Below are positions 1 to 32,026 of a DNA stretch of 32,026 bases, piece by piece (positions within the stretch are counted from its first letter, which is position 1; every line of letters starts with the position of its first letter). The notes beneath the pieces were generated by a model. The model was not told where the DNA came from and ran no database searches. It saw only the letters and a list, made by a program, of their open reading frames with translations. The position numbers and the translations under genes are program-made. The stretch is taken from positions 1 to 32,026 of the forward strand of contig LSCG01000017.1 in assembly GCA_001577055.1 (NCBI GenBank), written 5' to 3'. The stretch comes from Fidelibacterota bacterium TCS56. Its GTDB lineage: Bacteria; Fidelibacterota; Marinisomatia; Marinisomatales; TCS56.

Positions 1-1
1 T

Positions 2-3000
2 TACCTCGCTCCTTTTTTCAGCATCGGAGATTCAGGCTGCACGGATTGTGATGGCTATATCGAACTTTACCTTAATGATGCCTTTATTATGAATGTCACG
101 GCCGGCTCACCGGCCCTGGTCACCGGTCTGACCGACGGACCTTATTTCCTGGAAATGGTAGCGGTGGATCCTGATGGAAACGAATTTATTCCGGCTCTGG
201 GGGATACAACTTCATTCTTCGTTGATATTATGTCAGTTGCCGATCTTTGTCCCGTTACCGAACTGGAGGTCACTTCCAGTGATACTCGTAATTATCTGGA
301 ATGGAACGAACCGCGCGGTTCCGGTGGTATCGGCGGCGGTGATTATTTAATCAACTCAATTCCATACGATGATATTAATACCAATGTCGGCATGGGCGAT
401 GATTGGGATGTCACGTTCGGTGACGGTGATGATGTTGCCTATACTTTTAACACCAATTCTCCCATAACGCTGGAGATTTCGCTGTGCGATGTTACCACCG
501 ACTATGATACAAAACTTGAAGTATTCACCATCACCGACGATGGGGACACTGTTTCCCTGGCTTATGATGATGACGGACCAGTTGGATCATGCCCCGAGAG
601 TCCAGCAACCTATACACCAAGCTTGCTCGAAGATGTCCTATTGGATCCGGGTCAGTATTATATCGTTGTGGACGGGTTCAGCGGTGCCACTGGTAATTAC
701 GGCTTGCATGTCATTGAAGCTACCCGGGCGACTCCGACCATGTCTGATATAAAAGAGACCTTGGCTCGTGAAGCAGAAAAATCACTCGCCAGCGGTTATT
801 CGCAAGAGCAGGTGGATTTATGGTGGGCTGAATTTCGCGCTGACAGCCGGCGCACGGTTTCGCGCGAAATTGATCCTGCCTGTGGCGTATTCATCGATTA
901 TGCGATTTATGATGCAGTCATGAATACGTTAGTAGCCACCGCAGACACCACCATTTTTGAGCATTCCGGCCTGACCAATGGCCAGGAGTACTGTTACTAT
1001 GTCGTGGCCACCTATCAGGAAGGGGACGCGGTTGCCAGTCCAACTGCCTGTGCTATACCGGAAGCTTTTGTACCGGCCCCGCCTACTAATGTGGCTGGTA
1101 TCCCACTGGATGAAGAAGTGTTTGTCACCTGGACCAATCCCTGGGTTCCCCAGCTTGGTATTCCTTACGGTGAAGATTTCGGCTCGGATTTGGTCGATAT
1201 GTGGACTTCCGACGAAGAGAGTAACTGGTCAATCAGTACCACTGTGGGCAATCCGGCCCCGGCGGCTCATTTCTCCTGGACACCTTCACAGGATAATTAT
1301 GATCAATCCATGTATTCACCGATCATACCGGTGGACGGCACGATGGACCTGGAACTAGTCTTCGACTATTATCTATCCAGTTACAACGACAACGGTCTGG
1401 AATTTCTGACGATTGAATATCTGGATGGTGGCAGTTGGGTCGAGATACTGGAATTGTCCAACACCATGGATATTCCCTGGACAACCTATACCGATACGCT
1501 TTACGGTATTACCGGCAGCATACAGTTGCGTTTACGGGCGCACGGTACTGATTCGTTCGATATCAATAACTGGGATATCGATAACGTTGCTTTGACTGAT
1601 GTAACTACCACCCGCGATATGACCGGTTCCATGGTAGTTGCCCTTAATGAATACATTGCCGGCACCCGCCAGTTTATCAATTTTAACGCCATTCAGACTG
1701 CTCCCGACACGGCCTATTGTGACAGCTTTGCCGTCACTTTCCCGGCCGGAGTGGTAATCAACGCCGCCGGCCCGGAACTGTTAGGAGCAGGTAGCAGCAC
1801 CTATCCTCCTGAAGCCTTTAATGGTATTGACGGCCAAACCATTTCCTGGGGTACTGACAACAACGACGCTGCCGGCGGTATTTATGGAACGCTCGAATTC
1901 TGGGCTGACTTGACGATCGGTGATACCTTCAGCGGACCGATCACCTGCAACTTTCATTTCTCCGATGATGGCTGGGACATACCCCTGGATGTTGACAGCA
2001 CCTTTAATATTAATGAACGGGTTCTGCAATATGGGGATTTCCTGGGATTCAATGTTTACGTTGATGATGATGTGACGCCAACTAATGATTTTGTGATTCC
2101 CGATCCTGGTTATCTGGTGACTGGCTTAACTAATGGTCAGGCCTACGATTTCAACGTCACCGCTGCATATTATCCCAATCTTGAAAGTACACCCGTAACC
2201 GCAACCGCTACACCTACCTGGTTGTATGGCGATGTTACCGGCGTGATCACAGATCCGGATGACAATCTACTGGACAGCGCCGAAGTCAGCATCGGCGGTC
2301 TAATGACTCTGACCGATGCCAGCGGTGAATATTTGCTGGAAGGTCTTGAACCTGGAATCCATACGGTAAACGTTAATGCCGAGGGATTCGACCGCACCGA
2401 AGCTGAAGTGGAGATCTTTGCCCAGGAAGTTCCAGTGGTACAGGATTTCACCCTGATTCCCAAACTGGGTAAGCCCGGTGGACTGGAAGCCTTTGGTGGT
2501 GATCTGGCAGTGGATTTAGAATGGAACAGCCCCAGCGACCTTGAAATTGTGGAACTTGGTTATGATGACGGCACCTGGGAAACATCCATCACCGGTGGCG
2601 CCGATGATATCGAAGTTTCCGTTTTATTCACTCCCGGTTCAGCCGGTGAATTACTGGGTGGACGGTTTGTATTCTCTTCAGTGGGACAGGCTGGCTATAC
2701 CCTGGATCCGGTGGAGATTCGTGTCTATTCCGTCGGTGGCGATGGTATGCCCGGTACCTTACTCTATGTTGCGCCGACTTACCTGTCAGTAGTCGAGGAA
2801 GATGTATGGGTTGATGTTGATCTTTCCGGAGCAGGTATCAGCTTTGAAGATACAGGCTTCTACCTGGGTTATCGCTTTACGACGCCTGATGGACCCGGCA
2901 CTGCTCGCGACGAAGACAATTATGTTTATGGACACAGCTACGTATTAGTGGGCGGCGCCTGGACTGAAACCGGCGATCTGGGTCTCCCCGGTAATTTCAT

Positions 3001-4270
3001 TATCCGGGCAATTGCCGGACTGGAGAATACTGCCCGCGGCAGCGCTCCCCAGGAATTGGTTGCCGGCGCTCAGGTTACGAGCCAGAATTCCGGCGCCACA
3101 ATCAACGGCACATCCACCGATGCCGGTCAGTACGTATTAACCGGTGAACAGGTTATCACACACACGATAAATAATAATCGGGAAGATATGCTTACCGGTT
3201 ATAATGTTTATCAGTTGCGTGCCACCGGTGACACCCTGATAGCTACCACTACTGATGTGGATACCTTCGCTACAATTTCCGTAGCCCAAAACTATGCGGA
3301 CTACTGTTTCGCCGTTAAGGCGATCTGGGATACCGATCTTTATGATACCCTGGAATCCAAATATTCCAATGATGCCTGTGCCACAACCTACAAATTCGGT
3401 GATATCGACTTTGATAATACGGTGACGGTTACTGACCTGTCGCTGGTGGTTGATTTCGTACTGGGTGTCAATATGCCCACCTTCGAGCAAGCACGTGGTG
3501 CGGATGTGAATCGCGACGGATTTCTTAACATCCAGGATATTATCCTGATCGTGGACATTATCTACGGTACTCCCGTGGCGCGTACATCCGCCGATGCCGG
3601 TCAGGCTCTGCTGGATCTGCAGATTAACTCAGATCGCACCCTGGAAGTGATACTGAGTGCCGATGGAGCCGTCCGCGGATTGCAATTCACCATTGAAAAC
3701 GATTTGCAAGCCCTGGAGCTGGTCTCAGCCAGTTTGGCCGGTGCCAATGCCGGCACCGAGCTGGCCAGTCATGTGAATGATGATAATTCTACTACCTATA
3801 TTGTCTACCGCACCGATGGCCTGGCCCTGGATCTCTCCGGTGAGGCCCTGGTACGGATTTCCTTGCAGGCCAACCGGCGTTTGAATCAAACTGCCAATCT
3901 GCAACTGAGTGGTTCACAGGTAGCGGATATGCAGGGTAACCTGGTACCGGTGGTTGAAAAATCCACTGTCTATGATCTGGCCGGTGTACCCACCGTCTAT
4001 GCTTTGCATCAGAATTTCCCCAACCCGTTCAACCCCACAACTGATATTCAGTTTGATTTACCGGACGATGGAATGGTGCAGTTAATGATATATAATATAA
4101 CCGGACAGCAGATACGCACGCTGATTAGCGACAATATGGAAGCCGGTTTTCATAAGGTAAGATGGAATGGAATGAACGATCTTAATCAATCAGTGGCAAC
4201 CGGAGTCTATTTCTACCAGTTGACCGCCGGTGATTTCCATGCCACGAAGAAGATGGTAATCTTGAAATAA
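2..4270 (+). CDS. Large secreted modular protein with dockerin and T9SS C-terminal sorting domain (5' end cut by window)
   Basis: The frame is open from base 2, so the gene starts before the window. 1422 residues are visible, and alignment of the GCTDCDG motif with the downstream paralogue suggests about 50 residues, including the signal peptide, are missing. Visible modules (residues counted from base 2): a GCTDCDG-containing beta domain; a pre-peptidase-C-like beta sandwich at about 115-240; a MAM/cleaved-adhesin-like domain at about 388-533 ending in 'DIDNVALTD'; a beta region at about 540-690 absent from the paralogue; a carboxypeptidase-regulatory-like domain at about 739-825; a block shared with the paralogue at about 853-1006; a fibronectin-III-like segment; a two-loop type I dockerin at about 1133-1190 (DVNRDGFLNIQDI); a cohesin-like beta sandwich; and the T9SS/FlgD-like sorting domain from about 1330 (YALHQNFPNPFNPTT to the terminal KKMVILK). 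Inferred to be exported and attached to the surface or released. Ligand and function are unknown; no catalytic domain was recognised. Confidence 0.88.
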   Translation, partial: YLAPFFSIGDSGCTDCDGYIELYLNDAFIMNVTAGSPALVTGLTDGPYFLEMVAVDPDGNEFIPALGDTTSFFVDIMSVADLCPVTELEVTSSDTRNYLEWNEPRGSGGIGGGDYLINSIPYDDINTNVGMGDDWDVTFGDGDDVAYTFNTNSPITLEISLCDVTTDYDTKLEVFTITDDGDTVSLAYDDDGPVGSCPESPATYTPSLLEDVLLDPGQYYIVVDGFSGATGNYGLHVIEATRATPTMSDIKETLAREAEKSLASGYSQEQVDLWWAEFRADSRRTVSREIDPACGVFIDYAIYDAVMNTLVATADTTIFEHSGLTNGQEYCYYVVATYQEGDAVASPTACAIPEAFVPAPPTNVAGIPLDEEVFVTWTNPWVPQLGIPYGEDFGSDLVDMWTSDEESNWSISTTVGNPAPAAHFSWTPSQDNYDQSMYSPIIPVDGTMDLELVFDYYLSSYNDNGLEFLTIEYLDGGSWVEILELSNTMDIPWTTYTDTLYGITGSIQLRLRAHGTDSFDINNWDIDNVALTDVTTTRDMTGSMVVALNEYIAGTRQFINFNAIQTAPDTAYCDSFAVTFPAGVVINAAGPELLGAGSSTYPPEAFNGIDGQTISWGTDNNDAAGGIYGTLEFWADLTIGDTFSGPITCNFHFSDDGWDIPLDVDSTFNINERVLQYGDFLGFNVYVDDDVTPTNDFVIPDPGYLVTGLTNGQAYDFNVTAAYYPNLESTPVTATATPTWLYGDVTGVITDPDDNLLDSAEVSIGGLMTLTDASGEYLLEGLEPGIHTVNVNAEGFDRTEAEVEIFAQEVPVVQDFTLIPKLGKPGGLEAFGGDLAVDLEWNSPSDLEIVELGYDDGTWETSITGGADDIEVSVLFTPGSAGELLGGRFVFSSVGQAGYTLDPVEIRVYSVGGDGMPGTLLYVAPTYLSVVEEDVWVDVDLSGAGISFEDTGFYLGYRFTTPDGPGTARDEDNYVYGHSYVLVGGAWTETGDLGLPGNFIIRAIAGLENTARGSAPQELVAGAQVTSQNSGATINGTSTDAGQYVLTGEQVITHTINNNREDMLTGYNVYQLRATGDTLIATTTDVDTFATISVAQNYADYCFAVKAIWDTDLYDTLESKYSNDACATTYKFGDIDFDNTVTVTDLSLVVDFVLGVNMPTFEQARGADVNRDGFLNIQDIILIVDIIYGTPVARTSADAGQALLDLQINSDRTLEVILSADGAVRGLQFTIENDLQALELVSASLAGANAGTELASHVNDDNSTTYIVYRTDGLALDLSGEALVRISLQANRRLNQTANLQLSGSQVADMQGNLVPVVEKSTVYDLAGVPTVYALHQNFPNPFNPTTDIQFDLPDDGMVQLMIYNITGQQIRTLISDNMEAGFHKVRWNGMNDLNQSVATGVYFYQLTAGDFHATKKMVILK
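2541..3030 (+). repeat. Copy 1 of a segment shared by the tandem paralogues
   Basis: This stretch encodes GYDDGTWETSITGGADDIEV and the following ~150 residues. It matches 6733-7222 in the next gene closely at DNA level (I estimate around 80% by eye), including runs such as CCATCACCGGTGGCGCCGAT. The flanking N-terminal modules are much more different, so the repeat marks a conserved core after duplication. Confidence 0.8.
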
Positions 4271-4292
4271 TCTGGCGATATTAAAATTATCT

Positions 4293-4298
4293 AGGAGG
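4293..4298 (+). promoter_or_regulatory. Strong ribosome binding site
   Basis: A perfect AGGAGG lies 5 bases before the ATG at 4304, in the 33-base gap between the tandem paralogues. It fixes the start of the second gene. No terminator is visible in the gap, so the two genes are probably co-transcribed. Confidence 0.85.
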
Positions 4299-4303
4299 AA
4301 TTC

Positions 4304-7300
4304 ATGCTAAGAAAAGCACTAATGCTATCCTTATTTGCTGTAATCTTGTGCGGATCTGTGGTCATGGCTCAATACGATCGTGACGAGGTCTTGCAGATAA
4401 CTTATCCGACAACCGGGTTGGTGATTGGTGCCGATTCGGTGGAAGTCGATTTTAATATCGCATCATACTTCACTCTGGGTGAACCGGGATGTACGGACTG
4501 TGACGGCTACCTGGTAGCCTCAATGAATGGACTACCTGTTGGTGAAGCCTATGCCGATGCTCCTTTCGTGGTTAGTGGTTTAACCGACGGGTATTTCGTA
4601 TTCATGCTGGAAGCCGTGGACCCCACCGGCGCAAGTTTCATGCCTGCCGTCTGGGACACGGTGATGGTTTCAGTAATGTATGAGGAAAGCTTCTGTCCAC
4701 CCGCCGAATTATCGGTCAGTTCCAACACCCAATACGAGGCCCTGGTGTTAAACTGGGTACCGCCGGCCGGTACCAGTACCTTTGAAGATGTTTATGAGTC
4801 TTTTGACGAAGGACTGCCTGAGGACTGGACTGTCATAGACGGAGGTGCCTCGGCTGATACCTGGTTCTGGACTACTGACGACGCTGGCAACACATTGGAC
4901 GGAACACCATTCATATTTGTCGACAGTGACGCAGCCGGTATTGGTGTGGCGATGGATGAGATAATTGAAACTCCAGTTGTCAATACCACCGGATTGATGG
5001 AATTGTATCTGTCCTTTGACCAATACCTGAACTATCTTAGCGGCGAAATCTGTGATGTTGATGTGTTTGATGGCTCAGACTGGGTGAATGTTGCCAGCTA
5101 TACTACTGATATGGGCTCGTGGACTTTACCGGACCACCAGCTGATAGACGTTTCGGAATATGTCAATGTGGATTTCAAAGTGCGATTCCATTACTTTGAA
5201 GCGAACTGGGACTGGTATTGGGCCGTGGACAATGTCATGCTCACAGCTGAAGCACCGGAAACGACTTGGATGTACGTTTACGAACTTACCCCCGATGGCT
5301 GGGCCGCCCAGAATATGACCAAAGAGGAATTTCGGGCTGCCTATCCCCAGGGATTAACCACCGAGCAGAGGATTGACATGTCCACCGTTGAACTGATTAC
5401 TATTCCTCAGCGTGAAGACATTCTGTCCTGTGGCAACCTCACCGGCTACGACATTTTCAAGGAAAATGATTTTCTGGCCAATGTTGACACCAATTTCTAT
5501 GTTGACGAAGCCGTGACCGTGGGAACACCATACTGCTATTTCGTACAGGCAGTCTACGACAGTTCCGACAGTGGTGTAATGGTGAATTCTGTCTCCACTG
5601 ATACTCTGTGCGGTACTCCTGAGTTTTATGTCCCAGCCCCAATCACCAATCTCTCCAGCTTTGCGCTGGATGAGGAAGTGGTACTCAGTTGGTCCGTCCC
5701 GGGTACACCCACCTATCTGTTTATGGAAGACTTCAGTTTTGGTTTGCCACCGGACTGGACCGTCGTAGATGGTGGTAATACCGCGGATTCCTGGGTAACC
5801 CCATCCCCGCGTCCGTTAGCTGGATTTGGCGATTATTTGTTCGCAATCTGCGATTCGGATGAAGCCGGAAGCGGCGATGTAACCCTGGATGAAAGCCTGA
5901 TTATGCCAAGTCAGGATTTCACCGGATATGCCAACCCCCATTTGCAGATTACTACTTATTATAATGATATCGCAGCCAATGATTCGGTGGAATTTGCAGC
6001 TATTGATGTAAGTATCGATGGTGGTACCAACTGGACCAACCTGGTCTTATGGGATGATGATATAGGTACCGCTACCGCCCCTGCAATTGAGTTTGTTGAC
6101 CTGTCAGTAGCTGGAAATGAAAGTGATGTTCAGATCCGTTTCCGCTATGCCGACGGTGGGGCCTGGGCCTGGTATTGGGCCATTGACGATGTAATTGTGT
6201 TGGATGGTCCACCACCAACAGCCGGACGCAATGAAGAAGGTGATCTGGTACAGTACAATATCTATGTTGATGGTACTCTGGTTGACTCTTCTGATATAAC
6301 AGCCGCCACAGTAACTGGTTTGACAAATGATGTCACCTATGACCTCGGTGTCACGGCCCTGTATTACCCTGCTTATGAAAGTGATCCGGTGGCAGTAAGC
6401 GATACACCGATCTGGCTGTACGGGGATATTGAAGGCGTGATCACTGATCCGGGTGGCAACACTCTGGACAGCGCTGTCGTGCGGGCCGGAGGACTGTCTG
6501 ATACCACGGAAGCCGATGGTTATTATTTCCTTAAAAATCTGAATCCCGGTAATCAGACCGTAACGGTAAGCCGCGACGGTTTTGACGGCAGCAGCGCCGA
6601 TGTTGTGGTTACCGCCGTAGAAGCAGCCGCGGTCCAGGATTTCATGATGATTCCCAAACTGGGTAAACCGCGGAATCTCGTTGGTTATGGCGGCGATATG
6701 GAAGTCAATCTGGCCTGGAATTCTCCCGGTGGAATGGACATCTTCGAACTTGGGTACGACGATGGTACCTGGGAAACCTCCATCACCGGTGGCGCCGATG
6801 ATATTGAAGTAGCCGTGAAGTTTACTCCGGGTTCAGCGGGTGAATTAGTCGGCGGGCGCTTTGTATTCTCATCGGTGGGACAAACCGGCTATACCCTTGA
6901 TCCGGTGGAGCTGCGCGTTTATACCATCGGTGCCGATGGCATGCCCGGCGATCTGGTCTGGGTAGATGACAGCTTTACCGAAGTACCCGAGGAAGACGTG
7001 TGGATCGATATCGATCTTTCCGCCGCCGCCGTCAGCTTTGACGAAACCGGATTCTTTTTGGGCTACCGTTTCACCGCCGATGGCGGTCCCGGTACAGCCC
7101 GTGATTCCGACGGTTATGTTTATGGACATAGCTTCGTAAAGGTTAGCGGCGCCTGGACTGAAGCTGGTGACCTGGGCTTCCCCGGTAATTTCATCATCCG
7201 GGCCATGGCCGGCCTGGCAGACGCCCCACGCGGCTCGGTGCAGGAATTGGTGACTACCGCCGCAGCGTCTGAAGAATTCAGCAAATCGCCCCTCAATCTC

Positions 7301-8470
7301 ACCCAATTACCGGATGTGAATACCACACCATTCAATATTACCGGCAACCGGGTACAAACCTTCAGCCGGAATACGGACATTGGTGTATTGATTGGGTACA
7401 AGGTTTTCCAAATAGAAACCGGGGGCGACATCCTGGTGGCCGAGACTACCATTGATGATACCACTGCCACCATCACCGTTCCCGCCAATTACGTGGAATA
7501 CTGCTACGAAGTGAAGGCCGTCTGGGATACGGATGTTTACGACACGCTGGATTCCAAACCGTCCAATTCAGCCTGCGTAGTGCCATACCTGCCGGGCGAT
7601 ATTGACTTTGTGGGCGGTGTGGATATTCTGGATGTGTTACTGGCGGTAGATTTTGCCTTGGGAACCGCGTATCCGACGCCGGATCAGTTGCGAGGCGGTG
7701 ATATCAATCGCGATGGTGTCATAAATATCCAGGATATTATTATGATCGTGGATATCATTTTCCCGCCATCCGCAGCCCGGACTGTAGCCGATGCAGCAGC
7801 GCCGGCAATTCTGGAACTGGCCTATGATGCCGACCGCGGCTTGACCGCTAATCTGGAATACGAACACGCCATTCGCGGTATTCAGTTTACCATTAATTAC
7901 GATGCCCGGCGTCTGAGCCTGGCAGAAGCCCGATTGGCGGCTGTCAGCAGTGACGCCGTTTTCGAGGCCCGTGAAACTGAACCGGGTAAATTGACCATCC
8001 TGGCTGCTGATATATCCGGCGATGTATTGAATCTGGCTGGTAATTCGCTGGTGACGATTCCCGTGAAGGTCCAGAAGAATACCCGTGATGCCATCAGCGT
8101 CACCCTGGATAATATCACGCTGGTGGGCGCCGACGGTCAAGCGATTCCGACGCTGGATAAATCGTTCAGCATCGACATTAAGACCGTCCCGCTGACTTAT
8201 GCTCTGCATCAGAATTTCCCGAATCCGTTCAACCCCACCACCGATATCATGTTTGATATCCCCAAGGATGGATTTGTGAATCTCACCATCTATAATCTGA
8301 CTGGTCAGAAAGTAAAGACCCTGGTCAGTCGCGAGCTGAATGGCGGATACCATGAAGTTCGCTGGAATGGTACGAACGAGCATGGTGCGGCAGTTGCTAC
8401 CGGCGTGTATTTCTATCGTCTGGAAGCCGGCAGCTACCAGGCCACCAAGAAGATGGTCCTGCTGAAATAA
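4304..8470 (+). CDS. Large secreted modular protein with two MAM-like domains, dockerin and T9SS sorting domain
   Basis: Complete 1388-residue paralogue of the preceding gene. It has a signal peptide (charged MLRK, hydrophobic stretch, likely cleavage VMA|Q after residue 22). In order: a GCTDCDG beta domain (Cys63, Cys66); a MAM/cleaved-adhesin-like domain at about 160-316 (from 'ESFDEGLPEDWTV' to 'WAVDNVMLTA'); a helical linker; a fibronectin-III-like part; a second MAM-like domain at about 472-634; a carboxypeptidase-regulatory-like domain at about 703-788; the shared 'GYDDGTWETSITGGADDIEV' block at about 817-970; a fibronectin-III-like segment; a dockerin at about 1098-1154; a cohesin-like domain at about 1168-1290; and the T9SS sorting domain at about 1295-1388 (YALHQNFPNPFNPTT, ending KKMVLLK). 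The first dockerin loop (DIDFVGGVDILD) lacks the third acidic/Asn ligand; the second (DINRDGVINIQD) looks intact. Probably a surface adhesin or scaffold-like protein; the target is unknown. Confidence 0.9.
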   Translation: MLRKALMLSLFAVILCGSVVMAQYDRDEVLQITYPTTGLVIGADSVEVDFNIASYFTLGEPGCTDCDGYLVASMNGLPVGEAYADAPFVVSGLTDGYFVFMLEAVDPTGASFMPAVWDTVMVSVMYEESFCPPAELSVSSNTQYEALVLNWVPPAGTSTFEDVYESFDEGLPEDWTVIDGGASADTWFWTTDDAGNTLDGTPFIFVDSDAAGIGVAMDEIIETPVVNTTGLMELYLSFDQYLNYLSGEICDVDVFDGSDWVNVASYTTDMGSWTLPDHQLIDVSEYVNVDFKVRFHYFEANWDWYWAVDNVMLTAEAPETTWMYVYELTPDGWAAQNMTKEEFRAAYPQGLTTEQRIDMSTVELITIPQREDILSCGNLTGYDIFKENDFLANVDTNFYVDEAVTVGTPYCYFVQAVYDSSDSGVMVNSVSTDTLCGTPEFYVPAPITNLSSFALDEEVVLSWSVPGTPTYLFMEDFSFGLPPDWTVVDGGNTADSWVTPSPRPLAGFGDYLFAICDSDEAGSGDVTLDESLIMPSQDFTGYANPHLQITTYYNDIAANDSVEFAAIDVSIDGGTNWTNLVLWDDDIGTATAPAIEFVDLSVAGNESDVQIRFRYADGGAWAWYWAIDDVIVLDGPPPTAGRNEEGDLVQYNIYVDGTLVDSSDITAATVTGLTNDVTYDLGVTALYYPAYESDPVAVSDTPIWLYGDIEGVITDPGGNTLDSAVVRAGGLSDTTEADGYYFLKNLNPGNQTVTVSRDGFDGSSADVVVTAVEAAAVQDFMMIPKLGKPRNLVGYGGDMEVNLAWNSPGGMDIFELGYDDGTWETSITGGADDIEVAVKFTPGSAGELVGGRFVFSSVGQTGYTLDPVELRVYTIGADGMPGDLVWVDDSFTEVPEEDVWIDIDLSAAAVSFDETGFFLGYRFTADGGPGTARDSDGYVYGHSFVKVSGAWTEAGDLGFPGNFIIRAMAGLADAPRGSVQELVTTAAASEEFSKSPLNLTQLPDVNTTPFNITGNRVQTFSRNTDIGVLIGYKVFQIETGGDILVAETTIDDTTATITVPANYVEYCYEVKAVWDTDVYDTLDSKPSNSACVVPYLPGDIDFVGGVDILDVLLAVDFALGTAYPTPDQLRGGDINRDGVINIQDIIMIVDIIFPPSAARTVADAAAPAILELAYDADRGLTANLEYEHAIRGIQFTINYDARRLSLAEARLAAVSSDAVFEARETEPGKLTILAADISGDVLNLAGNSLVTIPVKVQKNTRDAISVTLDNITLVGADGQAIPTLDKSFSIDIKTVPLTYALHQNFPNPFNPTTDIMFDIPKDGFVNLTIYNLTGQKVKTLVSRELNGGYHEVRWNGTNEHGAAVATGVYFYRLEAGSYQATKKMVLLK
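6733..7222 (+). repeat. Copy 2 of the segment shared by the tandem paralogues
   Basis: Counterpart of 2541-3030, in the same order relative to the carboxypeptidase-regulatory-like domain upstream and the dockerin downstream. It ends near the NFIIRAMAGL residues. Confidence 0.8.
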
Positions 8471-8490
8471 TCACAGTTAGCACAATCTGT

Positions 8491-8520
8491 AAAACGGCTC
8501 GCCGGTTGGCGAGCCGTTTT
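8491..8520 (+). terminator. Rho-independent terminator after the tandem secreted-protein genes
   Basis: A perfect 13-bp stem, AAAACGGCTCGCC (8491-8503) with GGCGAGCCGTTTT (8508-8520), closes a GGTT tetraloop. The A-run and T-run flanks make it potentially active in both directions. It lies 20 bases after the stop codon and separates the secreted-protein unit from htrA. Confidence 0.9.
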
Positions 8521-8577
8521 GCGTTGGAACCTTTCCGAATCAGTTAACATTCAATCAATAAAATTTCGGAGAAAAAC

Positions 8578-9972
8578 ATGCGAAAGAGATTGCTAATATT
8601 GCTGGGGCTGCTGAACGGATTGGTTTTTTCGCAGAATTCGATTGTCGATCAGTTCAGCCAGGCGCTGGCGGATGTGGCCGAACAGGCCAATCCGGCGGTG
8701 GTAACGATTACTACGGAAAAAGTGTATAAAGCCCGTGATCCCTATCAGGGTACGCCGTTTGAGGATTTCTTTAATTTTCACTTCAATGTACCGGAGCAGG
8801 AATTTCGGGGCCGGGCGCTGGGCTCAGGCGTAATTGTCGATGCCCGCAAGGGATATATACTGACCAATAATCATGTTATCAACGGTGCTGACGAGATCAA
8901 AGTCCAATTGATCGACCGGCGGGTAATCGAAGCGGAAATTGTCGGTACCGATCCCAAATCGGATCTGGCGGTTCTGCAAATAAAAGCTAAAAATCTGACG
9001 GCCCTGAAATTGGGTGATTCTGACAAGCTGCGTGTGGGGGAATGGGTTTTGGCCATTGGCAGTCCCTTTTCCCAGAACCTGAGTCACACGGTGACGGCCG
9101 GGATTGTGAGTGCCCTTGGTCGCTCAAACATCATCCCCGGAGCTAATGATTATGAAGATTTTATTCAGACCGATGCGGCAATCAATCCGGGGAACAGCGG
9201 TGGTGCCCTGTTGAATGCGCGCGGCGATCTGGTGGGCATCAATACCGCCATTGCCACCGGTGGACGGGAAAGGTCCAATCGCGGGGTGGGTTTCGCGATT
9301 CCCTCTAATATGGCCCGCAAGGTGATGGATGATTTGATCGACAAGGGTTACGTAGTGCGCGCCTGGATGGGGGTTTATATCCAGCCGGTTGAAGACCAGA
9401 TGGCCCGGGCCCTCGATCTTGATACACGCAACGGCGCCATCATAAGCCAGGTGGTGGAAGACAGCCCTGCGGATAAGGGCGGGATCAAATCCGGCGATGT
9501 GATTGTGGAATTCGATGGGATTGAAATTCATAATCCCAGTCACCTGCAAAATGTGGTTTCCTCCACCGAGCCGGGGAAAAAGGCGCGCGTGGAAGTTATT
9601 CGCGATGGCCATACAAAAAAGTTAACCGTAGTACTGGAGGAACTCCCCCAGGATGATGATGTTATGGCACGGCGTCCCACGGTCAATGATGATGAATTAG
9701 GGCTGGAAGTACAGAATGTCAGCCGGGCATTGGCCGAGAGATTTGACCTGGACAGGGATATTGAGGGGGCGGTGGTGACCGGCGTACGGCGCAGCAGTCC
9801 CGCGGCACGTGCGGGAATTCGCCCCGGTGATGTGATTGTAAGGGTTGATTCCCATGATGTGGATTCGGCTGATGAATTCTATAAGCTCAGCAAAGTCAGT
9901 GAAAAGGAAGCGATTTTATTGCTGGTTCGCCGGGGGGAGGCGGCGCGATTTTACGCTTTGGAGCTGGATTGA
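8578..9972 (+). CDS. degP: HtrA/DegP-family periplasmic serine protease with two PDZ domains
   Basis: 464 residues, typical for DegP/DegQ. A signal peptide (MRKR plus hydrophobic run, ending near FSQ) directs it to the periplasm, where HtrA proteases degrade or hold misfolded envelope proteins. The chymotrypsin-fold triad is visible: His99 in TNNHV, Asp129 in SDLAV and Ser207 in GNSGGAL. Two PDZ domains follow: the first at about 250-350 (GAIISQVVEDSPADKGGIKS) and the second at about 370-464 (GAVVTGVRRSSPAARAGIRP). The ATG has a GGAGA Shine-Dalgarno 6 bases upstream. The gene stands alone between two terminators, so it is probably monocistronic. Its position after two giant exported proteins fits envelope quality control, but that link is inference. 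DegQ or DegS-like naming is possible; the two PDZ domains favour DegP/DegQ. Confidence 0.95.
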   Translation: MRKRLLILLGLLNGLVFSQNSIVDQFSQALADVAEQANPAVVTITTEKVYKARDPYQGTPFEDFFNFHFNVPEQEFRGRALGSGVIVDARKGYILTNNHVINGADEIKVQLIDRRVIEAEIVGTDPKSDLAVLQIKAKNLTALKLGDSDKLRVGEWVLAIGSPFSQNLSHTVTAGIVSALGRSNIIPGANDYEDFIQTDAAINPGNSGGALLNARGDLVGINTAIATGGRERSNRGVGFAIPSNMARKVMDDLIDKGYVVRAWMGVYIQPVEDQMARALDLDTRNGAIISQVVEDSPADKGGIKSGDVIVEFDGIEIHNPSHLQNVVSSTEPGKKARVEVIRDGHTKKLTVVLEELPQDDDVMARRPTVNDDELGLEVQNVSRALAERFDLDRDIEGAVVTGVRRSSPAARAGIRPGDVIVRVDSHDVDSADEFYKLSKVSEKEAILLLVRRGEAARFYALELD

Positions 9973-9991
9973 CAGATATTCTTTTTGGCTG

Positions 9992-10020
9992 GAAAAATCC
10001 TCCCACCGGGAGGATTTTTC
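9992..10020 (+). terminator. Rho-independent terminator after htrA
   Basis: A perfect 13-bp stem, GAAAAATCCTCCC (9992-10004) with GGGAGGATTTTTC (10008-10020), has a 3-base ACC loop and ends in a T-run within the 3' arm. It lies 19 bases after the htrA stop. Confidence 0.88.
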
Positions 10021-10049
10021 TTATCTACCGGATAGTCGCTATTAATTGA

Positions 10050-10114
10050 CAGTGGATAGTCAATACCGCTAACTTCCCGGGCTTAAATCATTGATAAATT
10101 TGGGTTATCCACTG
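10050..10114 (+). promoter_or_regulatory. Inverted repeat in the ileS leader, possible RNA structure or operator
   Basis: CAGTGGATA (10050-10058) is perfectly complementary to TATCCACTG (10106-10114). Two G-U pairs and one C-G pair extend this to a 12-bp potential helix (10050-10061 with 10103-10114). GGATAGTC also occurs as a direct repeat at 10030-10037 and 10054-10061. A TTGACA at 10046-10051 could be a -35 box, but no convincing -10 follows. No T-box signature was seen. The role is unknown; this may be an ileS regulatory leader, an operator or chance. Confidence 0.3.
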
Positions 10115-10182
10115 CATGACCGTGGTGTGATAGCCGAATCTGACGCGCTCGGAATAATTGTTGATAGGACTATACTGAACAG

Positions 10183-13100
10183 ATGATCAAAAAAGCTGAT
10201 CCCAAGATTGACTTCATTAAACTGGAACACGATATACTCGCATTCTGGGAGCAGAACTCTATATTCGAAAAACGGGTGACTGCCAATCAGGGTAAGCCCA
10301 AATGGAGTTTTCTGGACGGCCCTATTACGGCCAATAATCCCATGGGTGTTCACCATGCCTGGGGTCGGACTCTAAAAGATCTCTATAATCGGTACAAGGC
10401 TATGACCGGCCATGAACTGCGCTACCAGAATGGTTTCGACTGTCAGGGGTTGTGGGTTGAGGTAGAAGTCGAAAAAGAGTTGGGTTTCAAATCCAAGCGC
10501 GATGTGGAAAACTACGGGATCGAAAAATTTGTAAATCTCTGCAAAGAGCGCGTCCATAAATACTCCGCTATACAGACCCAGCAGTCCATCCGTCTGGGCT
10601 ATTGGATGGACTGGGATAATTCCTATTACACCATGTCCGATGAGAATAATTACACCATCTGGTCATTTCTGAAAAAATTATTCGAGCGGGGTAAAATTTA
10701 CCGCGGTGCCGATGTGGTACCCTGGTCAGGGAAGTCCGGTACTTCCTATTCACAGATGGAGATTATCGAAGGCCGTAAGCTGGTGGCTCACGAGGCCGTA
10801 TTTGTACGCTTCCCGTTGAAAAACCGCGAGCGGGAATTCCTGCTGGTCTGGACAACCACTCCCTGGACGCTGACCGCCAATGTAGCGGCGGCGGTCAACA
10901 CCCAACTGGATTATGTAAAACTGGAAGCGGCCGACGGTGAAATATATTATTTTGCCGCTGATAACCTGGAATTCCAGCGGCTCGAAAAACAGTTCGGGGA
11001 TAAGAAGCAATGGGTCGAGGGTGTGCCCAAATTGAAGACGATTGCCCAAATTTTCAAAGAGCGAGGCGGTTATAAAATTGCCGGCACCGTGAAAGGCGCC
11101 GAAATGGTGGGCTGGGAATATCAGGGGCCGTTTGACGATCTGGAAGCCCAGAATAAAGCCGGCGGTTTTCCTTTTACCAAAGACGACCTGGCGGAAGCAG
11201 GAATTGCCGGGGTGGACTGCCACCGGGTGATCGATGGCGGCAAAGACGGCGAAGGCCAGGATATTGTGTTGGCCGGGGAAGGTACCGGTATCGTTCATAT
11301 CGCCCCCGGTTGCGGTGATATTGATAATAAAATTGGTCGTCAGTTGAACTTAGTGGATATCGCTCCCTTGGACGCCGAGGCCAAATACATCGATGGTTTC
11401 GATTGGCTGACCGGCAAGAGCGCCACCGATAAAAATACGGCCACGGAAATAATTGAGCGCCTGAAGGAAACGGGCTTTCTGGTACATGTGGAACGCTATC
11501 CCCACGTGTATCCCCATTGCTGGCGTTCCGGCGACGAACTGGTTTTCCGCATGGTGGATGAGTGGTATATCAAGATGGACTGGCGCGACGAGATCAAGCA
11601 GGTTGTTGACCGGATCAACTGGCTGCCGGAGTGGGGGCGCGACCGTGAGCACGAGTGGCTGGATAACATGGGCGACTGGATGATTTCCAAGAAACGCTTC
11701 TGGGGTCTGGCCCTGCCGATCTGGACATTTGAAGACGGCAGCTATTATGTAGTTGGTTCCAAAGAAGAATTAGCCGACCTGGCTGTGGAAGGCTGGGATG
11801 AATTCGAGGGCCAAAGCCCGCACCGGCCCTGGATCGATAAGGTCAAAATTCGCCACCCGGAAACAGGATTGATCGGTTCACGGATTCCCGATGTGGGCAA
11901 TCCCTGGCTGGACGCCGGAATCGTACCCTACTCGACGATGAAATATATCAGCGACCGCGATTACTGGCGGCAGTGGTTCCCGGCTGATTTCATCACCGAA
12001 TGTTTCCCGGGACAGTTCCGCAACTGGTTCTATTCCCTGTTGGCCATGTCCACTGTCATGGAGAATGAAGCGCCTTTCAAGACACTGCTGGGCCATGCCC
12101 TGGTCAAGGATGAGACCGGCCGGGACATGCATAAATCCTGGGGAAATGCCATCTGGTTTGATGACGCCGCGGAGAAAATGGGCGTGGATGTTATGCGTTG
12201 GATGTATGCCGCCCAGAATGTGGAACACAATCTGTTGTTCGGCTATGGACATGCCGACGAGGTGCGCAAACGGTTAATTACCCTGTGGAATTCCTACTCC
12301 TTTTTCGCTACCTACGCTGCCGTGGATAAATTTGATCCAACGGCCCGGTCCATGACCGATATAAATTTGACGATTCTGGATAAGTGGATATTGTCAAAGC
12401 TGCACCAGTTGATCAACGACAGTCATCAGAGTATCGCAGATTACCGCACCGACCGCCTGATGCGTAAAGTTAACCTTTTCCTGGAAGATTTATCCAACTG
12501 GTACATCCGGCGGAATCGCCGTCGATTCTGGAAAAGCGAGAATGATGACGACAAGACTGCCGCCTACCAGGTGTTGTATGAAGTGCTGGTTAATTTTATT
12601 CAACTGCTGGCACCGGTCCTGCCGTTCGTAACCGAATACATTTATCAGAATCTGGTGCGCGGTGTCAATCCACAGGCGCCTGAGAGTATTCATCTCTGTG
12701 ATTATCCCCGGGCTGACGATTCCGTTATTGATTATTCGCTGATGGATCAGGCGGGCGCCCTGCGGAAAGTGGTGGAATTGGGCCGGTCCGCCCGTAATCA
12801 GGCCAATCTGAAAATCAGGCAGCCCTTATCCGGTCTGAGCTTTGTTTTAGCGGATGACCAACAGTCACGGTTCATTCTGGATCATCAGGATGTTATTCTG
12901 GATGAATTGAATGTCAAGCAAATCGAACGGACCAATTCCGTCGAGCACTTGCTCCAATACCGGTTTAAGCCCAATTTTCCCGTACTGGGGCCAAAATACG
13001 GCAGCGCGGTCGGTAAAATCCGTGGCGGCCTTTCGGCCGTGGCCGATAATGAAATCATGAAATCTCTGGATTCCTCCGGACAGTTCCCGGTTATCGTGGA

Positions 13101-13485
13101 TGGAAAAACCGTGTATTTAACCCGTGAAGACTTTATTATTGACCAGGAATCGGTATCCGGTTACACGGCCACATCCGATGGCGATTTAACGGTTGGGCTA
13201 GTGACGGAGTTAACTGAAGAATTAATCAGTGAAGGCCTTGTGCGCGATGTCATAAGACAGGTGCAGATTATGCGAAAAAAGGCTAAATTTGATGTAGAAG
13301 ACAGGATCAATATCTATGGTGATTTTGCCGGTCCTGTTGGCGAAGCGATAAAGGAAAATCAGGAATATTTCTTAAGCGAAACTTTAACCCAGAAGTTGAT
13401 ACCAGAATTACGATCTGGAGAGTATCGAGATACCTTTAGCATTCGGGAATGGAAATTTGAGATTGCTATTGAACGTGCTGGTTAA
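10183..13485 (+). CDS. ileS: Isoleucyl-tRNA synthetase, IleRS2-like, with swapped HIGH motif
   Basis: Charges tRNA-Ile with isoleucine in the cytoplasm. The 1100-residue class I synthetase begins MIKKADPKIDFIKLEHDILAF, a normal IleRS start. The HIGH signature is replaced by GVHH (residues 55-58, within NPMGVHHAWGR), and KMSKS by DMHKS (648-652, within GRDMHKSWGN). The CP1 editing domain is present (TTTPWTLTAN, then the GTGIVHIAPGCGD segment), as are the anticodon-binding and long C-terminal regions (RQVQIMRKKAKFDVEDRI). Length and C-terminal region resemble the eukaryote-like IleRS2 type rather than E. coli IleRS1. Published work on Bacillaceae IleRS2 linked a GXHH swap to extreme mupirocin resistance; here that is inference from the motif. 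No Shine-Dalgarno is visible before the ATG. It heads a cluster with TraR/DksA, lspA, rluD and xer. It is the only IleRS in the window, and nothing suggests it is an accessory copy. Confidence 0.95.
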   Translation: MIKKADPKIDFIKLEHDILAFWEQNSIFEKRVTANQGKPKWSFLDGPITANNPMGVHHAWGRTLKDLYNRYKAMTGHELRYQNGFDCQGLWVEVEVEKELGFKSKRDVENYGIEKFVNLCKERVHKYSAIQTQQSIRLGYWMDWDNSYYTMSDENNYTIWSFLKKLFERGKIYRGADVVPWSGKSGTSYSQMEIIEGRKLVAHEAVFVRFPLKNREREFLLVWTTTPWTLTANVAAAVNTQLDYVKLEAADGEIYYFAADNLEFQRLEKQFGDKKQWVEGVPKLKTIAQIFKERGGYKIAGTVKGAEMVGWEYQGPFDDLEAQNKAGGFPFTKDDLAEAGIAGVDCHRVIDGGKDGEGQDIVLAGEGTGIVHIAPGCGDIDNKIGRQLNLVDIAPLDAEAKYIDGFDWLTGKSATDKNTATEIIERLKETGFLVHVERYPHVYPHCWRSGDELVFRMVDEWYIKMDWRDEIKQVVDRINWLPEWGRDREHEWLDNMGDWMISKKRFWGLALPIWTFEDGSYYVVGSKEELADLAVEGWDEFEGQSPHRPWIDKVKIRHPETGLIGSRIPDVGNPWLDAGIVPYSTMKYISDRDYWRQWFPADFITECFPGQFRNWFYSLLAMSTVMENEAPFKTLLGHALVKDETGRDMHKSWGNAIWFDDAAEKMGVDVMRWMYAAQNVEHNLLFGYGHADEVRKRLITLWNSYSFFATYAAVDKFDPTARSMTDINLTILDKWILSKLHQLINDSHQSIADYRTDRLMRKVNLFLEDLSNWYIRRNRRRFWKSENDDDKTAAYQVLYEVLVNFIQLLAPVLPFVTEYIYQNLVRGVNPQAPESIHLCDYPRADDSVIDYSLMDQAGALRKVVELGRSARNQANLKIRQPLSGLSFVLADDQQSRFILDHQDVILDELNVKQIERTNSVEHLLQYRFKPNFPVLGPKYGSAVGKIRGGLSAVADNEIMKSLDSSGQFPVIVDGKTVYLTREDFIIDQESVSGYTATSDGDLTVGLVTELTEELISEGLVRDVIRQVQIMRKKAKFDVEDRINIYGDFAGPVGEAIKENQEYFLSETLTQKLIPELRSGEYRDTFSIREWKFEIAIERAG

Positions 13486-13502
13486 AATGAGTGAGGTATA
13501 AA

Positions 13503-13898
13503 ATGGCGAACAAAAGGTATTCAAAAACAAAACTGGAAGAATTCCGCACAGTTATCATGGGCAAAATGAATTCTGTGGCAGATGAAGTTGAAACCATTCA
13601 GGATGGAATCAATACCGGGAAAAATCCCAACGGTGCCATGTCGCAGGATGCGATCTACAGTGTTCATATGGCCGATGCCGGTACCGATTCCCATGAACGG
13701 GAAAAGAGTTATTTGCTGATGACGCGCGAAGAGAATTATTTCCGGAATTTATCAGTGGCCCTGGAAAGAATCGACACAGGTGAATTCGGTACCTGTACGA
13801 TTTGCGGGGAATTGATTGCTGAAGAACGGATGTTGGAAGTGCCCAACACCAATAAATGCGTAGCCTGCAAAAATAAAGAGAAACTTAATCCTGTATGA
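13503..13898 (+). CDS. TraR/DksA-family C4 zinc-finger regulator
   Basis: 131 residues from the ATG at 13503, which has GTGAGG 6 bases upstream. An in-frame GTG at 13491 is part of that Shine-Dalgarno and so an unlikely start. The N-terminal half is a predicted helical hairpin with an acidic tip (MADAGTDSHERE), as in TraR/DksA proteins that enter the RNA polymerase secondary channel. The C-terminus carries a four-cysteine zinc finger (CTICGE ... CVACK). DksA-like proteins modulate rRNA and amino-acid promoters with ppGpp, but whether this short family member does so is unknown. It sits 17 bases after ileS and its stop overlaps the lspA start (ATGA). The order ileS-traR/dksA-lspA recurs in Bacteroidetes, which supports both the call and the lineage. 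Confidence 0.9.
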   Translation: MANKRYSKTKLEEFRTVIMGKMNSVADEVETIQDGINTGKNPNGAMSQDAIYSVHMADAGTDSHEREKSYLLMTREENYFRNLSVALERIDTGEFGTCTICGELIAEERMLEVPNTNKCVACKNKEKLNPV

Positions 13899-14371
13899 GG
13901 GTGTTATCTGCCTCGTTTTTCTTAATTATACTAGATCAAATCACCAAATATTTAACCCGAACGCGAATGGATCTCCATGACTCCATTCCGGTTATCAGGG
14001 ATTTTTTCCATCTCACATACGTGACTAATACCGGCATGGCTTTTGGCATCAATTTTCCCGCTGGGATATATATTTTCACCACTGTCTCATTGCTGGCCTC
14101 GGTTGGGATTCTCTGGTATTTATGGACCTTGCGCAATGATGTGTTTCTGGTTCGTTTTTCCCTGGCCCTGATCTGGGCCGGCGCCGTAGGCAATTTAATT
14201 GATCGAATAAGGTTCGGCCAGGTAGTGGACTTTTTCGACTTCATGTGGTCCGGTCACCATTTCCCGGTTTTCAATATAGCTGATTCTTCCGTCACGGTCG
14301 GGATGATCTTCTTCCTGTATTATTCATTGGTAATGCAACCGAAAATCGAAGCTGCCCGCGCCGATAATTGA
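13895..14371 (+). CDS. lspA: Lipoprotein signal peptidase (SPase II)
   Basis: A 158-residue inner-membrane aspartyl protease that removes signal peptides from diacylated prolipoproteins. Four hydrophobic segments are visible, starting with SASFFLIILDQ. Family landmarks: the DQITK motif near residue 14, the N-TGMAFG box (residues 45-51) in place of the usual N-GAAF, the GNLIDR segment at 99-104, and the two likely catalytic aspartates Asp112 (VVDFFDF) and Asp130 (FNIADS). It overlaps the upstream regulator gene by 4 bases (ATGA) and the downstream rluD by 4 bases (TTGA), which indicates translational coupling. The large lipoprotein encoded near 25168 is a plausible substrate, though LspA acts on all lipoproteins. 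Confidence 0.95.
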   Translation: MRVLSASFFLIILDQITKYLTRTRMDLHDSIPVIRDFFHLTYVTNTGMAFGINFPAGIYIFTTVSLLASVGILWYLWTLRNDVFLVRFSLALIWAGAVGNLIDRIRFGQVVDFFDFMWSGHHFPVFNIADSSVTVGMIFFLYYSLVMQPKIEAARADN

Positions 14372-15339
14372 TTAAGCGACAACTACAGGTTAAGCCAGGT
14401 ACGACCGCCCGGCGTCTCGATCATTTCCTGCATGATCAATTGCCTGAGTTTTCACGCACCAGCCTTCAGCGATTTATCCGGCAGGGCATGATACTTGTCA
14501 ATGGTCAGGAAGTTAAACCAAGTCTGCCGCTTGAGGGGGGTGAGGTCATTGAGCTGGAAATCGATTATAATGATTCGGAGCAGGATGAAATCGTCCCTGA
14601 GCAGGTTGATTTCGGTATTATCCATGAAGATGAGCATCTGGTAATTATCGATAAGCCGGCCGGACTGGTGGTTCATCCCGGTATGGGAAATCTGTCGGGA
14701 ACTTTAGTCAACGGATTGGCGCATCACTACCACGATTTGTCTGATATTAACGGTCCCCTGCGGCCGGGAATCATTCATCGCCTGGACAAGGATACTTCCG
14801 GATTGTTAGTCGTAGCTAAAACTAATCACGCCCATCGGGAAATCGCCGCTCAATTCGAGCAACGTACGGTGAACAAGACCTACCAAGCCCTGACTTGGGG
14901 CAGGTGGGAACCGGTGGAGGGGATTATCGAAAAACCCATCAAGCGTTCCGGCCAAAATCATTTAAAATATGCCGTCAATAATGCTGGTAAACCGGCGGTT
15001 ACCGAGTTCAGGCGCCTGGCTGAATTCCGCTATCTCAGCCAGATGGAATTTCACCCTCGAACGGGCCGGACCCACCAGATCCGTGTTCATGCTTCACATC
15101 TGGGATTTGCAATTTTCGCTGACGAGTTGTATAATGGTGGTGTGAAAAGAGCTAAAGGCTATCTGCCGGAAGTCAACAATATTCTGAAACATTTATTACA
15201 TTCTATTAAACGCCATGCCCTGCATGCTCATCGCCTGGAAATAAATCATCCCATCACTGGTAAACGCCTGGTATTTTCTTCCCCGTTGCCCGATGATTTT
15301 AATTTTCTATTGAAGGAAATTCACTTACTGAATGGCTAA
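14368..15339 (+). CDS. rluD: RluD-type 23S rRNA pseudouridine synthase
   Basis: Converts uridines to pseudouridine in rRNA. The 323-residue protein has an N-terminal S4 RNA-binding domain (about residues 14-65; RRLDHFLHDQLPEFSRTSLQ) and a RluA-type catalytic domain with HRLDKDTSGLLVV, where Asp140 is the expected nucleophile. RTGRTHQIRVH matches the conserved C-terminal motif. The start is TTG at 14368, overlapping the lspA stop by 4 bases; no in-frame ATG lies before the S4 domain, so this start is well supported. The stop overlaps the next gene by 8 bases. The exact target uridines (RluD sites in helix 69 versus RluA/RluC sites) cannot be settled by eye; RluD is favoured by the S4 domain and length. 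Confidence 0.92.
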   Translation: MIKRQLQVKPGTTARRLDHFLHDQLPEFSRTSLQRFIRQGMILVNGQEVKPSLPLEGGEVIELEIDYNDSEQDEIVPEQVDFGIIHEDEHLVIIDKPAGLVVHPGMGNLSGTLVNGLAHHYHDLSDINGPLRPGIIHRLDKDTSGLLVVAKTNHAHREIAAQFEQRTVNKTYQALTWGRWEPVEGIIEKPIKRSGQNHLKYAVNNAGKPAVTEFRRLAEFRYLSQMEFHPRTGRTHQIRVHASHLGFAIFADELYNGGVKRAKGYLPEVNNILKHLLHSIKRHALHAHRLEINHPITGKRLVFSSPLPDDFNFLLKEIHLLNG

Positions 15340-16270
15340 CCGCTTGACCATTTTGCAGTCCAATTTTCTGCTTTTCCTGGCCAAGGAACGGAATTATGCC
15401 CCCAATACCATTAAATCTTATCAGCGCGATCTCAGCCGCTTTTCGGATTTTATTGTTAATTATTTTGGGAGTACTCAGCATGAAATCAAACAGATCGATA
15501 AATTGACCATTCGCCATTTCCTGGGTGCCGAATTTGAGGCCGGTTACACCGGTCGGACGGTGGCGCGGCGCCTGGCTACGTTGAAATCATTTTTCAAATT
15601 TCTTCTTAATAACGGTGAGGTGCAGACCAATCCAACCCTGATGATCAAGACACCCAGAATACCCAAACCTCTGCCCAATATTATCCCGGAAAGATCGATC
15701 GGAGAATTACTGGCAATTCCTCAGACCGGTGATTTGAAAGGTCTTATGGATCGGGCTCTGCTGGAGCTTTTTTACAGTACCGGTATGCGTCTGAGCGAAC
15801 TGGTGAATCTTGACCTGGGGGCGCTTGATTTTGACCAGCAAACTGTTCGCGTGACTGGCAAGGGTGACAAGCAGCGAATTATCCCCTTTGGCCACCAGGC
15901 GAAAAAATCCCTGGAACAATACCTGCGGGAAAAAGGTATCAACATCCGCTACGCACCCCGAAATATGGCTGTTTTTACCAATACCAAGGGAAATAGAATA
16001 TCAGTGAGAACGGTTCAACGTCGCGTGAATAATTATCTGAAACTACTGGTGGATGGGAGTCATCTGGGGCCGCATACCTTGCGCCATTCCTTTGCCACTC
16101 ATCTGCTTGATCGGGGAGCCGACATCCGCTCGGTGAAAGATTTACTGGGGCATAGCAGTCTTTCCACCACTCAGATTTACACCCACATACAACCGGAAAA
16201 AATGAAACAAATTCACCAACAAGCGCATCCGCATGGAGGACGATCTGTTAAGAAAACCAACGGGGGTTAA
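15332..16270 (+). CDS. xerC: XerC/XerD tyrosine recombinase
   Basis: Probable chromosome-dimer resolving recombinase acting at dif with FtsK. 312 residues, typical of Xer. The N-terminal SAM-like core-binding domain (about 5-95) includes NTIKSYQRDLSRF. The catalytic domain has all expected residues: Arg153 (STGMRLSE), Lys177 (TGKGDKQR), His248 and Arg251 (HTLRHSFATH), His274 (LLGHSS) and nucleophile Tyr283 (QIYTH). The C-terminal 'HQQAHPHG' resembles the usual Xer tail. It starts inside the end of rluD (8-base overlap) and closes this coupled cluster. Absence of flanking repeats, att-like sites or phage genes argues for a housekeeping Xer rather than an element integrase. XerC and XerD cannot be told apart here. 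Confidence 0.9.
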   Translation: MANRLTILQSNFLLFLAKERNYAPNTIKSYQRDLSRFSDFIVNYFGSTQHEIKQIDKLTIRHFLGAEFEAGYTGRTVARRLATLKSFFKFLLNNGEVQTNPTLMIKTPRIPKPLPNIIPERSIGELLAIPQTGDLKGLMDRALLELFYSTGMRLSELVNLDLGALDFDQQTVRVTGKGDKQRIIPFGHQAKKSLEQYLREKGINIRYAPRNMAVFTNTKGNRISVRTVQRRVNNYLKLLVDGSHLGPHTLRHSFATHLLDRGADIRSVKDLLGHSSLSTTQIYTHIQPEKMKQIHQQAHPHGGRSVKKTNGG

Positions 16271-16340
16271 CTGGTACATAAATTGTAGAATTGTTTTCGT
16301 ACTGTGAGATTAATACCAACTAAACAGGAAAGGTAATCCT

Positions 16341-16628
16341 ATGATAATCGAATTCACTGCCCGTCATTTTAAAGCTCCTGAGCAACTCCGTAAATATGCT
16401 GAAGATGAGATGCAGCGGTTAACTCGATTTTATGATCGCATTACTCAAGGCCAGATCATTCTGGAACATGAGCATAATGCTTACACAGCCGAAATTAATC
16501 TATCGGTCCCCAACGATAAATTGAATGTCCGGGAATCAACCGATAACATCACCAAAAGTATTGATCGTGCTGTCAATACGATGGTAACACGTGTAAAGAA
16601 ATATAAACAAAAACAGAAACAATTTTAG
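16341..16628 (+). CDS. hpf: Ribosome hibernation promoting factor, short form
   Basis: A 95-residue member of the HPF/RaiA (YfiA) family, which binds the 30S subunit near the A and P sites and promotes ribosome hibernation in slow growth. The beta-alpha-beta-beta-beta-alpha pattern is visible: MIIEFTARHF, then the helix around EQLRKYAEDEMQRL, the strands QIILEHEHNAYTAEINLSV, and the final helix SIDRAVNTMVTRVKKYKQ. It lacks the C-terminal dimerisation domain of long HPF. The ATG follows AGGAAAGG. A 70-base gap after xer leaves room for a promoter, but I cannot identify one. The next gene follows after 18 bases. Confidence 0.92.
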   Translation: MIIEFTARHFKAPEQLRKYAEDEMQRLTRFYDRITQGQIILEHEHNAYTAEINLSVPNDKLNVRESTDNITKSIDRAVNTMVTRVKKYKQKQKQF

Positions 16629-16646
16629 TAGAAGGAGGGGGATGTA

Positions 16647-17561
16647 ATGAAGGTAATCCTGCCGGTGGCCGGATACGGCACGCGCCTGAAACCACATACT
16701 GAACATATTCAGAAAGCCCTTTTACCGGTGGCCGGAAAAGCGGTTTTGGACCATATTGTTGAACAGCTCCTGGCGGCGGACATCGACCGGATTACCTTTA
16801 TCGTTGGCCATCTGGGGGAACAGATCGTAAACCACATGCGTCGTTATGAGGGGGATTTCAGTTTTATTAATCAGACCGAACGACTGGGACTGGGACATGC
16901 CGTCCTGCAGGGATTGGAAGACCGGGACGAACCGGTCCTGGTCCATCTGGGTGATGCGGTTTATCATTTCCCGTTTGCCGATTTTAAAGCCATGGATATC
17001 AATGGAATTGCCGTATTACCTGTCGACGATCCGCGCCGATTCGGCGTGGTCGAAATGAATGGCGATAATATCATCGGCTTTCATGAAAAAGTAGAACAGC
17101 CCCCGTCCAATCTGGCGATCATCGGATTGTACTTTTTCCGAAGTGAGCGCCGTCTGAAACAGGCTATCGAGCATTTAATCGAACATGATATTCGTACTAA
17201 AAATGAATATCAAATTACCGATGCCATGGATGTGATGGTTCGCCAGGGCGAGCCATTTACCGCTCTTCACAATGCCCGCTGGTACGATGCCGGCGTTCCC
17301 GCGACCTATTTGGAGACCAACCGCCGGCTGTTAAAATCACAACATGAAGAACTGGCGGGGATTGAATTTCATGAACCGGTCTTTATTGGTGAAAATTGCC
17401 ACATCTCCAGTTCCCGGCTAGGACCCAACGTAACGGTGATGGATAATTGTGTAATTGAGAATTGCCGGATTGAAAACAGCATCATACTGGCCGGTTCACA
17501 ACTGGTTGACCAGGAGATTTCATCGGCTATTGTTGGTGGTGACGGCAGCCGGCGTTGTTGA
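16647..17561 (+). CDS. Sugar-phosphate nucleotidyltransferase (NDP-sugar pyrophosphorylase family)
   Basis: A 304-residue enzyme likely joining a sugar-1-phosphate to an NTP to make an NDP-sugar for envelope polysaccharide. The N-terminal signature GYGTRLKP (residues 9-16) and Lys31 (LLPVAGK) match the family. The usual P-K of the signature is Q-K (Gln22, Lys23). ERLGLGHAVL (78-87) and the metal-binding LGDAVY (Asp103) are also present. After the Rossmann-like domain, residues from about 235 form short hexapeptide-like repeats (FIGENCHISSSRLGPNVTV, then further turns), suggesting a short left-handed beta-helix. A strong GGAGGGGG Shine-Dalgarno precedes the ATG. Substrate could be glucose, mannose or N-acetylglucosamine phosphate and cannot be assigned. 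It follows hpf after 18 bases. Confidence 0.85.
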   Translation: MKVILPVAGYGTRLKPHTEHIQKALLPVAGKAVLDHIVEQLLAADIDRITFIVGHLGEQIVNHMRRYEGDFSFINQTERLGLGHAVLQGLEDRDEPVLVHLGDAVYHFPFADFKAMDINGIAVLPVDDPRRFGVVEMNGDNIIGFHEKVEQPPSNLAIIGLYFFRSERRLKQAIEHLIEHDIRTKNEYQITDAMDVMVRQGEPFTALHNARWYDAGVPATYLETNRRLLKSQHEELAGIEFHEPVFIGENCHISSSRLGPNVTVMDNCVIENCRIENSIILAGSQLVDQEISSAIVGGDGSRRC

Positions 17562-17619
17562 TTTGAAGTCGCAATAAAATACTTTACTCATGTAGGAAAA
17601 AAAGCCTAAGATTCACCCG

Positions 17620-17672
17620 GTCGGGATTTGAGCCATATTGCCCCGACGCTAAATAAAGAAGCTAAAAAGGCC
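17620..17672 (+). ncRNA. SAM-II (metA-type) riboswitch aptamer
   Basis: The order and sequence of conserved parts match SAM-II. P1 is GTCGGG (17620-17625) with CCCGAC (17642-17647). Loop L1, ATTTGAGCCATATTGC (17626-17641), matches the AUUUxAxCCxUAUUGC core. It is followed by an A-rich linker and the hallmark AGCTAAAAAGG strand (17660-17670). The pseudoknot is supported by GCC (17632-17634) with GGC (17669-17671), and by UUGC at the end of L1 with GC(U)AA. It binds S-adenosylmethionine and lies immediately before a terminator and metH, so high SAM should shut the methyl-cycle operon. Recognised from memory of the family; not run against a covariance model. Confidence 0.92.
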
Positions 17673-17689
17673 TGAAAACCGGATTAGCT
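17660..17689 (+). promoter_or_regulatory. Candidate antiterminator helix of the metH leader
   Basis: AGCTAA (17660-17665), part of the conserved SAM-II strand, is perfectly complementary to TTAGCT (17684-17689), which covers the terminator loop and the first base of its 3' arm. The helix would trap the terminator 5' arm inside its loop, so it cannot coexist with the terminator or with the ligand-bound SAM-II pseudoknot. This suggests read-through without SAM and termination with SAM. Structure drawn by hand; no folding energies were computed. Confidence 0.55.
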
Positions 17690-17701
17690 CCGGTTTTTTT
17701 T
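17675..17701 (+). terminator. Riboswitch-linked terminator directly before metH
   Basis: AAAACCGGA (17675-17683) pairs perfectly with TCCGGTTTT (17689-17697) around a TTAGC loop, and a T-run continues to 17701. The metH ATG is the next base. Because it stands between a SAM-II aptamer and metH, it must be conditional for metH to be expressed from upstream. It may also end the hpf/nucleotidyltransferase transcript. Confidence 0.87.
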
Positions 17702-20700
17702 ATGCCGAAGATTGCCGAAATATTATCCGAAGAAATTCTGGTGCTGGATGGCGCCATGGGTACCCAAATCCAGGCCTGCAATCTATCTACCGCCGATTTT
17801 AACCGGGGGAAGTTTACCAATCACCCTGTCGATCTCACCGGCAATAATGATTTACTGTCACTGACACGACCGGAGATAATTGCCGGTATCCATCAGGCCT
17901 ACCTGGCAGCCGGGTCCCACATTGTGGAAACCAACACCTTTAACGCCAATGCCGTTTCACAAGCCGATTATCAACTGGAAGATCGGGTTTATGAAATTAA
18001 CCTGGCGGCCTCCCGTCTGGCCCGGCAGACTGTCGATAAATTCAATTCTGACCATCCAGAGCGCAGTTGTTTTGTGGCCGGTGTTCTCGGTCCCACGAAT
18101 CGTACTGCTTCCATCGGCCCCGATGTCAATCGCCCTGAATATCGTAATATTGATTTTGCCACCCTGAAAGCCGCCTACCGTACCCAGGTGCAGGCGCTGA
18201 CGGCCGGTCAGGTGGATTTATTATTGATCGAAACGGTTTTTGATACCCTCAATTGTAAAGCGGCTATCGCCGCCGTTCAGGAAATACGGCAGGAAACCGG
18301 TGTCAATCTCCCGTTGATGATATCAGTGACCATTGTTGATGCCAGCGGCCGGACGCTCTCAGGGCAGACCCTGGAAGCCTGCTGGTATTCAATCGCCCAT
18401 GCCCAGCCGTTGATCGTAGGCCTGAATTGTTCGCTGGGAGCCACCGAATTGCAGCCATTTGTACGTGAATTGGCGGAAATTGCCGCGACTCATGTCTCCG
18501 TCCATCCCAATGCCGGCCTGCCCAATGAGTTGGGCGAATATGACGATACCCCTGAAAATATGTCCGGGATTCTGGGTGGATTGGCCCGGGAGGGACTGAT
18601 TAACGTGGTGGGCGGCTGCTGCGGTACTACTCCGGAACATATCAGCGCAATTGCCCAAATTGTGCAGGATGTGCCACCGCGCAGATTGGCAAAACCGGCA
18701 GCGGCGACCACCCTGGCCGGATTGGAGCCTCTGCGAATCGATGCCGATTCCCTGTTTGTCAATGTGGGTGAGCGGACTAACGTGGCCGGTTCGGCCCGCT
18801 TCGCCCGTCTGGTCCGGGAGGAAAATTACGAGCAGGCGCTTAAAATCGCCCGTCAGCAGATCGAGAATGGCGCTCAGATCATCGACATTAATCTGGATGA
18901 CAGCCTGCTGGACGTCCGGGCCGCCATGGTGAAATTGCTGAATTTAATCGCTTCCGATCCGTCGATTGGCCGGGTACCAATTATGCTGGATTCTTCCGAA
19001 TGGGAGGTGCTGGAAGCGGGGTTGCAATGTCTGCAGGGGAAGGGGATTGTCAATTCCATCAGCCTTAAAGATGGGAAAGAGGAGTTTCTCCGCCGGGCGC
19101 GTCTGATCCGGCGTTATGGTGCGGCGGTGATTGTGATGGCCTTCGATGAAAACGGCCAGGCCCATAATTACCAGCGCAAGGTGGATATTTGTCGACGGGC
19201 ATATCGCCTGCTCACCAGCCAGGCCGGCTTCGATCCCGGCGACATTATTTTTGACCCCAACATTTTTGCAATCAGCACCGGCATTGCAGAGCATGACAAT
19301 TATGCCGTGGATTATATCGCTGCCTGCCGTACGCTGAAAACGGAATTTCCATCATCCCTGGTAAGTGGCGGAGTAAGCAATATTTCCTTTGCATTTCGTG
19401 GCAATAATGTCGTCCGGGAGGCTATTCATTCCGTTTTTCTGTATCATGCGGTCCGGGCCGGCCTGGATATGGGCATCGTAAACGCCGGCCAACTGGCTGT
19501 GTATGATGATCTGCCACCTGATTTACGCCAGGCGGTGGAAGATGTGGTGTTGAATCGGCATCCCCAAGCTACTGAACGACTGACTGCTCTAGCCGGTAAT
19601 TACCAGGGAATCAGCCGCTCAAGCGTCATTACCGCCGACTGGCGGGAGCAACCAACCGCGGAGCGTATCCAACACGCTCTGGTGGAGGGGATCAGCGATT
19701 ATATTGTAGATGATGTGGAGGAATTTCGTCAGGGAGCCGGTGAATCGCTGGCGGTGATTGAAGGTCCGCTGATGGCGGGGATGGATCGCGTTGGCGACCT
19801 GTTTGGCGCAGGTAAAATGTTTTTACCCCAGGTGGTGAAAAGCGCCCGGGTGATGAAAACCGCCGTGGCTCATCTGACCCCGTTCATCGAGGCCGAACGC
19901 GCTAAATCCGGGATATCGCCAACAGCCCGGGGAAAAATCCTGTTGGCCACCGTCAAGGGTGACGTGCATGATATCGGTAAGAATATTGTCGCCGTTGTAC
20001 TGGGCAGCAATAATTACGAAATAATCGATCTGGGTGTAATGGCGCCGCCGGAACTTATTATCCGGAAGGCCGGGGAGCACCAGGTGGACATGATCGGTCT
20101 GAGCGGCTTGATTACGCCGTCGCTGAAAGAAATGGCGAAAGTGGCACAGGCGCTGGAGGACCAACAGGTGCAATTGCCGTTACTGATCGGAGGCGCCACC
20201 ACTTCCAAACTGCACACTGCTTTGAAAATCGCCCCGGTATATTCGGGTCCGGTTCTTCATGTCAATGATGCCTCCCGCAGTGTGCAGGTGGTCAAGGCTT
20301 TGCTGGGCTCAGAAGCGGGTAATCTGGTGACCGAAAATGATGCGGCCCAAGGCCGGTTGCGTGATTCGTATACCGCCAACCGCAAGCGGAAAGAATTCCT
20401 GTCCCTGGATGAAGCCCGCCGGCAGGTCCGGCCACCGGCCTGGCAAAACTACCAGCCACCGGCCCCCCGGAAGACGGAATTAAAAACCTGGCGGAATTTT
20501 CCACTGGACAAGTTGAGGGAATACATCGACTGGACGCCATTTTTTCACGTCTGGGAATTAAAGGGTAAATATCCGGCGATTCTGGATGATCCACGCCAGG
20601 GTCGGCAGGCCCGTGAGCTGTTTTCAGCCGCAAATAGCCTGTTGGACGAGATTATCGGCGATGGTTTACTGGAAGCGCGGGCCGTGGCCCGGGTTTTTCC

Positions 20701-21382
20701 CGCTAACGCCGCCGGTGATGATATCCGGCTTTATGCGGATGAAGATCGACAGCAGATTCTGGCCACCAGTTTCGGATTACGGCGGCAATTGGCCGGTGGC
20801 CGGAATAATCTGTGCCTCAGTGATTTTATCAGTCCCGTGGGCGGCCAACCGGACTGGCTGGGGGCTTTTGTCGTTTCCGCCGGCTTCGGCATCGAGGCTG
20901 CCATTAAACAGGCCCGCCAATCACAGAATGAATACCGGGTGATTATGCTGCAGGCGCTGGCTGACAGGCTGGCGGAAGCGCTGGCAGAGTCTCTGCATCA
21001 GCAGGTGCGTACGGATATCTGGGGTTTTGCCGATGAACGGGATTTAACCAGGGAAGATTTGCTGGATGAAAATTATCGTGGAATCCGCCCGGCACCTGGT
21101 TATCCGGCCTGCCCCGATCATCACGAGAAAACAACTTTATTTGATCTCTTGAATGCCACCGAGACAATCGGAGTAGAATTGACCGGGAATTACGCCATGG
21201 CGCCGGCGGCTTCGGTCTGCGGATGGATTTTTTCCCATCCCGAGGCCCATTATTTCAGTGTTAACCGTCTGCTGCCGGACCAGGTGGCCGATTATGCGTG
21301 GCGCAAATCATTGCCACTGCCACAGGTGGAAGAATTATTGCAGGCCAATCTGGCCTATGAACCAGCGGAAAGAAGTGAATAA
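17702..21382 (+). CDS. metH: Cobalamin-dependent methionine synthase, full four-module form
   Basis: Transfers methyl from methyltetrahydrofolate to homocysteine through methylcobalamin, making methionine. 1226 residues, essentially the length of E. coli MetH. Modules: homocysteine-binding barrel at about 1-325, with zinc ligands Cys243 (LNCS) and Cys306/Cys307 (GGCCGTT); pterin-binding barrel at about 345-610 ([13 protein letters not shown]); cap and B12-binding module at about 640-890, with DVHDIG at 754-759 and axial His756; and the SAM-dependent reactivation domain at about 900-1226 (RPAPGY at 1129-1134). All key residues seen are intact. The ATG directly follows the terminator T-run and has no Shine-Dalgarno, but [21 protein letters not shown] aligns with normal MetH N-termini, so the start is sound. 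First gene of the riboswitch-controlled metH-metF-metK-ahcY unit; metF follows after 3 bases. Confidence 0.97.
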
Positions 21383-21385
21383 AAA

Positions 21386-22330
21386 ATGCAGGTAATCGAA
21401 CATATTCAACGGGCCGGCGGAACGCTGTTCAGTTATGAGATTATTCCGCCACCCCGCGGTAAAAGCGCCAAGGAGATCATTGACATTGTCAAGCTACTGC
21501 AACCGTTTGACCCACCCTATATTGATGTAACCAGTCATTCGGCCGAAGCTCAGTATAAGGAACATGCCGATGGTACTCTGAAACGGCGAATTCTGAAAAA
21601 GCGTCCGGGCACAATCAGCATATGCGGTATTATTCAAAACCGATTTAAAATTGATACGGTGGCTCATCTGTTATGCCGCGGGTTCACCCGCGAGGAAACC
21701 GAGGATGCCCTGATCGAATTGAATTATCTGGGTATCGAAAATATCCTGGCAATCCGCGGTGATGAAACCAATTATAAGAAGCCGGTCCAACGTGATCGCA
21801 GTGTTAATAATTTTGCGTCTGATCTGGTGAACCAGATTGATGACATGAATCAGGGTAAGTTTCTGGAGGATCTGATCAATGCCGAACCGACCCGGTTCTG
21901 TGTGGGAGTGGGTGGGTATCCCGAAAAGCATTTCGAGTCGCCCAATCTTAAAACCGATCTGGAAAACCTCCGTGGCAAAATCCACGCCGGGGCAGACTAT
22001 GTGGTAACCCAGATGTTTTTTGATAACGCCGCTTTTTTAAAATTCAAGACACGCTGTCGTGAGATTGGCATCGATGTACCAATTATCCCCGGGATTAAAG
22101 TCATTGACCGGATGTCGCAACTGACCAATATTCCCCGCAATTTTCATGTCGATCTTCCCGATGAGCTGGTGGATGAAATCTCCGCTAACCCCAAGCATAT
22201 TGGTGAAATCGGCCGTGAATGGACCTACCGCCAGTGTGCTGAATTATTGAACGCCGGCGAAAGAAATATCCATTTTTATATCATGAATGATGCCAAAACC
22301 ATTACCGATATCGTTCGTAGAATTCAATAA
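21386..22330 (+). CDS. metF: Methylenetetrahydrofolate reductase
   Basis: FAD enzyme that reduces 5,10-methylene-THF to 5-methyl-THF, the methyl donor for the adjacent MetH. 314 residues, slightly longer than E. coli MetF (296). The catalytic glutamate is Glu18 in FSYEIIPPP; VTSHSAEAQY and ILAIRGDETNY (Asp126 of the RGD, expected at the FAD site) match the TIM-barrel family. GADYVVTQMFFD and PIIPGIKVI are the later conserved blocks. It starts 3 bases after the metH stop, so it is probably translationally coupled. The gap to metK is 35 bases with its own Shine-Dalgarno. Confidence 0.95.
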   Translation: MQVIEHIQRAGGTLFSYEIIPPPRGKSAKEIIDIVKLLQPFDPPYIDVTSHSAEAQYKEHADGTLKRRILKKRPGTISICGIIQNRFKIDTVAHLLCRGFTREETEDALIELNYLGIENILAIRGDETNYKKPVQRDRSVNNFASDLVNQIDDMNQGKFLEDLINAEPTRFCVGVGGYPEKHFESPNLKTDLENLRGKIHAGADYVVTQMFFDNAAFLKFKTRCREIGIDVPIIPGIKVIDRMSQLTNIPRNFHVDLPDELVDEISANPKHIGEIGREWTYRQCAELLNAGERNIHFYIMNDAKTITDIVRRIQ

Positions 22331-22365
22331 CAAGTTGATTTAACAAAGCATAGCAAGGAGTGATT

Positions 22366-23541
22366 ATGAGTCGTTTTTTATTTACATCCGAATCAGTGAC
22401 CGAAGGCCATCCCGATAAAGTCTGTGACGCCATTTCCGATGCAATTCTCGATAACCTGCTGCAGCAAGACCCGGATTCACACGTGGCCTGTGAAGCACTG
22501 GCCACCAAAGGACTGGTCGTGGTATCCGGTGAGGTGAAGACCAACGGCTTCGCCGAGGTGGAAGCTCTGGTCAAAAAAACGCTGGCGGAAATCGGTTATG
22601 TCGATGAAGCCTACGGCATGGACAGTACCCAGGTTCGCGTGATGTCCACTTTACACCAGCAGAGCGCCGATATTGACCGTGGCGTTGATGTGGGCGAGGG
22701 CGAGCAGGGAGCCGGCGACCAGGGTTTGATGTTCGGTTTTGCCTGCAACGAAACCGAGGAACTGATGCCGTTGCCGATTCAGTTGGCACATCAGTTGACG
22801 GCCCGCCTGGCCGAATTACGAAAAGACGGTAGTTTGCCCTGGTTGCGACCCGATGGCAAATCCCAGGTTACGGTGGAATACGATGGATTTAATCCACTGC
22901 GGATTGTAAAAACCGTGATCGCCACCCAGCATGACGATCTGTCCGGGCGCTTCGAAAATGAAATACAGGAGCACGAATTCATTTCCCAGGAAGTAATCAA
23001 AAGGATTATCAAACCGGTGCTGGAAAAGACCGGCCTGCCGGTAGCAGAGAAATTTATTATCAATGGCACCGGCCGTTTTGTCAAAGGTGGTCCCGATGCC
23101 GATACCGGCCTTACCGGCCGGAAGATCATCGTAGATACTTATGGCGGTTATGCTCCCCATGGCGGTGGCGCCTTCAGCGGCAAAGATCCTTCCAAGGTGG
23201 ATCGTTCCGGTACCTATATGGCCCGTTATATTGCCAAGAATCTGGTGGCGGCCGGCCTGGCGGAGCGCTGTGAAGTCCAGCTTTCGTACAGCATCGGCGT
23301 GGCCGAACCCACCTCGCTGGCGGTAAAATCATTCGGCACCGGCCAGGTAAGTGATGAACGACTCACTGGGATTGTGCAGGCCGTGTTTCCTCTTAAGCCA
23401 CGGCAGATTATCGAACACCTGCAACTGAAGCAGCCACTTTATCGTCCCACAGCTGCCTATGGTCATTTTGGTCGGAATGGTAATAATTTCACCTGGGAAA
23501 AAACTGACAAGGTCGCAGAATTGCAGACCTATTTAAAATGA
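22366..23541 (+). CDS. metK: S-adenosylmethionine synthetase
   Basis: Makes SAM from methionine and ATP. 391 residues from the ATG at 22366. An in-frame GTG at 22360 overlaps the AAGGAG Shine-Dalgarno (22355-22360) and is not the start. Motifs: GHPDK (14-18) in the first domain, the ATP-binding hexapeptide GAGDQG (115-120), and the glycine-rich loop GGGAFSGKD (266-274), all intact. The product SAM is the predicted ligand of the riboswitch in front of metH, so metK sits under feedback from its own product if co-transcribed. ahcY follows after 9 bases. Confidence 0.97.
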   Translation: MSRFLFTSESVTEGHPDKVCDAISDAILDNLLQQDPDSHVACEALATKGLVVVSGEVKTNGFAEVEALVKKTLAEIGYVDEAYGMDSTQVRVMSTLHQQSADIDRGVDVGEGEQGAGDQGLMFGFACNETEELMPLPIQLAHQLTARLAELRKDGSLPWLRPDGKSQVTVEYDGFNPLRIVKTVIATQHDDLSGRFENEIQEHEFISQEVIKRIIKPVLEKTGLPVAEKFIINGTGRFVKGGPDADTGLTGRKIIVDTYGGYAPHGGGAFSGKDPSKVDRSGTYMARYIAKNLVAAGLAERCEVQLSYSIGVAEPTSLAVKSFGTGQVSDERLTGIVQAVFPLKPRQIIEHLQLKQPLYRPTAAYGHFGRNGNNFTWEKTDKVAELQTYLK

Positions 23542-23550
23542 GGAATTTTT

Positions 23551-24996
23551 ATGAGTGAAATTGAAAAGAAATTGATCGTAAACACAGAGTTGCCTTATAA
23601 GGTCAAGGATATCAATCTGGCGTCCGCCGGCCGCCGCGCCATTGAAATGGCCGAAAAAGAAATGCCGGGGCTGATGGCAGTGCGTAAAAAATATGGTGCT
23701 GATAAACCATTGCAGGGTTATCGCATCAGCGGTTCACTTCACATGACAGTGGAAACAGCGGTGTTGATTGAGACTCTGCACGAATTGGGAGCTGACATCC
23801 GCTGGGCCAGTTGCAATATATTTTCTACCCAGGATCATGCCGCTGCCGCAATCGCCGCCCGGGGCATTCCGGTGTTTGCCTGGAAAGGTGAAACCCTGGA
23901 AGAATACTGGTGGTGTACCCGGCAGGCCTTGACTTTTGCTGATAATCTTGGTCCCCAGTTAATCGTGGATGACGGTGGCGATGCCACCCTCATGATCCAT
24001 CGCGGTGTCGCCCTGGAGCAGGAATATGCCGATACTGGAGCGCTGGCTCCCTCTACCGCAACCAGCGGTGATGAAAAAACCCTGGAAGCCAATCTGCGCG
24101 ACGGTATTCTGGATGAAAATAATCATTGGACAACGGTGGTGAAAGATATCCTCGGTGTATCGGAAGAGACTACCACCGGCGTACATCGTCTGGAGCAGAT
24201 GGAAGCAGCGGGAAAACTGTTGTTCCCGGCCTATAATGTGAATGATTCGGTGACCAAGTCCAAATTTGATAATATTTACGGCTGCCGTGAATCGCTGGCG
24301 GACGGAATCAAACGGGCCACCGATGTAATGATCGCAGGCAAGACCATTGTGGTCTGTGGTTACGGCGACGTGGGCCGCGGTTGCGCCCAGTCCATGCGTG
24401 GTTATGGCGCCAAAGTACTGGTAACGGAAATCGATCCCATCTGCGCCCTGCAGGCCGCTATGGAAGGCTTTCGGGTAGTGACGGTTGAACAAGCCCTGAA
24501 TGATGGCAACATCTTCGTCACCGCTACCGGCAACGTGGATGTTATCACCCTGGAGCACATGGAAAAAATGAACGATCAGGCCATTGTCTGCAATATTGGT
24601 CATTTCGATAATGAAATCCAGGTTGACCCCCTGGACGAAGCGCCGCAGGTGAAGAAGGAAACCATTAAACCGCAGGTTGATCGTTACACTTTTCCTGATG
24701 GCCACCAGATTTTCATGCTGGCCGAAGGTCGGTTGGTTAACCTGGGCTGCGCTACCGGCCATCCCAGTTTTGTCATGTCCAATTCCTTCACGAATCAGGT
24801 GCTGGCCCAGCTTGCCCTGGCCAAGGATCAGCCGGCTGTGGGTGTTTATCGCCTGCCGAAAAAACTGGATGAAGAAGTTGCCCGCCTCCACCTGGCACAT
24901 CTGGGCGTAACCCTGACGGAACTCACTGATAAGCAGTCTGAATATCTGGGGATCCCCAAGGAGGGTCCTTATAAATCGGAACATTATCGCTATTAA
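23551..24996 (+). CDS. ahcY: S-adenosylhomocysteine hydrolase
   Basis: NAD-dependent enzyme that splits S-adenosylhomocysteine into adenosine and homocysteine, returning homocysteine to MetH. The 481-residue length includes the extra segment common in bacterial forms (around [20 protein letters not shown]). Motifs: [14 protein letters not shown]-type substrate region ([17 protein letters not shown]), the VDDGGD block, the NAD-binding GYGDVG (270-275), and the family C-terminus ending [15 protein letters not shown], overlapping the metK stop, serves as Shine-Dalgarno. Last gene of the methyl-cycle operon, closed by a terminator 18 bases later. Presence of AhcY indicates the one-step SAH route; no luxS/mtnN pair is in the window. 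Confidence 0.97.
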
Positions 24997-25014
24997 TTGC
25001 GAGCTTAAATCGAT

Positions 25015-25046
25015 AAAACACTCTGCTTCGGTAGGGTGTTTTTTTT
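25015..25046 (+). terminator. Rho-independent terminator after ahcY, UUCG tetraloop
   Basis: AAAACACTCTGC (25015-25026) pairs with GTAGGGTGTTTT (25031-25042) with two G-U pairs around a TTCG tetraloop, followed by more Ts to 25046. It ends the metH-metF-metK-ahcY unit. Confidence 0.9.
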
Positions 25047-25167
25047 GTGGTAATGCTGGCTAAATTTATTGTACTTTAACCAGTATCGTTATGTCCATTC
25101 GTTTAAACAACTTACCCTGAGCAGGCGGGAAATGGATTGGAGACACTTGCCTCTTGAAGCACATAAA

Positions 25168-28131
25168 ATGCTTCCGTCTCGACGGAGCGGCGCTTTTAAA
25201 TTGATCATTTTGGGCTTGGTGACGGTGTTGTTCTTCACCGTCAGTTGTGATTTTCAGAGTCCGGCCGATTTTGAAATGCCCACCTGGTTTATGGATTTGA
25301 ATATCCCCTTGCTCCAGGAGCGGTATCCCCTGGGCGGCATGGTGGATGATGAACAGATTTTTGCTACCTCAGATTCTCTGGGTATGCAGGTGGTTTTTGA
25401 AGGTACCCTGCCCGACACTTCCATTGATGAATCCTATCTGCAGGTGCCGGTCAATCAGAATATTAATTTTGCCCAGGATCCGGTTTATTCGCCTGACCTG
25501 GATTTTACCTTTGACACTTTGCTGACAGTGGAAATTCCCCTGGCTCCCGATGGCCAGTTCATGGATGTCAACCTGGATACCTTCGATGTTCCCTCGGCGG
25601 TGGATAAACAGATTTTTTCTGCCACCTGGAATCAGATCGCCAGCGCTTTTGACCAGCCGATCCAGATCGATATTGACATCCCCCAGGTGGATGAGAATGA
25701 TCTGCCTGAATTCATTACCTCAGTAGAATCGATTAAAATCAGCGGCGACACGGGCAGTGATTCCAGTCTTTTCGCCAGCTCGATTCATAATAATGGCCTG
25801 CCAACAGCCGTCACCGATGTGGAATTCAGCCTGCTCACCGATCTGCCCAGTCCGCAGGATACGCTGGCTTTCCACAGCAGGAACCGTGTCGAGAAAGACA
25901 GTATTTACGCCGAATCCACCTCGCTGGGCGATAAACATTTGGGGAGTACGATTCAGATCAATATGGGATTCGGGATCGAAGAAGAGACGGTGTTGGATAC
26001 GCTGGTTATCAAGGCCGGCGATTCAGTTAAAGTGGATTTGACGATTCGGGTGCGGATTGCCGGTGTGGATGAAGCGGTGGTCAATGTGGCCGAATATGAT
26101 TTATCACCGGAGATACCGGCGGTGGAATTCCCCTCTGATGTGGAGATTTATTCCGGCACCTTTAAGGACCCTTCGCTGGGATTCGGGATCAACGAAATTA
26201 CCCTGGAAAATCTGCAAAGCACCTATTTGTTCGATATTGATTTCACCATGGATTTTCGCAATTTCATTCCCCCGCCGGGCGACGATTCGGTCAAGATTCA
26301 AACCACCCTCAGCCGCGACAGCAGCGCCTTCGAACGCAGTTTTGATCTGGATGGCTACATTTTCGCCAATCCCGACACCGCCGACACCAACGCCCTTACC
26401 GAAATGGATGTGACCGTGTCGGCAATTATTCCCGAACAACAGGCATCAATTCCGCTGGATGGCTCCGAATTCGGACGCTTGACGCTTGATATTGCCGTCA
26501 ATGAATTGCATTTTGAATCATTGCAGGCCAACCTGCTGCAGGAATTCCCACCCACCGAACAGGAGATGACCGGCCTGCCCAAGGGGTTTTCCGGTATGGC
26601 TTTTACCGATGTGAAGATCGAGTTTATAATGCTGAACCAGATTCAGTTGCCGGTGGACCTTGATTTGGACATGATCGGAGTTAATACCTTCGGTGATTCA
26701 TCAGTGGTGCGGGTCCGGGCTCAGATGGGTAGTCCCGATAATGCCGCCGATACGATCAAGACCGTCATCCGCCTGAGCCGAGCAGGCACCACGACCCTGA
26801 TTTATGACAGCCCGGCCGATTCGGTCTGGAGCGACAGCACCAACTCGCCACCCGGTCCGGGTGAAGCCACCATTGTCGATTTGCTTTCTTTCAATCCGGC
26901 CACGATGGTGATTAACTCGGTGGCCCGCATTGATGGCCGGGGAACGATTGTAGTCGGTGCATCCATCGGTGGATCATATCGTTTGATCGCGCCGTTTGAA
27001 GTGCGCATGGCGCCCATGACCTTCATCCCGGTGAATGAATCGCCGTTGGAGGAATGGGATTATGAAATGCGCAATAAGATCCGCAGCGGTCTGCGCAGCG
27101 CCTCGGCCGTGGCCCGGGTGAAAAATCATATCCCGGTCGGCGGCGAAGTCTCAATTTTATTATCAAACCAGAGTCATTTCCCGCTGGATATGTCGCGGAA
27201 ATATCTGGACAGCATGGCGGTGGATCTGGGGATCGACCTGAGCGGCGGCGACAGCCTGTATGTGGTGACCGAATGTGAGCTGCTGGACCCGGTCCATGCA
27301 GATTCATCGATCTATATTTTCGATTTGATGTCAGACTTTGGTGATTGTGTTGACGGGGTAGCCTACTTCGTGAAATCATCGTCCAGCGGTATTGACACTG
27401 TTGTCACCTATGTGGACACCCTGTTGAGTATCGTTCTGCCGGATCCGACCCTCGATAATTATGATACTGAAAATGATGATCGCCGCGTAGTCAGCATCCC
27501 CGGTGATTTTACCACTTCCAGCGTCATTGATCCGGGTAAAATCCGGCTTATGACCAGTGCCGGCGACCACTACACCGCGCCGCGTTTTCACCTGAACGGT
27601 TCACCCATCGATCCCATTACCGGAGATTCACTTTCAGTGTTTTTATCCCTGAATGATTATGTGGATATTACCGCTTTCATGACCTTTGAAATCAGCAGTA
27701 CCGGCATGCTGGAATCGACACCCGGCGAACTGGTGCTGACCTATCCCAACGGTGGTGAAACCATTAACGTGCTGGATCCGGTAACGATTCGCTGGTTGAC
27801 GTATGGTGAAGTTTCCCGGATCAATATTGATTACGCCACCGGTACCGATCCTGAAATCGATGACGAAACCCGCTGGATTCCCATCCAGTCCAACTGGACC
27901 GCCATCGCTAACGTGGATTCGTTTGTCTGGGATGCCTCCACCGTGATTCAGAGTATTCCCACGGCCCAGCAGGACAGCGTCAGGTTACGAATTTCTAACA
28001 GCAGTGGTGACGTTTCCGACATGAGCGGCTGGTATTTTACCCTGGAAGAAATCTTACGTGCGCAAAAACTGGTAATTCCAAATCATATCATTCCCGTCTC
28101 TCCCAGGCAGCAGCAAGGGAGGCGACCGTGA
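25168..28131 (+). CDS. Large predicted outer-membrane lipoprotein of unknown function, Ig-like C-terminal domain
   Basis: 987 residues from the ATG at 25168. The frame is also open from TTG 25069 and ATG 25132, but 25168 gives a compact signal peptide: MLPSRRSGAFK, then a hydrophobic LIILGLVTVLFF, then an atypical lipobox TVSC with Cys27. Neither ATG has a clear Shine-Dalgarno, so 25132 (999 residues) remains possible. The mature protein is rich in Asp, Ser and beta-strand patterns, with repeated strand-turn segments of about 150 residues (for example around ESIKISGDTGSDS and EFPSDVEIYSGTFKDPSLGF). The last ~120 residues start with 'LVLTYPNGGETINV' and run to 'ISNSSGDVSDMSGWYFTL', resembling the Ig-like/GPI-anchor-like domain common in exported bacterial proteins. 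No catalytic motif recognised. It overlaps the next gene by 4 bases (GTGA), so it likely works with that barrel protein. Confidence 0.75.
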   Translation: MLPSRRSGAFKLIILGLVTVLFFTVSCDFQSPADFEMPTWFMDLNIPLLQERYPLGGMVDDEQIFATSDSLGMQVVFEGTLPDTSIDESYLQVPVNQNINFAQDPVYSPDLDFTFDTLLTVEIPLAPDGQFMDVNLDTFDVPSAVDKQIFSATWNQIASAFDQPIQIDIDIPQVDENDLPEFITSVESIKISGDTGSDSSLFASSIHNNGLPTAVTDVEFSLLTDLPSPQDTLAFHSRNRVEKDSIYAESTSLGDKHLGSTIQINMGFGIEEETVLDTLVIKAGDSVKVDLTIRVRIAGVDEAVVNVAEYDLSPEIPAVEFPSDVEIYSGTFKDPSLGFGINEITLENLQSTYLFDIDFTMDFRNFIPPPGDDSVKIQTTLSRDSSAFERSFDLDGYIFANPDTADTNALTEMDVTVSAIIPEQQASIPLDGSEFGRLTLDIAVNELHFESLQANLLQEFPPTEQEMTGLPKGFSGMAFTDVKIEFIMLNQIQLPVDLDLDMIGVNTFGDSSVVRVRAQMGSPDNAADTIKTVIRLSRAGTTTLIYDSPADSVWSDSTNSPPGPGEATIVDLLSFNPATMVINSVARIDGRGTIVVGASIGGSYRLIAPFEVRMAPMTFIPVNESPLEEWDYEMRNKIRSGLRSASAVARVKNHIPVGGEVSILLSNQSHFPLDMSRKYLDSMAVDLGIDLSGGDSLYVVTECELLDPVHADSSIYIFDLMSDFGDCVDGVAYFVKSSSSGIDTVVTYVDTLLSIVLPDPTLDNYDTENDDRRVVSIPGDFTTSSVIDPGKIRLMTSAGDHYTAPRFHLNGSPIDPITGDSLSVFLSLNDYVDITAFMTFEISSTGMLESTPGELVLTYPNGGETINVLDPVTIRWLTYGEVSRINIDYATGTDPEIDDETRWIPIQSNWTAIANVDSFVWDASTVIQSIPTAQQDSVRLRISNSSGDVSDMSGWYFTLEEILRAQKLVIPNHIIPVSPRQQQGRRP

Positions 28132-29567
28132 AGCGCTTAGGCATCTGGCTGATAATCTTCAACCTGCTGGTTGTTGCCGGCAGCGCCCAGACCAAGCGTG
28201 ATCCCCGGGCGGTGGGACTGGCCGGAGCTTACGGAACAGTCGCGGATGGTATTTTTGCCGTGGGTTATAATCCGGCCCTGATCGCCATCCAGCAGGACAA
28301 GCCCTTCATGCTGCAATTGGTGGGCTTCGATTTCGGGCTTGTGAATAATTATATTTCGATCGCTAATCTGAATTCCATCAGCGGCGATACCCTCACCGAT
28401 CACGAAAAAGATGTGATTCTGCGTAATCTGGATGAGAGCGGTGGTTTACGGTTATTCACCGATGTGCATCTGCCGATTCCGGTGCTCAATTATGCCTCGG
28501 GCAATATGGCCCTTACATCCAATATGGTGGTCCTGGGGGACATCACTATTCCCACCGGGATCATGAGTCTGCTGTTAAACGGTAATCCCATTGCGGAAGA
28601 CCTGGACATGACTCTGGAAATGGACCTGCTGGGGGTCAACGAATTCGGTTTTTCGTTTGCCATCCCCGGTCAGGATATGGCTTGGGGAATGACCGCCAAA
28701 TATCTGCAGGGGCTGTTCTATTTCGGCATTGATAATGATTCCAGCTATTCGTCATTGGTCACCGATTCGACCGCCGTCCACGGAGAAGGGGTTTATTTTT
28801 TCCGCCAGGGGATCGGCGGCAGCGGCATTGGGCTTGATATCGGATTCACTACCAATGATATCAATGGCTGGCGCATCGGCGTATCGTTGATTAACGCCGT
28901 CGGGCGGATACACTGGAACCGGCCGGGATTCATCAAAAACCTGATGGCCGGTGGCGATAATATTTATGGCAACAAGGACGACCTCTTCCATCTGAACTGG
29001 TCCGGTACACCCTTGAATGACAGCATGGCCGTGCGCTATGAATATTATATCGATACTCTGAATGTGGGTTCATTATCCAATGATTCGTTGTTCTACTCCA
29101 ATCCTACTGACGAGCAGGTGATCTATAATCTGGATGAAGACGGCAATCTGAAAAAATTCAGCACCCGCTATCCGGCTCTGTTCCGATTTTCGGTTGCCAA
29201 ACGCTGGCCTGATGTGCTGGTAACCAGTGATTTTGTCACCGGATTCCAGGATAAATTTTTCTCCCGTAATCGCTGGCGTTGGGCCATCGGCGCAGAATTG
29301 TTACGCAATCCCACCTTACCGGTACGCTTCGGTTTTTCCTGGGCCGGTTCCGATTTTAAGGAACTGGGGATGGGCTTTGGCATCCACAAGGGGCCGGTAA
29401 TTTTTGATCTGGGACTGGCGTTTCGCAATGGAATCTGGGTGCATACCATGAAGGGAGTAAATTTATCGCTGGGTGTAACAATCACCAGTTTCAAGAGTCG
29501 TAAATCCGAAGCACCGCCGGCAGAGGAAACACCGGTGGTACCTATCGTTCCCGAGGGCCGTTTTTAA
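28128..29567 (+). CDS. Predicted outer-membrane beta-barrel protein, PorV/FadL-like N-terminus
   Basis: 479 residues starting with GTG at 28128, preceded by GGAGG and overlapping the lipoprotein stop. It has a signal peptide (MKRLGIWLIIFNLLVVAGSAQ, likely cut after GSA). The mature start 'RAVGLAGAYGTVADGIFAVG' followed by YNPALIA resembles the 'GMGGAY-A-D---N-AGL' motif of PorV/FadL-like and related FCB outer-membrane barrels. The rest alternates polar and hydrophobic residues in strand-like stretches (WGMTAKYLQGLFYFGI, WRIGVSLINAVGRIHW, VIFDLGLAFRNGIWVH), consistent with a beta-barrel of about 12-16 strands by rough count. The C-terminus has a proline-rich tail (PPAEETPVVPIVP). The substrate is unknown; the coupled upstream lipoprotein may be its partner. 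Some DUF5723-type proteins look similar. Confidence 0.7.
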   Translation: MKRLGIWLIIFNLLVVAGSAQTKRDPRAVGLAGAYGTVADGIFAVGYNPALIAIQQDKPFMLQLVGFDFGLVNNYISIANLNSISGDTLTDHEKDVILRNLDESGGLRLFTDVHLPIPVLNYASGNMALTSNMVVLGDITIPTGIMSLLLNGNPIAEDLDMTLEMDLLGVNEFGFSFAIPGQDMAWGMTAKYLQGLFYFGIDNDSSYSSLVTDSTAVHGEGVYFFRQGIGGSGIGLDIGFTTNDINGWRIGVSLINAVGRIHWNRPGFIKNLMAGGDNIYGNKDDLFHLNWSGTPLNDSMAVRYEYYIDTLNVGSLSNDSLFYSNPTDEQVIYNLDEDGNLKKFSTRYPALFRFSVAKRWPDVLVTSDFVTGFQDKFFSRNRWRWAIGAELLRNPTLPVRFGFSWAGSDFKELGMGFGIHKGPVIFDLGLAFRNGIWVHTMKGVNLSLGVTITSFKSRKSEAPPAEETPVVPIVPEGRF

Positions 29568-29573
29568 CCGGCT

Positions 29574-30662
29574 CTATTTACGTACACTCACCAGCAGAAT
29601 CAAGCCCCCGATCGAAAAAACCACGTTTCCGATCCAGGCTGCCAGCAATGGCTCCAGCAATGCTTTATAACCCATAGACTGGCCGAATTTGATAAAAGCG
29701 TAATAACCGAAAATCACCAGCACGCTCATCCCGGCGCCGAATGACAGACCGCCTTTGGGTTTTAGAAGTACCAGTGGTAAACCGAAGAGTACCACGATCA
29801 GGTTGGTGAAGGCGAAGGAGATTTTATACTCCCGGACCACTTCCCAGCGGGTGGTATCCACGCCGTTTTCCCGTAGCTGGGCGATAAACCCGGTTAAATC
29901 GTGGTAATTCAATTCTTCCGGGGAAGTGGATTTTCGATCCACGTCTTCCGGTATGAATCCCAGGGCCAACAACGTATCGTTGGTGACGATATGTACCGCC
30001 ACTTCTTCGCCGGCGTTATTGAAAATACGCCGTGAATGTTGATCGGTGGCCCACAGCTCCAGGCTGTCAATCCAGGTAACCCGGTTGATATCGATCCGTT
30101 CGCGCAGGATGCCGTCATCCATGATCTGGACGGTAACGCCGTCGGCCGTGTGCTGTTTGAGGTTATAGCGACCGATGGCGATATGATATTTCTCTGCCCT
30201 TTGCAGAAATACATTGGTCCGCTGGCTTCTTTTCTTGCGCCGCCCCTTTTTCATGTATTCTTCGGTAATATCCCCCCGGTGCACATTACCCCAGATTACC
30301 AGTTGGTCCTCGAAGACAAAGGACAAAGCGCTTACCAGAAAACCGATAATGATCAATGGTACCGCGATGCGATAGACGCTGATCCCGGTGGCTTTCATGG
30401 CCGTCAATTCGTTGCGTTTAGCCAGCAGACCGATGGAAAAAACGGTGGCGATCAACATGGACATGGGCAGACCGATATTGAAGAACCAGGGCAGGGTAAA
30501 CAGATAATAGCGTAAAACAACCGGAAAGGGGACCGCGCTGTCAATGAATTTGTCCAGGTTCTCAAATATATCCACGATTATAAATACGCAGATAAAGCCC
30601 AGGATAGCCATCGTCAAGATGGCGAGAAACTGGCGCGCCAGGTAAATATCAAGTTTCTTCAT
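29574..30662 (-). CDS. LptF/LptG-family permease of the LPS export transporter
   Basis: A 362-residue inner-membrane protein of the YjgP/YjgQ (LptF/LptG) family, which with LptB extracts LPS from the inner membrane and passes it to LptC/LptA. The N-terminus MKKLDIYLARQFLAILTMA leads into the first transmembrane helix; two further helices follow at about residues 50-120. A periplasmic beta-jellyroll-like domain lies in the middle (about 130-260), and three helices at the C-terminus (ISFAFTNLIVVLFGLPLVLL, then SFGAGMSVLVIFGYYAF, then VVFSIGGLILLVSV). LptF and LptG cannot be told apart here, and no second copy is in the window. It follows prmA on the minus strand after about 60 bases and converges with the barrel gene, 6 bases between stops. 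It supports an LPS-type outer membrane. Confidence 0.88.
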   Translation of the reverse strand: MKKLDIYLARQFLAILTMAILGFICVFIIVDIFENLDKFIDSAVPFPVVLRYYLFTLPWFFNIGLPMSMLIATVFSIGLLAKRNELTAMKATGISVYRIAVPLIIIGFLVSALSFVFEDQLVIWGNVHRGDITEEYMKKGRRKKRSQRTNVFLQRAEKYHIAIGRYNLKQHTADGVTVQIMDDGILRERIDINRVTWIDSLELWATDQHSRRIFNNAGEEVAVHIVTNDTLLALGFIPEDVDRKSTSPEELNYHDLTGFIAQLRENGVDTTRWEVVREYKISFAFTNLIVVLFGLPLVLLKPKGGLSFGAGMSVLVIFGYYAFIKFGQSMGYKALLEPLLAAWIGNVVFSIGGLILLVSVRK

Positions 30663-30724
30663 CGATTATTCAGTGAATCCGGGACTGAATTTGATGTTTT
30701 CCGCGATAATTGAGAAACATATTA

Positions 30725-31624
30725 TTACCGGTCCGACCGCGGTACGCCGGCCATTAATACCCACTCATCGATTCGCTTTTCTTCCTGCCAATGGATTAAA
30801 GCGTCGTAGGCCTGCCGGATTTGTTCCACTTGCCGCTCCAGAATACCCGAAATCACCAGCCAGCCGTTTTTTCTGACTAAGGCCGTAATAGCCGGCGCCA
30901 GCTCGATCAATGGCCGGGAGAGAATATTGGCAATAACTACTTGATAGTTAGTCGATGGCAATTCGTCTGGTGGATAAACCGCAATCTCCACCTGGTTAGT
31001 ACGGGCGTTGGCTTCGGTGGCTTGCAGGGCGCTGTCATCGATATCGATGGCGGTGACCGTGTCGGCCCCCAGTAGCTTGGCGGCAATTCCCAGAATGCCT
31101 GAACCGCAGCCGTAATCCAGGACTGATTGCCCGGTGTGTATTGATCGATCCAGCCACTCCAGGCACAAGCGGGTGGTGGGGTGGGTACCGCTGCCGAAGG
31201 CGATGCCCGGATCCAACCGCAAATTGATAATCGATTCATCTTCGATTTCGTGCCAGGTGGGTACGATATGCAGGCGGGGACTGATTTCAATCGCTTTGGT
31301 CAATGCCTGTGTAAGGCTCACCCAATCCTGCTCTGGTAGAGGTTCAATGGCGTATTCGGGAATCTGCGGTAAATCGAAGCGTTTCTTCAGGGCCGCTAAT
31401 AGGGATCCCAACTGGTAATCGGCCACCAGCATGGCTTTTACTACGGCCGTTTCAGGATCGATGAGGCGTGAATAATAGGGATCATCAAACCAACTGTCCC
31501 GGGTATTATCATCGGCCTGGGTGTTGACAATCGCCACGGCCAGGGCACCCTTTTCGACCAGGAAATCGGACAGCTCCTGCGGCGGCATCTGCTGACATGG
31601 AATGGCCAGGTTGATCCAGCCCAT
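30725..31624 (-). CDS. prmA: Ribosomal protein L11 methyltransferase
   Basis: SAM-dependent methyltransferase that trimethylates ribosomal protein L11. 299 residues from the ATG at 31624. A longer open frame reaches 31669, but the MGWINLAIPC start matches the family and its ATG overlaps the upstream stop as TGATG. The family block AFGSGTHPTTRLCLEWL and the SAM-binding motif I DYGCGSGILGIAA, followed by the acidic ADTVTAIDID, are clear, with VVIANILSRPL as the substrate-side motif. Second gene of a minus-strand group DUF503 - prmA - lpt. A SAM consumer, but far from and opposite to the methyl-cycle operon, so no regulatory link is implied. Confidence 0.93.
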   Translation of the reverse strand: MGWINLAIPCQQMPPQELSDFLVEKGALAVAIVNTQADDNTRDSWFDDPYYSRLIDPETAVVKAMLVADYQLGSLLAALKKRFDLPQIPEYAIEPLPEQDWVSLTQALTKAIEISPRLHIVPTWHEIEDESIINLRLDPGIAFGSGTHPTTRLCLEWLDRSIHTGQSVLDYGCGSGILGIAAKLLGADTVTAIDIDDSALQATEANARTNQVEIAVYPPDELPSTNYQVVIANILSRPLIELAPAITALVRKNGWLVISGILERQVEQIRQAYDALIHWQEEKRIDEWVLMAGVPRSDR

Positions 31625-31917
31625 CACACCAGCTCCAGTCGGTGATTGATGATTTCTGCCAACTGCCATTCATCAATTGTGGTAAAAATTGATTGTAACT
31701 GCCGTTCGGTTTCACCTGGGCTGCCGGTCACGGCGCAGATGGTGATGGTGGCCAGTTGCCATTTATCGCTGTCACCCACTTCCGCCACACTTACATTATA
31801 GCGGGAGCGTACCCGATTAACGATGCTGCTCAGGTATTTCCGCCTTTCCTTCAGCGAACCGGCCTGTGGAAAATGCAATTCAATGGTGAGCAATCCGATT
31901 GGCGGTGATTTAATCAT
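31624..31917 (-). CDS. DUF503 (YlxP-like) small protein
   Basis: 97 residues. The opening PIGLLTIELHFPQAGSLKERR followed by a helix (KYLSSIVNRVRSRYN) and then VSVAEVGDSDKWQLATI is the DUF503 pattern, a ferredoxin-like alpha/beta fold. In Firmicutes the relative YlxP lies by infB/rbfA and is suspected to help ribosome maturation, but its role is not firmly known. Here its stop overlaps the prmA start (TGATG), so it is coupled to another ribosome-modifying gene, which fits a ribosome-linked role by inference. No Shine-Dalgarno is seen before the ATG. Confidence 0.85.
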   Translation of the reverse strand: MIKSPPIGLLTIELHFPQAGSLKERRKYLSSIVNRVRSRYNVSVAEVGDSDKWQLATITICAVTGSPGETERQLQSIFTTIDEWQLAEIINHRLELV

Positions 31918-32026
31918 TGGTGATAATAAAAAATTCAGTACAATTTATCCAGGATACCGCCTGGTCACTAACATTTTATCGTAATTGGTGAATACCCGGG
32001 CAATCCATTTTATGCACTTCTGAAAA
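31918..32026. other. Upstream region of the minus-strand DUF503-prmA-lpt group
   Basis: 109 bases to the window end with no coding frame I can support. It should hold the promoter of the minus-strand group, but I see no convincing -35/-10 pair. Confidence 0.4.

Follow-up and report, generated by a model that had tools for sequence, protein, structure and literature searches.

The window, the whole 32,026-nucleotide stretch analysed here, comes from a genome bin of 1.94 Mb in 161 contigs (87.6% complete) and opens with two tandem genes, P1 and P2, whose products are 52% identical across their last 751 aligned columns. The features at the locus are as follows.

2..4270, + strand: P1 gene, first paralogue, 1422 aa, 5' end truncated by the contig start
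3398..3550, + strand: P1 type I dockerin (PF00404, Dockerin_1, over cut-off)
3401-3436 and 3503-3538, + strand: P1 dockerin calcium loops, ligands 1/3/5/12 complete in both
3596..3985, + strand: P1 cohesin-fold domain, assigned from the AF2 model and VIA
4016..4261, + strand: P1 T9SS C-terminal sorting domain (TIGR04183, 39.7 bits, cut-off 23)
4304..8470, + strand: P2 gene, second paralogue, 1388 aa, signal-peptide-like start (by inspection)
7592..7747, + strand: P2 dockerin (PF00404)
7796..8188, + strand: P2 cohesin domain (PF00963, 29.2 bits, over the cut-off of 24.1)
8216..8458, + strand: P2 T9SS C-terminal sorting domain (TIGR04183, 35.1 bits, cut-off 23)
8578..9972, + strand: htrA/DegP-like protease gene directly downstream of P2, context outside the dockerin–cohesin dyad

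Upstream of the dockerin, cohesin fold and T9SS tail, the body of P1 is adhesin-like, with carboxypeptidase-regulatory-like and FN3-like domains recognized by eye. P2 has two choice-of-anchor J stretches and a carboxypeptidase-regulatory-like domain, followed by dockerin, cohesin and T9SS tail. The initial annotation had placed the P1 dockerin correctly, the Dockerin_1 match covering 3398-3550, and its naming of both domains was borne out in part by profile searches. The P1 dockerin (7.1e-7 and 30.8 bits in the genome scan, 1.7e-5 and 25.4 bits in the protein scan, cut-off 22.9) and the P2 cohesin exceed their cut-offs, whereas the P1 cohesin, on its sequence alone, reaches 18.3 bits with PF00963 and falls under the cut-off of 24.1, and the P2 dockerin is over the cut-off in the genome scan (24 bits) and below it in the protein scan (17.1 bits). 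The calcium ligands of type I dockerin loops lie at positions 1, 3, 5 and 12, and all four are kept in each P1 loop (DIDFDNTVTVTD and DVNRDGFLNIQD). Loop 1 of the P2 dockerin has V in place of the position-5 ligand (DIDFVGGVDILD) and loop 2 is intact; three rows of the 32-row alignment, read by eye, have no D or N at this position.

AF2 models of the dockerin and cohesin together, built on input alignments of 17 rows (P1) and 32 rows (P2) that all come from one order, reached a pLDDT of 85.6 and pTM of 0.84 for P1 (window 3386-4003) and a pLDDT of 84.8 and pTM of 0.82 for P2. Foldseek returned 71 matches to the P1 model with E ≤ 0.001, led by 2jh2_A (E 6.0e-9), and VIA placed 2jh2_B first (Z 15.3, rmsd 2.4 Å, 126 residues aligned). 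Rows 1–28 of the VIA comparison are cohesins by title or entry, and row 29 aligns the dockerin half with the double dockerin 8x39 (Z 12.3, 63 residues, 1.5 Å). For the P2 model, VIA gave 6kgf_C as the top match (Z 15.6, rmsd 2.3 Å, 133 aligned) and again aligned 8x39 (Z 11.1, 62 residues, 1.3 Å). A PDB sequence search with the P2 cohesin alone yielded weak matches (best E 0.015), and the cohesin family profile reached E 1.4e-4, with the NagJ/GH84C cohesin (2jh2/2w1n) as the best match. Because the domain behind the dockerin is predicted to adopt a cohesin fold in both paralogues, the cohesin resemblance proposed in the initial annotation is not refuted, and its picture of one polypeptide with dockerin, cohesin fold and T9SS tail, present twice, holds on Pfam and TIGR04183 matches combined with the AF2 and VIA folds. 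Cellulosomal scaffoldins carry both cohesin and dockerin, so finding them together in a single chain is not unusual; the multimodular chain 3kcp is itself among the VIA rows for the P1 model.

Among named organisms, the nearest relative of this dockerin–cohesin region lies in Candidatus Neomarinimicrobiota strain T3L19. Of 61 genomes, 33 were matched by profile A1 (E ≤ 1e-5), many rows being dockerin-only, and profile A3 matched 84 of the 245 genomes of the phylum at E ≤ 1e-15, some rows being dockerin-only or cohesin-only; rows with X letters (L051, L053, L054) were left out of A3 and A4. In 18 loci fetched around long profile matches we found 20 ORFs combining dockerin and cohesin (Doc-Coh ORFs), 18 of them with a T9SS tail and the other two cut by a contig end, and the order dockerin, cohesin, T9SS tail is kept in 18/18 complete orthologues. 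The htrA gene lies directly downstream of the Doc-Coh gene in 16 of the 18 loci (17 genomes), the other two ending before htrA, and ileS adjoins htrA wherever the stretch is long enough, except at L094, where none was detected. We also observed that the order Doc-Coh gene, htrA, ileS, dksA-like gene is conserved across the order (window 8578-13898; L091-L108). Chance EF-hand-like stretches were considered and ruled out, because 16 further genomes retain the architecture at one and the same locus. Mean entropy is 1.12 bits in the dockerin half versus 2.13 bits in the cohesin half, the dockerin half being the more conserved. Separately, at L070 (on a contig shared with L092), tandem paralogues at 4498-5109 and 8629-9243 have near-identical cohesin-like domains and different dockerins, as if the C-terminal part of the pair had been homogenised by gene conversion.

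The pTM values of the two models suggest that each dockerin and its own cohesin are probably held in a fixed, intramolecular arrangement, the contacting surfaces not being given by pTM. By arithmetic under stated assumptions, a pTM of 0.84 over 206 residues implies an inter-domain error of around 2.4–4.5 Å, and two freely moving domains would yield a pTM of around 0.62–0.67. The linker block has a low pLDDT (61 in P1, 57 in P2), so the confidence of the models is not owed to a rigid linker. AF2 may still pack together adjacent domains that do not bind, and the predicted interface may be non-canonical. Taken together, the two models would have the dockerin of P1 and P2 sitting on its own cohesin, with the self-docked dyad forming a compact stalk, presumably stabilized by calcium, ahead of the T9SS tail. 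The incomplete first calcium loop of P2, judged from sequence, counts against this reading.

Pairing between molecules is a different use of the same modules: the dockerin of one P1 or P2 would bind the cohesin of the next molecule, producing surface fibres or cell–cell links. Each of the two adjacent genes has both modules and tandem Doc-Coh copies recur in G001 and G010 as well as in the window, as such head-to-tail assembly would suggest. We nevertheless consider it very unlikely, given the single copy in the fetched stretch at most other loci and the fixed cis arrangement of the AF2 models.

Consistent with export of P1 and P2, their genome contains T9SS genes, including SprA (716 bits together with its neighbours in the frame) and a PorV-like gene (235 bits), as well as 50 matches to the T9SS tail (E ≤ 0.01); both proteins would be exported by this system and attached at the surface. 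A weak PorV family similarity was also seen within the window at 28128-29567 (19.5 bits, below cut-off). The same genome has six dockerin matches and three cohesin matches at E ≤ 1, two of the latter over the cut-off. Three of its enzymes carry a dockerin at the extreme C terminus, have signal-peptide-like starts (by inspection) and lack a T9SS tail; Pfam assigns them to PAD_porph (4.6e-51), the gingipain-like C25 family with its propeptide (2.6e-52) and the subtilisin-like S8 family (8.2e-28).

For a wider view we compiled 46 dockerin ORFs, the six from this genome and 40 from relatives, the latter chosen by hand down the list of A1's dockerin-only matches, not all of which were taken. The dockerin ends within 15 aa of the ORF end in 30 of them and 16–23 aa from it in five, and two run off the fetched stretch. 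Among the relatives, 32 ORFs end at or near the dockerin, and 30 were scanned with Pfam, L208 and L214 being left out: six matched C25, four LVIVD, three M14, three PAD_porph, three arylsulfotransferase, two S8, two esterase/hydrolase and one PGA_cap, and six had the dockerin alone or nothing. Two of the dockerin-ended PAD proteins, L209 (G018:C103) and L211 (G040:C124), have equal length and equal Pfam scores and come from genomes of different families, so that one of the pair may be a misbinned duplicate. Pfam detected neither a glycoside hydrolase nor a CBM on the 33 proteins with a C-terminal or near-C-terminal dockerin (three from the window's genome and 30 from relatives). Dockerins are also abundant elsewhere: in families f16–f19 of the same class, a dockerin-rich marine lineage, most of the small genomes (1.1-3.2 Mb) have at least 23-25 dockerins, scored among no more than 25 of roughly 60-220 candidates per genome, and in the best 30 dockerin loci across the phylum most dockerins stop 1-7 aa before the stop codon.

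Only 9 of the 46 dockerin ORFs carry a T9SS tail, and in each of the nine the dockerin is separated from the tail by a cohesin or a stretch resembling one. Besides P1 and P2, the window's genome contributes the redoxin-like protein L189, whose cohesin-like stretch was recognized by eye. The intervening domain is shortened or divergent in seven of the nine; six of these seven, combined as a profile and compared with the P1/P2 cohesin family, gave an hhalign E of 5e-7 and a probability of 92.5.

The two cohesin-containing paralogues are accompanied in the genome by L190, a T9SS-tailed protein of 1140 aa (Por_Secre_tail over cut-off) in which about five modules look cohesin-like by eye. In the whole protein Pfam reports Cohesin over the cut-off, with two stretches matched; cut out singly, one module scores 28.9 bits (over the cut-off of 24.1) and another 23.9 bits (just under), the others being recognized by eye only. 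The initial annotation had set the two proteins outside any cellulosome enzyme context, and this is not supported: the three dockerin-ended enzymes and the T9SS-tailed multi-cohesin protein are encoded in the same genome, and possible partners in trans therefore exist. Across 130 genomes of the order, counted with shared ancestry uncorrected, L190-like proteins occur in 52 (E ≤ 1e-30), and all 52 have a dockerin match (E ≤ 1e-4); a further 20 have dockerins but lack an L190-like match, and the remaining 58 lack both. The Doc-Coh gene was counted in 38 genomes, after leaving out G009, G028, G048 and G003 for partial or divergent A3 matches, and an L190-like protein is present in 37 of these 38.

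Our preferred reading, to which we give even weight for and against, is that P1 and P2 are adhesin-like proteins, exported by the T9SS and attached at the surface, in which a self-docked dockerin–cohesin dyad forms the final folded unit ahead of the tail, in a lineage that probably also docks in trans. In the latter process, secreted proteases and other enzymes that end in a dockerin rather than a T9SS tail would be bound by a receptor, for which the architecture and co-occurrence of the L190-like proteins, with their several cohesin-like modules and T9SS tail, make them the likely candidates. Against such a receptor stand the 20 genomes that have dockerins but no L190-like match, and the fact that a single excised L190 module exceeds the Pfam cut-off.

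The same components could also place P1 and P2 within the trans system as adaptor or anchoring scaffoldins, their cohesin taking the dockerins of enzymes and their own dockerin plugging into the multi-cohesin T9SS protein, the two-way fashion in which cellulosome adaptor scaffoldins work. We regard this as possible but doubtful. The co-occurrence in one genome of dockerins free at the C terminus with a T9SS-tailed multi-cohesin protein, the presence of the latter in nearly every genome with a Doc-Coh gene and the strong conservation of the dockerin half all point to such a role. However, the fixed cis arrangement predicted for both paralogues would block a partner if the binding faces are used in it, and the shortened cohesins of other Doc-Coh-T9SS proteins seem unlikely receptors.

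Against self-docking, as preferred here, cohesin folds in the phylum can serve roles other than dockerin binding. Genomes in which no dockerin matched at E ≤ 1e-4, G049 and G116 among them, encode stand-alone cohesin-fold lipoproteins of around 180 aa in which a lipobox-like cysteine was recognized by eye, and in genus g17, where dockerin matches are likewise lacking at that threshold, lipoproteins end in a cohesin; a cohesin fold here therefore need not bind a dockerin. Among these lone cohesin-fold lipoproteins we noted L131, L135, L145, L146, L150, L152 and L153 (ORFs of around 173-211 aa), several of which adjoin a gene whose product ends in a conserved 'QLR/QF..IALD/IPLD' stretch. Dockerin and cohesin of P1 and P2 could accordingly be generic calcium-binding and β-sandwich spacers that have lost mutual recognition, as the relatives with cohesin-fold lipoproteins and no dockerins, the divergence of the cohesin half and the calcium ligand lost in P2 would allow. 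The coupling of dockerin and cohesin in 9/9 T9SS-tailed dockerin ORFs and the high pTM of both models speak against this, and we judge it quite unlikely.

Exchange of C-terminal tags is seen among the C25 peptidases. Contig C90 of the window's genome (G000) encodes one C25 protein with a dockerin end (1214 aa) and another with a T9SS tail (1063 aa), which are 28% identical over residues 221–1151 and 44–955, respectively; the alignment stops shortly ahead of the dockerin (from 1157) in the first and close to the tail (from 973) in the second. A T9SS-tailed C25 paralogue was found in all five genomes fetched for this comparison, which were hand-picked (G000, G045, G027, G010 and G053). The dockerin of the long C25 ORF was observed directly on the same contig in G000 and G045, and was deduced for G027 and G053 from the equal ORF lengths of dockerin and C25 matches; in these four genomes, then, C25 paralogues with a common body differ in whether they end in a dockerin or in a T9SS tail. 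The two C25 genes lie around 14-16 kb apart (G000:C90, G045:C1, G027:C15, G010:C1 and G053:C21), the long form being 1211-1251 aa and the T9SS-tailed form 1052-1081 aa.

A further possibility is that in this lineage the dockerin acts as an additional sorting tag that can stand in for the T9SS tail and vice versa: in the periplasm, dockerin-ended gingipain-like and PAD-type enzymes without a T9SS tail would bind cohesins carried by T9SS cargo and leave with it, already folded and in complex, by way of the T9SS pore, the cohesin of P1 and P2 being capped by its own dockerin. We think this unlikely. The C25 pairs open to direct test the route by which tail-less dockerin enzymes pass the outer membrane and their destination. 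If our preferred reading is correct, a protease-based cohesin–dockerin display on T9SS cargo would explain how degradative enzymes are held at the cell surface, and the cis dyad would be a new small self-locking module.

Several known systems can be set beside this one. The best solved fold for P1 is the non-cellulosomal cohesin of Clostridium perfringens NagJ/GH84C (2jh2, 2w1n), which by the PDB titles is a module of a glycoside hydrolase, whereas the P1/P2 cohesin sits between a dockerin and a T9SS tail. The scaffoldins CipA and ScaA, like P1 and P2, have cohesin and dockerin in one polypeptide, and in scaffoldins the two bind in trans; P1 and P2 differ in having one of each module, adjacent, with a linker of around ten residues and a T9SS tail. 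For Neomarinimicrobiota (Marinimicrobia, SAR406), marine bacteria that are widespread and uncultured, we found no description of a dockerin or cohesin–dockerin system among open-licence PMC papers. The closest proposal concerns Ca. Stygibacter (Cloacimonadota), for which the section devoted to it in PMC8542988 proposes a cellulosome-like complex with C-terminal dockerins on GH18, GH57, S8/S53 and C25 enzymes that bear signal peptides, and with a tandem-cohesin protein of 3,755 aa that also has CBMs and ends in an attachment domain of the T9SS kind; the same paper cites the planctosome of freshwater Planctomycetes, a cellulosome-like structure for polypeptide degradation. As in that section, the lineage studied here has C-terminal dockerins on C25 and S8 peptidases with signal-peptide-like starts and a protein with cohesin-like modules and a T9SS-type C-terminal domain (L190); unlike there, the phylum is a different one and none of the 33 scanned dockerin proteins carries a glycoside hydrolase or CBM. 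The Doc-Coh-T9SS dyad of P1 and P2 does not appear in the Ca. Stygibacter section and is the part for which we found no published description among the open-licence papers. Given the Ca. Stygibacter proposal in another phylum, the present system is a variant of one already proposed, in which the dyad seems to belong to a surface system that resembles a cellulosome but is built on proteases.

Follow-up and report, generated by a model that had tools for sequence, protein, structure and literature searches.

The leader of metH in Fidelibacterota bacterium TCS56 raises the question of whether a SAM-II aptamer and the terminator behind it form a single transcription switch, in which one strand serves both the ligand-bound pseudoknot and an antiterminator. 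We analyzed the window, the whole 32,026-nt stretch of contig LSCG01000017.1, together with homologous leaders; all coordinates refer to the + strand of the window. With a probability of about 0.85, we read the element as a SAM-II OFF switch, in which termination shuts the metH-metF-metK-ahcY operon.

A cmscan search with Rfam matched SAM-II (RF00521, SAM_alpha) at 17610–17686 with 38.6 bits, above the gathering score of 36, and an E-value of 1.8e-5, covering the full length of the model (positions 1–79). The covariance model thus bore out the clear SAM-II aptamer seen in the sequence-only reading. The 3' end of the match overlaps the terminator hairpin; it was the only SAM-II copy in the whole genome and the sole Rfam match within the window. 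Stem P1, recognized in the sequence, model, and fold, consists of GUCGGG (17620–17625) and CCCGAC (17642–17647), which form 6 bp in the computed fold. The strands of P2a and P2b were read by inspection, and their assignment follows the SAM-II crystal structure, which we take to hold here: P2a presumably joins UUGC (17638–17641) to GC(U)AA within 17661–17665, and P2b, by analogy with the SAM-II pseudoknot, GCC (17632–17634) to GGC (17669–17671). The AGCUAA strand at 17660–17665, recognized in the sequence, folding, and relatives, is shared between two alternatives, the P2a pseudoknot and the antiterminator. The conserved core elements GAUUUG, UUGC, GCUAAA, and AGG were all present according to the model alignment and the relatives. 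By its RF00521 score, strands, core, and gene context, the element is a genuine SAM-II riboswitch, and SAM binding is predicted for it.

The ORF at 17702–21382 encodes cobalamin-dependent methionine synthase MetH (TIGR02082, 1606 bits), which agrees with the earlier placement of the terminator before metH. It is followed by metF for methylenetetrahydrofolate reductase (21386–22330; PF02219, slightly below the TIGR00676 cut-off), metK for SAM synthetase (22360–23541, profile match), and ahcY for adenosylhomocysteinase (23551–24996, profile match). The methionine/SAM cycle is therefore encoded in a single gene run behind the SAM-II element, and the four genes are probably co-transcribed. The ATG at 17702 as the metH start is backed by the relatives, where the MetH start also lies close behind the U-tract. 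No sigma-70-like promoter was found in the window directly before P1; counted from P1, the aligned upstream regions contained no more than a weak T-rich block around -35 and an A/T block around -10. Behind ahcY, at 25069–28131, a 1020-aa ORF without any Pfam match was located, followed by a gene for a DUF5723 protein.

The terminator hairpin occupies 17675–17697 (9–10 bp; -12.2 kcal/mol for 17673–17701). Its DNA reads AAAACCGGA-TTAGC-TCCGGTTTT; in the RNA, the arms AAAACCGGA and UCCGGUUUU enclose a UUAGC loop. The U-tract (17694–17701) ends at the metH start codon (ATG 17702), and 2 bases separate the AGGCC strand of the aptamer from the start of the hairpin. The coordinates of the sequence-only reading, a 9-bp terminator at most 3 bases behind the aptamer with a T-run reaching the metH ATG, were thus right. 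So was its observation that the AGCTAA strand of the aptamer (17660–17665) is the exact complement of TTAGCT (17684–17689), the antiterminator partner comprising the loop and the first base of the 3' arm. The site before metH was absent from the list of a generic terminator scan, probably because the stem runs into A/T pairs and the tail has fewer than five T's. A GC-rich hairpin with a U-tract before the ORF is nevertheless present, as seen in the sequence, relatives, and folding.

By kinship, the TCS56 bacterium, an uncultured marine organism, probably belongs to Ca. Marinimicrobia (Neomarinimicrobiota). The element is widespread in this phylum: SAM-II matches at E ≤ 0.001 were found in 105 of the 245 genomes searched, and 53 of these passed the gathering score. 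A separate pattern scan with one genome per species yielded 40 records, all from Ca. Marinimicrobia / Neomarinimicrobiota except three (two named "FCB group bacterium" and one "bacterium"). The element was followed by metH in all 40 of these records, whose genomes overlap those of the 96 homologous metH leaders (the window's own included) collected for the pairing tests. Among these 96, metH was recognized by motif in 93; two read DGPMGT, and in one the contig ends.

Other SAM-II-like motifs were also encountered in the phylum. A second subtype, CAACGTTATGGCCGTGCTTTAACCCAACTTGCAGGCGGC...GCTAAACCGGG, was found at six loci (L095, L097, L098, L103, L108, and L109 in genomes G136, G010, G045, G088, and G064). 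It has its own terminator, is near-identical between genomes, with two copies in G010, scores below the gathering score, and has no recognisable methionine genes behind it; at L097 and L103 another SAM-II-like aptamer follows. This subtype is possibly a mobile cassette. Low-scoring SAM-II-like motifs GTGGAGATTTGAGAGGCTTGCAACCAC were found at L064, L093, and L101 (G142, G169, and G027), in tandem in G142 and G169; they precede non-methionine ORFs, one of which appears AAA-type ATPase-like by eye.

Pairing between the aptamer strand (six bases plus GCTAA) and the terminator hairpin was assessed as the best helix in each of the 96 leaders. The helix with the GCUAA strand reached 5 bp or more in 89 leaders and 6 bp or more in 74. 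The mean energy of the best helix was -10.84 kcal/mol for own pairs, compared with -9.36 ± 0.19 kcal/mol when hairpins were swapped between leaders (none of 5000 permutations was as low) and -6.77 ± 0.16 kcal/mol for stem-preserving hairpin shuffles. In a register control, 75% were paired at the true register and at most 57% when the strand was slid. TAGC occurred in 24 of 36 riboswitch terminators and in none of 39 other terminators in a sample of 41 DNA pieces, the window and 40 relatives. The stems beneath the loop differ (CCGG, CCCG, CGGC, CGAT, and others), so the loop is more than a passenger on an invariant hairpin; most of the 17 families retain the loop element, while stems and spacers vary strongly. 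Conservation of the aptamer-loop complement is strong at its core. Three metH leaders of one genus (g9 of family f7; L065, L067, and L088) have an aptamer and a terminator lacking the GCUAA complement, through either natural loss or different wiring, and in another genus (g32) AAATGC pairs with GCATTT on the other side of the hairpin.

Covariation beside the core was analyzed in 86 leaders with an alignment anchored solely on the constant TTAGC. The first pair beside the core (v1:w1) was formed in 74 of them (61 Watson-Crick, 13 wobble; 55.3 ± 2.8 when shuffled), the second (v2:w2) in 71 (59.3 ± 2.5), and the third in 49 (43.8 ± 2.3). Family f9 alone has three versions of the second pair, G:C, T:A, and A:T (GGTGCTA/TAGCACC, GTTGCTA/TAGCAAC, and GATGCTA/TAGCATC, respectively). 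When each of 39 genera was represented by a single leader, the excess was kept (median z 3.6); when each of 17 families was, covariation was not significant (median p 0.15). On the MetH tree, the A:T state of the first pair occurs in several separate lineages, and differing independent pairs at v1:w1 point nearly all in the expected direction, although they are too few to be significant; independent pairs gave no trend for the A:T state of the second pair. In several leaders, the bases next to the core fail to pair. Overall, covariation of the pairs beside the core is moderate, and the comparison of homologues recovered the AGCTAA/TTAGCT complement in most leaders, with covariation.

Folds of growing transcripts were computed with the pseudoknot and SAM left out of the model. 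For RNA ending at 17689, the antiterminator is the lowest-energy fold (-16.5); at 17693, it is about level with the terminator (-17.8 vs -18.0); at 17701, the terminator wins with -23.2 against -18.5, a margin of 4.7 kcal/mol. Among the relatives, folded against a reference in which the GCUAA strand was barred from pairing, 91% favoured the antiterminator when the RNA stopped right behind the antiterminator's 3' strand, and 47% still did so with the full terminator transcribed. In these models, the course of folding fits a decision made during transcription. With 6 bp, the antiterminator of the window falls short of the finished terminator by 4.7 kcal/mol, and therefore it would have to act kinetically.

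That the antiterminator excludes both the terminator and the aptamer is well supported by the conserved complement, covariation, and folding; the mutually exclusive antiterminator proposed earlier gained ground from the relatives and from the folding of growing transcripts. With SAM bound, GCUAA would be held in the P2a pseudoknot and the terminator loop would stay free; the hairpin at 17675–17697 could then close, and RNA polymerase would stop in the U-tract that leads up to the metH AUG. When SAM is absent, AGCUAA would pair with the emerging UUAGCU before the 3' arm of the terminator is complete, and transcription would go on. SAM binding, ligand-dependent termination, and the kinetic order of these steps are what we infer. 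If this is true, the same five or six nucleotides serve both to sense SAM and to decide on termination, and the outcome is settled where the U-tract meets the first start codon of a SAM-cycle operon. The predicted switch is very small (about 92 nt), with clear wiring.

A constitutive terminator not wired to the aptamer, with SAM acting on translation or RNA stability, is an unlikely explanation: the loop complement is conserved with covariation, and TAGC is missing from the other terminators. Such a terminator has been proposed behind the Sinorhizobium metA SAM-II aptamer (PMC9373788), and by folding the finished terminator of the window clearly outweighs the antiterminator in stability. It could also be supposed that the hairpin owes its TTAGC loop to chance or descent and that the loop has no function, since all leaders are homologous, so the loop is inheritable, and the family-level covariation test is not significant. 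We consider this highly improbable in view of the persistence of the loop element across most families over strongly varying stems and spacers, and of the compensating T:A, G:C, and A:T pairs found at v2:w2 within a single family.

Translation control, or a double layer of control, in which the AAAAAGG of P2b acts as the ribosome site and is hidden by SAM, would account for the lack of an SD-like motif near the metH AUG of the window. AAAAAGG (17664–17670) is about 8 nt away from the AUG when the hairpin is not counted, a remote SD inside the aptamer works in S. meliloti metA (PMC9373788), and genes of the phylum show SD-like motifs (GGAG in 21% near vs 4% far). The effective spacing, however, ranges from 4 to 31 nt across relatives, and the aptamer needs the purine strand anyway, which makes this explanation quite unlikely. 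No SD-like strand at a fixed short distance from the start codon was found, the linear distance in the window being 31 nt. A hairpin bridging the SD and the start codon was set aside because the spacing varies and is not kept in the relatives.

The OFF switch by termination has precedents in other bacteria. In 2005, Corbino et al. reported intrinsic terminators behind many SAM-II elements (PMC1273637), and Barrick and Breaker in 2007 described SAM-II as the aptamer most often tied to regulatory terminators in alpha- and betaproteobacteria (PMC2258182). For the SAM-II riboswitch of metZ in Sinorhizobium meliloti, Scheuer et al. in 2022 proposed action through a terminator (PMC9373788), and tandem SAM-II and SAM-II/SAM-V arrangements with terminators have also been described (PMC9481103). 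The sequence-only reading held that the best studied SAM-II riboswitches act on ribosome access, which applies to the structural model, and regarded a transcription-acting SAM-II as a variant, which did not stand: in view of the reports of 2005 (PMC1273637), 2007 (PMC2258182), and metZ (PMC9373788), such action is not itself new.

The alphaproteobacterial SAM-II elements with terminators (PMC1273637, PMC2258182) share with the window the aptamer class, the methionine/SAM genes, the predicted OFF switch, and the position of the terminator between P2 and the ORF, but belong to another phylum. For comparison, we searched a plasmid collection, which contained seven SAM-II records, all from Rhizobiaceae, four of which were read; no SAM-II of the alphaproteobacterial type was found in viral contigs, and none was found in phage records. 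One SAM-II of Sinorhizobium medicae (plasmid pSU277_4, 61908–61986) has GTCTAAAT replacing GCTAAA and no methionine gene annotated nearby, and is perhaps a decayed copy. In Sinorhizobium metZ and its Shinella counterpart, the terminator lacks TAGC, and by folding GGCCGG of P2b pairs with the 5' arm. The terminator of S. meliloti metZ is predicted to be SAM-induced, as here, and a riboswitch-sized sRNA whose level goes up in rich medium supports that prediction (PMC9373788); by folding, its antiterminator strand is a different one, and the metZ start codon does not stand directly at the U-tract. More similar to the window is the metA leader of Rhizobium sp. NLR16a (NZ_CP072868.1), in which the aptamer GUCGCUA can pair with UAGCGAU of the hairpin; in this single sequence the partner lies in the 5' arm, unlike the loop and 3' arm used in the window. 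In the tandem SAM-II/SAM-V of Ca. Pelagibacter ubique (PMC9481103, PMC11508383), likewise marine, SAM-II also precedes a terminator, but a second aptamer controls the ribosome site, and none was seen in the window. A terminator loop serves as a pairing site, as here, in a guanidine riboswitch example cited in PMC10907184; the ligand promotes loop pairing there, whereas in the window the ligand would prevent it.

A literature search found no paper on SAM riboswitches in Marinimicrobia, and a phylum-wide loop-embedded antiterminator seems undescribed so far. Set beside these few leaders, all of Rhizobiaceae, the loop-embedded antiterminator looks like a Marinimicrobia design. It is somewhat probable that Marinimicrobia possess a phylum-wide SAM-II platform that uses the P2a strand, which contacts the ligand, rather than P2b as its antiterminator and aims it at the loop of the terminator. 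The leaders of the phylum provide about a hundred natural variants in which the aptamer strand and terminator loop pair with differing strength.
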